A stretch of 64,000 nt of DNA from Pseudomonas denitrificans (nom. rej.). Lineage in GTDB: Bacteria; Pseudomonadota; Gammaproteobacteria; Pseudomonadales; Pseudomonadaceae. Positions 1 to 64,000 of the stretch are shown piece after piece; the first letter of the stretch is position 1, and every line of letters begins with the position of its first letter. The notes below the pieces were generated by a model that ran no database searches, was not told where the DNA came from, and saw only the letters and a program-made list of their open reading frames with translations. The stretch covers positions 5,866,501 to 5,930,500 of the forward strand of contig NZ_CP043626.1 in the NCBI RefSeq assembly GCF_008807415.1. Reading direction: 5' to 3'. The translations under genes were made by a program, and so were the position numbers.

Positions 1-536
1 GATGGTCGCTGGGCGGCATGCTGGGTGCCGAACTGGCGGCGCGTCGGGGCGAGTCCTGTCGGGGGCTGGTGACCATCGCCAGCAACCTCTGCTTCCGCCG
101 CCGCGAGGACTGGCCGGACGCGATGGCCAATGACGTCTTCGAGGATTTCTTCGAGGCCTTCCTGCTGGAGCCGCACCTGGTGCGCAAGCGCTTCACGCTG
201 CTGGTCAGCCAGGGCGCCCGTGACCCGCGCACGCTCGCACGCCAGCTGCAGGTGGCGCTGCCGCAATTGAATGCCGAAGGCCTGACCGCCGGCCTGCAAC
301 TGCTGGGGCAGCTCGATACCCGCGCCGCCCTCGGTCGCTATCCCGGCCCGCAGTTGCACCTGTTCGCCGCCAACGATGCGCTGGTCCCGGCCAGTGCCGC
401 CGATGCGCTGCTGGAGTGGCTGCCGGACGTCGAAGTCAGCCTGTTGCCCGGTGCCAGTCACGGCCTGCCGCTGGAGCAGCCCGACGAAGTGGCGAGCGCC
501 ATCCTGAAGTTCATCCACGAGGGCGACGATGCCTGA
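1..536 (+). CDS. bioH: Pimeloyl-ACP methyl ester carboxylesterase (5' end outside window)
   Basis: Alpha/beta hydrolase that removes the methyl ester from pimeloyl-ACP methyl ester, ending BioC-initiated pimelate synthesis for biotin. The window opens inside the gene: the first in-frame codons (from base 3) read WSLGG, the nucleophile elbow GWSLGG with Ser at bases 6-8. The rest of the triad is visible as Asp in FAANDALVP and His in GASHGLP near the C-terminus. The N-terminal third (oxyanion-hole strand) is missing only because the window starts here. The stop overlaps the bioC start by 8 nt, implying translational coupling in a bio operon. Identity rests on the motif plus neighbours bioC and bioD. 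Confidence 0.93.
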
Positions 537-1326
537 TTGCAGTACCAGCGCGCTGCCCGACAAACGCCAGGTAGCCGCCTCCTTCTCCCGCGCCGCGTCG
601 ACCTACGACGCGGTGGCCGAACTGCAGCGCGCCGTCGGCGGTCGTCTGCTGGAGCTGCTGCCGGCGCACGTCGCGCCGAAGCGCTGGATCGACCTGGGCA
701 GCGGCACCGGTTATTTCAGCCGCGCCCTGGCGGCGCGTTATCCACAGGCGCAGGGCCTGTCCGTCGATATCGCCGAAGGCATGCTGCGCCACGCCCGCGA
801 GCAGGGCGGTGCGCAGCACTTCATCGGCGGCGATGCCGAACGGCTGCCGTTGCGCGATGGCGCCACTGACCTGCTGTTCTCCAGCCTGGCGATCCAGTGG
901 TGCGGGGACTTGCCGGCGGTGCTGGACGAGGCGCGCCGCGTGCTGCGTCCTGGTGGCGTCGCGGCGTTCAGCAGCCTGTGCATTGGCACGCTGGGTGAGC
1001 TGCGGCAGAGCTGGGAAGCGGTGGACGGCTTCGTCCACGTGAATCGCTTCCGCGCCTTCGAGCAGTATCAGCAGCACTGCGCAGGCAGCGGCCTGGAAGT
1101 GCTGGAGCTGTGCACCGAGGACCGTGTCCTGCACTTCCCCGACCTGCGCAGCCTGACCCACGAACTCAAGGCGCTCGGCGCGCACAACCTCAATCCCGGC
1201 CGGCCCGACGGCCTCACCGGGCGCGAGCGGGTGCGCGCGCTGATCGCCGCCTACGAGCGCTTCCGCCAGCCCGAAGGGTTGCCGGCGACCTACCGGGTGG
1301 TCTACGCCGTCCTGCGCAAGCACTGA
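529..1326 (+). CDS. bioC: Malonyl-ACP O-methyltransferase
   Basis: SAM-dependent methyltransferase of 265 aa that methylates the free carboxyl of malonyl-ACP, disguising it so that fatty-acid synthesis can elongate it to pimeloyl-ACP methyl ester. The class I SAM motif I is clear (DLGSGTGYF, about residues 49-57), followed by the acidic motif in [10 protein letters not shown] and the [18 protein letters not shown] segment typical of BioC. The ATG at 529 lies inside the end of bioH and the frame is open throughout. bioD follows after 11 nt. Length matches the family (about 250-270 aa). Confidence 0.95.
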
Positions 1327-1337
1327 CCGAGGAAACC

Positions 1338-2021
1338 ATGTCCCACGCCTACTTCGTCACCGGCACCGACACCGAAATCGGCAAGACCACCATCGCCTCC
1401 GGCCTGCTGCATGCGGCGCGGCTGGCCGGGTTGTCCACGGCGGCTGCCAAGCCGGTGGCTTCCGGTTGCGAGAGCAGCCCCGAGGGCCTGCGCAATTCCG
1501 ATGCGCTGGCGCTGCTGGGTGAGTGCAGCGTGCCGCTGGCCTACGAACAGGTGAACCCCTTCGCCTTTGAGCCGGCCATTGCGCCGCACCTCGCTGCCCG
1601 CGAAATGGGCGTGAAGCTGACAGTGGAAGCGCTCAAGGGGCCGGTTCGTTCGGTGCTGGAGCTGGGCGCCGATTTCACCCTGGTGGAAGGCGCCGGGGGC
1701 TGGCGCGTGCCGCTGGCGGGGGAGGAGAACCTTTCCGACCTGGCCATCGCCCTGGAGTTGCCGGTGATCCTCGTCGTCGGCGTGCGCCTGGGTTGCATCA
1801 ACCATGCGGTGCTCAGCGCCGAGGCGATCCAGCGCGACGGCCTGGTGCTGGCCGGCTGGGTGGCGAACATCGTCGACCCGCAGACCTCCCGTCTGGAAGA
1901 AAACCTCGCGACCCTCGCCGAACGCCTGCCCGCACCCTGCATCGGACGCGTGCCGCGCCTGGTCCACGCGACTCCGGCGGCAGTGGCCGCGCACCTGGAC
2001 CTGGGCATCCTGGATTTGTAA
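1338..2021 (+). CDS. bioD: Dethiobiotin synthetase
   Basis: ATP-dependent carboxylase closing the ureido ring: 7,8-diaminopelargonic acid plus CO2 and ATP to dethiobiotin. The 227-aa product starts with the P-loop region YFVTGTDTEIGKTT, with KPVASG (substrate/phosphate contact) and VEGAGGWRVPL (the family VEGAGG motif). The open frame reaches back to 1110 inside bioC, but the ATG at 1338 with GAGGAAA just upstream gives the family N-terminus, so that start is used. Tight spacing from bioC indicates one operon. Confidence 0.95.
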   Translation: MSHAYFVTGTDTEIGKTTIASGLLHAARLAGLSTAAAKPVASGCESSPEGLRNSDALALLGECSVPLAYEQVNPFAFEPAIAPHLAAREMGVKLTVEALKGPVRSVLELGADFTLVEGAGGWRVPLAGEENLSDLAIALELPVILVVGVRLGCINHAVLSAEAIQRDGLVLAGWVANIVDPQTSRLEENLATLAERLPAPCIGRVPRLVHATPAAVAAHLDLGILDL

Positions 2022-2095
2022 CCGGGCCTTGGCCTGGCGGACTCCGTCTGCTTGAATAGTGGCCACTTGCTGCTTTTTGCTGTGGAGGCGTGTCG

Positions 2096-2326
2096 ATGGA
2101 AATCTCCGGTAATGCTTTCTCTGCGGGCCTGTACGGCGTGCAGAACGGCCAGCGCCGCGTCGACCGCGCCAGCACCGACATCGCTACCGCGGGCAGCGCG
2201 CCCAGCGAAGTGCTCAACGACCGTCTGGTGGACCTGCGCCGCGGCGAGCACGAGGTAAAGGCCAACGCCAAGGTCATCCAGGCTGCCGACGAAACGCTCG
2301 GCACCCTCATCGATATCCGCGCCTGA
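2096..2326 (+). CDS. Small conserved hypothetical protein (PA0505-like position)
   Basis: A 76-aa hydrophilic protein, MEISGNAFSAGLYGVQNGQR at the start, with alternating Ala/Asp/Arg helices and no membrane segment or signal. The ATG at 2096 is preferred because GGAGG lies 7 nt upstream; an in-frame GTG at 2090 would be too close to it. The N-terminus resembles the short heptad-like ends of flagellar rod/hook proteins, but that similarity is weak. A small gene lies at this position, between bioD and the acyl-CoA dehydrogenases, in P. aeruginosa (PA0505). Function unknown. Confidence 0.72.
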   Translation: MEISGNAFSAGLYGVQNGQRRVDRASTDIATAGSAPSEVLNDRLVDLRRGEHEVKANAKVIQAADETLGTLIDIRA

Positions 2327-2358
2327 CGCGACGCTTTCCCCACCCTGAATTCTTCCGC

Positions 2359-2390
2359 GCGGCCGGCTGTCCTTGTGACACGCCGGCCGC
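2359..2390 (+). terminator. GC-rich stem-loop after the bio operon
   Basis: GCGGCCGGC (2359-2367) and GCCGGCCGC (2382-2390) form a perfect 9-bp stem around a 14-nt loop. No U-tract follows, so it may be a weak terminator or an mRNA-end structure rather than a classical intrinsic terminator. Confidence 0.45.
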
Positions 2391-2482
2391 TCTGCCATGG
2401 GCTTTAATTAGCCTCAGGGCCTCGCTGCCAATACACCCCGCGGACAGCCCTGCGAGCGTGACCAGGCGGTCGGTTTGCACGC

Positions 2483-2526
2483 TTGACAAGGGTATGGCGT
2501 AAACGTATGTTTCAAACGCCTGTTTG
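2483..2526 (+). promoter_or_regulatory. Promoter with double PsrA-like operator upstream of acyl-CoA dehydrogenase
   Basis: TTGACA (2483-2488), a 17-bp spacer and TATGTT (2506-2511) form a sigma-70-type promoter. It is overlapped by AAACGTATGTTT (2501-2512) and followed by CAAACGCCTGTTTG (2513-2526). Both fit the AAAC-N4-GTTT palindrome of the Pseudomonas fatty-acid repressor PsrA, so repression relieved by long-chain acyl-CoA is the likely regulation of the gene at 2636. Operator assignment is by motif only. Confidence 0.62.
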
Positions 2527-2635
2527 ACTGTCCGGATGCGCACGCGCACCGACTGGGCGGCCGGGAATGCTCCCGCACTGCGACCGCAGCAACCGGTCGC
2601 CCATTAACCAGAACCCTTCGTAGAGGTTTACCGCT

Positions 2636-4441
2636 ATGCCTGATTACAAGGCCCCCTTGCGTGATATCCGTTTCGTTCGCGACGAGCTGCTGGGCTACGA
2701 AGCGCACTACCAGAACCTGCCGGGCGCCGAAGACGCCACCCCGGACATGGTCAATGCCATCCTCGAAGAGGGTGCGAAGTTCTGCGAACAGGTAATCGCT
2801 CCGCTGAACCGCACTGGCGACCTGGAAGGCTGCAAATGGAGCCCGGAAGGCGTCAAGACTCCGACCGGCTTCAAAGAGGCCTACCAGCAGTTCGTCGAAG
2901 GCGGCTGGCCGAGCCTGGCCCATGACGTCGAGCACGGCGGTCAGGGTCTGCCCGAATCCCTGGGTCTGGCCATCAGCGAAATGGTCGGCCAGGCCAACTG
3001 GTCCTGGGGCATGTACCCGGGCCTGTCCCACGGCGCCATGAACACCCTGCACGCCCACGGTACTCCGGAGCAGCAGCACGCCTACCTGACCAAGCTGGTT
3101 TCCGGCGAGTGGACCGGCACCATGTGCCTGACCGAGCCGCATTGCGGCACCGACCTGGGCATGCTGCGCACCAAGGCCGAGCCGCAGGCTGACGGCACCT
3201 ACAAGATCACCGGCACCAAGATCTTCATTTCCGCTGGCGAACACGACATGGCCGACAACATCGTCCACATCGTGCTGGCCCGCCTGCCCGACGCCCCGCA
3301 GGGCACCAAGGGCATCTCGCTGTTCATCGTGCCGAAGTTCCTGCCCAACGCCGAAGGCAACGTGGGCGAGCGCAACGCCGTTTCCTGTGGCTCCATCGAG
3401 CACAAGATGGGCATCCACGGCAACGCCACCTGCGTGATGAACTTCGACGCCGCCACCGGGTTCCTGATCGGCCCGCCGAACAAGGGCCTGAACTGCATGT
3501 TCACCTTCATGAACACCGCTCGCCTGGGTACCGCGCTGCAAGGCCTGGCCCACGCCGAAATCGGTTTCCAGGGTGGCATCGCCTACGCTCGCGAGCGTCT
3601 GCAGATGCGTTCGCTGACCGGCCCGAAAGCTCCGGAAAAAGCCGCTGACCCGATCATCGTGCACCCGGACGTACGCCGCATGCTGCTGACCGCCAAGGCT
3701 TTCGCCGAAGGCAACCGCGCCATGCTGTACTTCGCTGCCAAGCAGGTCGACATCGTCCAGCGCAGCCAGGACGAAGAAGAGAAGAAAGCCGCTGACGCGA
3801 TGCTGGCCTTCCTCACTCCGATCGCCAAGGCGTTCATGACCGAAGTGGGCTTCGAAGCCGCCAACCACGGCGTGCAGATCTATGGCGGCCACGGCTTCAT
3901 CGCCGAGCACGGCATGGAACAGAACGTCCGCGACAGCCGCATCTCCATGCTGTACGAAGGCACCACCGGCGTTCAGGCGCTGGACCTGCTGGGCCGCAAG
4001 ATCCTCATGACCCAGGGCGAAGCGCTCAAGGGCTTCACCAAGATCGTGCACAAGTTCTGCCAGGCCAACGAAGCCAACGAAGCCGTCAATGAGTTCGTTG
4101 CACCGCTGGCTGCGCTGAACAAGGAGTGGGGCGACCTGACCATGAAGGTCGGCATGGCTGCCATGAAGGACCGCGAGGAAGTCGGCGCTGCATCGGTCGA
4201 TTACCTGATGTTCTCCGGCTACGCCTGCCTGGCCTACTTCTGGGCCGACATGGCTCGCCTGGCTGCCGAGAAGCTGGCTGCCGGTACCAGCGAAGAGGCC
4301 TTCTACCAGGCCAAGCTGAAGACCGCGCGCTTCTACTTCCAGCGCATCCTGCCGCGCACCCGCGCGCACGTTGGCTCCATGCTGTCCGGCGCCAACAACC
4401 TGATGGACCTGGCCGAGGAAGATTTCGCCCTCGGTTACTGA
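2636..4441 (+). CDS. Long acyl-CoA dehydrogenase (FadE-type, PA0506-like)
   Basis: FAD enzyme for the first beta-oxidation step, acyl-CoA to trans-2-enoyl-CoA. The 601-aa length is that of the bacterial long subfamily with an extra C-terminal domain. Visible signatures are [13 protein letters not shown] (FAD/substrate loop), [12 protein letters not shown], the segment HPDVRRMLL, the FAD-binding QIYGGHGFI, and [20 protein letters not shown] carrying the likely catalytic Glu. A PsrA-like operator and promoter lie upstream and a strong terminator follows, so it is probably monocistronic. Two paralogues follow in the window (6013, 8018). The P. aeruginosa counterpart PA0506 acts on long-chain acyl-CoAs; the chain-length preference here is inferred. 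Confidence 0.92.
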
Positions 4442-4490
4442 TCAGCGCCCTGGACGGACGGTTCGCCGTCCGTCTGCTGAACAGCAGGAA

Positions 4491-4513
4491 GCCCGCCGCA
4501 AGGCGGGCTTTTT
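4491..4513 (+). terminator. Intrinsic terminator
   Basis: GCCCGCC (4491-4497), loop GCAA, GGCGGGC (4502-4508), then TTTTT. It closes the acyl-CoA dehydrogenase transcript. A second dyad with a TTCG loop (about 4453-4474) lies just before it. Confidence 0.88.
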
Positions 4514-4612
4514 CGTATCCGAATCCACACAAAACGCCGCAGAAAATGCCATCATTACGCCACTTGCCGATCGACTGACGGCAAGACCGGCACCCACTCT
4601 GCGGAACCCTTT

Positions 4613-5893
4613 GTGCGACCCACGGCCCCTTACCGGATCAGCCATTTCCTCACGCCCCTGTTGCTGATTCCGGCCGGCATCGCCGCCGGCTCCCTGGGCG
4701 AACTGTCTGACTTCTTCATCTCCCTGTTCAACGTCCTGCCGACCCTGCTGCTCCTGCTCGGCGGCGCGCTGTGCATGGTCTATGGCCGCCAGCGCCAGCT
4801 GTTCATGCTGACGGTGGTGTACATCGCCTATTTCCTGCTCGATACCCAGGTCGACTACTTCCAGGCGCACCGCGTGGTGATGCCGGACACGGCGTTGGTG
4901 TTCCACCTGTGTTGCGTGCTGCTGCCGCTGCTCTACGGCCTGTACGGCATCTGGCAGGAGCGCATGCACATGCTGCAGGACCTGCTCGCCCGCAGCGCCG
5001 CGCTGGTCGCCGTGGCCGGGGTGGCGACAGCACTGGCCAAGCGCTTCCCGCAGGGGCTGGCGGAGCTGCTCAGCGACACCTACTGGCCGGCTTTGCATGG
5101 CCACTGGATGAGCCTGGCGCAGCTGTCCTACTTCGGTTTCCTGATGGCCTTCGTCGCCCTGGTCGCTGCCTACGTGCGCCAGCCGCGGCCGTTGCACGCC
5201 GCGCAACTGCTGGGCCTGCTCGGGCTGCTGTGGATGCTGCCCAAGGTGTTCATCCTGCCCCACGCGCTGACCGTGATGACCAGCCTGGTGATGCTTGCCC
5301 TGGCCGGCGCGGTGGCCCACGAGGCCTACCAGATGGCCTTCCGCGACGAACTCACCGGCCTGCCCGGACGCCGTGCGCTGAACGAGCGCTTCCAGCGCCT
5401 GGGCCAGCAGTACGTGCTGGCGATGATCGACGTGGACCATTTCAAGAAATTCAACGACAGCCACGGCCACGACGTCGGCGACCAGGTGCTGCGCATGGTC
5501 GCCAGCCAGTTGCGTCGTACCGGTGGCGGCGGCAAGGCGTATCGCTATGGCGGCGAGGAATTCACCGTGGTGTTCGCCGGCAAGACCGTGGAGCAGTGCC
5601 TGCCTTACCTCGATGGCGTGCGCCAGGCCATCGAGGGTTACGCCATGCACCTGCGCGACCGTGGCAACCGCCCCAAGGACGACCGCCAGGGTCGCGGCAA
5701 GCGCGCCGGCAAGGAGGCGCAGACGGTCTCGGTGACCATCAGCGTCGGCGTCGCCGAGCGCGACGGCGAGCGGCGCAGCCCTGAGGAAGTCATCAAGGGC
5801 GCCGATGAGGCGCTGTACTCGGCCAAGAGCGGCGGGCGCAACCGCGTGGCCGTGCACGGGCAGTCGCGTCGCGGAGCGGTGCGCACCGCCTGA
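4613..5893 (+). CDS. Membrane-bound diguanylate cyclase
   Basis: Makes cyclic di-GMP from two GTP. The N-terminal half (to about residue 240) is a block of hydrophobic segments consistent with six to eight membrane helices; the C-terminal half is a GGDEF domain with DELTGLPGRRALNERF, the metal site IDVDHFKKFND, and an active signature YGGEEF (about residues 317-322). The RxxD inhibitory site is not obvious. A basic, charged insertion (DRGNRPKDDRQGRGKRAG) sits before the last strand. The start is a GTG at 4613 with a weak GGAA upstream. It lies between two acyl-CoA dehydrogenase genes, where P. aeruginosa PAO1 has none to my knowledge. Confidence 0.88.
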   Translation: MRPTAPYRISHFLTPLLLIPAGIAAGSLGELSDFFISLFNVLPTLLLLLGGALCMVYGRQRQLFMLTVVYIAYFLLDTQVDYFQAHRVVMPDTALVFHLCCVLLPLLYGLYGIWQERMHMLQDLLARSAALVAVAGVATALAKRFPQGLAELLSDTYWPALHGHWMSLAQLSYFGFLMAFVALVAAYVRQPRPLHAAQLLGLLGLLWMLPKVFILPHALTVMTSLVMLALAGAVAHEAYQMAFRDELTGLPGRRALNERFQRLGQQYVLAMIDVDHFKKFNDSHGHDVGDQVLRMVASQLRRTGGGGKAYRYGGEEFTVVFAGKTVEQCLPYLDGVRQAIEGYAMHLRDRGNRPKDDRQGRGKRAGKEAQTVSVTISVGVAERDGERRSPEEVIKGADEALYSAKSGGRNRVAVHGQSRRGAVRTA

Positions 5894-6012
5894 GCGGCCT
5901 GCGTTATGACCGCGCATTCAGCGCGTGCAGCGTGATTGTCCGCATCGTGGCGGGCCGTTAGGTTCGAGTTTTCCGCGCCACGCTGGCGCCCTGAACCGAA
6001 CGGAGATTCGCG

Positions 6013-7809
6013 ATGCCCGAGTACAAGGCCCCCCTGCGCGACGTGCGCTTCCTCACCGACGAAGTCTTCGACTTCACCGGCCGCTATGAAGCCCTCGGCG
6101 CCACCGACGCCACCCCGGACATGTTCGCCGCCATCCTTGAGGAAGGCGCGAAGTTCTGCGAGCAGGTCATCGCCCCGCTGAACCGCTCCGGCGACGAGGA
6201 AGGCTGCCACTTCGACAACGGTGTGGTGACCACGCCCAAGGGCTTCAAGGAAGCCTTCGCGCAGTACGTCGAGGCCGGCTGGAACGGCGTGTCCAGCGAC
6301 CCGGAATTCGGTGGCCAGGGTCTGCCGCCGTCTCTCGGCCTGCTGGTCAGCGAGATGATCGGCGCGTCCAACTGCTCCTGGGGCATGTACCCCGGCCTGA
6401 CCAAGGGCGCCATGGCCGCCATCCACGCCCACGGCACGCAGGAGCAAAAGGACACCTACCTGCCGCGCATGACCAGCGCGGTCTGGACCGGCACCATGTG
6501 CCTCACCGAGCCGCACTGCGGCACCGACCTGGGCATCATCAAGACCCGCGCCGTGCCCAATGCGGACGGCAGCTACGCGATCACCGGCACCAAGATCTTC
6601 ATCTCCGCCGGCGAGCACGACCTCTCCGAGAACATCATCCACCTGGTCCTGGCCAAGCTGCCGGATGCGCCGGCCGGCACCAAGGGCATCTCGCTGTTCA
6701 TCGTGCCGAAGTTCAACCTCGATGCGAACGGCGAAGCCGGCGAGCGCAACGCCGTGGCCTGCGGCTCCATCGAGCACAAGATGGGCATCAAGGCGTCCGC
6801 CACCTGCGTGATGAACTTCGACGGCGCGCGCGGCTTCCTCATCGGTGAGGCCAACAAGGGCCTGGCCTGCATGTTCACCATGATGAACCACGCACGCCTG
6901 GGCACCGGCATGCAGGGCCTCTGCCTTGGCGAGACCAGCTACCAGGGCGCCGTGCGCTACGCCCAGGACCGCCTGCAGATGCGTTCGCTGACCGGCCCGA
7001 AGGCGCCGGAGAAGCCCGCCGACCCGATCATCGTCCACCCGGACGTGCGCCGCATGCTGCTGACCATGAAGGCGTTCAACGAAGGCAACCGCGCGCTGGC
7101 CTACTTCACCGCGCAACTGCTGGACATCGAGCACCTGTCCCAGGAAGCCGAGGAGCGCGAGCGCGCCGCCAGCCTGCTGGCCTTCCTCACCCCGATCTGC
7201 AAGGCCTTCATGACCGAGAGCGGCCTGGAAGTCACCAACATCGGCATGCAGGTGTTCGGCGGCCACGGCTTCATCCGCGAGTGGGGCATGGAGCAGCTGG
7301 TGCGCGACTGCCGCATCGCGCCGATCTACGAGGGCACCAACGGCATCCAGGCACTGGACCTGCTGGGCCGCAAGGTCCTCGGCAGCCAGGGCAAGTTGCT
7401 GATGGGCTTCACCAAGCTCGTCCATCAGCTCTGCCAGCAGCACGCCGAGCACCCGCAACTGAAGGCACAGGTTGCCCAGCTGTCGACGCTGAACAAGCAA
7501 TGGGGCGAGCTGACCCAGAAAGTCGGCATGGCCGCCATGAAGAACCCGGATGAAGTCGGCGCGGCCTCGGTCGACTACCTGATGTTCTCCGGCTACGTCA
7601 CCCTCGGCTACTTCTGGCTGCGCATGGCGCTCGTCGCCCAGCAGAAGCTGGAAGAGGGCGCCAGCGAGGCGGCCTACTACCAGACCAAGCTGGCCACCGC
7701 CGAGTTCTACTTCAGCCGCCTGCTGCCCCGCGCGCAGGCTCACGTGGCAGCGGCGGAAGCCGGCTCCGAGGTGCTGATGCGCCTGTCGGCCGAGCAGTTC
7801 GCCCTGTAA
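6013..7809 (+). CDS. Long acyl-CoA dehydrogenase (PA0507-like paralogue)
   Basis: A 598-aa FAD-dependent acyl-CoA dehydrogenase clearly duplicated from the same ancestor as the gene at 2636, sharing [38 protein letters not shown], the HPDVRRMLL segment, GGHGFIREWGMEQ and [18 protein letters not shown]. The ATG at 6013 is preceded by CGGAGA. The 119-bp gap to the upstream GGDEF gene shows no clear PsrA palindrome, unlike 2483-2526, suggesting different control. It is followed by its own terminator. Substrate length is unknown. Confidence 0.91.
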   Translation: MPEYKAPLRDVRFLTDEVFDFTGRYEALGATDATPDMFAAILEEGAKFCEQVIAPLNRSGDEEGCHFDNGVVTTPKGFKEAFAQYVEAGWNGVSSDPEFGGQGLPPSLGLLVSEMIGASNCSWGMYPGLTKGAMAAIHAHGTQEQKDTYLPRMTSAVWTGTMCLTEPHCGTDLGIIKTRAVPNADGSYAITGTKIFISAGEHDLSENIIHLVLAKLPDAPAGTKGISLFIVPKFNLDANGEAGERNAVACGSIEHKMGIKASATCVMNFDGARGFLIGEANKGLACMFTMMNHARLGTGMQGLCLGETSYQGAVRYAQDRLQMRSLTGPKAPEKPADPIIVHPDVRRMLLTMKAFNEGNRALAYFTAQLLDIEHLSQEAEERERAASLLAFLTPICKAFMTESGLEVTNIGMQVFGGHGFIREWGMEQLVRDCRIAPIYEGTNGIQALDLLGRKVLGSQGKLLMGFTKLVHQLCQQHAEHPQLKAQVAQLSTLNKQWGELTQKVGMAAMKNPDEVGAASVDYLMFSGYVTLGYFWLRMALVAQQKLEEGASEAAYYQTKLATAEFYFSRLLPRAQAHVAAAEAGSEVLMRLSAEQFAL

Positions 7810-7824
7810 TCCGCGTGCCAGACA

Positions 7825-7857
7825 AGGAGGTCCGCTTCGCGCGGGCCTCCTCGTTTT
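7825..7857 (+). terminator. Intrinsic terminator
   Basis: An interrupted hairpin, AGGAGG-t-CCGC, loop TTCG, CGCGG-g-CCTCCT, followed by CGTTTTT. It ends the transcript of the second acyl-CoA dehydrogenase. Confidence 0.8.
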
Positions 7858-7863
7858 TCGCTA

Positions 7864-7881
7864 CATATTGTGACCAATATG
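7864..7881. promoter_or_regulatory. Perfect palindrome upstream of the third acyl-CoA dehydrogenase
   Basis: CATATTG-TGAC-CAATATG is a perfect 7-4-7 inverted repeat about 135 bp before the ATG at 8018, followed by an AT-rich stretch able to hold a promoter and a second small dyad, GGAGTAAACTCC. It differs from the PsrA-like motif at 2501-2526. Size and symmetry fit a dimeric repressor site; the protein is unknown. Confidence 0.5.
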
Positions 7882-8017
7882 CAGTTGTACGGTCATAACA
7901 TGACGCTTAAAGTCTGAAAAGTTGTTGGAGTAAACTCCGGCGGCGTACCTTCGTGTACCTCCTATTCTGATACCGCTGGCTGCCTGATCAGCCGTCGTTT
8001 TCGTTCGAGGATCCATC

Positions 8018-9795
8018 ATGGCTGACTACAAAGCTCCCCTGCGCGACATGCAATTCGTCCTCAATGAAGTCTTCGAGGTCGCCAACCTGTGGGCCGAACT
8101 GCCCGCCCTGGCCGAGACCGTCGATGCCGAGACCGCGTCCGCGATCCTCGAAGAGGCCGGCAAGGTCACCGGCGGCGTGATCGCCCCGCTGAACCGCAGC
8201 GGCGACGAAGAAGGCTGCAGCTGGAGCGCCGAGGGCGTGAAGACCCCGGCCGGCTTCCCCGAAGCCTACCGCACCTACGCCGAAGGCGGCTGGGTGGGCG
8301 TGGGCGGCGCGCCGGAATTCGGCGGCATGGGCATGCCCAAGGTGATCGGCGCCCAGGTCGAGGAAATGGTCAACTCGGCCAACCTGTCCTTCGGCCTGTA
8401 CCCGATGCTGACCGCCGGCGCCTGCCTGTCGCTGCTCAACCACGCCAGCGAAGAATTGAAGGCCAAGTACCTGCCGAACATGTACGCCGGCACCTGGGCC
8501 GGTTCCATGTGCCTGACCGAGCCGCACGCCGGCACCGACCTGGGCATCATCCGCACCAAGGCCGAACCCCAGGCCGACGGCAGCTTCAAGATTTCCGGCA
8601 CCAAGATCTTCATCACCGGCGGCGAGCACGACCTCACCGAGAACATCATCCACCTGGTCCTGGCCAAGCTGCCCGACGCGCCGGCTGGTTCCAAGGGCAT
8701 CTCGCTGTTCCTGGTGCCGAAGGTGATGGTCAACGCCGACGGCTCGCTGGCCGAGCGCAACGCCGTGTCCTGTGGTTCCATCGAGCACAAGATGGGCATC
8801 AAGGGCTCCGCCACCTGCGTGATGAACTTCGACGGCGCCACCGGCTGGATCGTCGATGCGCCGAACAAGGGCCTGGCCGCCATGTTCACCATGATGAACT
8901 ACGAGCGCCTGGGCGTTGGCATCCAGGGCCTGGCTACCGGCGAGCGCTCCTACCAGAGCGCCGTGGAATACGCCCGCGAGCGTATCCAGAGCCGCGCGCC
9001 GACCGGCCCGGTCGCCAAGGACAAGGCTGCCGACCCGATCATCGTCCACCCGGACGTGCGTCGCATGCTGCTGACCATGAAGGCGCTGAACGAAGGCGGT
9101 CGTGCCTTCTCCAGCTACGTCGCCATGCAGCTGGACACCGCCAAGTACAGCGAAGAGCCGACCACCCGCAAGCGCGCCGAGGAACTGGTCGCCCTGCTGA
9201 CCCGGTGGCCAAGGCCTTCCTCACCGACATGGGCCTGGAAACCACCATCCACGGCCAGCAGATCTTCGGCGGCCACGGCTTCATCCGCGAGTGGGGCCAG
9301 GAGCAGCTGGTGCGCGACTGCCGCATCACCCAGATCTACGAAGGCACCAACGGCATCCAGGCGCTGGACCTGATGGGCCGCAAGATCGTCGGCAGCGGCG
9401 GCGCCTACTGCAAGCTGTTCACCGACGAGATGCGCGCCTTCACCGCCTCGGCGTCCGCCGAGCTGGCCGAATTCACCGGCCCGCTGAACGCCGCCGTGCA
9501 GAACCTCGACGAGCTGACCGCCTGGGTCCTGGACCGCGCCAAGGGCAACCCGAACGAAATCGGCGCCGCCTCGGTCGAGTACCTGCACGCCTTCGGCTAC
9601 ACCGCCTACGCGTACATGTGGGCCTTGATGGCTCGTGCTTCGCTGGGCAAGGAAGGCCAGGACGAGTTCTACGCCAGCAAGCTCGGCACCGCGCGCTTCT
9701 ACTTCGCCCGCCTGCTGCCGCGCATCCACTCGCTGAGTGCCTCGGTGAAAGCCGGCAGCGAGTCGCTGTACCTGCTGGACGCCGCGCAGTTCTAA
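8018..9795 (+). pseudogene. Long acyl-CoA dehydrogenase (PA0508-like), frameshifted by 1 nt
   Basis: The third FadE-type paralogue. The first frame reads from [13 protein letters not shown] through MCLTEPHAGTDLG to KRAEELVALLTR, then turns into nonsense at about 9201; the correct continuation (PVAKAFLTDMGLETTIHGQQ, then IFGGHGFIREWGQ) is in the next frame to a stop at 9795. Compared with the paralogues ([18 protein letters not shown]), the sequence acc-ccg-gtg has become acc-cgg-tgg: one C is missing from the run at 9201-9203. Restoring it gives an uninterrupted 592-aa enzyme with all motifs. It could be a real recent mutation, but the otherwise intact coding sequence and the homopolymer context make an assembly error just as likely. 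Confidence 0.88.
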
Positions 9796-9810
9796 GCGCT
9801 CGCTCTGAAA

Positions 9811-9835
9811 AGCCCCGCTCCGGCGGGGCTTTTTT
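9811..9835 (+). terminator. Intrinsic terminator
   Basis: AGCCCCGC (9811-9818), loop TCCG, GCGGGGCT (9823-9830) and a T-run. It terminates the third acyl-CoA dehydrogenase and insulates the rsmY promoter region. Confidence 0.88.
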
Positions 9836-9876
9836 ATGGGGATATTTCCTTTCCGAAGGACGCTAGTACGAATCCG

Positions 9877-9894
9877 TGTAAGCCAAAGCTTACA
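9877..9894 (+). promoter_or_regulatory. GacA upstream activating sequence of rsmY
   Basis: TGTAAG-CCAAAG-CTTACA is an exact match to the GacA-binding box TGTAAG-N6-CTTACA found upstream of Pseudomonas rsmY/rsmZ genes. Its centre is about 68 bp before the inferred sRNA start, the usual distance. Confidence 0.9.
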
Positions 9895-9953
9895 AACAGC
9901 GGTGGTGATCGGCGTCTTTCTGATAAAGGCTTCCGGCGGTAACCTTCTCCTCA

Positions 9954-10081
9954 GTCAGGACATTGCGCAGGAAGCGCCAAAGACAACACGGAAATATAGG
10001 GATTCCACCATGGATGGTGGCCTGCATGGACGTCAGGATATCGGTCTGCAAAACCCCGCTTCGCAAGAAGCGGGGTTTTTT
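9954..10081 (+). ncRNA. rsmY: RsmY-type sRNA that sequesters RsmA/CsrA
   Basis: A roughly 128-nt RNA beginning near GTCAGGACATTGCGC and ending in a strong terminator (AAACCCCGCTTC, loop GCAA, GAAGCGGGGT, then T-run; about 10,049-10,081). It carries seven GGA motifs, several placed to fall in hairpin loops, including the dyad CCACCATGGATGGTGG around a central GGA. The perfect GacA box upstream and length close to the known 124 nt make RsmY the clear call. It would titrate RsmA and so relieve post-transcriptional repression of secondary metabolism, biofilm and virulence traits. The open frame reported across this region (9836-10,192) is not real. Confidence 0.9.
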
Positions 10082-10108
10082 CTTGCCTGCGATTTGGATT
10101 GGCTTCCC

Positions 10109-10190
10109 GTAGGGCGAATAACGCGCCAGCGTTATCCGCCGCTGGTTGTCGGGACGGCGGATAACCTGTTCCAGGTTATCCGCCCTACGT
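10109..10190. repeat. Intergenic GGATAAC-type repeat, copy 1
   Basis: An 82-bp element bounded by GTAGGGCG and CGCCCTAC, with internal hairpins built on ATAACGC/GCGTTAT and GGATAACC/GGTTATCC. A related copy in opposite orientation lies at 24,286-24,360. It is probably a dispersed palindromic repeat between convergent or non-coding ends. Confidence 0.7.
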
Positions 10191-10244
10191 AGAGACTCCG
10201 TGCGGGCGTGCGACCGCAGCGATACCCATCAGCGATGTTGGGCG

Positions 10245-11123
10245 TCACACCGCCCCATCCAGCAACGAGCGCAGCAGCTCCACCGTCGGCTGCTGCCGTT
10301 GTGCATCGCGATACACCAGCCCCACGCTCAGTGGAATGCGCGGTTCGCTCAATGGCTTCCAGAGCAGGTCCTTGTGCGCATGCATCTGACGCGCACGCCC
10401 CGGCAGCACGGTGGCGAAACGACTCTGCGGCAGGCTGTCGAGGATGCCGCCCATATGGTTCAGCTCCGCCTGTACCCGTGGCCGCCGGCCGATGGCCGCC
10501 AGTTGTTCCTGCCAGATCTGCCGGGCACGGAATTCCTCGCCGAGCAGCAGCATCGGCAGTTCCGCGGCCTGGGCCAGCGAGACCTTCTTGAAGTCCTTCA
10601 GCGGATGCTCCGCCGGGATCACCAGTTGCAGCTCGTCCGGGTACAGCTCCACGCCGTGCAACGCTGGCTGGCGCGGCGGCAGGAAGCCGATGCCGATATC
10701 CAGCTGGCCGATCAGCAGGCGGCGCTCGATCTCCACTCCGGAGAGTTCGTAGATGCGCACCTGCACGTGCGGCTGCGCAGCGTGCAGGCGTTCCACCAGG
10801 TGCGGCACCAGGCTCGCGTTGACCGTCTGCAGTACGCCAATGGCCAGGCTGCGCGCACTCTGCCCACGGAAACCCCGCAGCGCCTCGCGGGCGCGCTCCA
10901 GGCCTTCCAGCAGCGGCACCGCATGGTTGTACAGCGTGTGTGCGGCGGCGGTCGGCAGCAGGCGCTTGCCGCTGCGCTGGAACAGCGCCACGTCGAGGTT
11001 CTGCTCCAGTTGGCGTATCTGCTGCGACAGTGCCGGCTGGGAAATCGCCAGGCGTTCGGCCGCGCGCCCGACATGGCCTTCCTCGTAGAGCGCGACGAAA
11101 TAGCGGAGCTGGCGGAAATCCAT
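10245..11123 (-). CDS. LysR-family transcriptional regulator
   Basis: A 292-aa LTTR with an N-terminal winged HTH (MDFRQLRYFVALYEEGHVGR, then AAERLAISQPALSQQIRQLE, residues 1-60) and a two-lobed periplasmic-binding-type effector domain. The N-terminus is of the CynR/BenM/CatM kind. The effector cannot be read from sequence. It is convergent with rsmY and divergent from the MOSC gene at 11,224 (100-bp intergenic region), which is therefore a candidate target; a LysR gene also lies near rsmY in P. aeruginosa. Confidence 0.88.
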   Translation of the reverse strand: MDFRQLRYFVALYEEGHVGRAAERLAISQPALSQQIRQLEQNLDVALFQRSGKRLLPTAAAHTLYNHAVPLLEGLERAREALRGFRGQSARSLAIGVLQTVNASLVPHLVERLHAAQPHVQVRIYELSGVEIERRLLIGQLDIGIGFLPPRQPALHGVELYPDELQLVIPAEHPLKDFKKVSLAQAAELPMLLLGEEFRARQIWQEQLAAIGRRPRVQAELNHMGGILDSLPQSRFATVLPGRARQMHAHKDLLWKPLSEPRIPLSVGLVYRDAQRQQPTVELLRSLLDGAV

Positions 11124-11223
11124 AAGGTCTACTTATCAACGAAACTGGAAAATCGAAATGGATAGTCAGCTATCCAGGCCACTACTCTAGCGCTTGTCCG
11201 CTGTCTCAGATGGGTAGACAAAG

Positions 11224-11931
11224 GTGGAAAGCATCGTCATCCAGGGCGTTTTCATAGGAAAAGTCGAAGAAAGCTGGGGAGGTCTGCTCAGCGATATCGA
11301 CAAGCTGGAAGCGCATCAGGAAGTCTGGCTCGGCGCCGAAGGATTGCCGGGGGACGCACGGCCCGACCTGCGCCGCGACGGCGGCCTGGACCGCGCGCTG
11401 CACCACTACCCGGCCGAGCACTACCGCCACTGGCGCAAGCAGCACCCGCAGACGCGCTGGCGACAGCCGGCCTTCGGCGAAAACCTCTCGACCTTCGGCC
11501 TCAATGAGCAGGAGGTCTGCATCGGCGACCTGTTCCGCTGGGGCGAAGCGCTGATCGAAGTGAGCCAGCCGCGCTCGCCCAGCTACCGCCTGGCGCGTCG
11601 CTGGAATCTCCCCGAGCTGCCGCAGCAGGTGCAGGAACAGGGGCGCTGCGGCTGGTTCTACCGGGTGCGCCGCTCCGGCATGGTCGCCCCCGACGCACCG
11701 CTGGAGCTGGTGCAGCGACACTACCCGCAGCTCAGCGTGGCGAGCCTGCTGGACTGGTACTTCGGCCACCCGCTGGAACGTACCGGCCTGCGCCTGATGA
11801 TGGCCTGCGACGCGCTCTCCCTGCGCTGGCGCAAGACCGCCGCGCAACGCCTCACCAGTGGCGTGCTGGAAGACTGGACGGCCCGCCTGGCGGGCCCCGA
11901 ATGTTCGGAGCAGGGCGGCCTGCAGAGCTGA
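11224..11931 (+). CDS. MOSC-domain protein (YiiM-like)
   Basis: A 235-aa protein of the YiiM type: a beta-strand-rich MOSC core (HHYPAEHYRHW, FGENLSTFGLNEQEVCIGD, VSQPRSPSYRLARRW) plus a helical 3-alpha tail. MOSC proteins of this class are linked to molybdenum-cofactor sulfur/N-hydroxylated-base chemistry. The loop after SQPRSP has Ser where many relatives have Cys, so catalytic competence is uncertain. The start is a GTG at 11,224; the nearby ATG at 11,210 is out of frame. Divergent from the LysR gene. Confidence 0.82.
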   Translation: MESIVIQGVFIGKVEESWGGLLSDIDKLEAHQEVWLGAEGLPGDARPDLRRDGGLDRALHHYPAEHYRHWRKQHPQTRWRQPAFGENLSTFGLNEQEVCIGDLFRWGEALIEVSQPRSPSYRLARRWNLPELPQQVQEQGRCGWFYRVRRSGMVAPDAPLELVQRHYPQLSVASLLDWYFGHPLERTGLRLMMACDALSLRWRKTAAQRLTSGVLEDWTARLAGPECSEQGGLQS

Positions 11932-12005
11932 GCCGCACTGTTTCGCAAATGCCCTCGCGCCCGCCCCCGGACGTCGTCTTGGTCCTGCGGGGCGGCTTTT
12001 ATCCT

Positions 12006-12037
12006 CGCCGCCGAGCCTGTCACAGGGCTCGGCGGCG
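12006..12037 (+). terminator. Long stem-loop after MOSC gene
   Basis: CGCCGCCGAGCC (12,006-12,017) pairs perfectly with GGCTCGGCGGCG (12,026-12,037) around an 8-nt loop. The T-rich tail is weak (GTTGTC), so it is a probable but not textbook terminator. Confidence 0.6.
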
Positions 12038-12137
12038 TTGTCATGCCGACGTAACACCGCGTTCCTAACCTTCCGCCGATAGCTTCTACTGACAACCCGA
12101 GCCGTCAGAAAGACGGCCGCGCGGAAGGAACCATCTG

Positions 12138-14111
12138 ATGAGCGAGCGTTTCCAGGATTTCCACGACCGACTGGCCGCCTTCGACGACCAGGCGATCAAC
12201 CCCTCCGGCAACCTGCCGATGAGCGAGATCATCGACGCCTCGCGCCGTCGCCTGCTGAAGAACAGCCTGGTGCTGGGCGCCGTCGGCTTCCTCGGCGGCG
12301 GCCTGTTCCCCGGCCGCTCGCTGTTCGCCGCCGACGCCCCGGTGCCCACCGCGCTGCTGGGCTTCAAGGGCGTGCCGGTGCAACAGGACCCGAAATTCGA
12401 CCGGGTGATCGTCGCCGAAGGCTACAGCGCGCGGCCGTTCTTCTCCTGGGGTGACGCCGTGGTGAGCGGCTCGCCGGCCTGGAAAGGCGACGCCAGCGAA
12501 GACTGGAAAGCCCAGGAACTGCAGGCCGGCGACAACCATGACGGCATGCACTACTTCCCCTTCCCCGATGCGCCGGACAACCACGGCCTGCTGGTCATCA
12601 ACCACGAGTACATCAACCCGACGCTGCACCCCAAAGGCCAGACCTTCGAGGACCGCCCCGATGGTTCGCGCGGCCGCCCGGAGGGTGAGGTACGCAAGGA
12701 AATCGCCGCCCATGGCCTGAGCGTGATCGAGGTGAAGAAGGACGCCGGCGGCCAGTGGCAGCGCGTCGAGGGCTCGAGCTACAACCGCCGCATCACCGGC
12801 AGCTCGCCGCTGGACCTGTCCGGCCCGTTGGCCGGCCACGACCTGCTGCGCACCGCCAGCGACCCCGAGGCCAAACAGGTGCTCGGCACCCTGAACAACT
12901 GCTCCATGGGCGTCACGCCCTGGGGCACCTACCTGGCCTGCGAAGAGAACTGGCACCAGTACTTCGTCAACCGCGACAAGGACGACTACGCCAAGCGCGT
13001 CTCGCACAAGCGCTACGGCCTGTCCAACGGCCAGTTCAGCAACTACTACGCCTGGGAAGCGGTGGATGCGCGCTTCGACGCCACGCCCAAGGCCGACCAG
13101 CCCCATGGCGGCCACGTCAACGAACCGAACCGCTTCGGCTGGGTGGTGGAGATCGACCCCTTCGACCCGACCTCCACGCCGAAGAAACGCACCGCCGTCG
13201 GCCGTTTCTGCCGCGAGTGCTCGACCCTCTCGCTGGGCGCCGACAACCGCATGGCGTTCTATTACGGCGACGACACCAAGGGGGAGTACATCTACAAATT
13301 CGTCCCGGCCGGCCAATACGACGCGAACAACCGCGCGGCGAACGTCGACCTGCTCGACGAAGGCACCCTCTACGTCGCCCGCTTCAATGCCGATGGCAGC
13401 GGCCAGTGGCTGCCGCTGGTGCACGGACAGAATGGCCTGAGCGTCGAGAACGGCTTCGCCAGCCAGGCCGAGGTGCTGGTCAACGCCCGCGCCGCCGCCG
13501 ACAAGCTGGGCGCCACGCCGATGGACCGCCCCGAGTGGGTCGCCGTGCAGCAGACCACCCGCGAGGTCTACGTCAGCCTCACCAACAACGATGCCCGCGG
13601 CAAGAAGCAGCCGGTGGACGCCGCCAACCCGCGCAAGGAAAACCTGCACGGGCAGATCCTGCGCTGGAACGAAGCCGGCGGCGATCCGACCGCCACCCGC
13701 TTCCAGTGGGAAATCTTCCTGCTGGCCGGCGAGCACCAGGGCGCCAGCGCGCCGGAGAACCTGATCGGTACCATCAACGGCGACATCTTCTCCTCGCCGG
13801 ACGGCCTGTACTTCGACACCGCCGGGCGCCTGTGGATCGAGACCGACTACGACGATGACGTCCCGGCGATGCAGGCCATGGGCTGCAACCAGTTGCTCTG
13901 CGCCGACCCGCACAGCCGTGAAGTACGGCGCTTCCTGGTCGGTCCGCGCGGCTGCGAGCTGACCGGCATCACCCAGACCCCGGACGGCAAGACACTGTGG
14001 GTGAACATCCAGCACCCGACCCTGAGCTTCCCGGCCAGCGACGGCAAGAGCATCCCGCGTTCCACGACGCTGGTAATCACCAAGGATGATGGCGGTGTGA
14101 TCGGTACCTGA
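12138..14111 (+). CDS. Tat-exported PhoX-family phosphatase
   Basis: A 657-aa protein of the PhoX/DUF839 family, a six-bladed propeller phosphatase using Ca/Fe ions. A twin-arginine signal sits unusually far in (SRRRLLKNSLVLGAVGFLGG, about residues 35-54), preceded by a hydrophilic leader as in other PhoX proteins; export to the periplasm is expected. Conserved segments include NNCSMGVTPWGTYLACEENW, HGGHVNEPNRFGWVVEIDP, ETDYDDD and TPDGKTLWVNIQHP. A GGAAGGAA ribosome site precedes the ATG. I do not see a clear tandem Pho box in the 206-bp upstream gap, so PhoB control is unproven. Confidence 0.88.
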   Translation: MSERFQDFHDRLAAFDDQAINPSGNLPMSEIIDASRRRLLKNSLVLGAVGFLGGGLFPGRSLFAADAPVPTALLGFKGVPVQQDPKFDRVIVAEGYSARPFFSWGDAVVSGSPAWKGDASEDWKAQELQAGDNHDGMHYFPFPDAPDNHGLLVINHEYINPTLHPKGQTFEDRPDGSRGRPEGEVRKEIAAHGLSVIEVKKDAGGQWQRVEGSSYNRRITGSSPLDLSGPLAGHDLLRTASDPEAKQVLGTLNNCSMGVTPWGTYLACEENWHQYFVNRDKDDYAKRVSHKRYGLSNGQFSNYYAWEAVDARFDATPKADQPHGGHVNEPNRFGWVVEIDPFDPTSTPKKRTAVGRFCRECSTLSLGADNRMAFYYGDDTKGEYIYKFVPAGQYDANNRAANVDLLDEGTLYVARFNADGSGQWLPLVHGQNGLSVENGFASQAEVLVNARAAADKLGATPMDRPEWVAVQQTTREVYVSLTNNDARGKKQPVDAANPRKENLHGQILRWNEAGGDPTATRFQWEIFLLAGEHQGASAPENLIGTINGDIFSSPDGLYFDTAGRLWIETDYDDDVPAMQAMGCNQLLCADPHSREVRRFLVGPRGCELTGITQTPDGKTLWVNIQHPTLSFPASDGKSIPRSTTLVITKDDGGVIGT

Positions 14112-14127
14112 TGGCGAGTGCTCCCTT

Positions 14128-14292
14128 GTAGGAGCGGGCCATGCCCGCGAACCGGCCGGCAGGCCGGAATCTGCCCTGCGCCGGCCTGAAAGACATGGCG
14201 CAGGGCTGGTCGCGGGTATGGGCCAGGCGCCCCGCCTTTCCTACAGGTCTGGCACCAAATTGATCTTCGCAGGAGCGAGCTTGCTCGCGAAC
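14128..14292. repeat. REP-type palindromic repeats
   Basis: GTAGGAGCGGGCCATGCCCG at the left and GCAGGAGCGAGCTTGCTCGC at the right are Pseudomonas REP units (GTAGGAGC, short hairpin, CGCGAAC), separated by a diverged inverted copy ending in CCTACAG. Related units occur at 19,488-19,670 and about 24,470. Confidence 0.78.
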
Positions 14293-14311
14293 CCCGTCCC
14301 CTCGCGGAAAC

Positions 14312-15013
14312 TCAAAGCTCGACCTCACCCCCGGCCAGCGCGCACAGCTCGGTGAAGTCGACGATCTCCGTCTCCCGCCCATCCACCCGGATCAACCCGT
14401 GCTTCTGCAGGCGGGTGAAGCTGCGCGAAACCGTCTCCACTGCCAGCCCCAGGTAATCGCCGATCTCGTTGCGCGACATGCTCAGGCGGAATCGCGTGGC
14501 GGAGAAGCCGCGCTCGCGGAAGTGCGCGGAAATGTTCAGCAGGAAGGCGGCGATGCGCGAGTCGGAGTTCAGCCGCGAGAGCAGCAGCTTCATCTGCTGA
14601 TCCTCGCGAATCTTGCGGCTCATCATCAGCATGATCTGGTGCGACAACCCCGGAATCTGCAGCGACAGCTCCTCCAGCTGGCTGAACGGAATCTCGCTGC
14701 ACAGCGTGCTTTCCAGCGCCTGCGCGGACACCGGGTAGCTGCCTTCGCCCATCCCGGAGAAGCCGAAAATCTCGGTGGCGAAGTAGAAGCCGGTGATCTT
14801 CTCCAGCCCCTGTTCGTTGGTGGTGAAGGTCTTGATCGAACCGGAGCGCACCAGGTACACGCTGTGGAACGGGTCGCCCTGGCGGAATACGAAGTCCCCT
14901 TTGTGCAGCAGGTGCCCTGGCTTGATGATCGCCTCGAGCTCCATGACCTTGTCGTCGCTCAGGGTCGGCGGCGCCAGCCGGCAGTTCTTGCAGTACGGTT
15001 GCGGTTTGATCAT
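14312..15013 (-). CDS. Fnr/Anr-like Crp-family regulator with altered cysteine set
   Basis: A Crp/Fnr regulator: cyclic-nucleotide-type beta roll (GDFVFRQGDPFHSVYLVRSG), dimer helix, and HTH with EIGDYLGLAVETVSRSFTRL, whose E-xx-SR recognition helix matches Fnr/Anr, so TTGAT-N4-ATCAA boxes are expected targets. The N-terminus has C-x2-C (YCKNC), but the third cluster cysteine of Anr (LAPLC) is replaced (LAPPT); a distal Cys is present in TLCSEI. It is therefore probably an Fnr paralogue with a weaker or different cluster response rather than the main Anr. The start at 15,013 has AGGA 9 nt upstream; 15,022 is an alternative. Confidence 0.82.
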   Translation of the reverse strand: MIKPQPYCKNCRLAPPTLSDDKVMELEAIIKPGHLLHKGDFVFRQGDPFHSVYLVRSGSIKTFTTNEQGLEKITGFYFATEIFGFSGMGEGSYPVSAQALESTLCSEIPFSQLEELSLQIPGLSHQIMLMMSRKIREDQQMKLLLSRLNSDSRIAAFLLNISAHFRERGFSATRFRLSMSRNEIGDYLGLAVETVSRSFTRLQKHGLIRVDGRETEIVDFTELCALAGGEVEL

Positions 15014-15294
15014 CTGATTCATTCCTGTCCCCATGCGCCGCGCGCGAAGTGAAGCGGTCCTCGGGCGCATCGCCCCCACGTAAAACCATAGCAACTCAAT
15101 GTGATCTGTCATCCGTCGGTTGGCCCGAAACGACGATGGCCAATGGTTTTTTCATACCGGCTTGACCCTTTCTTCACCGCGCCGCCCTCAGTCTCCACGA
15201 CCATGCGCCAGGGGGTATCGGGGGAGACCGTCAACTCCGGGTGCAGCGACGTGACCGACGCGCGTCGATCCCGCTCATTTCCGGAGACAAACCC

Positions 15295-16056
15295 GTGAAC
15301 AACAAACTGCCACAGATCACCCTGGCCTTCTGGGTGATGAAGATCTGCGCCACCACCCTGGGGGAAACCGCCGGTGACCTGCTGTCGATGACCCTCAATG
15401 TCGGCTATGCGATCAGTTCGCTGATCCTCATCAGCCTGTTCCTCGTCACCCTGGTCGGCCAGCTTGCCAGCAAGCGCTACGTGCCCTGGCTGTACTGGCT
15501 GGTGATCCTCTCCACCAGCACCGCCGGCACCACCATGTCGGACTTCATGGACCGCACGCTGGGCCTGGGCTACGCCACCGGTTCGGCGATCCTCATCAGC
15601 ATCCTGGTGGCGATCTTCGCGGCCTGGCGCTTCAGCGGCACCTCGCTGTCGGTGGACAACATCCGCAGCTTCAAGGGCGAGATGTTCTACTGGATCGCCA
15701 TTCTCTTCTCCAACACCCTGGGCACCGCGCTGGGCGACTTCCTCGCCGACGACTCCGGCCTGGGCTTCGCCGGCGGCGCGCTGCTGATCGGTAGCCTCAT
15801 CGCCGTGGTGGTGGCGCTGCACTACTTCACCAGGTTGTCCTCGGTGCTGCTGTTCTGGGTGGCCTTCGTGCTGACCCGTCCGTTCGGCGCGACCCTGGGC
15901 GACGTGCTGACCAAGTCCCACGAGAAGGGCGGTCTGGACTTCGGCACCATCGGCTCCTCGGCCATCCTCGCCGCCATCCTGGTGGCGCTGGTGGTGGTGG
16001 TCAGCGTGCGGCAGAAGCGCGAGGAGCAGGGCAGCGCTGCGGTGCTGTCTTCCTGA
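15295..16056 (+). CDS. COG4705-family integral membrane protein
   Basis: A 253-aa protein with about eight hydrophobic helices in repeated units carrying the conserved K-x6-TLGET/GD pattern: MKICATTLGETAGDLLSMTL, then TAGTTMSDFMDRTLGLGYATG, SNTLGTALGDFLADDSGLG and TRPFGATLGDVLTKS. These internal repeats mark the COG4705 (DUF347-type) family of unknown function, annotated as membrane-anchored and sometimes linked to metal homeostasis. The GTG at 15,295 is chosen because GGAG lies 9 nt upstream and the upstream extension is charged and unlike the family. Divergent from the Fnr-like gene. Confidence 0.8.
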   Translation: MNNKLPQITLAFWVMKICATTLGETAGDLLSMTLNVGYAISSLILISLFLVTLVGQLASKRYVPWLYWLVILSTSTAGTTMSDFMDRTLGLGYATGSAILISILVAIFAAWRFSGTSLSVDNIRSFKGEMFYWIAILFSNTLGTALGDFLADDSGLGFAGGALLIGSLIAVVVALHYFTRLSSVLLFWVAFVLTRPFGATLGDVLTKSHEKGGLDFGTIGSSAILAAILVALVVVVSVRQKREEQGSAAVLSS

Positions 16057-16103
16057 TGATCTGAAACGCACCCCGTCCGCAAAAGTGCGACGGGCTAGCC
16101 TTG

Positions 16104-16151
16104 TGAAATTTGTTCTGTTATTTTTCATGAAAAATAATCAGAACAATTTCA
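16104..16151. promoter_or_regulatory. 48-bp operator-like dyad upstream of the polyamine oxidase
   Basis: TGAAATTTGTTCTG-TTATTTTTCA and its inverted counterpart (arms 16,104-16,127 and 16,128-16,151, centre CATG at 16,126-16,129) form a nearly perfect dyad, each arm differing by a single-base slip. It ends 10 bp before the ATG at 16,162, so protein bound here would block transcription or early translation. The XRE-cupin regulator encoded two genes downstream is the natural candidate. Confidence 0.72.
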
Positions 16152-16161
16152 CGAGGTAGCG

Positions 16162-17466
16162 ATGTTCCTGCGTTCGCCCGAACCGGTCGGCACCTACTAC
16201 GCCGGCGCCAACCCCGAGCTGATCCAGCCCCGCGAAGCCCTTCGCGAGCCGCTGGAGTGCGAAGTCCTGGTGATCGGTGCCGGTTTCAGCGGCCTGCACA
16301 CGGCGCTGCAACTGGTCGAAGGCGGCCGCCAGGTCTGCATGATCGAGGCCAGCCGCATCGCCTGGGCCGCCTCCGGACGCAACGGCGGGCAGGCATTGCC
16401 GGGCTGGTCCAGCGACCTGGGCCCCATCGAGGACGACCTCGGCCACGAAGGCGCGCTGCGTCTCTGGCAGGGCATGCTCTGGGCTGCCCACGAACTGCGC
16501 GACCTGCCGCAACGCCACGGCTTCGACTGCGACTACCGCATCGGCCACCTGTGGACCGCCGTGCTGCCGCGCCGGGTTGGTTCGCTCTACGACTGGCAGG
16601 CCGAAGCCAATCGCCGCTGGGGCTACGAAGGCCTGCAGTTCATTCCCCGTGAAGACCTGCCGCAGTGGATCGCCAGCGACCGCTACCAGGCCGGCCTGTA
16701 TGACCCGAACTCCGCGCACCTCAACCCGCTGAAACTGGCCTACGGCCTGGCGGGCGCCATCGAGCGCGCCGGTGGCCGCATCTTCGAGCAGACCCGCGCG
16801 CTGAGCTTCCGCGAGAGCGGCAATGGCTACGAAGTGACCACCGAGCTTCCCAATGGCGAACGGGGCAGCGTGCGCTGCGCCTCCCTGGTGCTGGCCTGCA
16901 ACGCCTACATCGACGGGCTGGACCGCGACGTCTCCGAGCGCATCCTGCCGGTGGGTACCTACCAGGTCGCCACCGCGCCGCTGGGCGAGGAACTGGCGCG
17001 CTCGCTGCTGCCGAAGAACTGCTGCGTCACCGACAACCAGTTCGTCCTCGACTACTTCCGCCTGACCCCCGACCATCGCCTGCTGTTCGGCGGCGGCTGC
17101 ACCTACCTGGGCGGCATGCCGGCGGATATCCGCGCCGCCACGCGCCCCTATGTCGAGCGGGTGTTCCCGCAGCTCAAGGGCGTGGAGCTGGAATACGCCT
17201 GGGGCGGGCACATCGACTGCAGCATGCGACGCACCCCGGACATCGGCCGGCGCGGTGATCTCTACTGGCTGCAGGGCTATTCCGGCCACGGCGTGCTGCC
17301 CAGCCTGGCCGCCGCCCACGCCGTGAGCGAAGCCATGTTCGGCCGCAGCGACGAGCTTGACCTCTATCAACGCATCCGCAATCCCGGGTTCCCCGGCGGC
17401 CAGCGCTTCGCCGCGCCACTGGAAGCCGTCGGCAAGGCCTGGTATCGATTACGGGATTTCATCTGA
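16162..17466 (+). CDS. Gamma-glutamyl-polyamine oxidase (PuuB/PauB-like)
   Basis: A 434-aa FAD oxidoreductase of the DAO superfamily. The dinucleotide-binding motif VLVIGAGFSGLHTALQLVEG is near residue 35, followed by GRNGGQALPGWSSD and the C-terminal FAD loop LQGYSGHGVLPSLAAAH. These fit gamma-glutamylputrescine oxidase, which oxidises glutamylated polyamines to the aldehyde with H2O2. The role is supported by the following XRE-cupin regulator and glutamine-synthetase-like ligase, the same trio as in pau/puu systems. The large operator dyad lies immediately upstream. PauB has several paralogues in Pseudomonas, so no number is assigned. Confidence 0.85.
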   Translation: MFLRSPEPVGTYYAGANPELIQPREALREPLECEVLVIGAGFSGLHTALQLVEGGRQVCMIEASRIAWAASGRNGGQALPGWSSDLGPIEDDLGHEGALRLWQGMLWAAHELRDLPQRHGFDCDYRIGHLWTAVLPRRVGSLYDWQAEANRRWGYEGLQFIPREDLPQWIASDRYQAGLYDPNSAHLNPLKLAYGLAGAIERAGGRIFEQTRALSFRESGNGYEVTTELPNGERGSVRCASLVLACNAYIDGLDRDVSERILPVGTYQVATAPLGEELARSLLPKNCCVTDNQFVLDYFRLTPDHRLLFGGGCTYLGGMPADIRAATRPYVERVFPQLKGVELEYAWGGHIDCSMRRTPDIGRRGDLYWLQGYSGHGVLPSLAAAHAVSEAMFGRSDELDLYQRIRNPGFPGGQRFAAPLEAVGKAWYRLRDFI

Positions 17467-17479
17467 TCCGGACCCTGCC

Positions 17480-18031
17480 ATGACCCAGACGGCCACCAAC
17501 GAACACCTTGCCACGCTGATCCGCGACCTGCGCAAGCACAAGAACCTCACCCTGGGCGAGCTGGCCGAGCAGATCGGCCGCTCGGTGGGCTTCCTGTCCC
17601 AGGTCGAGCGTGGCCTGTCGCAACCCACCGTCGCCGACCTCACTGCCATCAGCGAAGCCCTGGGCGTACCGACCACCTACTTCTACGCCGGCGACACCCG
17701 CCGCGAGCGCGACTGGGTGACCCGGCCAAACGACCGCCGCACCCTGTACTACGCCGGCGGCGTCACCGACATCCTCGCCTCGCCGAACATGTCCGGCGGC
17801 TTCTCCATGCTCGACAGCATCCTCGCCCCCGGCGCCACCAGCGGCGAAGGCCACCTGGACGACAGCTCGGAGCAGGGCGGCTTCGTCCTCGAAGGCGAGC
17901 TGACCCTCTGGTACGAGGACGACACCGTCACCCTCTACCCCAACGACAGTTTCCAGCTGCCGCCGCACAGCCAGTTCCGCTACGGCAACCTCACCGACAA
18001 ACCAACCAGGGTGCTGTGGATCTTCACCTGA
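17480..18031 (+). CDS. XRE-cupin transcriptional regulator (PauR/PuuR-like)
   Basis: A 183-aa two-domain regulator: N-terminal HTH (LRKHKNLTLGELAEQIGRSVG, residues about 18-38, then FLSQVERGLSQPTVADL) and a C-terminal double-stranded beta helix (GEGHLDDSSEQGGFVLEGEL, LYPNDSFQLPPHSQFRYGN). Proteins of this design repress polyamine catabolism and are released by gamma-glutamyl intermediates or the polyamine itself. The open frame extends upstream into the oxidase gene, but ATG 17,480, 13 nt after its stop, gives the family N-terminus. Autogenous control through the 16,104 dyad is inferred. Confidence 0.86.
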   Translation: MTQTATNEHLATLIRDLRKHKNLTLGELAEQIGRSVGFLSQVERGLSQPTVADLTAISEALGVPTTYFYAGDTRRERDWVTRPNDRRTLYYAGGVTDILASPNMSGGFSMLDSILAPGATSGEGHLDDSSEQGGFVLEGELTLWYEDDTVTLYPNDSFQLPPHSQFRYGNLTDKPTRVLWIFT

Positions 18032-18067
18032 TTTCCCAAGCCAGCCCGCGAGGGTTGGCTTGGGAAA
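18032..18067 (+). terminator. Hairpin between regulator and ligase genes
   Basis: TTTCCCAAGCCA (18,032-18,043) pairs with TTGGCTTGGGAAA (18,055-18,067). It could attenuate read-through from the oxidase-regulator genes into the ligase gene. No T-tract beyond the stem. Confidence 0.5.
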
Positions 18068-18107
18068 ACGATCCGGCCGCTCCCGCACAAAGGCCCCAGA
18101 GAACATC

Positions 18108-19457
18108 ATGAACCGCCCGATGCATCCCGACCTGCTCAGAGAAGTCCGCGCCTTCCGCCAGCAATACCCGGATATCCGCTACGTCGACCTGATCTGCCTG
18201 GACATTCCCGGCCACTTCTACGGCAAGCGCTACCCCGTGGACATGCTGGAAAAAGTCGCCGCCGGCAGCCCGCTGAAACTGCCGCAGAACTGCGTGCTGC
18301 TGGGCGTACAAGGTGGCCTGCACCCCATCGGCGACTACTGCTTCAACGACGGCGACCCGGATGCGCCGCGCCGCCTGATCCCCGGCTCGCTCAAGCCGGT
18401 GCGCTGGGAGAACCAGCCGCTGGGGCAGATGCTGATCAGCTCCGACGGCACCGAGGCGCCCATCGAATTCGAACCGCGCGAAGTGCTCGCCCGCGTCATG
18501 CAGCGCCTGGAGTCCAAGGGCATTCGTCCGGTGGTGGCCTTCGAGCTGGAGTTCTATCTGTTCGACAAGAAGCTCGACGCCGGCCTGCCGCAATACCCGC
18601 GCGACCCGCTGAGCGACGACGAGGACGACCAGCCGAACATGCACATCGAGCGTCTGTCGCGCTTCTCTGACGTGCTCCATGAAATCGTCGAAGCCTCCCG
18701 CGAGCAGGGCGTGGACGCCAACGTCATCACCGCGGAGATCGGTCCTGGCCAGTTCGAGATCAACTTCGCCCACTGCGACGACGGCCTGCACGCCGCCGAC
18801 CAGGCCGCGCTGTTCACCCGCGCCACCCGAGGCGTGGCGCTCAAGCACGGCTACCGCGCCAGCTTCATGAGCAAGCCTTACCTGCATGCACCGGGCAGCG
18901 GCATGCACGTGCACGTCAGCCTGTACGACCGCGACGGCAACAACCTGCTCGACCGCGACAACCAGCAGGCCCTGCGCCACGCCGTGGCCGGCTGCCTGGA
19001 ACTGCTGCCGCACTGCATGCCGATCTTCGCCGCCAACCACAACGCCTACCGTCGCTACGGTTCCCGCGTGAACGCGGCGAGCAAGGCCAGTTGGGGATTC
19101 GAGGACCGCGATGCGTGCATCCGCATTCCTGAATCCGACGGCAAGAACCTGCGTATCGAACACCGTCTGGCCGGCGCCGACGCCAACCCGTACCTGGTGC
19201 TTGCGGCGATCCTCACCGGCATGGAGCACGGCCTGGAGGCTCGCCAGGAGCCGATCCCGCCGCTGAACGAAGATCGCGCCAGCGGCATCGACTTCCCACG
19301 CGACATGCTCGGCGCCGTCGCCGAGATGGAAGAGCACCCGGTGGTGAAGGAAGGCCTGGGCAGCGAGTTCGTCTTCGTCTACTGCGAGAACAAGCGCCAC
19401 GACCACCTGGACTTCATGAACGAAGTCAGCGCGCGGGAGTACCGCTGGTTCCTCTGA
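18108..19457 (+). CDS. Gamma-glutamyl-polyamine synthetase (glutamine-synthetase family, PauA/PuuA-like)
   Basis: A 449-aa glutamine-synthetase fold enzyme that would join glutamate to a polyamine at ATP cost, the entry step of the gamma-glutamyl route. Signatures are FELEFYLFD (metal-binding Glu), EIGPGQFEINF, KPYLHAPGSGMHVHVSLYD (ATP/glutamate site) and RIEHRLAGADANPYLVLAAI. No adenylylation Tyr motif typical of GlnA is visible. ATG 18,108 replaces the longer open frame from 18,060. Placement after the oxidase and cupin regulator supports the polyamine role over ammonia assimilation. Confidence 0.87.
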   Translation: MNRPMHPDLLREVRAFRQQYPDIRYVDLICLDIPGHFYGKRYPVDMLEKVAAGSPLKLPQNCVLLGVQGGLHPIGDYCFNDGDPDAPRRLIPGSLKPVRWENQPLGQMLISSDGTEAPIEFEPREVLARVMQRLESKGIRPVVAFELEFYLFDKKLDAGLPQYPRDPLSDDEDDQPNMHIERLSRFSDVLHEIVEASREQGVDANVITAEIGPGQFEINFAHCDDGLHAADQAALFTRATRGVALKHGYRASFMSKPYLHAPGSGMHVHVSLYDRDGNNLLDRDNQQALRHAVAGCLELLPHCMPIFAANHNAYRRYGSRVNAASKASWGFEDRDACIRIPESDGKNLRIEHRLAGADANPYLVLAAILTGMEHGLEARQEPIPPLNEDRASGIDFPRDMLGAVAEMEEHPVVKEGLGSEFVFVYCENKRHDHLDFMNEVSAREYRWFL

Positions 19458-19487
19458 GAGCCCGAGGCCAACATTGATCTTCGGACT

Positions 19488-19670
19488 TTGTAGGAGCGAG
19501 CCGAGGTCCCCGGCGAACGCTGATCCCGGCGCCATGCCGAACGGCTCCCTCTCCCTCTGGGAGAGGGCTGGGGTGAGGGTGGCTCACGCACGGACTCCAC
19601 CTGTAGGAGCGTTCCATGGATGCGATCGCGGGCATGGCCCGCTCCTGCAGGGAGCACCAGATTCTCTGAA
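19488..19670. repeat. REP-type repeats and flanking GC hairpins
   Basis: Two GTAGGAGCG units (about 19,490 and 19,602) with intervening CTCTCCCTCTGGGAGAG and CGCGGGCATGGCCCGCTCCT dyads. They belong to the same repeat family as 14,128-14,292 and explain the lack of genes in this 270-bp gap. Confidence 0.72.
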
Positions 19671-19730
19671 CCCGCTCCGCTGCCCGGCGGTCCATTCCAT
19701 GCAAGAGGCAATCTCACAAGGAGCCACCGC

Positions 19731-19889
19731 ATGGACCTCATCCGCATCCTCATCGCCATCCTTCTGCCGCCGCTGGGCGTGTTCCTCCAGGTCGGTTTCG
19801 GCGGAGCGTTCTGGCTCAACATCCTGCTGACGCTGCTCGGCTACATCCCCGGCATCGTCCACGCCGTGTACATCATCGCCAAACGCTAA
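19731..19889 (+). CDS. Pmp3/YqaE (UPF0057) proteolipid
   Basis: A 52-aa hydrophobic peptide, [20 protein letters not shown] at the start, with two membrane helices separated by a short loop and ending [16 protein letters not shown]. This is the Pmp3 family signature ([18 protein letters not shown]). Such peptides affect membrane potential and stress tolerance. AAGGAG sits 8 nt upstream of the ATG. Convergent and overlapping by 4 nt with the chemoreceptor gene. Confidence 0.9.
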
Positions 19890-21454
19890 CCCGCCCGGCT
19901 GCCCTCCCAGAAATGCTCCGCCAGCATCCGCAGCTCCGCCGACAGTTCCGCCATGCGCGCGGCGCTGCGCTGGCAGGTGCCGACCTTCGCCGCGTTGCTG
20001 TCGGCCGAGCCGCGGATGGCGTGCAGGCTGCGCTGCACGTCTTCGCTGGCGGCGCCCTGTTCCTCGATGGCTTCGGCGATCTCCAGGCTCATCCGCTGGA
20101 TCGCCGAAACCTGCTCGCTGATGCGTTCCAGCGTTCCCGCCGCCTGGCCTGCCTGGGCCAGGCTGGCCACCGCCTGGTCGCAGCAACGCCATAGCGCACG
20201 CACCGAATCCTCGGCGCCCTGCTGAAGGTTGCCGACCAGCGACTGGATGTCCCGCGCGGAATGCTCCGTGCGCGAAGCCAGCGCGCGAACCTCGTCGGCG
20301 ACCACCGCGAAACCGCGTCCGCTTTCCCCGGCGCGCGCTGCCTCGATGGCGGCGTTCAGCGCCAGCAGGTTGGTCTGCCCGGCGACGTCGCGGATCACCT
20401 CGAGCATCCGCGAGATCGCCTCGCTGTGTTCCTTCTGTTGCTCCACTGCGGCACTGGCCGCGCGCACGCCGGCTTCCAGCGCAGCGAGTTGCCCGCGCGT
20501 GCCGTGCACATCCTGATGCCCTGACTGGGTGATGCGCTCGCTGCACTGCGCCGCCACCGCGCTGTGCTGCGCGTGACGGGCCACTTCCTGGACGCTCTGC
20601 GCCAACTGCTGCATGGCGCTGGCGACCTGTTCGGTCTCGCGCTGCTGCAACTGAGAAGCGGCGCTGCCGCCGGCCATGGCGTCGGCGAGCGCGGCGGAGT
20701 GCTCGGCCAGTTGCTGGGACGCATCGGCCATGCGCCCGACCACGGCGGCGGTCTCCGCCTCCAGCATCCGGAAAGCGAAATCCAGCTCGCCGAACTCGTC
20801 CGCACGGCCCGAATAGAGCTGCTGGCTCAGCGGGTTGTCGGCAATCTTCCGTGCGCGCCCGAGCAGCGCGCCCAGCGGTTGCAGGCGCAGTACCAGCCAA
20901 GTGCCTGATGCGCCCAGCGCCAACAGGAAGGCCAGTGCGGTCAGCTTGGGCAGCAGCAGCGCGAGAAGAGCGCCGCCGGCCTGCGCCAGCAACAGGCCGA
21001 GCAGCAACTGGAGCACCAGCGGCACGCGCGGGCGACGCAATGTCCTGCCCTGGCGCATGCGCGCATAAAGGCGCTCCGCCGCGTCGATCTGCTCGGCACC
21101 TGGACGGGTGCGCACCGACTGGTACTCCACGACCTTGCCGCCATGGCGGATCGGCGTGACGAAGGCGCTGACCCAATAGTGGTCGCCGTTCTTGCAGCGA
21201 TTCTTCACCAGCCCCATCCAGCTGCGCCCGGCCTGCAAGGTCTGCCAGAGGTGGGCGAAGGCGGCGGGTGGCATGTCCGGATGGCGCACGCGGTTGTGGT
21301 TGAAGCCCACCAGCTCCTCGGCCTCGAAGCCGCTGACCTGAATGAAGTCCGGGTTCACATGGGTGACCGCGCCCTTGAGGTCGGTAGTGGAGAGGATGTT
21401 GGCATTGACCGGCACGTCTACCTGGCGCCCGGTGACGGGCATGTTGAGCTTCAT
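19886..21454 (-). CDS. Aer-like PAS methyl-accepting chemotaxis protein
   Basis: A 522-aa chemoreceptor: N-terminal PAS domain ([37 protein letters not shown], residues about 18-120), a membrane hairpin ([20 protein letters not shown] to [14 protein letters not shown]), a HAMP-like stretch, and the conserved signalling tip ([36 protein letters not shown]). The PAS sequence is of the FAD-binding Aer type, so aerotaxis or redox taxis is expected. Its start overlaps the stop of the upstream globin-GGDEF-EAL gene by 4 nt (ATGA), so the two are co-translated. Confidence 0.9.
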
Positions 21455-23631
21455 CGCTGGTGCTCCAGGCGGGTCTGGAAGAGTTGCTCCGGTGCCAGAG
21501 GCTTGCTGAACAGGAAGCCCTGGGCGTGGCGGCAGCCTTCGGCGCGCAGGAAGTCGAGGTGCTCCTGGCGCTCCACGCCTTCCGCCACCACTTCCAGGCC
21601 GAGGCTGTGGCCCAGGCCGATGATCGCCCGGCAGATGGCGCTGAGCTCCGGGTCGTCCGGCACGCGGGTGATGAAGCTGCGGTCGACCTTGAGAATGTGC
21701 AGCGGGTAGCGCTTGAGATAGCCCAGCGAGGAATAGCCGGTGCCGAAGTCGTCCAGCGCCAGGCGCACGCCCTCGGCGGCCAGTTCGCGCAGGCAGGCGA
21801 GGGTTTCCGCGCCGTCCTGCATCAGCAGGCTTTCAGTGATTTCCAGCACCAGGCTGCGCGGCGACAGGCCGCTCTCCGCGAGAATCTGCTGCACCCGCGC
21901 GGCGAATCCCGGTTGCTGCAGTTGCCGGCTCGACAGATTGACCGAGCAGTACAGGCTGCGATGCCCCTGGCTCTGCCACAGCGCCGTCTGCCGGCAAGCC
22001 TGGCGCAGCACCCAGTCGCCGACCGGGACGATCTCGCCGGATTCCTCCAGCGCCGGGATGAAGTCCAGCGGCGAGATCGACTGGCCGTTGTGCTTCCAGC
22101 GCAGCAGCACCTCCACCGCTTCCCAGTGCGGCGAGTCGCGGTCGAGGCGGACGATGGGCTGGTAGTGCAGGCTGAATTCCTCGCGGCGCAGTGCCTGGGC
22201 CAGCGCGCTTTCCAGGTCCAGCCGGCGCTGCGCCTCGGCCTGCAGCTCCAGGCTGAAGCGCGCGTACTGAGCCTTGCCGGCCTCCTTGGCGCGGTACAGC
22301 GCGAGGTCCGCGGCCTGCAGGGTGTCGATGGCCTGGCCGTCGGTCATCAGCCCGGTGATGCCGATGCTGGCGCTGACCACCAGTGTGCGGCCATCCACGT
22401 GCAGCGGCTGGCGCAGGCAGTCGAGCATGCGTTGCGCGACCTGCTCGGCGTCGACCAGGCTGGCCAGATCGTCCAGCAGCACGACGAACTCGTCGCCGCC
22501 GAAGCGCGCCAGGTGATCGCCCGGCCGCAGGCAGCGCAGCAGGCGCTGGGAGACTTCCACCAGGACGCGGTCACCGACGGCGTGGCCGAGGCTGTCGTTG
22601 ATCAGCTTGAAGCGGTCCAGGTCGATGAACAGCAGGCCGGACTCGCGCGCGCCGGGGCGGCGCTGGCGCATCAGGGCCTGCTGCAGCAGTTCGTCCAGGC
22701 GCAGGCGGTTGCCCAGGCCGGTGAGCGGGTCGTGCCGCGCCGCGTGGCTGAGCTGGTGCTCGCTGGCCTTGTGCTGGCTGATGTCGGTCTGCGAGCCGGC
22801 CATGCGCCCGTCGGTGACCACGCCGCGCGCCAGCACCCAGAGGTAATTGCCGTCGCGTTGGCGGATGCGGTACTCGTGGCTGAGCAGCGCGCTGCTGCCG
22901 CGCAGGTGCGTGTCGATGGCCTTGCGCAGGCCGGGCAGGTCGTCCGGGTGCACGCGGGCGAACCAGCTGGTGCTGCCTTCGCCGAGGTTGTCGCGGGTCA
23001 GGCCGAGCATGCGCGCCCAGCGCTCGGAGACGTAGAGGCGGTCGTTGCCCAGGTCCCAGTCCCAGATACCGTCGTTGGCGCCACGCAGGGCGCGGGCATA
23101 GCGCGCCTCGCTGTCCTCCAGCGCCTGGCGCTGGGCGGCACCGTAGGTGTCGATGGCCAGCGACATATCAAAGAACACCCGCTTGAGCAGGCTGGCGTAG
23201 GTCCTGGCTTCCGGGGCATCGCCCATCAGGTCGGCGAGCATCTGGTCCAGGTACAGACGATACGCACCCAGGTACCACTTCAGCTCAACGCCGACCTGCT
23301 GGTGCACCAGCCCGATGCGCAGGCGGTCGCGCACATAGTCGGCGTCCTGCGGGGCATCCCAGAGCTGGCGGTAGTACTCGAACTGGCTGCATTTCAGCCG
23401 CGCCAGCGTCGCCGGCTCGGCGAGGATCGCTCCCAGCGGCGGGTAGTGGCGCAGGTGGTCGTAGAGCTGCTCGATGAAGCGCTGGTGGCAGCCTTCCAGT
23501 TCGGCGGCGCGGCCATGGAGATGGCAGCCATCCTCCTCGCGCCACTCCAGGTAACTCAGGCGCTGATCGACTTCCATCGTCGACAGGCCGATGCGCTCGA
23601 GCACGCTCTCGAGCTTCGGTCCCAGGCCCAT
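21451..23631 (-). CDS. Globin-coupled PAS-GGDEF-EAL protein
   Basis: A 726-aa c-di-GMP enzyme. Residues 1-160 form a globin-sensor domain, with the proximal-His region [18 protein letters not shown]; then a PAS ([20 protein letters not shown]), a GGDEF with intact FGGDEF, and an EAL domain in which the name motif reads EVL ([10 protein letters not shown]) with [18 protein letters not shown] and ILKVDRSF retained. Heme binding and O2 response are expected from the globin; whether synthesis or hydrolysis dominates cannot be told. The start at 23,631 has AAGGAG 7 nt upstream; the longer frame to 23,772 is rejected. Coupled to the Aer-like gene: an oxygen-sensing pair. Confidence 0.88.
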
Positions 23632-23797
23632 GTTCGGCTCCTTGCGGGTCTGCTGTTTTTGTCGGGCATGAAAAAAGCGCCGGCTCGTCGGCCAGTCGAA
23701 ATCGACGGCGACAAACTCGGCGCTTTGTCTTGCAGGCCCACAAGTCCTGCCCGGCAAAGCCAGCTTCCGCAACGGCGGAACGCGGGTGGTTTGTCTT

Positions 23798-24136
23798 TTA
23801 CACCAGGGGGCGGGGCCCCGACAACTCTTGCAGCGCGCCGCTCAGGCGCTGGCGCAATTCGCCCAGCTCGCGGGATCGGAAGGCATGGCGGCTGCGCTCC
23901 AGCACGCCGATGGCATCGGCCAGCAGCGCAGTGACCTTCCCGGTCTCGCCCAGCGGTGCGTCCTGGAACCAGCGGCACAGGGGCGCCTGCTGGCAGTCGC
24001 AGGGGCCTTCCATCACGCCGCAGCGCAGCTCATAGGCCGCCAGCAGGGCACGCACCTGACGGGCCAGCGCCGGGTCCTCGGACGCGACAAGCAATTGGAC
24101 GGGATGCCGGTGGAGAGTCATGAGGGGATCACTCAT
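23798..24136 (-). CDS. Hypothetical protein with C-x-C-x5-C cluster
   Basis: A 112-aa protein, mostly Leu/Arg-rich helices, with a cysteine cluster GPCDCQQAPLCRWF near the middle and a receiver-like beginning (VQLLVASEDPALARQVRALL). It has no membrane segment or signal. No strong ribosome site precedes either ATG (24,136 or 24,121). It lies just upstream of the globin-GGDEF-EAL gene on the same strand. Function unknown. Confidence 0.6.
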   Translation of the reverse strand: MSDPLMTLHRHPVQLLVASEDPALARQVRALLAAYELRCGVMEGPCDCQQAPLCRWFQDAPLGETGKVTALLADAIGVLERSRHAFRSRELGELRQRLSGALQELSGPRPLV

Positions 24137-24285
24137 ATCAGGGAGATGCCAATTTAATGGCTAATGGCTATCTGATATTGACCCCCGTCATAGGCTGAGG
24201 CGGCTTGCGCCAGGGAGTCGACGGTTGGTGTGAAGTGTCTCGCATTGCGCTGCCGGTAAATTGCCAGGAACGCGCGGTAAACGCG

Positions 24286-24360
24286 GGGCGGATAACCTGG
24301 GACAGATTATCCGCCAGACCCTTGGCGGCGGATAACGCTGACGTGTTATGCGCCCTACAG
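24286..24360. repeat. Intergenic GGATAAC-type repeat, copy 2 (inverted)
   Basis: GGGCGGATAACCTGGGACAG at the left and GACGTGTTATGCGCCCTAC at the right. Its reverse complement aligns with the 10,109-10,190 element. The rest of the 24,137-24,566 gap holds a further hairpin (GGTCCCCTCTCCCGCTTGCG, then GGAGAGGGCC) and a REP-like unit near 24,470; no gene is seen. Confidence 0.68.
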
Positions 24361-24566
24361 GCAGGGAGAGCAGGGAAAACGTACCGGCTGACACCGAGGT
24401 TACTTCTCGCTCCGAACGGTCCCCTCTCCCGCTTGCGGGAGAGGGCCAGGGTGAGGGGCCTTTGATCCTGTAGGTGCGGACTTGTCCGCGAAGCTCATTG
24501 GGTAGGGCGTGAAGCGATGGGTATCGCTTCGCTCCACGCCATCCTACGAAGTGCGCAGGAGTAGTA

Positions 24567-25052
24567 TCAGTGCAGCGAACGCACCTGGTTTTCCATGATG
24601 CGCACCGCGTCGGTCCAGCGCACCCAGACCTTACCCTGCCAGTCCATCACGCTGGTTGGCTGGCCCTCGATCTGCTCCATGCGTCGGCGCGGCAGGTGCG
24701 GGTTGTGCTGCTGCGCATCGCGCAGCGCCGGCAACACCTCGGTGCTGATCCACTGGCGAAGGCTGCGATTCTCCGGGTGATAGAAGTGCACTAGCAGCAG
24801 CGCATAGAGGCCGCTTTCACTGACCAGATAGAGCTTTTCTTCGCACCCGGCGAGGTGCTCATGACGAAGCTGGTCCGGATCGAGCTTACTGGTGACTCGT
24901 TCGCCCAGATGGCTGTTGGTCAGCTTGGCCAGATCGCGCAGGACGAACCACGCCTGGCGCTCGATGAGCAGCCCGCGCAGACGACGGTTGTAGCGTTGGA
25001 ACACAGTGGGAATCAGGCCTTCGTCGGCCGACATCGAATCGGAAAACTTCAT
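24567..25052 (-). CDS. Bro-N domain protein
   Basis: A 161-aa protein with a BRO N-terminal domain: FVLRDLAKLTNSHLGERV, then LYLVSESGLYALLLVHFYHP and SLRQWISTEVLPALRD, the standard order. Such domains are common in phage anti-repressors but stand-alone copies are frequent in Pseudomonas chromosomes. The start at 25,052 is set by GGAG 7 nt upstream of MKFSDSM; the longer frame to 25,139 lacks such a site. It is the last chromosomal gene before the island. Function unknown. Confidence 0.8.
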   Translation of the reverse strand: MKFSDSMSADEGLIPTVFQRYNRRLRGLLIERQAWFVLRDLAKLTNSHLGERVTSKLDPDQLRHEHLAGCEEKLYLVSESGLYALLLVHFYHPENRSLRQWISTEVLPALRDAQQHNPHLPRRRMEQIEGQPTSVMDWQGKVWVRWTDAVRIMENQVRSLH

Positions 25053-25430
25053 GCTGTCTCTCCATGTACGTCCAGAAGCCGCCGCCCGAACAACCACAGA
25101 GGGAGGCGGACCGTGCAAGGGTGGAATACCGAGACACACGAGAAGCTCGGCCGAGCCGAAGCCCGCCTTACACGGCCCGCCATGGACTGCCGGAAGACGT
25201 TGACCTCTTACAGCCTGCGTCTGCCGCCATGGCGTGTGTATGCAACTCGTATGTCTTCAGGATTCCACTCCTGGCCACGGCGAACCGTGGCAGGCGGAAC
25301 GCTACGCAGAGGCCTTGTAGGACAGCAACGCAGTTGCGGTGTAGGGGGATTCGCAAGTTGCTGCGATGGGTATTCGGCTCATGTGGTGAGCCGAATAGCG
25401 CGCCTAATCGGCTCACAGATGCCAGAAACG
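25053..25430. other. Gene-free stretch before the tRNA remnant
   Basis: About 380 bp without a credible gene. It contains the dyad GTGAGCCGA...TCGGCTCAC (about 25,386-25,414) just before the tRNA terminator. Confidence 0.5.
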
Positions 25431-25458
25431 AAAAAGCCGCGCATTCGCGCGGCTTTTT
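25431..25458 (-). terminator. Terminator of the original host tRNA-Ile2 gene
   Basis: Read on the minus strand, AAAAAGCCGCGCGAATGCGC followed by GGCTTTTT forms an 11-bp stem with T-run, directly downstream of the tRNA 3' end at 25,469. It is now separated from the tRNA promoter by the whole island. Confidence 0.85.
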
Positions 25459-25468
25459 GCTGAAAGGG

Positions 25469-25493
25469 TGGTGGGCCCACACGGACTTGAACC
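25469..25493 (-). pseudogene. 3' fragment of host tRNA-Ile2(CAU), severed by the island
   Basis: On the minus strand: GGTTCAAGTCCGTGTGGGCC then CACCA, that is the T-loop, the 3' side of the T-stem, the acceptor strand TGGGCCC, discriminator A and CCA. The 5' part of the same gene is at 61,760-61,816; joining the two over the shared GGTTC gives a complete 77-nt tRNA with CAU anticodon and a perfect acceptor match (GGGCCTA/TGGGCCC). The break falls in the T-stem/loop. Confidence 0.93.
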
Positions 25494-25504
25494 TTTATGT
25501 GGTA
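25489..25504. other. Left island junction (att site)
   Basis: Core GAACC (25,489-25,493) followed by T and TTATGTGGTA (25,495-25,504). The right junction has TACCACATAA (61,750-61,759) followed by GAACC (61,760-61,764): a 5-bp direct repeat of target with 10-bp inverted element ends. Confidence 0.88.
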
Positions 25505-25821
25505 TAGATTTACCGCAGATTTGAACTGTCCGTCCGGTTATCGATAACAGGAATCCCCAATAAACGGCCATTCCCTCAGCTGTGAACAGGATGGCGCAAA
25601 TTTTTTACAAATGCAACCTTGGTGTGACATTTATAGGTGAGGATTGCGGGATTCCATGGTTGCCTTGAGCACTCGCTTATCCGGATCATTGGACGTGAAC
25701 TTCCTGCCAGCCGCTCAACTCTCTCACTAGCGCGGACTGCGGTGCCAACGCCACAGGCGCCGATCCTGAAAGATGACGCAAAGAGGGCGGATAAGTGCGC
25801 AGTTTCAGGGCGCTGCAGCCC
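25505..25821. other. AT-rich left terminal segment of the island
   Basis: No gene is supportable. AT-rich runs near 25,595-25,640 (ATTTTTTACAAATG and neighbours) resemble the short AT-rich terminal region typical of such islands. No further copy of the TACCACA motif is seen beyond the junction itself. Confidence 0.5.
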
Positions 25822-25959
25822 TCAAGGTTCGTAACTGTCGGGATCTTCTAACTCAGCTAAGAAGATGAACGCATCACTGAACCTACCTTCGCGGATTTCC
25901 TCGTTGCCTAGCTCTAGGAGCTGCAACAGTGCTTGCACTTCCTGTTGATCTATATCCAA
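25822..25959 (-). CDS. 45-aa acidic small protein
   Basis: A short frame starting at TTG (25,957-25,959) with AGGTGG just upstream: LDIDQQEVQALLQLLELGNE, then EIREGRFSDAFIFLAEL and EDPDSYEP, stop at 25,822. It is strongly acidic and helix-forming, with the L-GN-E-I-x-EG-x-F pattern seen in small antitoxin-like or regulatory peptides. It is the last gene on the minus strand after the HTH gene at 26,060 and may be part of that transcript. Function unknown. Confidence 0.55.
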   Translation of the reverse strand: MDIDQQEVQALLQLLELGNEEIREGRFSDAFIFLAELEDPDSYEP

Positions 25960-26059
25960 AACGCCACCTCAATAGCCTATTCACACCCGGAGAACTGGCT
26001 GTGTGTCCGGTGGCGATCCTAGGTACGAAACCAGTTGGCTTCTCTTCACTTTGCTTTTC

Positions 26060-26386
26060 CTACGTGCGATTGCGGAGCTCTCTTTCTGCAGCTGACCAAC
26101 GCCAAGCTCGACGATCTTGCTTAATGATGCTCAGCTGCAGCCCGAATAGGCTCAGGATGCTTCCGAGCGTAATCAGATCGGGGGAGAGCTGATTACGCTC
26201 GAGCTTCCTGAGCGACATGACATCGAGCCTGCAAGCGATAGCGAACTCCTCTTGGCTCATCCCTGTCACCTTTTGGCGTAGCAGTCTGACCGTTGCACCG
26301 AAATCTACGGGTGCTCCAACTGAGAGCTTCGCAAGCAGGTCGTCATAGAATGCGCCTCGATCTTTCACTGTACGAAGCTTCCTCAT
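26060..26386 (-). CDS. XRE-family HTH protein
   Basis: A 108-aa protein with a Cro/C1-type HTH in the middle (FGATVRLLRQKVTGMSQEEF, then AIACRLDVMSLRKLERN, about residues 29-65) and a basic C-terminal tail (WRWSAAERELRNRT). The layout, a short N-terminal arm before the HTH, resembles antitoxin-type regulators. It starts 2 nt after the stop of the DUF6957-like gene, so the three genes 27,293-26,060 form one operon. Confidence 0.78.
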   Translation of the reverse strand: MRKLRTVKDRGAFYDDLLAKLSVGAPVDFGATVRLLRQKVTGMSQEEFAIACRLDVMSLRKLERNQLSPDLITLGSILSLFGLQLSIIKQDRRAWRWSAAERELRNRT

Positions 26387-26388
26387 CG

Positions 26389-26796
26389 CTAAATGAGGCT
26401 TCTGAGAGCTTCAGGCGTTGTGGTCTGACGCACCCCTTCGCCCAGGAGCACGTAAACGCTGTTAAACGTCATGAACGCTCCGCCCTCGTCGTATCGATGC
26501 AGGAGCGAGGTCTTAACCCAGGAGCCGGTGTCCCACCGACGCCTGCTGTCGTAAACAACGTTGTTCGCGTACACAACCACGGGCTGCAAAGCCCGCTTCT
26601 TCAGCCCGTCCCGGGCTTCATCAGAAACGTCGATATCCAGCCAACGCCACTCGCGCACTAGGCAGTACTCCATGTTCGAATAGCGTTCTCGAACCCACCG
26701 CATAGCCTCCTCATCGTTCAGTGGGCACCCGGTCATAAGCGTGCCATCGCCATAGATGATCGAAGCGACGGAAGAAACTCTGTCAGAGAGGCTCAT
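26389..26796 (-). CDS. DUF6957-like protein
   Basis: A 135-aa soluble protein with GDGTLMTGCPLNDEEAMRWV, YCLVREWRWLDIDV, VVVYANNVVYDSRRRWDTG and SLLHRYDEGGAFMTFNSVYV. I recognise the pattern as the DUF6957 family common in Pseudomonas accessory regions. No catalytic motif can be assigned. Its start overlaps the upstream gene's stop by 4 nt. Confidence 0.75.
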   Translation of the reverse strand: MSLSDRVSSVASIIYGDGTLMTGCPLNDEEAMRWVRERYSNMEYCLVREWRWLDIDVSDEARDGLKKRALQPVVVYANNVVYDSRRRWDTGSWVKTSLLHRYDEGGAFMTFNSVYVLLGEGVRQTTTPEALRSLI

Positions 26797-27293
26797 TTGC
26801 GAGTTTTCTTGCTGGGGATAGAGGAAAGGGGAGTCACAGACGCCGCCGAAGCGTTCTTCGCTTCGGTTAGGGAGTACATCGTTGTGCGCTGGGCGATCGC
26901 ATGGTCGAAGCGTTTGCTCTGAGGAGGGTCTACATAGACCCTGCCCTCTTCAGTCGTGTAGATGAAGATTTCGTCATCATCGCCACCCAGGGCGAGCTCA
27001 ACTTTTGTGAGCGGCTCCATCAGCCAGCGGCCACGCTGATTAACTTTCTCGGGAGTCACGATCTGTAGCTCTTGTACGAATAGCTCGTCACTGTCCCCCT
27101 CCAAGAGCTGAAGCAGCAGCTGCACTGTGTCAGGCATGAAAATCCTGCTGACCAGGTGCCCATCCACGCGAAATCGCATTGTGACGTGGAACCAACTCGT
27201 CTTTGCATCCCGCTCGACCATCGTCCAATAGCTGTGCTCGCTACTGAAAACCTTCATCAGCGGCACGCCCATGCTTTCGTGTGTCTTAAACAT
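26793..27293 (-). CDS. Hypothetical protein, first gene of a three-gene operon
   Basis: A 166-aa protein from MFKTHESMGVPLMKVF to a basic SIPSKKTRK tail, with alternating strands (FHVTMRFRVDGHLVSRIFMP) and an acidic patch (GGDDDEIFIYTTEEG). Start 27,293 has GGAAA 6 nt upstream; the longer frame to 27,356 is possible. Coupled by ATGA to the DUF6957-like gene. The gene is divergent from the HTH-MvaT fusion gene with 90 bp between starts, so that regulator may control it. Function unknown. Confidence 0.62.
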   Translation of the reverse strand: MFKTHESMGVPLMKVFSSEHSYWTMVERDAKTSWFHVTMRFRVDGHLVSRIFMPDTVQLLLQLLEGDSDELFVQELQIVTPEKVNQRGRWLMEPLTKVELALGGDDDEIFIYTTEEGRVYVDPPQSKRFDHAIAQRTTMYSLTEAKNASAASVTPLSSIPSKKTRK

Positions 27294-27383
27294 AGAATTT
27301 CCAGAGAATTTCAGCAGAAATACATTGTAGTGCAATGGCTCGCTTTCTGTCTTCATCCTCGCTTTTACAGGCGAGGCAGGTCG

Positions 27384-28028
27384 ATGCAGGACAGGAAGGC
27401 TTTCGGGAAGAGCTTGCGGATGCTCCGGATCTCTCGAGGTCTGACACAGGAGGCGTTTGCACCCGTCTGTGCCCCGAACTACGAAGGCGCGCTCGAGCGA
27501 GGCGAGTACGCACCGTCAGTCGAGATGGTGAGCAACCTCGCCACAGTTGTGGACGTTCACCCTCTAACGTTGCTGACGACGATGTACGTCGAGAAGGACG
27601 GCAAAAGCGTTATAGAGCTTCTGCTTCAGGTGACTAACGACATCGATCGGTTGTCTCGTCAATTAGCGAACAATATTGGCCGTGACTCCCGTGACAGATC
27701 TGAGCTGTTTGCAGAGCTGCAGCAGTGGCTAATGCTGTGTCTGGCCGGCCAGCGGTCAGAGGATGGAGGGACGCTCGCAGCAAGCCTGGAAAGCGAGATT
27801 CCTCAATTGAGATCTGTAATGACGGATACGCTCAAGCGTTTTCTGGCGGCGAGAAAACGTACTAGATCAAAAAAATTGAGGACGCCTGCTAGAAAGCAGT
27901 GGAGCGCAAAAACATATAGAAACCCCCACTCAGGGGAGCTGTTGGTCGTGAAGAGTAGGAATAATGGAAAACTAAAGGCTTGGTTTGCTGAGTATGGGGA
28001 AGAAGTCGTCAATACCTGGTTAGTTTAG
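27384..28028 (+). CDS. XRE HTH protein fused to an MvaT-like DNA-binding domain
   Basis: A 214-aa protein. Residues 1-60 are a Cro/C1 HTH (MQDRKAFGKSLRMLRISRGL, TQEAFAPVCAPNYEGALERG); residues 75-150 look helical and suited to oligomerisation; the last 40 residues (KTYRNPHSGELLVVKSRNNG, KLKAWFAEYGEEVVNTWL) align with the C-terminal AT-hook-like domain of the MvaT at 29,720 (KVYKNPHSGEVVETKGGNHG, VLKAWKQEYGAETVESWL). This combines a sequence-specific reader with a xenogeneic-silencer DNA-binding module. The longer frame from 27,156 overlaps the divergent gene and is rejected in favour of ATG 27,384. The fusion reading is direct; the silencing role is inferred. Confidence 0.82.
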   Translation: MQDRKAFGKSLRMLRISRGLTQEAFAPVCAPNYEGALERGEYAPSVEMVSNLATVVDVHPLTLLTTMYVEKDGKSVIELLLQVTNDIDRLSRQLANNIGRDSRDRSELFAELQQWLMLCLAGQRSEDGGTLAASLESEIPQLRSVMTDTLKRFLAARKRTRSKKLRTPARKQWSAKTYRNPHSGELLVVKSRNNGKLKAWFAEYGEEVVNTWLV

Positions 28029-28197
28029 ATCTATGAAAAGATAATTATTTACACACTTTCTGTCTTCAGTGTCTGGCGCAGGCGGGTTTAAGTACTGCCA
28101 AAAAACTTTCTGAGTTGATGGGGAGTTTTTAGAAGTATCTGATAATTTGCCTGCATGGTAATCGTCCTGATGCCTAGATTTTCCATGCAGACGTATA

Positions 28198-29085
28198 CTA
28201 CTGAGATAGCGCCGCTTTTGAGCAGTCTTCCGCGAACTGCTTCTGCTTCGCGGCATCAAGTGCTTTTGTAATCTCGATGCAGTTGGCCAAAAACTGCCCT
28301 GCAGCTGATGCCTTCCCCTCTGCGGCTATCCCTTCGGTAAGATTTTGAGCCGCGACGCCGGTAGAGAACATCTTGCCGAGTTTATTGGACAGTGTGGATG
28401 AGTCCTTTCCGGTGCTTGATCCGAAACTTCCATACACTGACATCGCATCTTGCCTGTTAACGTATAGCAATGCCGCTAGTTCTTTTTGGGCCTTCTCAAC
28501 GTTGGCTGCATCGTCTGCAGCGTCTTTCAGAGCCGATTGTTGCTTGTTCTTTATGTCATCCATGTCTTGATCTGGAATCTCCGTCCCTTGAGATGTGTAC
28601 TGCTGGAGTGGGGTAAGCTGCGGTAGCGCAAACACAGACTTGTTCGCTGCTACATAGGCTTTCGCCTGCGTAACGTCGCCAGTTGACTTCCCAACTGCTG
28701 CTAGCCGGTTGTACTCGCCTGCCGCAATCAGCGCTTTGGAGTTGCCATCGGCAAGGTTGGCTGAAAACTTCTGCTGTTCCAGGGCGCTCTTTAGTTCATT
28801 GATTCGTGAAAGCTGAGTTGAGTCAGCCTTCTTCTGATTGGTATCTCCCTGGCCGTAGGTAGCGCTTACAAGAGCGATGTTCTGCCCATCTTTAGATACC
28901 GCGATGGGTACATAGGCTGCATCGACGTTCTTGAAACCTAGGTTCATCGTGACGCCGGTTGACTCCGTCGTGGGGGCCGAGATGTCCACGCCAAATACCT
29001 GCTTGGAGGTGTACATCAGAGGGGCCTGCTGTAGCGGCGAGCAGCCAGAAGTGATCAGAAGCGAGCTAATGAGGATTTTCTTCAC
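28198..29085 (-). CDS. Predicted lipoprotein, Ala-rich helical
   Basis: A 295-aa protein starting at GTG 29,085 (AAGGAG 6 nt upstream) with a lipoprotein signal, KKILISSLLITSGC, lipidation Cys at about residue 15. The mature part has a short beta region (VFGVDISAPTTESTGVTMNL) then long Ala/Lys/Gln helices (SRINELKSALEQQKFSANLA, DAADDAANVEKAQKELAALL) ending in ALSQ. It overlaps the upstream lipoprotein gene by 20 nt. Not recognised; a cell-envelope component is all that can be said. Confidence 0.72.
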   Translation of the reverse strand: MKKILISSLLITSGCSPLQQAPLMYTSKQVFGVDISAPTTESTGVTMNLGFKNVDAAYVPIAVSKDGQNIALVSATYGQGDTNQKKADSTQLSRINELKSALEQQKFSANLADGNSKALIAAGEYNRLAAVGKSTGDVTQAKAYVAANKSVFALPQLTPLQQYTSQGTEIPDQDMDDIKNKQQSALKDAADDAANVEKAQKELAALLYVNRQDAMSVYGSFGSSTGKDSSTLSNKLGKMFSTGVAAQNLTEGIAAEGKASAAGQFLANCIEITKALDAAKQKQFAEDCSKAALSQ

Positions 29086-29446
29086 TACCGTCTCCTTGGT
29101 GTGTGAGGCAGATCTTGTTGGGATCAATTTTGAGTTCTTTTAGCTTCCTGAGTAGGAGCTCGGACTCTTGGCTGGACTGCGTGAAAATCACGTATGTGCA
29201 GGTATCTTTGGGGACGGCCGCGTAAACCTGCTTCACGTACCCGAGGGTGGCTCCACCTGGGGTAGTGGTGAAACCTATGCCTGTTGTGTCGAAGTAGGTG
29301 GCCCCTGTCGGCTCTATCGAATAGATAGGGAGCCCATAGTAGGAGGAGACCTTAACCCCGTCGCCGCTCCCGTAGACGTTGATCACACTGCAACCGCTGC
29401 CGGTGGTAAGACTCATCATCAGAATAGCGGTGCGTGGCAGGTTCAA
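29066..29446 (-). CDS. Small predicted lipoprotein
   Basis: A 126-aa protein with signal MNLPRTAILMMSLTTGSGC (Cys 19 lipidated), a Gly/Tyr-rich beta part (VKVSSYYGLPIYSIEPTGAT) and a C-terminal alpha/beta unit (CTYVIFTQSSQESELLLRKL, then KELKIDPNKICLTHQ). It is upstream of and overlapping the larger lipoprotein gene, so the two are probably partners. Not recognised. Confidence 0.68.
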   Translation of the reverse strand: MNLPRTAILMMSLTTGSGCSVINVYGSGDGVKVSSYYGLPIYSIEPTGATYFDTTGIGFTTTPGGATLGYVKQVYAAVPKDTCTYVIFTQSSQESELLLRKLKELKIDPNKICLTHQGDGSEENPH

Positions 29447-29719
29447 TTGATCTCGTCCATGAGATACGGCTGTGCCGAGGGGATAGTGAGTTGGGATGCA
29501 GTAATAGCTGAGTATGGCGGAGTGTCAAGGTGCCACTATGGTAAAATTTCGTTAGGTTTGAGTATTTGATAGGGAAATTCAGCGTTCAGGAGTTCCTCAA
29601 ACCTTATGGGGCGGAGAAAGCTTCATTGAATATTTCTGCCACGGTCTATTAGATTTGGTACATTAGATTCCACACAGCATCAGCTGACCCAATCCATATT
29701 ATTAGGGATCTTACTCATC

Positions 29720-30088
29720 ATGTCTCGTCTTGCTGAATTCCGGGCTGCAGAAAAAGCCCTTGCAGAGCAGTTGGCTTACCTTGAGTCGTTGAAGAACGAC
29801 TCGGCCTTGAAGAAAGAAATCGCCTTCGAGGATGAGCTAAAGAAGCTAATGAGTGAGTACGGCAAGAGCCTGAGGGACGTTGTCTCTATCCTCGATCCTT
29901 CAGCCTATGACCTTCGCAAAGGGCCTCGCGCAGCAGCAGCTCCGCAACGGAAGCCGCGCGCTTTGAAGGTTTACAAAAACCCGCATTCGGGAGAAGTGGT
30001 CGAGACAAAAGGTGGTAACCACGGCGTCTTGAAGGCCTGGAAGCAGGAGTACGGCGCTGAGACTGTCGAGTCTTGGCTCCAAGGTTAA
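29720..30088 (+). CDS. MvaT-family H-NS-like nucleoid protein
   Basis: A 122-aa xenogeneic silencer: N-terminal coiled-coil oligomerisation region (MSRLAEFRAAEKALAEQLAY), a linker, and the MvaT DNA-binding domain (KVYKNPHSGEVVETKGGNHG, then VLKAWKQEYGAETVESWL). The chromosome surely carries its own mvaT/mvaU, so this is an island-borne copy likely to moderate silencing of the AT-rich cargo. It has its own terminator directly after the stop. Its DNA-binding tail matches that of the XRE fusion at 27,384. Confidence 0.9.
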   Translation: MSRLAEFRAAEKALAEQLAYLESLKNDSALKKEIAFEDELKKLMSEYGKSLRDVVSILDPSAYDLRKGPRAAAAPQRKPRALKVYKNPHSGEVVETKGGNHGVLKAWKQEYGAETVESWLQG

Positions 30089-30093
30089 GAGCT

Positions 30094-30119
30094 AAAGGCC
30101 GCGTAAGCGGCCTTTTTAT
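30094..30119 (+). terminator. Intrinsic terminator of the island MvaT gene
   Basis: AAAGGCCGC, loop GTAA, GCGGCCTTT, then TTATT. Confidence 0.88.
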
Positions 30120-30218
30120 TCTCGCCAGAGTTGAGCAGAACGTTTGAGCTTCCAGAGGAAATTAGCACTGAGGGTGCGGTTCTGGATTTTGATGAAAACT
30201 TATAAAAACTAACTAGGT

Positions 30219-31322
30219 TTAGGATGAGTAGTCGCTGGAAAAGTAATCAGACAGTCCAGTTAGCGCATGTTCGCTTGCATTGCCTATTTCATCGTCAAGA
30301 GAAAGAGTGCAGTACTCGCATTTTACAGCGTGCGTGAAGCGATAGAAATCTATTGGCTCCCCTTCATCATTGTAGTCGTGGTCTGTGTCTTCGTGGATTA
30401 TTAAAGATTTTGCACCACATACAGGGCACTTGCATACTTCGTTGTAGTCCCTGATTGCTTCATTTTCAGCAACCCTCTCAGCCCTGTTTTTTTCCGCTCT
30501 CAGTAACTGCAACGTAAAGTTAAATGTTTTGCTGCTAAGTGGAATTTTAGGAAGCTTTTCATCATACGCAGCTCTACCAAGCTCCTTAAGGTAGGCGACT
30601 TTCTTTAGATTGTATTTTTCACTGGTGAAATGATTTATTATAGAGTTTAGCGGGTCTAGCCCGCAGTCCAGAGGAGAGTACTTCCAAAAATTTTCTCTGC
30701 CAGAGTAGTGTGGATGTGAGATTACGTCTCGAACAAAGGGGAGGACATGCTGTCCGATAAAAATATCGAGCGCTGAGTACTCAAGTATAAATAGGCCACG
30801 ATGCCATATTCTATTTCTGAGTCCGTTGAGATCATTTAGCATTTCCACGTGCGAGCTAAAGAAATTAAGATTTGCATGGTCTAATAGCTTCTTGGATTTC
30901 ACCAGATCATTTAATCTGCTGATGGCCTCCGAGAACTCAATGCTCCGAACTTGCCTTTCCTCCTCAGGAGTCAGCTTTTTACCATGAAGTAGGCTGTGCA
31001 GTACTCCCGCTTTAGCAGATGCAACGTCTGATAAAAGCGGATGGTCATTTCTAAGGAAGCTTTTGCATGCAAGTTCAGCAAAGTGTTGAAAGTGTACGAC
31101 GCATTCGGCGTACGACTCGGCATAAGCTAACGAATGAGCGTCGATAATATCTTGGCTATTCGTAGCGCTAATGATGTGTCTAATTCTTCCCCGGAGTTTC
31201 CCGTAAGTGGAGAAGAAGGATTTCATTGCTACCCTTAAAGAGACTAAGGCCAAGTCCTCCTGCTGCAATCTGTGGTCGCTTATTTGAAAGCCTCTTTTTA
31301 AGGTGTCTTTAAGGGTTGGCAT
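30219..31322 (-). CDS. HEPN-like protein with C-terminal zinc ribbon
   Basis: A 367-aa protein. The helical middle contains LNGLRNRIWHRGLF, in which R-N-x3-H fits the HEPN ribonuclease motif R-x4-6-H in its usual LRN setting. The C-terminus has a CPVCG...CEYC zinc ribbon (residues about 302-350). HEPN nucleases commonly act as abortive toxins against phage. It lies next to the ABC-three-component genes, same strand, but 221 bp downstream of them, so it may be a separate module. Start 31,322 is preceded by AGGAAAG. The HEPN call is by motif only. Confidence 0.62.
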   Translation of the reverse strand: MPTLKDTLKRGFQISDHRLQQEDLALVSLRVAMKSFFSTYGKLRGRIRHIISATNSQDIIDAHSLAYAESYAECVVHFQHFAELACKSFLRNDHPLLSDVASAKAGVLHSLLHGKKLTPEEERQVRSIEFSEAISRLNDLVKSKKLLDHANLNFFSSHVEMLNDLNGLRNRIWHRGLFILEYSALDIFIGQHVLPFVRDVISHPHYSGRENFWKYSPLDCGLDPLNSIINHFTSEKYNLKKVAYLKELGRAAYDEKLPKIPLSSKTFNFTLQLLRAEKNRAERVAENEAIRDYNEVCKCPVCGAKSLIIHEDTDHDYNDEGEPIDFYRFTHAVKCEYCTLSLDDEIGNASEHALTGLSDYFSSDYSS

Positions 31323-31564
31323 GTTCTTTCCTGGGCTTGGCATTTGGTATCTAAATTTTTTAGATTTGTCTTAGGCTTGAGTAGTCTGTTTGTCTGGTCG
31401 ACTTATCATGGCGCTAAGTTTTCTCTAGTAAGGGCCTTGAATTTCATAAGTCACTGCGTGTGTCTAGAATTCGCAGCCTAAATTTATGTTGGCAGAGAAT
31501 AGATGGATATAACTAAGTCACGGTTGCAGTGCATAATTTTATTCCAACCTACGGCTTTGCCTAA

Positions 31565-33346
31565 TTAAGAGGCTTGAGGTGAACTATCAGGAGGGCCTAA
31601 GTACATGAGTTCCTTCTCGCTTGGGAAGCTTGGTAGCCATTCTTTGTCGGTTTTCTCATTGATGTTGTATCTATAGCTAGACGTCGAGAATATCACCTGC
31701 CCGTTATCTTTTGCGGCGAGTTCCTGCAGAGCATTTATGTATGAATCGAGATGCTCATTTGGAATGTCTTGCTGTTTCGGGGTGTCCAGAATAAGAACTC
31801 GGAATGGTGAAGAGGGATCACTCAAACAAATTTCGAATAGAGCAGCGTGATAGGCTAAGACTGTCCGAGCCTTTGAGCTGCCTTTGAAAATGTCGAGCTT
31901 TTCCTCCCCCATTATTGGCTTCAGAGAGGGGTCAATTCTCACGGTTTCAGGGATGTTTCTCGCATGGAGGACATTGAGCCATTTAGCCATGCCCGCGGAA
32001 AGCTGTAGCCTTAGTCGTACAACCTCTGCAGACTGCTCCTGAGTTCTTTCCAACGACTCCTGGAGTGTAAGAGCCTGTTCTCGACGCTCTATGATTTTAA
32101 TATGCTGCTTCTTTTGCTCTTCAATCTTGTTAAGTTTCTCTTTTTCCTGCTGTAGCTCGAAAATCTCAGTCGTGGTACGGCTAATCGCTTCAATGAAGGC
32201 GCTAACACCTGACTCCCGTTCAGCCAGACTTCGCTGAAGGTTAAGTTCTTCGATCCGCTTTTCTAACACGACTTTTCTTGTCTGAATAGATTCAGCTATC
32301 TGTAAGTTGGCAGCAGTAGAAATTTCCAGATCCTTGATTTGATCCTTCAAGTAAAGCAGACTCTTTCCATAGGACTCCGCACTTGCCATGAACATTCCGC
32401 AGCTTGGGGTACTGCATAATTCAGAAAATGAGATGAATGCTCGGCGTGCGTCTTCGTTTAAATTTAGTGTTTCAATTTCACTCTCAATTTCGTTCTTGAT
32501 TGTGTTGAATCCACGAATTTTTAGCTCAAGCTTTCGCTGTTCCTGTGTAAGTTCGATGAGTCGGCTGCGATGCTCTGATAGAATTTCATCAAGCCCAGAA
32601 ATAGCTTCACTCTTTATATTTTTTGAGTCTTTCAGGCTCAACATACGCTCTTTAGCGTTAGCTAGTTGTTGATCTATGAGCTCAGCACTGCGGATGGGGA
32701 CTGGCAAATCTTGCTGTAGTCGCTCCAGAAGCTTTCGGCTGGAGACTACGGTGCTATCTAGGTACTCGACCTCTTTACGTATGTCAATCGCTTTTCGTTT
32801 TTTATCATAAATATTAATGGCCGGTAGTTTACTGATTAGGCGCACCATCTCAGTGTACTGGTCTTTAATGTAAGTGTGTCGAGGGGCGTAGAACTCGGAG
32901 TATCCCTCATCTTGATCCAGGTAGAATAGTGGTATGATTCCTGAGAAGTAAGGTGTTGTAGGGATTCCGTTCGATGTAATAAGGCGGTCAATCTTTATTT
33001 TTAATTCGCTAAAAATGAATTTTGAAAGTTGCTCGTCATTATAGAATCGGTCAATCGTATTTCCGCTCTCTCGGATCGTGACATCGAATTTTTCGCCGAT
33101 GATCCTTTCAAACTCTAGTTCTCTTGTCGCGATGCTCACTTTTAATCTGGCAAGACGACTATTTCGCGTAATGTCGGCTCTGAATTTTACATCCAGGCCT
33201 AAGCAAAACAAGATCGACATTATTAAGGGTGTTTTACCGCTCTCGTTGGTAGCATAGAGCTGAGTCACGACTTGGCCAAACTCGAGCTCACCTGACCCCC
33301 AGCCTGAAGCGCCGTTAGCGATAATCTCCAGCGTCTTAAATTTCAT
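31565..33346 (-). CDS. ABC-three-component (ABC-3C) system ATPase, SMC/RecN-like
   Basis: A 593-aa SMC-like ATPase. N-terminal Walker A YATNESGKTPL (about residues 31-41, with Ala where the first Gly of the motif is usual), long coiled coil (about 160-470, for example SRLIELTQEQRKLELKIRGF), and the C-terminal Walker B FRVLILDTPKQQD followed by the switch region QVIFSTSSYRYN. This is the layout of the ATPase of ABC-3C conflict systems, where it works with a middle component and a toxic effector. It overlaps the middle-component gene by 11 nt and is the last of three coupled genes. The sensed trigger is unknown. Confidence 0.8.
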   Translation of the reverse strand: MKFKTLEIIANGASGWGSGELEFGQVVTQLYATNESGKTPLIMSILFCLGLDVKFRADITRNSRLARLKVSIATRELEFERIIGEKFDVTIRESGNTIDRFYNDEQLSKFIFSELKIKIDRLITSNGIPTTPYFSGIIPLFYLDQDEGYSEFYAPRHTYIKDQYTEMVRLISKLPAINIYDKKRKAIDIRKEVEYLDSTVVSSRKLLERLQQDLPVPIRSAELIDQQLANAKERMLSLKDSKNIKSEAISGLDEILSEHRSRLIELTQEQRKLELKIRGFNTIKNEIESEIETLNLNEDARRAFISFSELCSTPSCGMFMASAESYGKSLLYLKDQIKDLEISTAANLQIAESIQTRKVVLEKRIEELNLQRSLAERESGVSAFIEAISRTTTEIFELQQEKEKLNKIEEQKKQHIKIIERREQALTLQESLERTQEQSAEVVRLRLQLSAGMAKWLNVLHARNIPETVRIDPSLKPIMGEEKLDIFKGSSKARTVLAYHAALFEICLSDPSSPFRVLILDTPKQQDIPNEHLDSYINALQELAAKDNGQVIFSTSSYRYNINEKTDKEWLPSFPSEKELMYLGPPDSSPQAS

Positions 33347-33821
33347 GGAGCTTTTCCTCTTCGGCAGTTTCCTTGCAGATGTTTCGATATGCTCGCTGTG
33401 CAGTTAGAAGAAATAAGCAAAGCTTGCTATTTTCCGCGATTAGTTTATCGATTAACTTTCGTCCGTCAGGAGTGGTTTCGAGTCTATATGTGTTCTTGTT
33501 GACTTTGACGAAGTCTGCCATCTCCAAAAAGGTGAGCGCTTTGACTGTGCGTATTCTCAAGTTTGCCGACCAGCCTAGTTCTTGACTTGATCCCTTAAAT
33601 GTCGGGAGGCTCTGCTCAAAGCATCTGCCGACAAACATACCGATTTCGTCTGCTCTCGGTTTAGATTTTCCTTTGGAGAGCAACATTATGGTCAGTGCGA
33701 TCAATGGTGTATGAAATAGGCTTTCATTTTGTAGAGCGTCTTTACGAAGTCGAGGATTGCTGTTTGTGATCAGGCTCTCTGCTTCAGCGCCGGCCATGCT
33801 AATTGCTTCGGTGAAATTCAT
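33336..33821 (-). CDS. ABC-3C middle component
   Basis: A 161-aa protein with a winged-helix-like centre (NLRIRTVKALTFLEMADFVK, then VNKNTYRLETTPDGRKLIDK), preceded by a hydrophobic helix (HTPLIALTIMLLSKG). Small winged-helix middle components of this size link effector and ATPase in ABC-3C systems. Overlaps the nuclease gene by 4 nt and the ATPase gene by 11 nt, so the three are translated together. Confidence 0.72.
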   Translation of the reverse strand: MNFTEAISMAGAEAESLITNSNPRLRKDALQNESLFHTPLIALTIMLLSKGKSKPRADEIGMFVGRCFEQSLPTFKGSSQELGWSANLRIRTVKALTFLEMADFVKVNKNTYRLETTPDGRKLIDKLIAENSKLCLFLLTAQRAYRNICKETAEEEKLHEI

Positions 33822-34978
33822 TGTGCTTCACCTCTTACAAGCTCAGATAGGACTGCTCCGAAGACTAGCTCTAGCGTAAGGTCGTTGCGGCCGAGCTGAT
33901 CTACAAGCACTGCATGTAATGTCTTTACCTCGGGTGAGAGGTTAGTCATTGTTAATTTTCCCCATGCAAGTTTTCTGGCGCACTCAATAATCAACTCAGT
34001 AGCTACGGTCATCAAGAAGTCTGGTAGCTCGTGACGATGTATTCGATACCAGTTTTCCCATTGGCATTTGTATCCCGCAAAAGTATCAACGGTACTATCT
34101 GAAAATCCCGATCTTAGTAAGATTCGCTGTAGAATAGATGCAGATTTTAAAGCTTTCTCATCTCCTCCGGAGCGCAGCATCTCGTAAGTTGATTTTGTGA
34201 TTGAAAGTGTGTCGAGTACATCGTCGATACAAATGCTGGCTAGCGCGTTTAACTCGTGCTCCATAATGTCAGGGCTCAATAGTCCTGAGGATTTCTCTTC
34301 AATGCGAGATAGCAGTCGGACGATGATTTTTCTAACTTCGTCTGGAGTGAGGTTTATTTCGCTGTATTTGAAGATTTGGTAAGAGGCGAGCGAGACAAAT
34401 GATTCATCATCTTCGTGCAATATGTTATGTCGCGGCTCTATTTTGAGTCGTGATAAGAAGCTGATAACCTCATATAAGCTCTTCCCTTGCAGACTTTTCA
34501 TCATGCTTTGGGTTTCGGTTATTAGGTCGGTGGTATGTTTCCCGAGTGCACTACTTGCCTCGATTTCGTTGATGATCGACTCAACCTCATCATCGAAATT
34601 TACATTTGTCCTTATCTCGACGGAGTGACAGCTGTCACCGAAACTCTCAATATGAAGCAATAGTTTTCCCGCAAAACTGTTGCTCAGTTCGTGCTTTGGG
34701 GATTTCTTGGGCTTCTTTTTTAGTCCGAAGACTTCAAGTATTGTGTATTGGTAGTTTAGTTGTGCTTTTGTTTTGACTTGCACGAATCGATATTTTGCTT
34801 CAGAGTCAATTACGTATTTAACAACGTAGTCCTCATGGTAGTCGCAAAAAATTCGTTCGATTTCCTTATTCTCAAGCAGGGCCAAGCTTTCTATTGTCGC
34901 GGCCCTGTACTGCGCGCGATAACGATTTATTGTGTCCCTTCCTTTTTGTTCGCGAGGTTCTACTTCATGTAATTTCAT
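33818..34978 (-). CDS. Cap4/DUF4297-like dsDNA nuclease effector of the ABC-3C system
   Basis: A roughly 386-aa protein with an N-terminal restriction-endonuclease-like domain: EPREQKGRDTINRYRAQYRA, then ESLALLENKEIERIFCDYHE and FVQVKTK, matching the E...(D/E)-x(n)-Q-x-K core of DUF4297/Cap4 dsDNA nucleases. The C-terminal two thirds are helical and probably contact the partner proteins. The first gene of the coupled nuclease-middle component-ATPase set; DNA degradation on infection is the expected output. Start ambiguous between ATG 34,978 and GTG 34,987. Confidence 0.75.
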   Translation of the reverse strand: MKLHEVEPREQKGRDTINRYRAQYRAATIESLALLENKEIERIFCDYHEDYVVKYVIDSEAKYRFVQVKTKAQLNYQYTILEVFGLKKKPKKSPKHELSNSFAGKLLLHIESFGDSCHSVEIRTNVNFDDEVESIINEIEASSALGKHTTDLITETQSMMKSLQGKSLYEVISFLSRLKIEPRHNILHEDDESFVSLASYQIFKYSEINLTPDEVRKIIVRLLSRIEEKSSGLLSPDIMEHELNALASICIDDVLDTLSITKSTYEMLRSGGDEKALKSASILQRILLRSGFSDSTVDTFAGYKCQWENWYRIHRHELPDFLMTVATELIIECARKLAWGKLTMTNLSPEVKTLHAVLVDQLGRNDLTLELVFGAVLSELVRGEAQ

Positions 34979-34999
34979 TTCGCACACCAGTTGGGGAAT

Positions 35000-35260
35000 T
35001 TATTTCGGCGCAGTAAATTTCAGCCACTCAATAGCGTGGCTGTCTTGCGAGAGATATATATTAAGACTTCTATTATTAGTAGTAACGGCTGTAGACTTAT
35101 TTGAAATATATTTTGTCTTGTTGGAAATCGCTTCGCTCAGGAGCGAGTTGAGTTCCACCGACGAGACCGGCTTTCCGCTGTGCACGGGGAGATGGGAGTT
35201 TTGGATGCGGTCGGCCGCTGGTCGAGCAGGCAGATAAACCATCACGGTTCCTGAGATCAT
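35000..35260 (-). CDS. Hypothetical small protein ahead of the ABC-3C genes
   Basis: An 86-aa frame, MISGTVMVYLPARPAADRIQ to AIEWLKFTAPK, preceded by AGGAAGG 5 nt before the ATG. It stops about 20 nt before the nuclease gene and could be its leader gene. No family recognised; the composition is less AT-rich at its start than at its end. Confidence 0.45.
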   Translation of the reverse strand: MISGTVMVYLPARPAADRIQNSHLPVHSGKPVSSVELNSLLSEAISNKTKYISNKSTAVTTNNRSLNIYLSQDSHAIEWLKFTAPK

Positions 35261-35519
35261 GGCGGCCTTCCTGGCTGGGCAATGGTGGCGAAAAGCTAGT
35301 TCCCTACATTAACTGTTTCCTAGCCGCTACGGAAAGCCTGTACTGGTCTAGATGCGGATGGTAGGCGGAGCTGGTTTGTCGTTGATATCCGGAGCCCGCA
35401 AGGTGCTGTTGCGATCATTCCTGAATGGCGTCCGTCTCGCTCTAGCCTAAGCGGTTTCCCTGCCTGTTGACCTTTTGGGCGTGAACCAGTCGTGTTGCGC
35501 AGGATCCGCTAAGGGCTAG

Positions 35520-36806
35520 TTAAATGTCCGGAGCTTCCGCAGGGGAGCGGCGCCCCAGCACTGCCATACCAGATGTCAAATATTGATCTAGCTCACGGGG
35601 CTGCCGTGGATCGGTCGTCTTCATTAGTTTTGGCGTAATCTGCCTTACGGCCAAGTCGTACTGATTTTTGTAGGAGGAGTCGTCATAAAGGGGTTCCTTG
35701 TGCGTAAGCGCAAGCTGTTTCAGCTGAGCTTCTGCCTCCTTTGCAATTGATTCTAGGGCGTCGGAGACTGCGAGGCCGCAGCCATGTGCTACGGGGTTTA
35801 CCAAATCCCACATCCACAGACCACTTAAGCGGCTTCGATACTGTCTGGTCTGGTTGACTAGGAACGTGCGCTCATTGAAGTTCTGCATGAATAGCGAGTT
35901 GTCGAACTCCGGGCTACTGACATTGGCGTAGCAGCCGTGCGTATCTACGAACGCTTGTCTCAGGGCATCGCGGAAATGGCGTAGGGCGGAGTCGATATTA
36001 GTCGGGGTTTTGTCTATAGGGACTGCCAGGATTAGGTGGTTCTTCAGCTCAACTCCGTCGACTGCGATGCGCTGATCACCACCGTAGACGTGCACGTTTG
36101 ATGCTGGACGCCTGATCACGAATGCTAGCTCATGAGCAATGCTTGCCATCGCGTCGTCGAGTTCGGCTTCGCGGGTGTGTCGCCAGCGGTTTTCGGGTTG
36201 TAGCCACTCTGCCCAGGGGCGCACCGAATGTATCCCGTGTTTGGCAGATAAGTAATGAGTAAGCAATAGTTTTCCACTTACAAAGCTGCTCATGGCGAAG
36301 GGATCGTAAAAGTCCAGAAAGTTCAGCTCGTCATGAATCTTGTTTACCTCTTTACAGCCGTCCGCAAGGATCTCGCAGAGCCTTTCGAGATCGTCGTCTG
36401 AGAGAAATGGCAGAATTGGACTGTGAATTTGGTCTTCGAAAGGCTCGATCTCTCGCTCTAGTAACTCGCGAAATTCCCTTCTCTTTCCCGCCACGGCTAA
36501 AGCTCGAAATTGCCGCGAATCCAGTGCCCGCATGCATCGTGCAATGGCGGTGCTTTTCCGACCGACGAATAGGCGGTACTCGTTGTTGAGCTGGGTTTCG
36601 CCTAGCACAGCCTCGACTCGCATGCGGATGTTTCGCAGCGCGTAAAAGGCAGAGGGGAAATGAAGGAAGAAGCGCCTTACGCAGTATTGATGCGCTAGCA
36701 GCTGGCCAAACTCCTGAACCTGCAGGTGCTCAACCAGCTTGTCTCGAGGAAGTACTCGTATATTCCCTGGCAGCGGATGGTGCACTACACCGACATTTTC
36801 GTTCAT
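35520..36806 (-). CDS. Large protein of unknown function
   Basis: A 428-aa soluble protein, helical in the N-terminal half (EFGQLLAHQYCVRRFFLHFP, AIARCMRALDSRQFRALAVA) with a strand-rich part (NVHVYGGDQRIAVDGVELKN, HLILAVPIDKTPTNI) and an acidic/basic tail. It has no signal, membrane helix or recognised catalytic motif. It is a single gene between defence-like and metabolic cargo. Unknown. Confidence 0.7.
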   Translation of the reverse strand: MNENVGVVHHPLPGNIRVLPRDKLVEHLQVQEFGQLLAHQYCVRRFFLHFPSAFYALRNIRMRVEAVLGETQLNNEYRLFVGRKSTAIARCMRALDSRQFRALAVAGKRREFRELLEREIEPFEDQIHSPILPFLSDDDLERLCEILADGCKEVNKIHDELNFLDFYDPFAMSSFVSGKLLLTHYLSAKHGIHSVRPWAEWLQPENRWRHTREAELDDAMASIAHELAFVIRRPASNVHVYGGDQRIAVDGVELKNHLILAVPIDKTPTNIDSALRHFRDALRQAFVDTHGCYANVSSPEFDNSLFMQNFNERTFLVNQTRQYRSRLSGLWMWDLVNPVAHGCGLAVSDALESIAKEAEAQLKQLALTHKEPLYDDSSYKNQYDLAVRQITPKLMKTTDPRQPRELDQYLTSGMAVLGRRSPAEAPDI

Positions 36807-36957
36807 ACGAGACGCTCTGTTTTTCTGGATTCACGATTTTACATAAAAGTCAACATCTGGGTGTTTGGAGATCCTCTGATGCTGACTCTACCGAGCACGC
36901 CCGTTAACGTTCACAAGAGCTTGATCAATGGTGATCAGCTCTAACGGGAGACTCTCC

Positions 36958-37209
36958 ATGAAAGTTAAAACGATTCTTGATGTGATTTCTCAGCCTTTCG
37001 GCACAGCGCGGTTACTGTCGGCGCATAGCACCCTACGACGGGCGAAAGATGCAGGGCTCACTTACGAGCAGATCTGCACAGTTTTCCCTGACGCAGCAAA
37101 GTACAGTCCACCCCAACTGGAGGGGTTCATACTGATCGGTGAAGATTTGGTCGCTGGAGACACGCATTTTGATGGCTGTCTGATGCCCGATGCGAAAGGG
37201 GGGTGTTGA
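36958..37209 (+). CDS. Small hypothetical protein
   Basis: An 83-aa frame, MKVKTILDVISQPFGTARLL, then LRRAKDAGLTYEQICTVFPD, ending CLMPDAKGGC. GGGAGA lies upstream of the ATG. The RRAKDAGLTYEQI stretch resembles the short helix-turn-helix of small plasmid/phage regulators. Divergent from the 428-aa gene. Confidence 0.5.
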   Translation: MKVKTILDVISQPFGTARLLSAHSTLRRAKDAGLTYEQICTVFPDAAKYSPPQLEGFILIGEDLVAGDTHFDGCLMPDAKGGC

Positions 37210-37416
37210 ATCCTGCATGAGGAGGGAGCAGTACTTCCTGAGCAGATCAGAAGCTCGAAATCTCAGGGCTTCTGATCTACTCCGGTAGGTTGACCGACTT
37301 CTGCTCGATGCACTTCCGCTTCCATTCTTGCGACCCTTTCTCTTCGTATTCGAAGGCGCGGCTTCAGGTGGTGAATATTTGGGTGCAACCGGTGAGCGCA
37401 GCACGCTGAACCAACA

Positions 37417-37650
37417 CTAGCGGAGGTAGCTAGCGCCATTGAAGTCTAGGGTTGCCCCACTCAGGGATGCCTGCGAGGGCTTCAAAGCGAATGCCACGAG
37501 TTCAGCGACTTCTTCCGCGGCAGCCATTTCCCCGACAGGGATATCGGCGACAGCTGCTGCCTTTCCCTTCTTAGCGATGAACTCTTCCGCCATTGCCGTT
37601 CGTACCCAGTCCGGGGCTATCGCTACTGCGATCACCCCATCACGCCCAAA
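37417..37650 (-). pseudogene. C-terminal remnant of a short-chain dehydrogenase
   Basis: Reads FGRDGVIAVAIAPDWVRTAM, AEEFIAKKGKAAAVADIPVG, EMAAAEEVAELVAFALKPSQ and ASLSGATLDFNGASYLR, the last 77 or so residues of an SDR. The Rossmann Gly motif and catalytic YxxxK are missing, and the upstream sequence is unrelated. A recombination scar between the small gene at 36,958 and the desaturase. Confidence 0.8.
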
Positions 37651-37728
37651 ACTCTGGGCGGGGGCATTTGGGGGCTCTAGAGTCCGCTTCCGACCCAAAG
37701 CGGACTTACGGACGCCTCGCCGCCGGCT

Positions 37729-38544
37729 TCACCTGTATTCACTATCTGCTTTCCGTGACCTGCAGAAGGGCCACCACAGCTGGGCACACCACGGATCACC
37801 AGGGTCATTCGGGATTCCATATCGCTCTGGGTATCGGTCGCGAGTGAAGTTCGCGGTTCCGAACAGCGTGTCCCAGATGAACAGCAACTGGGCGAAGTTG
37901 TGATGGGGCGGCTTGCCGTGCTCATCAAGCTCGGCGTGATGCGCGCGGTGTGTGCTAGGCAACTGAACCAGCCGCTCTAGCAGCCACGTTAATGGAGCCA
38001 GCCAGCGCCATTTGTAGAGCACTTTGTCCCAAGCGAACGCGCTGTGCACCAATACGTTGGCGCAACCGAAAATCAGGTGTGCGATGAGCACCGCTTCGCC
38101 CAGGCCGAGATAGACGAGAGCCCCGGCGTACCAGATGTCTGGCATGAACAAGAACCAGCGCCAATTCTCACGGTACGCAACGCTGATGCTCATTGCTGTT
38201 GCGGTGTGGTGGGTACGGTGCATGTGCCACATGAAAGGAATGGTGTGGCCTAGTCGGTGGTACCAGTAGTGCATGAAGTCAGCAGGGATGATGACCAGCA
38301 GAACAGCCTGCCAAAGTGGAAGTGAGCTCAGTTGGCCAACTGCGCCAGGTGCCAGTTTGGCCAGGATCAATGCAGCCCCGGCGATGATTGCTGGTTTGAT
38401 CAGCAGTGCAAATTGGGCAAGGCTGATAGCGTCAACGGCAAGCTCGTCGGATTGGCGCCTGTTCAGCATGCGTCCGGCGAGCAACTCGAAGCTTCCCAGT
38501 AAAACCAGAAGGCCGCTGACAGCCCAGGTGTCCAGATGTGGCAT
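37729..38544 (-). CDS. Sterol desaturase / fatty acid hydroxylase family protein
   Basis: A 271-aa integral membrane di-iron enzyme with the three histidine boxes HYWYHRLGH, HRTHH and HRAHH, and about four membrane helices. Family members hydroxylate or desaturate sterols, carotenoids or acyl chains; the substrate here cannot be told. GGGAGA precedes the ATG. The AraC gene directly upstream on the same strand (32-bp gap) is a likely regulator or co-transcribed partner. Confidence 0.87.
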   Translation of the reverse strand: MPHLDTWAVSGLLVLLGSFELLAGRMLNRRQSDELAVDAISLAQFALLIKPAIIAGAALILAKLAPGAVGQLSSLPLWQAVLLVIIPADFMHYWYHRLGHTIPFMWHMHRTHHTATAMSISVAYRENWRWFLFMPDIWYAGALVYLGLGEAVLIAHLIFGCANVLVHSAFAWDKVLYKWRWLAPLTWLLERLVQLPSTHRAHHAELDEHGKPPHHNFAQLLFIWDTLFGTANFTRDRYPERYGIPNDPGDPWCAQLWWPFCRSRKADSEYR

Positions 38545-38576
38545 CTAATGTCTCCCTCAAGATGTGAGGGAGAGTT

Positions 38577-39338
38577 TCAGCAATCCTGCAGCCAGCTTAC
38601 TTGAAGGATTTTGTTGTTGTTCGCCTCTGAAGGGCGAAGCCCGAAAGTCCGCAGGCAGATGCGCGACAGGTGGGCTGAATCGGCAAAACCTGCTTCATGA
38701 GCGACGGTAGTGGCTCCATTCGGGTCATTGAGCCCCTCCAGGGCACGCCGGAGCTTTCGCCACAGCAGCAATTTGCGCAGTGGCAAACCGAGCGACTCCT
38801 GTAGCCAGTGCGAGCAGTGTGCTTGGGTACTGGAATAGCGAGATCGGAATGCTCCCCAAATCTGCTCAGCTGTGCTGTCCTCGCCTGACGCCTCGACCAG
38901 TGACAATAGATACTCCAGGCGCGGGCTTGGTGTCATCTCTGGCTGCTCATGCAGAGCAAGCAACTCATTCAGCGCGCCATCGAAGGTCTGCTGCGTGGTT
39001 GCGGAAGCCAGCCTGCAGCGAGAGCCAGCTGGTACGTCGACTCGAAGAGCCGCATCAGGGCTGCTACGGGCCCAGCGCAACATTCGTAGATACGACGGGT
39101 GACTTGGCTCTACGGTGATGCTGGTATGCGGCTGTGGGCGCAGGAAACGTCGGCGTATTTCTGGTGCCAACAGCCAAGCCTCTGAGGCGACGGCTGGCAA
39201 ACCATCGATCTCCAACTCGAGCGGCTCACCGTCAGCCAGCAACAGGGTCATGCCAGGGCGCTGGTTGTAGCCATTGGGCAGAGACTGCGCCCTGACGATG
39301 AATGCCGATTTCCCGATCAGAAGCTGGTTTGGTGCCAT
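38577..39338 (-). CDS. AraC-family transcriptional regulator
   Basis: A 253-aa regulator with a divergent N-terminal cupin-like part (MTLLLADGEPLELEIDGLPA) and a C-terminal double HTH (GLPLRKLLLWRKLRRALEGL, then TTVAHEAGFADSAHLSRICL and RTFGLRPSEANNNK). The order and the A-H-E-A-G-F-A-D-S-A-H-L-S-R second helix are standard. It adjoins the desaturase gene; inducer unknown. Confidence 0.85.
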   Translation of the reverse strand: MAPNQLLIGKSAFIVRAQSLPNGYNQRPGMTLLLADGEPLELEIDGLPAVASEAWLLAPEIRRRFLRPQPHTSITVEPSHPSYLRMLRWARSSPDAALRVDVPAGSRCRLASATTQQTFDGALNELLALHEQPEMTPSPRLEYLLSLVEASGEDSTAEQIWGAFRSRYSSTQAHCSHWLQESLGLPLRKLLLWRKLRRALEGLNDPNGATTVAHEAGFADSAHLSRICLRTFGLRPSEANNNKILQVSWLQDC

Positions 39339-39396
39339 GGTGAAGGTGTCAGCCTGACGATAAGTTGCACATGAAGTTTATGACGCCCTCTTGCCG

Positions 39397-39834
39397 CTAG
39401 GGCGAACAGCCACTCTTGAGGTAGTTGCTCCGGATAGCAGGAGCTCCATTCTCAATTTCGACATCGGAGGCATACGCTTCCAGCAGAAGCGCGCAATTGC
39501 CTCGTTGGGTTAACACCACGCCAGTCAATGTCGCATCCCTGCTGATGCAATCGAATCCGCCCGTGACGGCATAGGTTGCCTGCTTTCCATTGATGCTGAC
39601 CTGTCCGTCGCCAGAGGCCTTACAGTCCCCCCAGCGCAGCCCCTCTGCAGAGATCGTGAGGAGGGCCGGACTCGATGCGGAGGATGCTTCGGCCCGCCAC
39701 TGACCATCGAACCAGCTGCCGGCAATCGGTTGCTCGATGCCGGCAATGGGTTTGTGGGGGGCGCTCGGTTTGTCGCACGCAGTTAGCCACAGCGCTGAGA
39801 CGAGAAGCGGTAGTAACCCTATCAACCTGTTCAT
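39397..39834 (-). CDS. Predicted lipoprotein
   Basis: A 145-aa protein with signal MNRLIGLLPLLVSALWLTAC (Cys 20 as lipid attachment), then a beta-rich part (GQWRAEASSASSPALLTISA, GDGQVSINGKQATYAVTGGF) with paired cysteines (DCKASG/FDCIS/GNCALL/SGCSP). ATG 39,834 is set by GGAGG 6 nt upstream. It lies downstream of arsJ on the same strand. Function unknown. Confidence 0.68.
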   Translation of the reverse strand: MNRLIGLLPLLVSALWLTACDKPSAPHKPIAGIEQPIAGSWFDGQWRAEASSASSPALLTISAEGLRWGDCKASGDGQVSINGKQATYAVTGGFDCISRDATLTGVVLTQRGNCALLLEAYASDVEIENGAPAIRSNYLKSGCSP

Positions 39835-39913
39835 GATGTGCCTCCACATTGCATCAGGTCTTCGGGCCTGCCTTGCCCAGGAAGGCAGGAGTCTCACGCA
39901 TTCACCCCCCCTG

Positions 39914-41146
39914 TCAGCTCGGGGTGGTCACCACCTCTGCATGCCTGGGCAAGGCGATTGAAATGAGCGCGGCCAGGAGAACGAATGCTGCAGAGATCCA
40001 CAGGCAGGCCACCAGCCCGTATGCCTGGAATACCCATCCTGAAAGCACTGTGCCGATCAGGCGCCCCATGGCGTTGGACATGTAGTAGAACCCCACGTCC
40101 AGCGATACGCCGTCTTCCTTGGCATACGAGACGATCAAATAGCTGTGCAGCGAAGAGTTCACGGCAAAGAGCGCCCCGAACAGCATCAGCCCACCCAGGA
40201 GCACGGTCTGCGCGGAGAGGTTCATATCCAGACCAAGGGCGATGGCGGCCGGCAGCACCGCGAGCATCAGCGCCCAGATGAAGGCAGCACGACCGTCAGG
40301 GACGTGGCCGCGCTTCTTACCCGTCAATGCCGGCGCGAAGGATTGGACGATGCCGTAGCCGATCACCCACGCGGCAAGGAAGCCTCCGACCAGCCAGAAG
40401 TCCCAACCCAGCGTCTCGCTCAAATAGACCGGGAGCGCGACGACGAACCAGACATCCCGAGCACCGAACAGGAACATCCGTGCAGCAGAGAGAATGTTGA
40501 TTGCTCGGCTTTTGGAGAGCATGTCGCGGAACTTGGGCTTGGCCTTGGCTTTGCCCAGGTCTTTTTTCAGCGACAGCATGCTGCCGATCCAGATGAGGGC
40601 TAGCACCAGGGCCATGGCCAGCACGGCGCCTTTGAAGCCGAGCAAGGCCAGCAGCGCGCCACCCAGGAAGAAGCCCACGCCTTTGAGCGCATTCTTCGAG
40701 CCTGTAAGGATCGCCACCCACTTGTAGAGCTTGCCTTGCTGCGCGTCCGGAACCAGGAGCTTGATCGAGCTCTTGGCGCTCATCTTGTTGAGATCCTTGG
40801 CAATCCCGGAGAGCGCCTGGGCTCCCATCACCCACGGTATCGTGAGCAAGGCAGAAGGCACGGTGAGCATCAACAGCGCCACGACCTGCATGGCGAGTCC
40901 GATGTTCATGGTGCGGTTCAGTCCCAGCCGCGCGCCCAGGTAACCGCCAACCAGATTGGTGACGACACCGAAGAACTCATAGAACAGGAACAGGGCTGCG
41001 ATCTGTAGCGGCGAGTACCCCAGAGAATGGAAGTGGAGTACCACCAGCATGCGCAAGGCGCCATCGGTGAGCGTGAAAGCCCAGTAGTTGCCCGTTACCA
41101 GCAGGTACTGGCGAACTTCTGGTGAGAGCGACGATAGCGCCTTCAT
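39914..41146 (-). CDS. arsJ: Organoarsenical efflux MFS transporter
   Basis: A 410-aa major facilitator with about 12 hydrophobic helices. ArsJ exports 1-arseno-3-phosphoglycerate, the unstable product formed when glyceraldehyde-3-phosphate dehydrogenase uses arsenate instead of phosphate; outside, it falls apart and releases arsenate. The assignment rests on the MFS type plus the GAPDH gene directly upstream (17-bp gap), the diagnostic arsJ-gapdh pair. Start at ATG 41,146 (AGGAGCAGGG upstream) rather than the longer frame to 41,221. Confidence 0.9.
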   Translation of the reverse strand: MKALSSLSPEVRQYLLVTGNYWAFTLTDGALRMLVVLHFHSLGYSPLQIAALFLFYEFFGVVTNLVGGYLGARLGLNRTMNIGLAMQVVALLMLTVPSALLTIPWVMGAQALSGIAKDLNKMSAKSSIKLLVPDAQQGKLYKWVAILTGSKNALKGVGFFLGGALLALLGFKGAVLAMALVLALIWIGSMLSLKKDLGKAKAKPKFRDMLSKSRAINILSAARMFLFGARDVWFVVALPVYLSETLGWDFWLVGGFLAAWVIGYGIVQSFAPALTGKKRGHVPDGRAAFIWALMLAVLPAAIALGLDMNLSAQTVLLGGLMLFGALFAVNSSLHSYLIVSYAKEDGVSLDVGFYYMSNAMGRLIGTVLSGWVFQAYGLVACLWISAAFVLLAALISIALPRHAEVVTTPS

Positions 41147-41163
41147 GATCGAGCCCTGCTCCT

Positions 41164-42168
41164 TCAGCCAGCCAGGCCGACCAGCTTTGCCAGTTCGACA
41201 GTGCGGTTGGCGTAGCCCCATTCGTTGTCGTACCAGGCATACAGCTTCACCTGCGTGCCGTTAACAACCATTGTCGAGAGCGCGTCGATGATCGAGGAGC
41301 GTGGGTCGGTGCGATAGTCGATGGAAACCAGCGGGCGCTCCTCATAGCCAAGGATGTCCTTCAGCTCATTCTCGGCGGCACGCTTGAGCAACTGGTTGAC
41401 CTCGTCCACGCTGGTTTCCCGCTCGACTTCAAAGACGCAGTCGGTCAGCGAAGCATTTGCCAACGGGACGCGAACAGCGTGGCCATTCAGGCGGCCGCGC
41501 AGCTCCGGGAAGATTTCCGCAATCGCGGTGGCGGATCCGGTAGAGGTGGGGATCAGGCTCATACCGGACGCACGAGCACGTCGCAGATCCTTGTGCGGCT
41601 GATCCAGGATGCTCTGGGTGTTGGTCAGGTCGTGGATAGTGGTGATCGAACCATGGCGAATGCCAAGGTTTTCGTGGATCACCTTAACCACCGGCGCGAG
41701 GCAGTTGGTGGTGCAGGAGGCTGCCGTCACGATGCGATGCTGAGCCGGGTCGAACAGGTGTTGGTTGACGCCCATAACGACGTTCAGCGCACCTTTTTCC
41801 TTGACCGGCGCACTCACGACAACGCGCTTCACACCTTGATTCAGGTAGGCCTGCAGCACGGCAACGGTCTTCATCTTGCCACTGGCCTCGATGACCAGAT
41901 CGCAGCCCGACCAGTCAGTGTCTGCGATGGCCTTGTTCGCCGTGATCTTGATGCGCTTACCACCAATAACCACCGAGTCACCGTCGGAGCTCGCTTCGTG
42001 ATGCCAACGACCGTGAACCGAGTCGAAGTTGATCAGGTGGGCGTGCGTCGCAGCATCGCCCGCCGGGTCATTGATCTGTACGAACTCAAATTCCGGCCAG
42101 TCCCATGCCGCGCGCAGCGCCAGGCGACCGATACGTCCGAAACCATTGATGCCTACTTTGATGGCCAT
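41164..42168 (-). CDS. ArsJ-associated glyceraldehyde-3-phosphate dehydrogenase
   Basis: A 334-aa GAPDH: NAD-binding N-terminus [20 protein letters not shown], catalytic Cys in [16 protein letters not shown], and [15 protein letters not shown] near the end. In an ars context it converts glyceraldehyde-3-phosphate plus arsenate to 1-arseno-3-phosphoglycerate, the ArsJ substrate; a central metabolism role is less likely because of the location. Start at ATG 42,168 just past the phosphatase gene; the longer frame to 42,429 is spurious. Confidence 0.92.
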
Positions 42169-42188
42169 GTTTTTGTTCTCGAGTGCGG

Positions 42189-42704
42189 TTAGCGAGCGTT
42201 CGGCGATTTTTTGTCGAACTGGCTGATGTAGTTGATGTGTACAGGGTGCTGAATCGCGCGGGGCCGAAGGGCTTGTACCTGGGCAACGGCTTCGCGCATG
42301 GGCATGCCGCACTCGATCAGCAGCTGGGCCGCGATCAGACCTGTGCGACCAGAGCCGCCCTTGCAGTGAATGGCGATCTTCTGGCCGCCATTGACCAGCT
42401 CTTTGAGGCGATCTCGATTGGTTTCCCACGCAGTGGAGAAAGCTTCACCGGGTGCCTGGTCATCCTCAACGGGCAGGTGGAACCATTCGATCCCTTGCAG
42501 TTGGCATTCCTCGGGAAGTAGGTCGACTTCGTTCTGCAGCAGTTCTTCTTCTGGCATCAGGGTCACCAGAGCTACCGCGCCGGCGTCGCGAAGCGTGGCC
42601 AGTGCCTCGGACACCGACGTGTCCTTGGTGCCGGGGCACGGAGTGAAGATCAGTTGGCCGCTCAGATCGGACGCGGTAAGAACGGAATACGGATGCGATT
42701 GCAC
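42189..42704 (-). CDS. Dual-specificity-type protein phosphatase in the ars operon
   Basis: A 171-aa Cys-based phosphatase with the P-loop [10 protein letters not shown] (C-x5-R) near residue 113 and a likely general-acid region ([12 protein letters not shown]). Proteins of this type recur in arsJ-gapdh clusters of Pseudomonas; the substrate is not established. It lies 20 bp upstream of the GAPDH gene and 12 bp downstream of arsH, in one operon. Confidence 0.85.
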
Positions 42705-42716
42705 GTTCAGAAAGCC

Positions 42717-43433
42717 TCAGATGGATCGTTGATTGACACGTTTGGATAGCTCTTCCGCCGACTCCTTGCGCTCGGAGTAGCGGTCGACCAGGTAGTCGGC
42801 GCGATCACGCAGTAGCAGGGTGAACTTCACCAGTTCCTCCATCACGTCGACGACTCGGTCGTAGAACGGAGAAGGCTTCATGCGACCTGCCTCGTCGAAC
42901 TCCAGGTAGGCCTTGGGCACGGAGGACTGGTTGGGGATGGTGAACATGCGCATCCAACGGCCAAGCACGCGCATCTGGTTAACGGCGTTGAACGACTGCG
43001 AACCGCCGCAGACCTGCATTACCGCCAGGGTCTTGCCCTGCGTGGGGCGCACGGCGCCCATGCTCAGCGGAATCCAGTCGATCTGCGACTTGAACACGCC
43101 CGTCATGGCGCCATGGCGCTCCGGCGAGCACCAGACCATGCCTTCCGACCAGAGCACCAGGTCACGCAGTTCTTTGACCATGGGATGGTCATCGGACACG
43201 TCATCCGGAAGCGGCAGACCTGACGGATTGAAAATCCGCGTCTCGGCTCCGAAGTGCTCCAGCAAGCGAGCGGCCTCCTCGGTCAGCAAACGGCTGAAGG
43301 AGCGTTCGCGCGTCGATCCGTACAGCAGGAGGATGCGCGGTTTGTGAGTCGATTTCTGCTCGATAGCCAGTTTGTCCGGGGACGGCAGATCGATCAGTTC
43401 GCTGTCGATATTGGGGATATGGTCATTGGTCAT
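42717..43433 (-). CDS. arsH: Organoarsenical oxidase / NADPH-dependent FMN reductase
   Basis: A 238-aa flavodoxin-like enzyme. The FMN phosphate loop [15 protein letters not shown] (about residues 36-50), the conserved [20 protein letters not shown] and [17 protein letters not shown] are ArsH hallmarks. ArsH oxidises trivalent methylated or aromatic arsenicals to less toxic pentavalent forms and reduces FMN with NADPH. Starts at ATG 43,433, 4 bp after acr3. Confidence 0.94.
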
Positions 43434-43437
43434 GATT

Positions 43438-44499
43438 TCACTCCTGGGAAAGGGCGCCAGAGGCTTGATCGAACCAGCGACGCTTGAGCCACCAGGCAAC
43501 GCCGACCAGAGAGATCAGTACGGGTACTTCAACCAGCGGCCCGATCACGGTCGCAAAGGCGACGGGGGAGGCTAGGCCGAAGGTGGCGATGGCCACGGCA
43601 ATGGCGAGTTCGAAGTTGTTGCTCGCGGCGGTGAACGCCAGCGCGGTGGTGCGTGGGTAGTCGGCCTCCAGCAGCTTGCCCATCCAGAAGCTGATGAAGA
43701 ACATCACCACGAAGTAGATGGTCAGCGGGATCGCGATACGCAGCACGTCCAACGGCAGTTGCAGCACCATGTCGCCCTTGAGGCTGAACATCGCAACGAT
43801 GGTCAGCAGCAGAGCTACCAGCGTCAGCGGGCTGATCTTCGGAATGAAGCGATCCTGGTACCAGGCTGCACCCTTGCGGCTGATCAGGATTTTCCGGGTC
43901 AGGAAGCCAGCCAGGAACGGGACGCCCAGGTAGATCAGTACCGACTGCGCGATGTCTACGAAGCTCGTTTCAATGACGCTGCCTTCCAGGCCGAACAGGG
44001 GCGGCAACACGCCCAGGAAGATCCAGGCGTACACGCTGAAGAACAGAATCTGGAAGATGCTGTTGAAGGCGACCAGGCCCGCAACGTACTGGTTATTACC
44101 GCCCGCGATCTGGTTCCACACCAGCACCATGGCGATGCAACGCGCCAAGCCGATGAGGATCAACCCCGTCATGTACTCGGGCTTGTCGGAGAGGAACACC
44201 ACGGCCAACACGAACATCAGTACCGGGCCGATCACCCAGTTCTGAATCAGTGACAAGGCAAGAATGCGCTTGTCCTTGAAGACTTGCGGCAGCTCCTCGT
44301 ATTTCACCTTCGCCAATGGCGGATACATCATGACGATGAGGCCAATGGCGATGGGGATGTTGGTCGAGCCAATCGACAGGCTGTTCAGCCAAGCCGGCAG
44401 CCCCTGGAAGAAACTGCCGAGCGCTATACCAAGCCCCATGGCGAGAAAGATCCAGATCGTCAGGTAGCGATCCAGGAAAGAAAGACGACTCTTGCTCAT
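43438..44499 (-). CDS. acr3: Arsenite efflux permease of the ACR3 family
   Basis: A 353-aa membrane protein with ten hydrophobic helices. The family features are [40 protein letters not shown] (conserved Cys of helix 4 in LARC) and [19 protein letters not shown]. Exports As(III) using the proton motive force; ArsA encoded further upstream could energise it. Sits between arsC and arsH. Often annotated arsB. Confidence 0.94.
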
Positions 44500-44516
44500 G
44501 ATGGGTCTCCGTAGTT

Positions 44517-44987
44517 TCAGAGCGTGCCGATGCGTGCCAGCTCCGCCTTGAGTTGGGCTGCATCGAGTTGTTCAAGGGGCAGTGCGAGAAACGCCGAAAT
44601 GCGCTGCTTGATCCGCTCAAGCGTGGCATCGAAGGCAGCATCCATCTCTTCCTTGCTACCTTGCAGGTCGGACGGGTCGGCAAGTCCCCAATGGGCCTTC
44701 GCAGCGGGCCCGAAGAACACGGGGCACGCCTCGCCGGCTGCCTTGTCGCAAACGGTGATGACCAAGTCCGGTGCCAGGTCGGCATGTGAATCGGTGGACT
44801 TGCTGCTCAGGCCATCAGTGGCGATACCGGCGCGCTGCAGGGCTGTGATGGACAGCGGATTCACTTCCCCCTTGGGCTCGCTACCGGCGCTGTATGCCTT
44901 CATGCCGACCGGAGCCAAGTGATTGAAGACAGCCTCAGACAAGATGCTTCGGCAGCTATTGGCGGTGCAGAGGAACAGAACTTTCAT
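44517..44987 (-). CDS. arsC: Arsenate reductase, low-molecular-weight phosphatase type
   Basis: A 156-aa enzyme with the P-loop [12 protein letters not shown] (C-x5-R) at the start and redox/active residues later ([30 protein letters not shown]). Reduces As(V) to As(III) for export by Acr3. ATG 44,987 is chosen to give the family N-terminus. Lies between arsR and acr3. A second reductase, shorter and diverged, is at 45,372. Confidence 0.92.
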
Positions 44988-45006
44988 CGGATCTTCTCGG
45001 CAGTCT

Positions 45007-45363
45007 TCAGCAGCAGGCAGCAACGCGCTCGGGGCGGTCGCCCATGGTGTCCAGTCGCTTGGAGCTCGTGCTCAACCACTGGCGGTTGGCTTCAAGAGTC
45101 GTCACGAGAATTTCGTGTACCCAGGCGGGCAGGTTTGGATGCAGCCGGTAGTACACCCACTGGCCTTGCCGGCGGTCTTCCAGTAGCCCACAGGTACGCA
45201 GCTGAGCCAGGTGGCGAGACACCTTCGGTTGGCTTTCATCCAGGGCACAGGTCAGTTCGCAGACGCAGAGCTCTTCCTCGCGAGCGATCAACAGCATCAT
45301 GCGGATGCGGTTTTCGTCAGCCAGGCATTTGAAAACCTGGGTCGGTGTCAGAGAGTCAGTCAT
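45007..45363 (-). CDS. arsR: Arsenic-responsive repressor
   Basis: A 118-aa winged-helix regulator of the SmtB/ArsR family, FKCLADENRIRMMLLIAREE, with the As(III) site ELCVCEL (two Cys in the alpha-3 helix) and recognition helix ESQPKVSRHLAQLRTCGLL. The terminal Cys-Cys pair (VAACC) could add a third thiol ligand. Represses the arsC2-arsR-arsC-acr3 operon from the promoter region 45,786-46,010 (inferred). Confidence 0.94.
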   Translation of the reverse strand: MTDSLTPTQVFKCLADENRIRMMLLIAREEELCVCELTCALDESQPKVSRHLAQLRTCGLLEDRRQGQWVYYRLHPNLPAWVHEILVTTLEANRQWLSTSSKRLDTMGDRPERVAACC

Positions 45364-45371
45364 GGCGGTTC

Positions 45372-45785
45372 TCAGTGTTTGGTTTTCACGAGGACGAACA
45401 TCTTGATGCGCTCGTGAATCTCGTGAAGCGTGTGACGGAAGGCGTCGTGGCGACTGCTGGTTACCGGATCTTCGGAGTTCCACGCCAATGCCTCGCCAAC
45501 CCCTGGAAGGGTTGGGCATTCCTGAGCGGCTTTGTCGCAAAGGGTGATGACGTAGTCGAAACGTTCACCCGTGAACTCTTCGATGGATTTGCTGTGCAGC
45601 CCGCTGGTATCGATGGCGAGATGATCGAGGGCGGCATAGGTTCGCGGGTCGATCACTCCAGGCTGAGTTCCAGCGCTAAAGGCCTCGAAGTGCTCACTGT
45701 CAGTGTGTCGAAGCAGCGCTTCGGCGAACTGGGAGCGAGCGGCGTTGGCGGGACAAACAAACAGGACGCGGATCTTGTCAGTCAT
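45372..45785 (-). CDS. Second arsenate reductase-like protein, low-molecular-weight phosphatase type
   Basis: A 137-aa protein, RVLFVCPANAARSQFAEALL with the C-x5-R loop, then ITLCDKAAQECPTLPG with two cysteines that could relay oxidation. Distinct from the arsC at 44,517 (different lengths and downstream sequence), so the island carries two reductases, possibly with different thiol partners. First gene of the operon, 8 nt before arsR. Confidence 0.85.
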   Translation of the reverse strand: MTDKIRVLFVCPANAARSQFAEALLRHTDSEHFEAFSAGTQPGVIDPRTYAALDHLAIDTSGLHSKSIEEFTGERFDYVITLCDKAAQECPTLPGVGEALAWNSEDPVTSSRHDAFRHTLHEIHERIKMFVLVKTKH

Positions 45786-46010
45786 CTCTGAGTGCTCGAA
45801 CGCATATGGTTTTTCGAATATACGTTTTTCCGCATAAATTTCAAGTGACGATTCTGTGACGGTTGCCGTGAGGCGATGTTTGGAGCAGAGAATCTGACGC
45901 AACTTGTTGGGGCGAGGTTGGGAAATAGGTCGCCTACTGCCACGTTTGACTCGACAGTAGTGCCGAGCACCCCAGAAGCCTCTCAGCCTTGGTGGTGCTC
46001 GGCGCAGCCT
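45786..46010 (-). promoter_or_regulatory. Promoter/operator region of the arsC2-arsR-acr3 operon
   Basis: Reading the minus strand, ATGCGGAAAAACGTATATTC followed by GAAAAACCATATGCG gives an imperfect AT-rich dyad about 30-60 nt before the arsC2 ATG, the usual place and composition of an ArsR site. The rest of the gap holds no gene. Confidence 0.5.
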
Positions 46011-47768
46011 TTAGCTGTGTCCGACCAGCGATTGCAGACGATCTATGCCGACAGGTTCATCTTTCAGCAGCGGGACAACCGCGTAGCGGGAGGAGTGCTT
46101 GGTAGCAACCGCATCGATTTCGCGGCGCTCATTCTCTGCTCTCCTGCGCAGCAGCGCGGATCTTGGCGCTGCTGCAGCGACGCTGTTATTGATCACCCAA
46201 GCCCATGGCTCGATACCTGCGCGGCGCAGATCGTCCTGCAGGTTTGCCGCCTCCAGAACTGGAGTGGTTTCGGCAAGCGTTACCAGGAGCACCTTGGTCT
46301 GCTTCGGATCCTGCAACTGCATCATCGGCGTGGTGTAGCCCACCTTCGTGTCGCCCATCTGGCGGACAATCTCGCGGTGATAGGCCCCTGTGGCGTCCAG
46401 TAGAAGCAGGGTGTGTCCTGTGGGGGCCGTATCCATCACGACGAACTTCTTGCCTGCTTCCCGGATGACTCTGGAGAAGGCCTGGAACACGGCGATCTCT
46501 TCGGTGCAGGGCGACCGCAGGTCTTCTTCCAGCAGGGCACGGCCTTCCGCATCGAGACTGGCGCCTTTTGTCTTGAGTACGTGCTGCCGGTATCGCTCGG
46601 TCTCAGCCTGAGGATCGATTCTGCTGACCGTGAGGTTCTCCATGACGCCTTCAAGCGTCTCCGCGAGATGCGCTGCCGGGTCAGAAGTCGTGAGGTGCAC
46701 CGGAAGGCCTCGGCGGGCCAGGTCGACTGCCACCGCTGCGGCCATGGTGGTCTTTCCTACACCGCCTTTGCCCATCAGCATGATCAGACCGTGCCCTTCG
46801 GCGGCGATGTCATCAACGAGCGGCGACAGCTTAGGTAAGTGAAGCTCGGTGTTCGTCCTGGTCTCCGCGACTGGCCCGATGGCCACATCAAGGAACAGGT
46901 GCTTCAGTGCATCGAGCCCCACCAGGTTGAAGGGTTTGAGTGCCACCTGATCGAGCGGAAGGCTACGAAGTACCTCCGGGATCTTCGCTAGTACCTGCTG
47001 CTCCCGCTGGTAGATGGCGGCTGCAAGTTCGTCGCCTTCTGCAGCGGCGGCCGGCAACACACCATTCACCACCAGGTACTGCTGCTTCAAGCCGATATCG
47101 GCAAGCTCCTCATGGGTGCGCGCAACTTCGCGGAGCGCAGCATTTTGGGCTCGTGCAACGAGTATCAGGCGAGTACGTACGGGATCAGCCAGCGCTGCTA
47201 CAGCCGCTTTGTACTGGGCGCGATGCTTTTCCAGCCCTGCGAGAGGCCCGAGGCACGAGGCATCGCCCTTACCGCTCTCCAAAAAGCCGCTCCAGGCTCC
47301 TGGAAGCTGCAGAAGGCGGATGGTGTGCCCAGTCGGCGCGGTGTCAAAAATGATGTGGTCGAACTCAGCGATCAGCGCGTCATCGGTGAGCAGTGAGGTG
47401 AACTCATCGAAGGCCGCGATCTCAGTGGTGCAGGCCCCGGAAAGTTGCTCCTCGATACCTTTCACGACATCTTCAGGCAGCACACCTTTCACCGGCCCGA
47501 CAATTCTGTCGCGGTATGCCTGAGCTGCCTGCTGGGGATCGATTTCCAGTGCAGCGAGACGGGGGACTTCCTGGATCTCGGTGACCTTGTTGCCGATTTC
47601 CGTACTGAAAACTTGGCCCACATTGGACGCTGGATCAGTGCTGACCAACAGGACGCGCTTGTTCTCGCCGGCCAGTTGGACGGCAGCAGCGCAGGCGATA
47701 GATGTTTTGCCGACGCCGCCTTTGCCAGTGAAGAAGAGGAAGCGGGGTGGGGATTGAAGAAATTGCAT
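46011..47768 (-). CDS. arsA: Arsenite-activated ATPase
   Basis: A 585-aa protein made of two homologous halves, each with a deviant P-loop (FFTGKGGVGKTSIACAAAVQ near residue 15; LIMLMGKGGVGKTTMAAAVA near residue 330) and a signature region (DTAPTGHTIRLLQLPGAWSG, DTAPTGHTLLLLDATGAYHR). It powers arsenite extrusion through the membrane carrier and receives As(III) from ArsD. arsD lies 12 bp upstream. Its usual partner is ArsB, but arsDA-acr3 clusters are also known. Confidence 0.95.
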   Translation of the reverse strand: MQFLQSPPRFLFFTGKGGVGKTSIACAAAVQLAGENKRVLLVSTDPASNVGQVFSTEIGNKVTEIQEVPRLAALEIDPQQAAQAYRDRIVGPVKGVLPEDVVKGIEEQLSGACTTEIAAFDEFTSLLTDDALIAEFDHIIFDTAPTGHTIRLLQLPGAWSGFLESGKGDASCLGPLAGLEKHRAQYKAAVAALADPVRTRLILVARAQNAALREVARTHEELADIGLKQQYLVVNGVLPAAAAEGDELAAAIYQREQQVLAKIPEVLRSLPLDQVALKPFNLVGLDALKHLFLDVAIGPVAETRTNTELHLPKLSPLVDDIAAEGHGLIMLMGKGGVGKTTMAAAVAVDLARRGLPVHLTTSDPAAHLAETLEGVMENLTVSRIDPQAETERYRQHVLKTKGASLDAEGRALLEEDLRSPCTEEIAVFQAFSRVIREAGKKFVVMDTAPTGHTLLLLDATGAYHREIVRQMGDTKVGYTTPMMQLQDPKQTKVLLVTLAETTPVLEAANLQDDLRRAGIEPWAWVINNSVAAAAPRSALLRRRAENERREIDAVATKHSSRYAVVPLLKDEPVGIDRLQSLVGHS

Positions 47769-47780
47769 GGAATCCTCCGA

Positions 47781-48143
47781 TCAGCAGCAACGACCGGAAG
47801 AGCAGCATCCGCTGCTCTCCGAGTCCGTAGAGGGTGAGGCTTGAAGGGCGGCCCAGTGAGCCAACTCTGTGCGCGATGGATAGCGCCCTGCCATAGCGAT
47901 TTCGCCATCTACCAGGGTCAACGGCAGGCTGCCCTGGCCAGAACGCTGCAGAAATTCACGGACAGCGGATTGCTCGGCAAAGGCCTGAGGCTCATGCGCC
48001 AGATTGAAACGCTGAACATTGGCGCCTTGCCGGATTGCCCACTCGACATCACTCGCGAAGGTGACAAGGGACTGATCCACTTCAACCCCGCAAACGCCGG
48101 TGCTACAGCACAAGGCGGGATCGTATATCTGGATGAGATGCAT
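47781..48143 (-). CDS. arsD: Arsenite metallochaperone / weak repressor
   Basis: A 120-aa thioredoxin-fold protein with the vicinal cysteines at 12-13 and Cys 18 (PALCCSTGVCG) that hand As(III) to ArsA, and two C-terminal pairs (SSGCCSSGRCC). Full ArsD length, directly before arsA. Confidence 0.95.
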   Translation of the reverse strand: MHLIQIYDPALCCSTGVCGVEVDQSLVTFASDVEWAIRQGANVQRFNLAHEPQAFAEQSAVREFLQRSGQGSLPLTLVDGEIAMAGRYPSRTELAHWAALQASPSTDSESSGCCSSGRCC

Positions 48144-48270
48144 GCTGGTTCTCCAATGACGACTGATGAAAAGTCAAAGAGCACCAAGGCTTGTGGTTGT
48201 TATATGCCAGCTTCGCTTCGCCGGTTTTGATCAAGGGCACGCCGGCGAAGCGTCGATGGGAAACGAGTTC

Positions 48271-49635
48271 TTATGAGCGACTCGTTGGTGTGCAGCAGGT
48301 CGATTTCTGGGCCACAACTGCAGCGGGAGACTCTTGCGTACCACAGCAACTGGCCTGCGCCGGTGCTGCGGGTGCACAGCAACTCGACGACTGCTCCTGC
48401 TCTTCGAACTGAAGGCTGCAGACTCCCGTTTCGGGTAGTTCGAGCTCGACACGCCGGGCAGCTTCCCAGTCGCCCGCGAGCCCTGCCGCTACAGAGCGAA
48501 CTTGCTCATAGCCCGTTAGCATCAGGAAGGTAGGGGCCCGGCCGTAGCTCTTCATTCCGACAATAAAAATCCCCTCGTCAGGATGAGAGAGTTCATCGAT
48601 GCCATGTGGGCGAACCGTCCCGCAGCTGTGCTCGTTCGGATCAATCAGCGGGGCCAGTTGGGTTGGGGCTTGAGTGGCAGGATCAATTGCCAGCCTTAGC
48701 TCTCCCAGCAGCTGAAGGTTGGGCCGGAAGCCCGTGGCTACGATGATTTCGTCGACTTCCGGCAGTGTTTCGCCATTGCTATGGACGACGAGTCCTTGGC
48801 CAGTGGTATCAACCCGGTTGATCGATATGCCTTGGAACAGAGTGATCTTCTCCTGTTCGAGCAACGCTCGGATGCGAAGGCCCAGGTTGCCGCGCTCGGC
48901 GAGCTTGTCGTTGGCACCACCGCCCAGAATTTTCTCCAGAGAGTGGCCACGAATGCCCCAGAACACCTTGGTGCCAGGCAGTCCAACCAGATCCTGCAAG
49001 GCGTTGAAGGCAGAGTGCCCGCCACCCACGACCAGTACGCGGCGGCCCACGTAGCGCTCACGTGCACCACCGGTTACATCGGGAATGCCATAAGCAATAT
49101 GCGCGCTCGCTTCCAACTCGCCCAATGCGGGAATGCCTGAGGCGCCCATCCAGTTCGGAGTTTCATAGGTGCCTGAGGCATCGATCACGGCGCGAGCGAG
49201 GATGTCTTGCTCACCGTTGGAGCCAGAAATACGCACCAGGAACGGTGAGGTAATCCGCCCTTTGGTTTTCAGCACATCAGCCCCCGCCTTGGTGACCGCG
49301 AGGACGCGAGTGTTCAGACGTGTCCGCTCCCGTATCACCGGAAGAGCAGCGAGCGGAAGGAGATAGCGATCCAACAGCTCGCGCCCGGTGGGGTATGTGT
49401 CAGGACGCGGAGCTTCCCAGCCAGTCGCGGCCAGTAGCTTGGCCGCCTCCTTGTCCACGTTGTATTCCCAGGGCGAAAACATGCTGACGTGCCCCCACTG
49501 GCTGATGCTTGCTCCAGCCTGATTTCCTGCCTCAATGACCAGCGGATTCAGATCACGAGCCAGGAGGTGGGCAGCAGCGGCCAGTCCAACTGGGCCGGCG
49601 CCAATAACGACAACGGGAAGGTCAGTCAGGCTCAT
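48271..49635 (-). CDS. FAD/NAD(P)-binding oxidoreductase with Cys-Cys tail
   Basis: A 454-aa flavoprotein resembling flavin-containing monooxygenases and thioredoxin-reductase-like enzymes: FAD motif VVVIGAGPVGLAAAAHLLAR, second nucleotide motif RRVLVVGGGHSAFNALQDL, and DEIIVATGFRPN. The C-terminal extension carries three vicinal cysteine pairs (SSCCAPAAPAQASCCG, KSTCCTP), a pattern suited to binding trivalent arsenic. ArsO-type monooxygenases in ars operons are a possible comparison. Overlaps the arsN1 stop by 4 nt and precedes arsD by 127 bp, same strand. Activity unproven. Confidence 0.8.
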   Translation of the reverse strand: MSLTDLPVVVIGAGPVGLAAAAHLLARDLNPLVIEAGNQAGASISQWGHVSMFSPWEYNVDKEAAKLLAATGWEAPRPDTYPTGRELLDRYLLPLAALPVIRERTRLNTRVLAVTKAGADVLKTKGRITSPFLVRISGSNGEQDILARAVIDASGTYETPNWMGASGIPALGELEASAHIAYGIPDVTGGARERYVGRRVLVVGGGHSAFNALQDLVGLPGTKVFWGIRGHSLEKILGGGANDKLAERGNLGLRIRALLEQEKITLFQGISINRVDTTGQGLVVHSNGETLPEVDEIIVATGFRPNLQLLGELRLAIDPATQAPTQLAPLIDPNEHSCGTVRPHGIDELSHPDEGIFIVGMKSYGRAPTFLMLTGYEQVRSVAAGLAGDWEAARRVELELPETGVCSLQFEEQEQSSSCCAPAAPAQASCCGTQESPAAVVAQKSTCCTPTSRS

Positions 49636-50147
49636 GCTGATTCTCCAGAGACAGGTTGATTCGAAGAGATGACCCGCTCGACGATGGCGCAGTCCAGCCA
49701 GCGGCCTTCCAGGCAAGCGTGTTTCTCGTAGACGCCAACCTGTCTGAACCCGCAGGAGCGGCAGAGCGCGAGGCTCGCCTCGTTGAAGGTGAAAATCCGA
49801 GAAAGGACTTTCCAGAATCCGCGTGCTTCTGCCTCTGCCAACAGGGCATTCAAGAGCACTTTCCCGATACCACGACCTCGCACATCCCGGCGCAGGTAGA
49901 TTGAGAAATCAGCGATACCGTCATAGCAGGTGCGCGCGCGATAGCTGCTCAAGTTCGCCCAGGCAACCACCTCACCATCAAGCTCAACCACCAGAACTGG
50001 GTAGCGCGACATATCGGCCACCTTGGGCTGCATGTCCTCGACGGTGCGCGGCTGGGTTTCGAACGTGGAGCTGCGATCTTCGATGCCTTGGTTGTAGATA
50101 TCGGTGATGGCTTGGCTATCACTGAGCTTTGCGAGGCGAACTTGCAT
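49632..50147 (-). CDS. arsN1: ArsN1-family GNAT acetyltransferase
   Basis: A 171-aa GNAT enzyme, AITDIYNQGIEDRSSTFETQ then DFSIYLRRDVRGRGIGKVLL (acetyl-CoA loop R-G-x-G-I/G) and FTFNEASLALCRSCGFRQVG. The N-terminal I-x-x-I-Y-N-x-G-I-E-x-x-x-S-T-F-E-T pattern matches phosphinothricin/arsinothricin N-acetyltransferases. In an ars cluster the likely substrate is the arsenical antibiotic arsinothricin. It is the first gene of an arsN1-flavoprotein-arsD-arsA operon preceded by a candidate MarR site at 50,164. Confidence 0.85.
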   Translation of the reverse strand: MQVRLAKLSDSQAITDIYNQGIEDRSSTFETQPRTVEDMQPKVADMSRYPVLVVELDGEVVAWANLSSYRARTCYDGIADFSIYLRRDVRGRGIGKVLLNALLAEAEARGFWKVLSRIFTFNEASLALCRSCGFRQVGVYEKHACLEGRWLDCAIVERVISSNQPVSGESA

Positions 50148-50163
50148 CGTGCTTTCCTTTTGA

Positions 50164-50182
50164 TTGGTAGTAACAACAATAT
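50164..50182. promoter_or_regulatory. MarR-type operator, site A (before arsN1)
   Basis: TTGGTAGTAACAACAATAT, 17 bp upstream of the arsN1 ATG. It matches sites B (50,715) and C (50,805) in order and spacing: TTGGT, a GT/CT-TAC or AGTAAC core, then AACAA(C)TAT. Confidence 0.6.
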
Positions 50183-50205
50183 AGTTAAAAAAGGGGAGCT
50201 ACCCC

Positions 50206-50703
50206 TCACTTGTCCTTGCTCTGGCCTGGGCAGCATTCACTGACAAGGCCACAACGAATCTCGGCAGCCCGAGTGAGCTGACGCAGTAAAGTCAGCGCAC
50301 CCTGGCGAACCTCGGCTGGCATGCCGCTGATCATTTCCTTCTCTTCGGCGATCAGGTCGGCTCGAATGCGTTCGTACAAATCTGCACCGGCTTCAGTAGC
50401 TTGAACTCGTACTGCACGGCGGTCTTCTGGATCTTCAACGCGCGACACGTAGCCCTTGCGCTCGAGGGTATCGACCACCCGGCTCGCAGTGCTCTTGTCC
50501 AGGAACATCTCCTCAGCGAGTGCCTGGAGGCGGAGCGGCCCTTGCTTCACCAAGGTCTCAACGGCGTAGCACTGAGTCACTGAAACGTCGTAGCAGCAAA
50601 TACGATCGCGGTCTCTGAACTGGTAGACCCGCACCAGTTGGTTCAGCGCTTCATACAGGGCTTCGGCATCCTGGCTCAGGTCGTCGGTACGCTTGTTCGG
50701 CAT
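50206..50703 (-). CDS. MarR-family regulator with cysteine pairs
   Basis: A 165-aa MarR protein with a typical winged helix (LQALAEEMFLDKSTASRVVD, TLERKGYVSRVEDPEDRRAV). It has Cys-Cys plus a distal Cys near the N-terminus (RICCYDVSVTQC) and a C-terminal SECCPGQ, so thiol binding of As(III)/Sb(III) or organoarsenicals is plausible. It stands between the arsN1 operon and the divergent MFS gene and its own promoter carries site B. Confidence 0.85.
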   Translation of the reverse strand: MPNKRTDDLSQDAEALYEALNQLVRVYQFRDRDRICCYDVSVTQCYAVETLVKQGPLRLQALAEEMFLDKSTASRVVDTLERKGYVSRVEDPEDRRAVRVQATEAGADLYERIRADLIAEEKEMISGMPAEVRQGALTLLRQLTRAAEIRCGLVSECCPGQSKDK

Positions 50704-50714
50704 GTCATTTCCAA

Positions 50715-50737
50715 TTGGTTGTTACCTGCAACAATAT
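50715..50737. promoter_or_regulatory. MarR-type operator, site B (before marR)
   Basis: TTGGTTGTTACCTGCAACAA followed by TAT, a near-palindrome (TTGTTAC / GCAACAA) 12 bp upstream of the regulator's start. Suggests autoregulation. Confidence 0.65.
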
Positions 50738-50804
50738 TCCGAGCGAATACTGCGGTCAAGCGCCTGCCTCCTTCGATTGACCAGAAAGGTCACGTTGGTC
50801 TAGC

Positions 50805-50825
50805 TTGGTTGCTACTAACAACTAT
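50805..50825. promoter_or_regulatory. MarR-type operator, site C (before MFS gene)
   Basis: TTGGTTGCTACTAACAACTA then T, immediately upstream of the MFS start. Same pattern as sites A and B. Confidence 0.65.
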
Positions 50826-50839
50826 GCGTGCAGGGTACC

Positions 50840-52036
50840 GTGACTCAGCTCGAATCACACGTTCCAGCCGCCCCTAATCGTCTCCGGTTGGTGTCCGCAC
50901 TGGGCATAACGCAGATCTTTGCGTGGGGCTCCACCTTCTACCTGCCGGCAGTGCTGGCGAGCCCGATTGCACGGGATACTGGTTGGTCGCTATCGGCAGT
51001 TGTCGGTGGCCTGTCCTGGGGGATGTTAGTGGCAGGACTCTGCTCGCCCATTGCTGGCCACCTGCTTGATCGGCACGGAGGGCGTGTCGTACTCGCCTTC
51101 AGTTCGTTGATGCTGAGCGTGGGTCTTCTGCTGATGTCCACGGCAAGCAGTTTGTGGGCTTACTACTTGTCCTGGTCGATTCTTGGGCTGGGGATGGCCA
51201 CCGGTTTGTACGATTCGGCCTTCGCCACATTAGGTACGCTGCTGGGAGCGCGCGCTCGCGGGGCGATCACGGGACTCACCCTCATTGGCGGGTTCGCGAG
51301 CACTGCCGGGTGGCCCGCCATGGCTGCACTTGAGTCCTGGTGTGGGTGGCGGGAGACCTGCTGGGTGCTCGCAGCGGTACATGCAGTGATCGGCCTGCCG
51401 ATCCATTGGCTGGCAGTCCCCAAGCCCATCAACGTAGCGAGAGAAGTGCCGAAGCAGAGGCAGACTGCCCTCGCGGAGGATCGATCTACTCGCCAGCTCT
51501 TCTGGTCAGTGGCTGGCCTGCTGACGGTCATTGCATTCGTTATGGCAAGCCTTTCGGTTCACCTGCTGACGTCATTGCAGCAGCTTGGGATTCCGACCGT
51601 AACAGCGCTGGCAATTGGCATGGTCATCGGCCCGGCACAGGTGGTGGCGAGGGTGCTGGAGTTCTCCCTTGCTCGACACCTCCATCCAACTTGGTCTGCT
51701 CGTGTTGGCGTGCTGATAAGCCTGCTCGGTATCTGCTTATTCATCCCAGGCACGCCATGGCTGGCTTTCGTCGCTGCGGCTCTCTACGGGGCGGGGGTTG
51801 GAATCCTCACCATTGCGAGAGGAACACTGCCGCTGGTGTTATTCGGCGCCGAAGGCTATGGAGCGAGGATGGGTGTCTTAGCACGACCAATGCTTCTGGC
51901 GCAGGCCGCCGGGCCATTCGCGGCAGCGTTTGTGCTGAGTGGGCAAGGAGCGTCGGTGATGCTCGAGCTGATGGCGGTACTGGTCGCCATCGCATTGTTC
52001 GCAAGCCTCAAGCTACCGACAAGGTCGTTGGTTTGA
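50840..52036 (+). CDS. MFS transporter, probable exporter of the arsenic cluster
   Basis: A 398-aa major facilitator with about 12 membrane helices. The conserved cytoplasmic loop DRHGGRVVLAFSSLMLSVG after helix 2 is typical of MFS drug-type carriers. GTG 50,840 is preferred because CAGGG lies just upstream; GTG 50,828 is the alternative. Divergent from the MarR gene with a matching operator, so it is probably induced by the same arsenical. Export of an organoarsenical such as arsinothricin or its acetyl product is a guess from context. Confidence 0.8.
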   Translation: MTQLESHVPAAPNRLRLVSALGITQIFAWGSTFYLPAVLASPIARDTGWSLSAVVGGLSWGMLVAGLCSPIAGHLLDRHGGRVVLAFSSLMLSVGLLLMSTASSLWAYYLSWSILGLGMATGLYDSAFATLGTLLGARARGAITGLTLIGGFASTAGWPAMAALESWCGWRETCWVLAAVHAVIGLPIHWLAVPKPINVAREVPKQRQTALAEDRSTRQLFWSVAGLLTVIAFVMASLSVHLLTSLQQLGIPTVTALAIGMVIGPAQVVARVLEFSLARHLHPTWSARVGVLISLLGICLFIPGTPWLAFVAAALYGAGVGILTIARGTLPLVLFGAEGYGARMGVLARPMLLAQAAGPFAAAFVLSGQGASVMLELMAVLVAIALFASLKLPTRSLV

Positions 52037-52216
52037 GGGCGGCGCGATGTCAGCTATTGGCTGATAGTTGCCCCAAGGAAGCCGGTCTGGTAGGTCTTCA
52101 GTGTGTTCCCGATCCCGACGCATGGGGATAAGGGTTTGTTACGAGAAAAAGTGACGCACAATACCAGCTCGCCTGTGCCGTCTAATTTCGGTTGGCCAAA
52201 TCTTGAGATTTATTCA

Positions 52217-53014
52217 ATGTCAAAAGAATGGTTCAAGTTTCAGGAGAGGATAAAGGATCACTTTTTATCTCTGGGCGCAGAAGCTCGAACAAACATTCGC
52301 ATACAGGGTGTAAGAACATTTCACGATATCGACGTATATGTGCAAACTAGATATCTTGGGGAGGATCTAGTATGGCTGATCGAGGCGAAATATTGGAAGG
52401 CCAAAGTTAAAAAGAATCAGGTATTGGCGTTAAGGGCAATCGTTGAGGATATTGGTGCCGATCGGGGATTCATTGTTTCTATGGCGGGCTTTCAGAAAGG
52501 CGCCATTGAGGCTGCAAACAAAACTAATATAAAACTTAAGACATTCGAAGAGCTAGTCTCTGATACGAGAGAGTTTGCAGAGAGCGAGATACTAAGGGCA
52601 TATAGGGAAAGAATAAATTTGCTTGAAGACAGATACTGGTCGCATTCCAAACGTACGAGGATTGAGTACGGCCTCCGCCACGACGTCATTGACACTGTTT
52701 TCAATTTCACTGGTCAAGAGCTTCTAACAACCGCTAGAGGAGCAATAATGGCGGCGGAGGAAAGAGATTATCCTATTGATCTACAAATGGTTCTGACAGA
52801 GCGAAAAGGTGAAGCTATCGCGGACAGCTTTCAGCAGCTATGCAATTGGCTCAATTTGAATCTAAATCACTTGGATGAGCGCCTTCTCAATGCAGAGTGG
52901 CGCATGTACGAGAATGGAGAGTATCGACCAAATACTGGAAGAACTAAAACACGAGATTCTTACATTACTGAACTAACTGCAAAGGCGATGATGGGCAAGC
53001 TTGATGAGAAGTAG
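52217..53014 (+). CDS. Mrr-like restriction endonuclease-fold protein
   Basis: A 265-aa protein, MSKEWFKFQERIKDHFLSLG, with FHDIDVYVQ and LVWLIEAKYWK about 24 residues apart: the D-x(n)-E-x-K core of PD-(D/E)xK nucleases of the Mrr/restriction family. The C-terminal part is helical. Its AT-rich composition differs from the ars block on its left. Start 52,217 is chosen over the longer frame from 52,103. It may be a solitary type IV-like restriction or repair nuclease. Confidence 0.75.
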   Translation: MSKEWFKFQERIKDHFLSLGAEARTNIRIQGVRTFHDIDVYVQTRYLGEDLVWLIEAKYWKAKVKKNQVLALRAIVEDIGADRGFIVSMAGFQKGAIEAANKTNIKLKTFEELVSDTREFAESEILRAYRERINLLEDRYWSHSKRTRIEYGLRHDVIDTVFNFTGQELLTTARGAIMAAEERDYPIDLQMVLTERKGEAIADSFQQLCNWLNLNLNHLDERLLNAEWRMYENGEYRPNTGRTKTRDSYITELTAKAMMGKLDEK

Positions 53015-53194
53015 CAGTTAACATTTGCGTTGCGTCGTTCACAGCGACGCGATAAAACTCACCCCCTTAAATAGGCACTGGTGTCCACTTTGATCATAGC
53101 AACGTGACGTGAGTGTTTCTTGTGGCGAGAACTGTCGAAAGTGAGCGGCAGTTGCATTTCCCTAGCGGACTTATGCCTCGGGTGCTTGGCATAG

Positions 53195-55360
53195 TCAGAC
53201 CGAAAACCCGACACAGAGCGTGTCGCTACGATTTTGGCGAGCGATGCTCTGCCGAGTCAATTCAAAAGTACTCATGATCAGAGTCAGGCGCTTGGAGCGG
53301 GAGATGCCGGTGTAGAACATGCTCCGCTCGACAAAATCGCTATTGGTCAGCGAGCAGATGATCGAGGTCTGGTACTCGCTGCCCTGCGACTTGTGGATGG
53401 AAATTGCGTAAGCAAGCCTCATCCCGAGTACAAAAAGATCCGCTCTAGATAGGTTGATGGTCGCTCCATTGAAGCTGAAGGTTCCGAAAGGCTGGCCGTC
53501 AATCACCGTGACGCCGGTCATGACCCCAGTGTTCCCGTTGAACAAACAATGTTCGTAGCTGTTCTGCGTAATGATCACGGGGTCGTCTACGCGTAGCCAG
53601 AATTTCCCCATCCAAATCCCTGGGTTCTGGTCTGAGCCCTGAAGCTCGGCTTGCAGGTGATTATTGATGGTATAGCCGGAGTCAGGCATCCGATCAGACA
53701 TGTGCGGAGTCAAGATCTGTGCTTCCGGAAGCGCAGCCTTGATCTTGGTCAACTGGTTCAACAGCTCAGTGCTGCTAGAGCAGTGAACCAGATACACCCC
53801 GTCCGTTTCGCCGCTCCAAACTGGGAGGCTCTCCATGTGGCCTGTGCGCACCTGCATTGCGGTCTGTTGAAGGGGGCTATCAGCGGCCGTTCTGTGTACC
53901 TTGGTTAGATGAGTGCAAGGGATCAGCTTCGATCTGGCGAGGGTGTGGAAGAAAATCCCGAAGCCCACAGGTGAAAGCTGTCCTGTATCGCCAACCAAGA
54001 GCAAGGAGAAGCTGTTCTTGCCGAACACCCTCAATAGTTTGAGCATCAGGGCGATATCAACCATGCTCGCCTCATCCACAATGATTAACGGGTCGCCGCC
54101 TGTGCTAATTGTTGATTCCTTGTCTTTAGCTTGAGCGATGAAGTTGTGGATGGTGTAGGTTTCGCGGCCGATTGCTTCTTTCGCTCTCTCTTTTGCTTTC
54201 CCGCTCAGAGCTAACACATAAACGGTGCGACATGCGGAGGCGATATCGACAATGGCTCTGAGTACTGTTGTTTTGCCTGTGCCGCCGAATCCGGTAAGCG
54301 TGCTGATTCGGTTAGTAAGAGCCATGGTAATCGCTAGCTTCTGTTGATCGGCCAATGTGTGTCCCGTTGCCTCGCTGTACTTAGCGGAGAACTTTTCGAC
54401 GGCCTCATCGATTTCGCTCACGCATCCATTCAGCAGCGACCTCTGGCTTGAAGCCAACTCCCTGACCCGCAGCTCAAGCTGGCTCTCGATGATGGCGGCG
54501 CCGAGGGGTTGGATAAGTGTCTTTTCGTGGAGCTTCTTTACACAAACGGCTCGGCGATCCAGCGCGCATTGGATCGCTTGGCTCGCCAGGGCCTTCGATT
54601 TCAGCATCAGATCAAGACTTGCCTCAAGATCCTCTACCGGGCAGGCCGTGTGACCTTGGTCGAGCCGACCATAAAGAATGTGCTCGACCAAGCCGGCGAG
54701 TCGCCTCGGGTCATCCCTCTCGATTCCAAGCTTTCCTGCCGCAGCTTCAATCGTTCGCCAAAGATTCGCGTGAGTCCCTTGAAAGGCAATCAAGCTGTAT
54801 GGATTTTGCTTCAGGCGTTCGACGGTGTTCGTCGAGCAAACCTTGAGAATGCTCCTCGCAAGACTCGGTTCGAACTTGTGTTGCATGAGGAACTCGACGG
54901 TTGCAATTTCGTTATGCAGCGTCAGCCATGATTCAACGAGCTTCTCGGCTAGGTCAGGGTTCACAACCTCGGCAATATGCGCAGACTTCCCAGCACTGAG
55001 AGTCTTAGCCAGATTCTCTGCTCCAAACTCCCTGACGAGTTTGCCGACCTTTGCCTTTCCAAAAGATAAGCCACGGAAAGCCGGATGCTTGATAAGCAGC
55101 TTTTCTATATAAGCGGCGACCACAACGTTAACAATGTGGCAGTCTTCGATTTGCACGTAGCTTCTAAACTGATCGTGCCCAATAATCGTGCCCTTGATGT
55201 GCCAGCACTCACCTGGTTGTGGAGGTCGAGTGATGATCTTGTAGCTCGCCTTGCACGTATAAACATTCTGGTCGCCTATTATGCGGCCAGAAAAAACGGC
55301 TCCACCGAAGCTACCCGGTTTAACGGAGCTTACCTGCAGCACGCCTAAAAGGGTGCTCAT
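53195..55360 (-). CDS. RecD2-like superfamily 1B DNA helicase
   Basis: A 721-aa helicase: helical N-terminal region with HhH-like segments (EFLMQHKFEPSLARSILKVC), Walker A TLTGFGGTGKTTVLRAIV (about residue 355), Walker B PLIIVDEASMVD, and the C-terminal motif AYAISIHKSQGSEYQTSII that completes a UvrD/RecD fold. RecD2-type helicases unwind 5'-3'. It is the last of five genes joined by ATGA overlaps with the recombinases, so it probably helps process excised or incoming island DNA. Confidence 0.87.
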   Translation of the reverse strand: MSTLLGVLQVSSVKPGSFGGAVFSGRIIGDQNVYTCKASYKIITRPPQPGECWHIKGTIIGHDQFRSYVQIEDCHIVNVVVAAYIEKLLIKHPAFRGLSFGKAKVGKLVREFGAENLAKTLSAGKSAHIAEVVNPDLAEKLVESWLTLHNEIATVEFLMQHKFEPSLARSILKVCSTNTVERLKQNPYSLIAFQGTHANLWRTIEAAAGKLGIERDDPRRLAGLVEHILYGRLDQGHTACPVEDLEASLDLMLKSKALASQAIQCALDRRAVCVKKLHEKTLIQPLGAAIIESQLELRVRELASSQRSLLNGCVSEIDEAVEKFSAKYSEATGHTLADQQKLAITMALTNRISTLTGFGGTGKTTVLRAIVDIASACRTVYVLALSGKAKERAKEAIGRETYTIHNFIAQAKDKESTISTGGDPLIIVDEASMVDIALMLKLLRVFGKNSFSLLLVGDTGQLSPVGFGIFFHTLARSKLIPCTHLTKVHRTAADSPLQQTAMQVRTGHMESLPVWSGETDGVYLVHCSSSTELLNQLTKIKAALPEAQILTPHMSDRMPDSGYTINNHLQAELQGSDQNPGIWMGKFWLRVDDPVIITQNSYEHCLFNGNTGVMTGVTVIDGQPFGTFSFNGATINLSRADLFVLGMRLAYAISIHKSQGSEYQTSIICSLTNSDFVERSMFYTGISRSKRLTLIMSTFELTRQSIARQNRSDTLCVGFSV

Positions 55361-55830
55361 AGGATGAATGATCTTCCAGAGTCGACCATCATTTCATGCT
55401 GGCTCGAGAGCTCCGAAGCTGTACTACGCAGAAGCCTGAGTTCGGCTGCTAGCCTCTCAACGTGACTACGAAGCAGTTCGTTCTCTTTGGACTTCTGGTC
55501 AAGCATGCTTCGCAGTTGGCTGACCTCTCGGCTCTTCGACTCCGCCAAGTCGATCAGAACTGATTCGGGATCTTTCGAAGCAGTTACATCACTTCCGATT
55601 CGACGTATGTCATTTGCGATTACGCGCTCAAGGGGCTGGCCGCTATCTCCGAAAATTTTTTTTGCACTCTCTGAGAACCATTGTCGCCGGTTTCCGCATT
55701 CGTCAGCGATCTTGCTGAAATTCACGTCGCCGAACTGATTGACTGGAAATTTCCCCCCCGCCAACTCAAGCTGGTTCACGTATGCGCAGTAACGCTCAAA
55801 AGGCGAAGATCTACTTTTGATGGCGGTCAT
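55357..55830 (-). CDS. Coiled-coil protein of the recombinase operon
   Basis: A 157-aa protein: an N-terminal DNA-binding-like part (FPVNQFGDVNFSKIADECGN, RRQWFSESAKKIF, HTH-like) and a C-terminal coiled coil (SREVSQLRSMLDQKSKENEL, LRSHVERLAAELRLLRSTAS). Arrangement recalls KfrA/TnpC-type accessory proteins that dimerise on DNA. Overlaps both neighbours by 4 nt. Role in recombination inferred from position. Confidence 0.68.
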   Translation of the reverse strand: MTAIKSRSSPFERYCAYVNQLELAGGKFPVNQFGDVNFSKIADECGNRRQWFSESAKKIFGDSGQPLERVIANDIRRIGSDVTASKDPESVLIDLAESKSREVSQLRSMLDQKSKENELLRSHVERLAAELRLLRSTASELSSQHEMMVDSGRSFIL

Positions 55831-56486
55831 GACAGCTTCCTTTTCGCTTTGATCCAGCTAATAAAAGGTTCTGCTACATCTTTTGGAACAAGACCTTCTT
55901 CGGGTTCAAGATCGTTAAAAGCGCACGTTATCTTCTTGGCATTCATATCAACTTTGAACATGCCGTCGCTAGCGTCAAGTACTAGCTTGAGAGCTCGGCA
56001 CGTTTTGTCAAATTTTTCCATGAATGCGTGATCTATTTGATTCGAATCTGGGAGAGATATTGGAGATGCACCATGCGTGCGGAGCGCTGCACGTAGAGCC
56101 TCAGCTTCTGCTTTCAACCTTTCTACATCGGCTTGAAGATTGTCTGCACGTTGTACAGCGAGCTTGCCTACAAGCTTGTCTTTCTTGGATTCCATCTCTC
56201 CCGACGAATCCCAATATTTGTAGTAGATTGGCCCGATCAGCGCCCAATATTCATCGCTCTGAACCAATGTTCTGTAACCGATCTTCTTTTCGTTTATAGG
56301 AAGACCATCGTTATACAGTTCGGCACAAAATCTGGAGAAAGGCGTTACTCCGTCGAAGGAAGTCTTCCCAGCGAAGGCCTTCAATTTTGGAATTACCTCC
56401 TCTTTGATGCGAGCTGTTCTGTAATCGCGTTTGCGCTTTTGGGAGGCCGCGAAGCGATTTTGACCTGGTTTAGCTCCTTTGGTCAT
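55827..56486 (-). CDS. gmtX: Gamma-mobile-trio protein GmtX-like
   Basis: A 219-aa protein with a basic N-terminus (MTKGAKPGQNRFAASQKRKR), a region with PFSRFCAELYNDGLP, a coiled coil (RADNLQADVERLKAEAEALR) and a C-terminal domain (CRALKLVLDASDGMFKVDMN). It occupies the third position after the two tyrosine recombinases, as GmtX does in gamma-mobile-trio islands, and parallels the small TnpC of Tn554-like systems. Assigned by position and architecture rather than by a unique motif. Confidence 0.62.
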   Translation of the reverse strand: MTKGAKPGQNRFAASQKRKRDYRTARIKEEVIPKLKAFAGKTSFDGVTPFSRFCAELYNDGLPINEKKIGYRTLVQSDEYWALIGPIYYKYWDSSGEMESKKDKLVGKLAVQRADNLQADVERLKAEAEALRAALRTHGASPISLPDSNQIDHAFMEKFDKTCRALKLVLDASDGMFKVDMNAKKITCAFNDLEPEEGLVPKDVAEPFISWIKAKRKLS

Positions 56487-59400
56487 GCAGGGGCGCTCCC
56501 TGAATTCGAAATCAACTTCAGAATCGAATTGGGGCGGTCTAAGGCCATAGGTTTACTCATGGCATCGCTCAGGTCGTGCAGTGAAAGGCCTAGTACCTCA
56601 CATGTCGACCGTATAAGGCCCCTGAATTCGTCGATTAAGGTGAATCCAGTGGGCGCTTCCTGCAGCATGCGGTTGAAGTCTCCGGTGAACGCTAGAAGTT
56701 TGTTTCGCGCAACCTTGACCTGGTTCGCCAGCTGAGGCGTGAAGAATTCTGCGTGTGATTTTGCTTCGGAAGTCCTAGCAATCAAATTGCTCAGAGTGTG
56801 CTCTTTTAGCTCAAGACGCTCCAAATGTTCCGACACGATTTCTGGCTTTTCTACCAGAAAACTCGACCGGGTCTTGATGTCGCTCAGCATTTGCTCAAGG
56901 CAGTGAGCGGTTACACTCCAAGAAATTGTTTCTGAGGCCAAAAACTTACGATGATTGGCCTTATGCACTAAACTGTCAGACGATGCACCATTCTTTCTCG
57001 CTTCGGCAATATAGCTTTCCAGCTCGCTACACTCATCAGTCAATACGCGGATATGGCCGTGGATCCGGGGTAGATGGTCAACGGTCTTGATCGATAGGTA
57101 GCAGCTGCCGCAAGGCATTATTGATCCGGGCACTGCACCTAGGTCTCTTATGACATCTGCTGTGCATTGGTTACCAACGGGACAAATGTGGGTGGGCATA
57201 AAAACGAGCGATTCGAGAGGTCGCTGCTTCGCAGTTCTTACTCCAGACAGCACATCATCTTTGTTTTCGCGGTCGAACGAGATTGCGCCGAAATCTACTA
57301 ATGCTTGTTCTTTGTTTCTGCGAAATGCCTGCTGAAGCTTAGATGTAACCTCTTCAGCTTTGATGCAGGAGATCGCCGAAATATCGAAGTTCCATCCTTC
57401 TTCAATACCTTTTTTTTGGTATTCAGTGATTGTCTTTAGGTATGCCGGATCTAATTTGGCGTAGTAAATGACATGCGCTTCAGTGGCGTGTCCGGTGATA
57501 TGCGTGCCAATTATATGAGGTGGCAGAACTCGGATGTGTTCCGAGACTACGGATACTCGACAAGAGTGAGGCGTGTGTTCAATGAGCTTGCATGCCTCGC
57601 CTTCTAGCTTTACTGCTGTCAAGAAATCCGTAGGGTCTGAAATTGAATCTAAGTAAAGTAAGGCCTCTGGCATCTGATTGGTTGTTTCAATCTGCAATTG
57701 ATAGCGGCAGAAAAGATCAAATGAATAGATCAGCCTTTTGAAGTATTTCATGTACGATTCAGGGTGAAGAGTTCCCTGTTTCATCCAGTTCGGGAAGAGG
57801 GTAACTATTTTGCCAAACAAGCTATCTTCGTGATAGTCATACCACGTCTCTTCTGACATCAAAGGGTCATTGAACCATTCAGTCATGGTGTGTTGGCGGT
57901 CTAGTAATTCAATTACGTCCTTCGCTACAGATGCCTCCCAGGCGCCATTTACTTTGTCAGTGTTGATGTGGAGTTTACATATCTGAGCCAGCCTTCGAGA
58001 ACGGTCGATGTTTTGATCGTATGATCTTCTGTCGAGCCATCGAATGTGAATGCTGCGGATTCCGGTCTCTAGCGCAACGATGTTGTGGCGAATGTAATTA
58101 AGTTGCGGATAGAATACCCAGCGCTCATTGTTCATAACGCTGTGCTCAATGATAGGAATCACAGATCGCGATAAGAGATGGAGAGGTTCACACTTCATTC
58201 TCTTGTTAGAATTGCTTATCGGTTTTTTTGGGTCAAAAAATGGATTTTTATAGAATACAACGGGAATATATCCAAATTTTTCTGTCTGGATTACCTTCTG
58301 GGCATCATTCCAGTTTTTAGATGCAATGTCGCTTCTGAATTCATCTGCGTACAAGTTGATTTGCTCAAAATGCACTTTTTCAGATATATATGTTGCAAAT
58401 GACTCAATGGCGTAGCAGTAGTGGAGCAAGTAAGGAAAATGTTCAGACTCGAATGCAACCTTGTTCGTTCCTGATCTTCTTCTTACGACAGGGAAGTCAA
58501 TGTCGGTAATTGGGTTTGCAAATCCAGCTAAGTTTCTGTCGGAACTGGCGTGAGCTGCCATGTAATTGAAAAATGTATCAAGTTGGTACAGGTGGTTCTG
58601 GACTGTTGCTGATGATCGGCCTGACTTTATGCTCTTTAGCAAGCCGTCAAATTTATCACTTTCTACATGGCTGCGATTAAATTGATTTGGCAGTGGTGGT
58701 TGAACGCCGGCAGATAATAGTGTGCTGAATAGATAGGTGTTTAGTATCGCTAGAGACTTACGGTAGCTCTCATAGCTTTTCAATCCGCGCGATTTTAAGT
58801 GTTCAATGAACTTGTCTTGGTATCGCAACCATGTTGAAACGCATTCTAAATGCTCATCGGAGATGTGAAATTCTCCTCTAGTTATAGAGCTCTTTGATGC
58901 TTGTACATTATTCTTAATTGCGTGTTGTGGATCTTCTCGTTGGCATCGAGTGGGGTACAATTTCTGGACATACGCAAAAAACGCCTTTGGGGAGATCGGA
59001 TAAGTTATCCAATCGATTTCCTTCTTTCTCGCGGCTAGGAGAGCGTTAGCGCACTCTGCTACATCAGCTGGGTCAATGTCTTCAATCTTGTGCCAGTCAG
59101 ACGCTCGTACCATTCGCCAAGCGTACCACCCAAAGTTATCTATGGCGGAGGCTTGCATTACTGTGCGTATGTCGGGTATTCCCGTATATTGGAAGTGCGA
59201 GACATTGGGAAGACTCACCAGCGCCAATACTTCTGGGTAGGTGGGTGCCGCTAGCTCTTTGAAGTTTGATCCCGTGGTAGGATCTTTGACGGTGGGCTTT
59301 TTAAGTGTCATTGGCAGTAGTACTGCGCCTACATGCCAGAGGAAATGAAGAATTAATAAAGCGTCCTGGCTTAGCCTCATTAAGGACGAATTATTCAGCC

Positions 59401-59722
59401 AGTCGTGTGCGCTTGGGGGGGTGACGCGTTTAGCTAGATCTGCTGGCGGAGTTTTAAGAGCGCATAGGTATATATTCTTTATCCACTCTTCATCGTAAGA
59501 AGGTGGCAGGGAATGGTCAAGGTGACCATCAAATAAGCGAAAGATTGATGCTTGATAGTACTCATTTCTAGCCGAACTGGTGATTTTACTTGGCGAGATG
59601 TAAGCGCCACCATATAGCTCGTCTTTTACGCAATTTTTGGAGTGGGTAATGGCGAGCTTTATTGACTCCGAAAGCTCTGAGCCTGACTTCAAAATAATTA
59701 CTTCAAGAGTGAGGTTAATCAT
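56483..59722 (-). CDS. gmtZ: Giant tyrosine recombinase, GmtZ-like (VPA1269 family)
   Basis: A 1079-aa integrase. Tyrosine-recombinase residues are visible around 560-760: Arg in ALETGIRSIHIRWLD, His-x-x-Arg in EHTPHSCRVSV, and ITGHATEAHVIYYAK with the nucleophile Tyr. A cysteine cluster follows (HICPVGNQCTADV, MPCGSCYL), probably zinc-binding, then a helical C-terminal region. Size, paired small recombinase and order match GmtZ/VPA1269-type proteins. The stop/start overlaps on both sides (4 nt) tie it to its partners. Confidence 0.8.
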   Translation of the reverse strand: MINLTLEVIILKSGSELSESIKLAITHSKNCVKDELYGGAYISPSKITSSARNEYYQASIFRLFDGHLDHSLPPSYDEEWIKNIYLCALKTPPADLAKRVTPPSAHDWLNNSSLMRLSQDALLILHFLWHVGAVLLPMTLKKPTVKDPTTGSNFKELAAPTYPEVLALVSLPNVSHFQYTGIPDIRTVMQASAIDNFGWYAWRMVRASDWHKIEDIDPADVAECANALLAARKKEIDWITYPISPKAFFAYVQKLYPTRCQREDPQHAIKNNVQASKSSITRGEFHISDEHLECVSTWLRYQDKFIEHLKSRGLKSYESYRKSLAILNTYLFSTLLSAGVQPPLPNQFNRSHVESDKFDGLLKSIKSGRSSATVQNHLYQLDTFFNYMAAHASSDRNLAGFANPITDIDFPVVRRRSGTNKVAFESEHFPYLLHYCYAIESFATYISEKVHFEQINLYADEFRSDIASKNWNDAQKVIQTEKFGYIPVVFYKNPFFDPKKPISNSNKRMKCEPLHLLSRSVIPIIEHSVMNNERWVFYPQLNYIRHNIVALETGIRSIHIRWLDRRSYDQNIDRSRRLAQICKLHINTDKVNGAWEASVAKDVIELLDRQHTMTEWFNDPLMSEETWYDYHEDSLFGKIVTLFPNWMKQGTLHPESYMKYFKRLIYSFDLFCRYQLQIETTNQMPEALLYLDSISDPTDFLTAVKLEGEACKLIEHTPHSCRVSVVSEHIRVLPPHIIGTHITGHATEAHVIYYAKLDPAYLKTITEYQKKGIEEGWNFDISAISCIKAEEVTSKLQQAFRRNKEQALVDFGAISFDRENKDDVLSGVRTAKQRPLESLVFMPTHICPVGNQCTADVIRDLGAVPGSIMPCGSCYLSIKTVDHLPRIHGHIRVLTDECSELESYIAEARKNGASSDSLVHKANHRKFLASETISWSVTAHCLEQMLSDIKTRSSFLVEKPEIVSEHLERLELKEHTLSNLIARTSEAKSHAEFFTPQLANQVKVARNKLLAFTGDFNRMLQEAPTGFTLIDEFRGLIRSTCEVLGLSLHDLSDAMSKPMALDRPNSILKLISNSGSAPA

Positions 59723-61131
59723 GCTGGCTTTCCTTCAAGCCGCTTCGCCTCTTCGGCTAAAATCTCAAGCTGTCGGAAATGGAAGCGCTCACGGATCGTC
59801 CTGATCGAGTCCTCTCCTCGCTGCGTGACATACTGGTTTGCGTGCTGTAAGTAAGCATCGATAATGTCAGTGTCGTGCTTGGCGTATTTCATCGTCGAAG
59901 TGATGCTGGAGTGCCCCATCAAAATTTTCACGTACGTCATGGGCAGTCCAGGGGTGCTCTGACCAGGAACTGGAATGTAGTTTAATATGTATGTCCCATA
60001 CATATGCCGTAGAGAGTGTGGACTGATTCCTGTGATGTCTATTACACCGGCGAGCTTGGCGTACTTCTTGAATGTCTTGTCGCGGCTGCTGCGGTCGCTT
60101 GCGAAGAAGGGGCGAGCATCAGAATTTTGAAAAACGAAGTCATGGTTGACGCTTGAGTTGTATTCGAGATCTAAATACTTCTCGAGATTTTCCCAAAATA
60201 TGCGGGCGAACGGTTCAATCATGTAGGTCAGCTCTGTATCGCGTCCTTTCCACGAGAGAAACTTGTGCTCTTCTTCAGTTATTCCGGGCGTCTTCCTGGT
60301 GAATGGATTGCGAAGGAAAACAGTGAGCTCGTCGCTATCGATATCCTGAAATCTAAGCTGCAGAGCTTCGCTTGTGCGGGCACCGGTTGCAGCTAGTAAG
60401 GCGTAGAGTGTCATGTCTCGGTAGAAAGTCTTCGCTTTCTTTGGCTTGCTCTGCCTTAGAAGGTCGACTGAGCGCTCTATGGGATATGCGATAGTCTTGA
60501 AGGGCTGCTTGTCATTTCTCCTGTCCCTGCACTTTGCTTGTGGGAATAATTTATCTTTTTTTCGCTTTGGCAGAACAGAGTTGAGCGAATCCCGAATAAC
60601 AGCTGCCAGCCACGAGTTGGCTTTGTGGGCGGACACTTCGCATTGGCTTTTATATTCATTTCGATGCAAGTAGAACGGGCTAAATAGCTGATCGGGAGCA
60701 ATATTGTTCCGCGTTTCTGATACCTGAAGAAACCAGTGGATCGATGTCTCTATGGTCTGTGAGAGAGAGTTATGGCTCGTGAGTCTGTTTTTACCTAGGT
60801 GTTCTGCCAGCTTGCGAGCAATAGGGTTCGTGGCATCTTTACCGAACAGTAGGTAAGCCTGGTAGCTGTAGATGACGGTCTCAATTGAGACCTCGACATC
60901 AACAGGGAACTGGGTTTTGGATGCTTCGTAGACATAGTCGATGAAGCGACCAACGTGCTCTGCGTAAACCTTTACAGTGTTCGGGGAATACCCTCGCCGG
61001 CTCATCCATGAGGTGAAGTGAGTGAACGGTTTGAACTCTCGCGCCTCATCAGGCAGGCCGGGTTCCAGTTGGAGCAGGAGGTACCTTGCCTCGCTCGTCG
61101 GAGGAGCATCGACCAGTAAGAAATTCTTCAT
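59719..61131 (-). CDS. gmtY: Tyrosine recombinase, GmtY-like
   Basis: A 470-aa recombinase with an N-terminal SAM-like core-binding domain (FTSWMSRRGYSPNTVKVYAE, residues about 40-60) and catalytic domain: Arg in LLAATGARTSEALQLRFQDI, GISPHSLRHMYGTY (H-x-x-R), and LMGHSSITSTMKYAKHD (His and Tyr). It is the first gene of the operon. Its upstream region carries TACCACT and TACCACAC repeats that also occur at the island ends, suggesting the recombinase binds its own promoter. Confidence 0.88.
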   Translation of the reverse strand: MKNFLLVDAPPTSEARYLLLQLEPGLPDEAREFKPFTHFTSWMSRRGYSPNTVKVYAEHVGRFIDYVYEASKTQFPVDVEVSIETVIYSYQAYLLFGKDATNPIARKLAEHLGKNRLTSHNSLSQTIETSIHWFLQVSETRNNIAPDQLFSPFYLHRNEYKSQCEVSAHKANSWLAAVIRDSLNSVLPKRKKDKLFPQAKCRDRRNDKQPFKTIAYPIERSVDLLRQSKPKKAKTFYRDMTLYALLAATGARTSEALQLRFQDIDSDELTVFLRNPFTRKTPGITEEEHKFLSWKGRDTELTYMIEPFARIFWENLEKYLDLEYNSSVNHDFVFQNSDARPFFASDRSSRDKTFKKYAKLAGVIDITGISPHSLRHMYGTYILNYIPVPGQSTPGLPMTYVKILMGHSSITSTMKYAKHDTDIIDAYLQHANQYVTQRGEDSIRTIRERFHFRQLEILAEEAKRLEGKPA

Positions 61132-61135
61132 CGCA

Positions 61136-61157
61136 TACCACTTCCAAATACCACACC
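61136..61157. promoter_or_regulatory. TACCAC repeats upstream of the recombinase operon
   Basis: TACCAC (61,136-61,141) and AAATACCACACC (61,146-61,157). The latter 12-mer recurs at 61,730-61,741 next to the right junction, and TACCACAT/ATGTGGTA forms the two ends (61,750-61,757; 25,497-25,504). Likely recombinase-binding motifs. Confidence 0.6.
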
Positions 61158-61337
61158 ATTTTCAGCATTCAGTGTGGGGATTGAAGTGTCAACAAAATTT
61201 TGTGGCGACGATGATTTGCGGTGTTTAACGCGGGTCATTTCTGGCCAGAATTCCGCAGATTCACACCCAGACTGCACGGACTGCGCAGGTTGATTTGTCT
61301 GCCGATGATGCGCGGGAGCTCACTCAGAGCAGAAATG

Positions 61338-61365
61338 AAAAAGCCAGACCTGTTGGTCTGGCTTT
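61338..61365 (-). terminator. Terminator of the island tRNA-Ile2 gene
   Basis: On the minus strand AAGCCAGACC, loop AACA, GGTCTGGCTT, then TTT, 6 nt after the encoded CCA of the island tRNA. Confidence 0.87.
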
Positions 61366-61370
61366 AGGAA

Positions 61371-61693
61371 TGGTGGGCCCCCCGGAGTCGAACCGGGCAC
61401 CAACGGATTATGCTTACCAGCTACAGCTTTCGCTGCCCCTTTCGGGTTTGTGGTCTGGACTGTCTCTTGCCTTTACGGCTCGCCCGTACAGTCTCTACAC
61501 CTTCCTTGAAATCTCAAGGCTTGGCTCGGGATTACCACGCTAACGCAGAGGCTTCCCCGAATTTGAGCGATTCTACCGGGGGGCAGAGTCAACTTACCCC
61601 AAGGCAACCCATTTGCTCATCACCATGCCCTGCAAAGGGTTTAGGTTCTGAGCCCTTAAGTCCGCTGCTCTAACCAACATGAGCTAGAGGCCC
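61371..61693 (-). tRNA. tRNA-Ile2 (CAU) carried by the island, interrupted by a group I intron
   Basis: Minus strand. 5' exon 61,693-61,659 (35 nt): acceptor GGGCCTC, TA, D-arm GCTC/GAGC, anticodon-stem 5' side GCGGA, then CT. 3' exon 61,412-61,371 (42 nt): CATAA, TCCGT, TGGTG, T-arm CCCGG-TTCGACT-CCGGG, GGGCCC, A, CCA. Splicing after U33 rebuilds loop CUCAUAA with anticodon CAU; lysidine at C34 would make it read AUA as Ile. It differs from the host copy at many positions, including the T-loop (TTCGACT against TTCAAGT). One caution: the T-stem and acceptor share six G where seven are expected, leaving a 6-bp acceptor by my count; a lost homopolymer base would explain it. Confidence 0.88.
61413..61658 (-). 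ncRNA. Group I self-splicing intron (IC3/Azoarcus-like) in the tRNA-Ile2 anticodon loop
   Basis: A 246-nt intron between U33 and C34, ending in G as group I introns do. Core elements resemble the Azoarcus tRNA-Ile intron: UCAAAUUCGGGGAAGCC (J3/4-P4-P5), AAUCCCGAGCCAAGCC (P5'-P4'), P6 hairpin CCUUGAGAUUUCAAGG, GUGUAGAGACUG (P7), P3 pair CGCUC/GGGCG, P8 hairpin near CGAGCCGUAAAGGC, and GACAGUCCAGACCACAAACC (P7'). GAAA-type and similar loops close the 3' hairpins. No ORF is present, so it is not self-mobile by a homing enzyme. P1 with the exon ...GGACU is not resolved with certainty by eye. Confidence 0.87.
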
Positions 61694-61749
61694 AAATTTA
61701 CATCTAAAAAGCTATCAAATTCACGGTTCAAATACCACACCGTGCTTCG

Positions 61750-61764
61750 TACCACATAAGAACC
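61750..61764. other. Right island junction (att site)
   Basis: TACCACATAA (61,750-61,759), the inverted copy of the left end, abutting the target core GAACC (61,760-61,764). A second TACCACAC lies at 61,733-61,740. Confidence 0.88.
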
Positions 61765-61816
61765 GTGGACCAAAGGATTATGAGTCCTCTGCTCTAACCA
61801 ACTGAGCTATAGGCCC
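61760..61816 (-). pseudogene. 5' part of host tRNA-Ile2(CAU), severed by the island
   Basis: Minus strand from 61,816: GGGCCTATAGCTCAGTTGGT, TAGAGCAGAGGACTCATAAT, CCTTTGGTCCACGGTTC. Contains acceptor 5' strand, D-arm, intact intron-free CAU anticodon arm and half of the T-arm, then runs into island sequence. The 3' part is 36 kb away at 25,469-25,493. Still under the original promoter. Confidence 0.93.
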
Positions 61817-61831
61817 CCAGAAGGCGGGCGG

Positions 61832-61861
61832 ATTATACCGGGGCGTTCTGGCTTGCGCCAA
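61832..61861 (-). promoter_or_regulatory. Host tRNA-Ile2 promoter
   Basis: Minus strand TTGGCG (61,861-61,856), 18-bp spacer, TATAAT (61,837-61,832), followed by a GC-rich discriminator (CCGCCCGCC) as in stable-RNA promoters under stringent control. It drives the 5' tRNA remnant and, reading on across the junction, the intron-containing island tRNA. Confidence 0.8.
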
Positions 61862-64000
61862 CCGGATGCAGCGGGACCAGGAAGCGGTTGGCAAAGGCGT
61901 CGGCCGGTAGCGGCGCGCTCAGCGCGTAACCCTGGATCTGGTCGCAGCCTTCGGCTTCTAGGAAGCGTTCCTGGGCTTCGTGCTCCACGCCTTCGGCGAT
62001 CACCGTGAGGTTCATGCTGCGGCCCAGGGCGATGATGGCGCGGGCGATGGCGGCGTCGTGGGGGTCGTCCGGCAGGCCGTGGACGAAGGACTGGTCGATC
62101 TTCAGGGTGTCCAGCGGCAGCTGCTTCAGGTAGCTGAGCGAGGAGTAGCCGGTGCCGAAGTCGTCGATGGCCAGTTGCACGCCCAGGTGCTTGAGGCTGT
62201 GTAGGATCGATAGGGCCTCCTCGGTCTGGTGCATGAGGAAGCTTTCGGTGATCTCCAGTTGCAGGCGCGAGGACTGCAGGTTGTAGTGGGCGAGCAGTTC
62301 GCGGATGCGTTCGACAAGGTTGGTCTGGCGCAGCTGGGCGCCGGCGAGGTTGACCGAGAGCGGGCCGAAGGCGGCGTGGCTGTCCTGCCAGCGGCTCATC
62401 TGCCGGCAGGCTTCGCGCAGCACCCAGTCGCCCAGCGGCAGGATCAGGCCGTTTTCCTCGGCCAGGGGGATGAAGCGATCCGGGGAAATCGCGCCGAATT
62501 GCGGATGTTTCCAGCGGATCAGCGCCTCTGCTCCTACAAGTTGGCCGCTCGCGAGGGACAGCTTGGGTTGGTAGTAGAGCTGGAGCTGGTCGCTTTCCAG
62601 GGCACGGCGCAGTTCGTGCTCCAGGGCCATGCGTTCGGTGGCCTGGAAGGTCAGCTCGCGGGTGTAGAACTCGACGCGGTTGCGGCCCTGGGCCTTGGCC
62701 CGATACATGGCGGCATCGGCGTTCTTCACCAGTGTGGCGACGTCGCTGCCGTCGCTGGGATAGAGGCAGATACCGATGCTGGCGCTGACGAAGAACTCCT
62801 GTTCTCCGGCGATGAACGGTTTGTCGAAGCAGACCAGCAGCTTGTTCGCCACGTGCTCGGCGTCCAGCGCGTGGTGCAGGCCGGGCAGCAGGATGATGAA
62901 TTCGTCGCCGCCCTGGCGGGCCACGGTGTCGACGTCGCGCAGCTGCTCGCGCAGGCGGGTGGCGATGGATTTCAGCAGCAGGTCGCCCACCGGGTGGCCG
63001 AGGCTGTCGTTGATGTGCTTGAAGCGGTCGAGGTCGAGGAATAGTACGGCGCCCTGGTGATCGTCTTCCTGGGCTTCCTTGAGCGAGGCGTTCAGGCGGC
63101 TTTCGAACAGCAGGCGGTTGGGCAGGCCGGTGAGCGGGTCATGGTGGGCCTGGTAGTCGAGCCGCGCCTGGGCGTACTTGAGGGTGGAGATGTCGGCGAA
63201 CACGCCGACGTAGTGGGTCAGCTCGCCGTCGGCGTTGCGCACGGCGCTGACGGTCAGCCACTCCGGGTACAGTTCCTGGTTCTTCCGCCGGTTCCAGATC
63301 TCGCCCTGCCAGTGGCCTTCGGCGTTGAGCTGGTGCCAGAGGGCGACGTAGAAGCTGGTGTCATGCTGGCCGGAGGCAAGCAGGCGCGGCGAGTTGCCGA
63401 GGGCTTCCTGTTCGCTGTAGCCGGTGATTTCGCTGAAGGCGCGGTTGACTGCGACTATCTGCTGGTGCGCGTCGGTGATCATCACGCCTTCGGCGGTGCT
63501 TTCGAACACGGTGGCGGCGAGGCGCAGTTTTTCCTGCATCTGCTGCTGCTCGGTGATGTCCCGGGCGATGGTCAGCATGCAGTCGTCGCTGCCGATGGTG
63601 ATGCGATGGGCGGATAGCTCGCACAGGCGCAGGCTGCCGTCGCGGGTGCGAATCTGCGCGGTGAAGTCCGGGGCGCTGGAAGCGTTGTCGAGGATGCCCA
63701 GCAGCTTGCTGCGGTCGGCCGGGTTGGCCCACAGGCGCAGGTCGAGCGTGGAGCGCTCGGCAGCTTCTTCGCGGCTGTACCCGGTGATGCGGGTGAAGCC
63801 CTGGTTTACTTCCACCAGACGGCCGTCGCTGATGCGCGAGATGAGCATGCCGTCGGGGGAGGCGTGGAAGGCCTTGGCGAACTTTTCCTCGGACACGCGC
63901 AGCTGCTCCTGGGTCTCCTTGACCTGGGATATGTTGCGCACCACCACCACCAGCGCCGGGGTGTCGTCGAGGACGATGTGCTGGGCCGAGAGCAGGGCGG
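61833..64000 (-). CDS. Multi-PAS GGDEF-EAL protein (5' end outside window)
   Basis: At least 722 aa, open to the end of the window. From the visible N-terminal side: tail of a PAS (VVVVRNISQVKETQEQLRVS), a PAS (FAKAFHASPDGMLISRISDG), a second PAS (GVMITDAHQQIVAVNRAFSE), GGDEF with intact GGDEF (RQGGDEFIILL) and EAL with intact EAL (GAEALIRWKHPQ) plus [18 protein letters not shown] and TLKIDQSFVHGL. Both catalytic domains look competent, so it may be bifunctional or allosteric. Its stop lies inside the tRNA promoter. A host gene marking the right flank of the island. Confidence 0.88.
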   Translation of the reverse strand, partial: ALLSAQHIVLDDTPALVVVVRNISQVKETQEQLRVSEEKFAKAFHASPDGMLISRISDGRLVEVNQGFTRITGYSREEAAERSTLDLRLWANPADRSKLLGILDNASSAPDFTAQIRTRDGSLRLCELSAHRITIGSDDCMLTIARDITEQQQMQEKLRLAATVFESTAEGVMITDAHQQIVAVNRAFSEITGYSEQEALGNSPRLLASGQHDTSFYVALWHQLNAEGHWQGEIWNRRKNQELYPEWLTVSAVRNADGELTHYVGVFADISTLKYAQARLDYQAHHDPLTGLPNRLLFESRLNASLKEAQEDDHQGAVLFLDLDRFKHINDSLGHPVGDLLLKSIATRLREQLRDVDTVARQGGDEFIILLPGLHHALDAEHVANKLLVCFDKPFIAGEQEFFVSASIGICLYPSDGSDVATLVKNADAAMYRAKAQGRNRVEFYTRELTFQATERMALEHELRRALESDQLQLYYQPKLSLASGQLVGAEALIRWKHPQFGAISPDRFIPLAEENGLILPLGDWVLREACRQMSRWQDSHAAFGPLSVNLAGAQLRQTNLVERIRELLAHYNLQSSRLQLEITESFLMHQTEEALSILHSLKHLGVQLAIDDFGTGYSSLSYLKQLPLDTLKIDQSFVHGLPDDPHDAAIARAIIALGRSMNLTVIAEGVEHEAQERFLEAEGCDQIQGYALSAPLPADAFANRFLVPLHPVGASQNAPV

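Follow-up and report, generated by a model that had tools for sequence, protein, structure and literature searches.

The window, i.e. the whole 64-kb stretch of DNA analysed here, is part of a single-contig 6.88 Mb genome, and junctions read directly in it show that a 36.3 kb island splits the host tRNA-Ile2(CAU) gene. The 5′ part of the gene (61,760-61,816, minus strand) is cut in the T-arm at 61,760, and its last 6 bp, CGGTTC (61,760-61,765), are of the host's own type. The 3′ part with the CCA end lies at 25,469-25,488 (minus strand); from the T-loop to CCA, with the 6 bp at the junction included, it runs from 25,494 to 25,469. The split described in the first-pass annotation was confirmed at these positions (61,760-61,816 and 25,469-25,494). 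At the split gene Rfam reports a truncated tRNA alone (30 bits, model positions 6-65), and ARAGORN found no tRNA anywhere in the 64-kb window.

Pattern search revealed a sigma-70-like promoter site, TTGGCG-18-TATAAT, outside the island (61,832-61,861, minus strand); one match was found vs. 0.4 ± 0.6 in shuffled sequences. The sequence TATAATCCGC upstream of the broken half is present also at the 10 true junctions described below, and TATACTCCGC is present in G036. An intact site in a related genome without the island, which the first-pass annotation had named as a comparison to make, exists in G006, whose sequence aligns with both flanks (identity 90% and 93%) and has an intact tRNA between them; G017 was left out as a strain comparison, its flank being just 76% identical despite the 'same species' label. 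In each of the 24 other genomes of the genus that were searched, the 5′ end of the tRNA-Ile2 gene is matched once; the gene is whole in 23 of them and runs off a contig end in L044. A C4 antisense RNA (67.8 bits) is located just outside the left end of the island (25,099-25,187, minus strand).

The recombinase-proximal end of the island carries the motif TTATGTGGTA (61,750-61,759, minus strand), which is the same in the 13 proximal ends listed, and the recombinase-distal end carries an inverted relative of it, CTATACCACATAA (25,495-25,507, minus strand). Comparison of the ends revealed a 6-bp footprint, AGGTTC (25,489-25,494, minus strand), at the distal junction, where the host type is CGGTTC. 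Joined together, the island ends read CTATACCACATAA-AGGTTC-TTATGTGGTA, in which tRNA sequence amounts to six bases and no more. Neither junction rebuilds the T-arm: at one, CGGTTC is followed by TTATGTGG, and at the other CACATAA stands before AGGTTC. As the ends bring no tRNA fragment, integration cannot repair the target and insertion destroys it. Among 14 proximal ends, 12 have CGGTTC and 2 have AGGTTC, the latter two next to a T-arm of the GTAGG type, which is common in non-carriers. The 11 distal ends comprise CGGTTC, AGGTTC and GGGTTC (3 each), GAGTTC and TGGTTC (1 each), so that 3 of the 11 equal the common host type. The AGGTTC of the window would be consistent with previous residence in a host of the GTAGG type. 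Extra AATACCACAC-like motifs, possibly recombinase arm sites, were seen at 61,140-61,175 and 61,715-61,745.

Replacement tRNA gene and its intron

A complete tRNA(CAU) gene (61,371-61,693, minus strand), here called the spare, lies inside the recombinase-proximal end on the same strand as the host gene and begins 66 bp inside that end. Direct reading and alignment divide it into a 35-nt 5′ exon that ends at U33 (61,659-61,693), a group I intron of 246 nt inserted between U33 and C34 (61,413-61,658) and a 3′ exon with the anticodon CAU and CCA (61,371-61,412), all on the minus strand and followed by an intrinsic-terminator-like stem found by pattern search (61,340-61,365, minus strand). The gene lies behind the promoter-like site described above, which points in the same direction. 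A second tRNA with its own CCA and terminator inside the right end of the island, placed behind the host promoter, was therefore correctly described in the first pass, except that its acceptor stem is one base short. The spare was not reported as a tRNA either by ARAGORN or by Rfam at the gathering threshold, because the 246-nt intron interrupts its anticodon loop.

When the exons are joined in silico, the intron-type spare shows CAU in a 7-base loop, A73 and CCA. ARAGORN finds a CAU tRNA in 7 of the 8 joined-exon sequences, that of the window in a shifted register alone; the joined-exon sequence of L175 is incomplete at its 3′ end. Compared with the 7 other copies aligned, the window copy lacks one base in a G run of the acceptor stem; the other aligned spares that reach both ends have a complete 7-bp stem. 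A sequencing slip in the homopolymer is our first guess; if the shorter stem were a real mutation, the spare of the window strain would be weakened. The exons are identical across the aligned elements, save for this gap and one acceptor change in L124, which turns a G-U into an A-U pair and so keeps the stem paired where its sequence varies; the introns vary. The first-pass annotation proposed also that a diverged T-arm shields the spare from insertion. The flanks of the site do differ, but the 6-bp core CGGTTC is the same.

The features of a group I intron are present: core helices P2-P9, a U.G pair at the 5′ splice site and a terminal G. Against Rfam Intron_gpI (RF00028) the intron scores 34.3 bits (E 4e-7 for a 521-base stretch), the gathering score being 50. 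Across 6 distinct sequences, the 51 pairs of the core helices (named by us) and of the D, anticodon and T stems were paired in 305 of 305 cells, with two-sided changes at 4 pairs (P2, P6a, P9 and P9.1), vs. 28-53% paired and no pair changed on both sides in slid controls, over which structures drawn with the window sequence as guide are favoured. Compared with 500 shuffles, the percentage paired, the cells with two-sided changes and the covariation score exceeded all 500, whereas the number of two-sided-change pairs was reached by 60 and that of further pair types by 456. For this analysis P6a was shortened from 6 to 4 pairs, because G036 differs there, and one P1-loop helix was left out of the covariation test (2 of 6 sequences unpaired at one pair).

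In the proposed P1, the exon end GACU and the following UA pair with UGGGUU just before P2 in all 6 sequences, with the U.G pair at the proposed 5′ splice site in each. This P1 is invariant across the 6 sequences, and the P1-loop structure was no better than the same structure slid by one column (covariation score 0.072 vs. 0.082). A 5′ splice pairing immediately after the exon was rejected, as no pairing formed. A G stands directly before CAU in 8 of 8 joined sequences. The tRNA-Ile intron of Azoarcus sits after U36, whereas the island intron sits after U33. Judged from its structure and some covariation, the intron should self-splice to yield a CAU tRNA; the first-pass wording that the spare must self-splice is, on this evidence, a weaker claim.

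Recombinase operon and cargo

The operon at the proximal end has the order recombinase, large recombinase, 219-aa protein and 157-aa protein, all encoded on the minus strand. The first product is a tyrosine recombinase of 470 aa (59,719-61,131; PF00589, E 1.8e-16) and the second a large tyrosine recombinase-like protein of 1079 aa (56,483-59,722; phrog_1, 22 bits), for which no Pfam family was found; R, HxxR, H and Y boxes were recognized by eye in both. The conserved 219-aa operon protein (55,827-56,486) had no match in Pfam, NCBIfam or PHROGs, and the conserved 157-aa protein (55,357-55,830) is predicted to have a long C-terminal helix. Structure predictions for the two were poor (mean pLDDT 60.1 and 75.7, pTM 0.35 and 0.37, respectively), and a PDB search with the 157-aa model returned nothing at E <= 0.001. 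A RecD2-like helicase is encoded at 53,195-55,360 on the same strand (TIGR01448, 328 bits, below the cut-off of 500).

In plasmids and phages the matches to the 470-aa recombinase were all distant, and in viral contigs there were none; no phage structural Pfam family was found in the 17 island proteins scanned. The cargo at 39,914-47,768 includes an ArsA ATPase, ArsJ, a GAPDH-like protein and a transporter of the sodium/bile-acid symporter family. Possible defence cargo was noted as well, namely a protein with a Cap4-type nuclease domain (33,818-34,987) and one with an Mrr-type restriction domain (52,103-53,014).

Carriers and non-carriers

Close relatives of the 470-aa recombinase were found in Pseudomonas only, in 6 other genomes among 398 searched from the family, at 72% identity or more. 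Six recombinase loci came from the species-level collection, which was scanned by exact peptide patterns, so that close relatives alone show. The proximal junction pattern, searched in 398 genomes of the genus of G338, matched at 15 places, 10 of which are true junctions; L123, L125, L127, L129 and L131 were dropped, as no tRNA half was seen there by eye. Just inside all 10 true junctions lies a whole tRNA(CAU). With the window, G391, G343, G036, L113 and L114 added, and with L111, L112, L115 and L116 equated with the elements of G338, G391, G401 and G036, respectively (on exact match or coordinates), there are 16 distinct elements, each of which carries a spare tRNA(CAU). Eight spares have the intron (window, G338, G538, G421, G089, G471, G391 and G036) and eight are intronless (G551, G420, G383, G401, G676, G343, L113 and L114). 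On the question raised in the first pass, whether related islands each carry an intron-bearing tRNA-Ile2, the tRNA is present in all (16/16) and the intron in half of them. At the intron-bearing loci tested, ARAGORN reported no tRNA.

An intact host-type tRNA-Ile2 was present in none of 14 carriers (CTCATAATCCYTTGGTCNNNGGTTCRANTCCNNNTGGGCCC, <=3 mismatches), L113 and L114 being left out, vs. 375 of 381 tested non-carriers. Of the 388 non-carriers, 315 matched a narrower pattern; 66 of the 73 that it missed were searched with CTCATAATCCYTTGGTCNNNGGTTCRANTCCNNNTGGGCCC as for the carriers, which matched 60, and 7 were left out. The 6 misses are G256, G640 and four assemblies that are 78-91% complete (G498, G564, G638 and G646).

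Two elements have kept the spare while losing most or all of the operon. In G538 the element is 12.2 kb long and tblastn shows no trace of the four operon proteins; in G089 it is 8.8 kb, with one truncated recombinase and the other three proteins absent. The two spares are nearly identical, so the two cases may not be independent. The 29 kb between the recombinase and the proximal end made Pseudomonas matsuisoli (L116/G036) look like a carrier without a spare, a reading that was rejected, since a broken host half and an adjoining intron-bearing spare were found. Many genomes in the genus of G338 hold 2-3 intact tRNA-Ile2 copies, often kilobases apart and on one strand. The tRNA-Ile2 locus looks like a landing hotspot, with copies such as ordinary gene-restoring islands would leave.

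AUA decoding in the genome

Another intact tRNA-Ile2 elsewhere in the genome would speak against a rescue, as the first-pass annotation itself stated, and it was sought by patterns, Rfam and ARAGORN. A pattern allowing <=3 mismatches, run over the 6.88 Mb genome, found the broken gene alone, and a broader pattern over the same genome gave no further tRNA-Ile2. The whole-genome Rfam tRNA scan gave 63 matches, at the loci of which ARAGORN found no UAU anticodon. The CAU genes among the 63 loci are two tRNA-Met types and one weak gene, L077; ARAGORN labels all CAU genes as Met, and the division into initiator and elongator is by our own reading. L077 (G000:C1:3773141-3773211) is a tRNA-like gene of 42.9 bits whose acceptor stem appears poorly paired by eye and whose bases at positions 4-5 we take to be Met-like.

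AUA codons are in use, with 2 in the neighbouring GGDEF-EAL gene and 18 in the large recombinase, and a TilS match above the cut-off was found in 14 of 14 carriers. In G383, which has an intronless spare, the TilS match is split over two overlapping frames (C1:1339677-1340217), from a frameshift or a sequencing slip. Since TilS is present, AUA is used and no other tRNA-Ile2 or UAU tRNA was found in the genome, AUA should be read by the product of the spare or, with lower probability, of L077.

Two spare types and their probable origin

Alignment of the intron-type spare in its spliced form (L111) with the intronless one (L113) shows identity at 57 of 77 bases. For the intron type, 68 of 77 bases agree with the host gene, 72 of 78 with the rpoD-linked CAU gene of B. 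cenocepacia and 74 of 78 with a CAU gene found in G974. For the intronless type the likeness to the host gene is 53 of 77 bases; the nearest relative among the plasmids searched, a CAU tRNA from the array of tRNA genes on the Pseudomonas megaplasmid pMPPla107, matches it at 69 of 76. The intronless spare has C73 and an A4-U69 pair, both unusual for tRNA-Ile, and its assignment to tRNA-Ile2 is made, weakly, from context. We infer that the CAU spares are Ile2 rather than Met.

Among 369 genomes drawn from the class, and apart from that of the window, 15 had a match to the intron-type gene (E <= 1e-8). One match, L174 in G704, is full-length, 79% identical, contains the same intron and lies downstream of rpoD; no operon protein was found in the 2.1 kb around it. 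NCBIfam identifies the upstream gene as RpoD both in G704 (670.9 bits) and in B. cenocepacia (967 bits), against a cut-off of 555. For Acidovorax and Burkholderia, tRNA-Ile2 genes with group I introns are mentioned in the available part of PMC8450103, which concerns genomes and no island, whereas here such a gene is island cargo that replaces the host gene. Given those introns and the extant rpoD-linked intron-bearing gene of G704, the island probably acquired its spare from an rpoD-linked tRNA-Ile2 gene of proteobacteria in which the intron was already present. A single change between the two spare types suffices on the recombinase tree (support 79/84; found in 88% of bootstrap trees); the tree has 16 rows with one long branch, L151, and in it G036 is labelled 'none' and G538, which has no recombinase, is absent.

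Other intron-bearing genes were noted among the matches. L175 (G729) is a tRNA-Ile2-like gene with other acceptor and T-arm sequences in an AT-rich setting, L178 and L180, from two genomes belonging to one genus, have a related group I intron core inside a different tRNA, with the acceptor GCGCCCG, and L182 has a tRNA-Leu-like 5′ exon twice in a row before an intron-bearing copy.

Discussion

We propose, at a probability of about 85%, that an island targeting tRNA-Ile2 destroys its target and supplies a rescue tRNA(CAU) behind the host promoter, which in the window is split by an intron. The comparative data support rescue as much the best reading: a single host gene is lost and a spare supplied, as the first pass had suggested when it described the island as carrying its own rescue. 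In the proposed mechanism, a multi-recombinase mobile island with SE-like ends would insert into the T-arm of tRNA-Ile2 and destroy the gene, while carrying a complete tRNA(CAU) gene directly within its end on the side of the host tRNA promoter. That promoter would read through the dead half-gene into the spare, with transcription ending at the island terminator, after which the group I intron would splice out between U33 and C34 to leave a CAU tRNA, and TilS and IleRS would make it into a working tRNA-Ile2. The intron-bearing spare would derive from a captured rpoD-linked gene, and a sister lineage would use a different, intronless tRNA(CAU).

The spare-bearing end of the integrated island would be essential, and from this the spare is predicted to outlive the recombinases, which G538 and G089 fit. 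The dependence of the host on keeping the island, raised in the first-pass annotation, stands in part: the spare is kept in these two decayed elements, but the host gene could be restored by clean excision, perhaps altered at one base pair as a result of the 6-bp footprint.

Of the other explanations, the one that survives best is that the spare is a dead passenger and AUA is read by mis-reading or by another tRNA, for example L077 with its CAU anticodon. The acceptor stem of the window copy, one base short, would agree with this. We consider it improbable, as the introns vary between the aligned elements while the exons do not, except for that gap and the paired change in L124, and as the spare is present in 16 of 16 elements and persists in the decayed ones; L077 itself has a poorly paired acceptor stem by eye, and a dead copy would hardly be swapped for a second tRNA with the same anticodon.

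We give still less credence to the intron as the selfish driver, i.e. a group I intron that homed into tRNA-Ile2, with the island its mere carrier. Half of the elements are without the intron and none is without the tRNA; the exons, too, are foreign (72 of 78 bases as in B. cenocepacia and 74 of 78 as in G974, vs. 68 of 77 as in the host), and 246 nt, at most 82 codons, would be small for a homing endonuclease. In its favour are the presence of the same intron in the rpoD-linked tRNA-Ile2 (L174) and the tRNA-Ile2-like gene L175, and that of related introns in other tRNAs.

Most tRNA-targeting islands rebuild the host gene from an attachment-site tRNA fragment, according to the available part of PMC4383910, and an ordinary island of this kind, with the extra tRNA as unimportant cargo, would be consistent with the 2-3 intact tRNA-Ile2 copies in many non-carriers. 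For the elements studied here this is very unlikely, being refuted by junctions of which neither rebuilds the T-arm and by the lack of an intact host-type copy in 14 of 14 carriers. An assembly artefact or mixed culture, in which the split host gene is a misjoin, is scarcely credible even with the one-base homopolymer difference that hints at sequence errors in the window, as it is refuted by the recurrence of the same junctions in 16 elements from different genomes, several of them on single long contigs.

The rescue reading is the same in kind as the tRNA-dependent lysogeny described in the available excerpts of PMC10865867, and its principle is already known from phages. That work describes, in 2024 and in Actinobacteria, phages that replace rather than repair their target tRNA, shows tRNA-dependent lysogeny experimentally in mycobacteriophages and finds tRNA-Ile2-CAT used for it by some Gordonia phages. 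Shared with the island are a short core (6 bp here) from which no functional tRNA is rebuilt and a tRNA supplied by the element, here with a CAU anticodon in 16 of 16 elements. The phages differ in being temperate, with one integrase and hosts in Actinobacteria, whereas we describe a multi-recombinase Pseudomonas island with an SE-like 6-bp footprint, in which two alternative spares, one of them interrupted by a group I intron, occupy one set position behind the host promoter. In Sinorhizobium meliloti, tRNA-Leu(UAG) is inactivated on integration of two prophages that bring a tRNA gene with a similar function (excerpts of PMC11476347); these are phages without an intron, unlike the island, in which one type bears an intron. 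The excerpts of PMC10865867 and PMC11476347 describe no multi-recombinase island with an SE footprint, no two alternative spares at one place and no intron-split spare.

Elements of the Islander type, by the available part of PMC4383910, likewise combine a tyrosine recombinase with a tRNA gene whose function must be kept, but carry an attachment-site tRNA fragment that restores the target, whereas the island described here has no such fragment and supplies a complete tRNA gene. SE elements (strand-biased circularizing integrative elements) share the inverted end motifs, the host 6 bp kept at the intA-proximal end and a variable or foreign 6-bp footprint distally, as far as PMC10214605 is available. 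They encode IntA/Tfp/IntB/Srap, whereas no protein lies between the two recombinases of our island; the likeness is one of ends and not of compared proteins. GInt islands (ginABCD) resemble it, in the accessible text of PMC5385486, in the multi-recombinase operon at one end, the small fourth protein and the site-specific insertion in Pseudomonas, and differ in having three recombinase-like genes vs. two here, gin being compared by description. No tRNA is mentioned in the available text of either the SE paper (PMC10214605) or the GInt paper (PMC5385486). To the Gamma-mobile-trio there is weak profile likeness, the scores of GmtY for the 470-aa protein (48.1 bits) and of GmtZ for the 1079-aa protein (30.3 bits) lying below the NCBIfam cut-offs of 340 and 600 bits.

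In the open literature we found no paper on this arrangement in Pseudomonas. What seems new is the use of the principle by a multi-recombinase island, together with the two interchangeable spares and the intron in one of them. With some hesitation, we lean slightly towards the wider view of a non-phage island family whose way of life is to substitute an exchangeable foreign tRNA for an essential one of the host, which would amount to an addiction module in which intron and intronless spares have been swapped and which puts AUA decoding under the island, in one lineage behind ribozyme splicing. Pseudomonas tRNA-Ile2 genes were seen otherwise without a splicing step.

Annotation can miss such spares, ARAGORN having been blind at the intron-bearing loci tested. 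Genes for tRNAs are favoured as landing sites because elements normally repair what they break, and the island family would extend the replace-not-repair principle to non-phage islands in Pseudomonas. Rescue by a carried tRNA would explain how an essential tRNA can serve as target and why the island end outlives the recombinases. If this reading is true, AUA decoding in carriers should depend on an RNA of the island.
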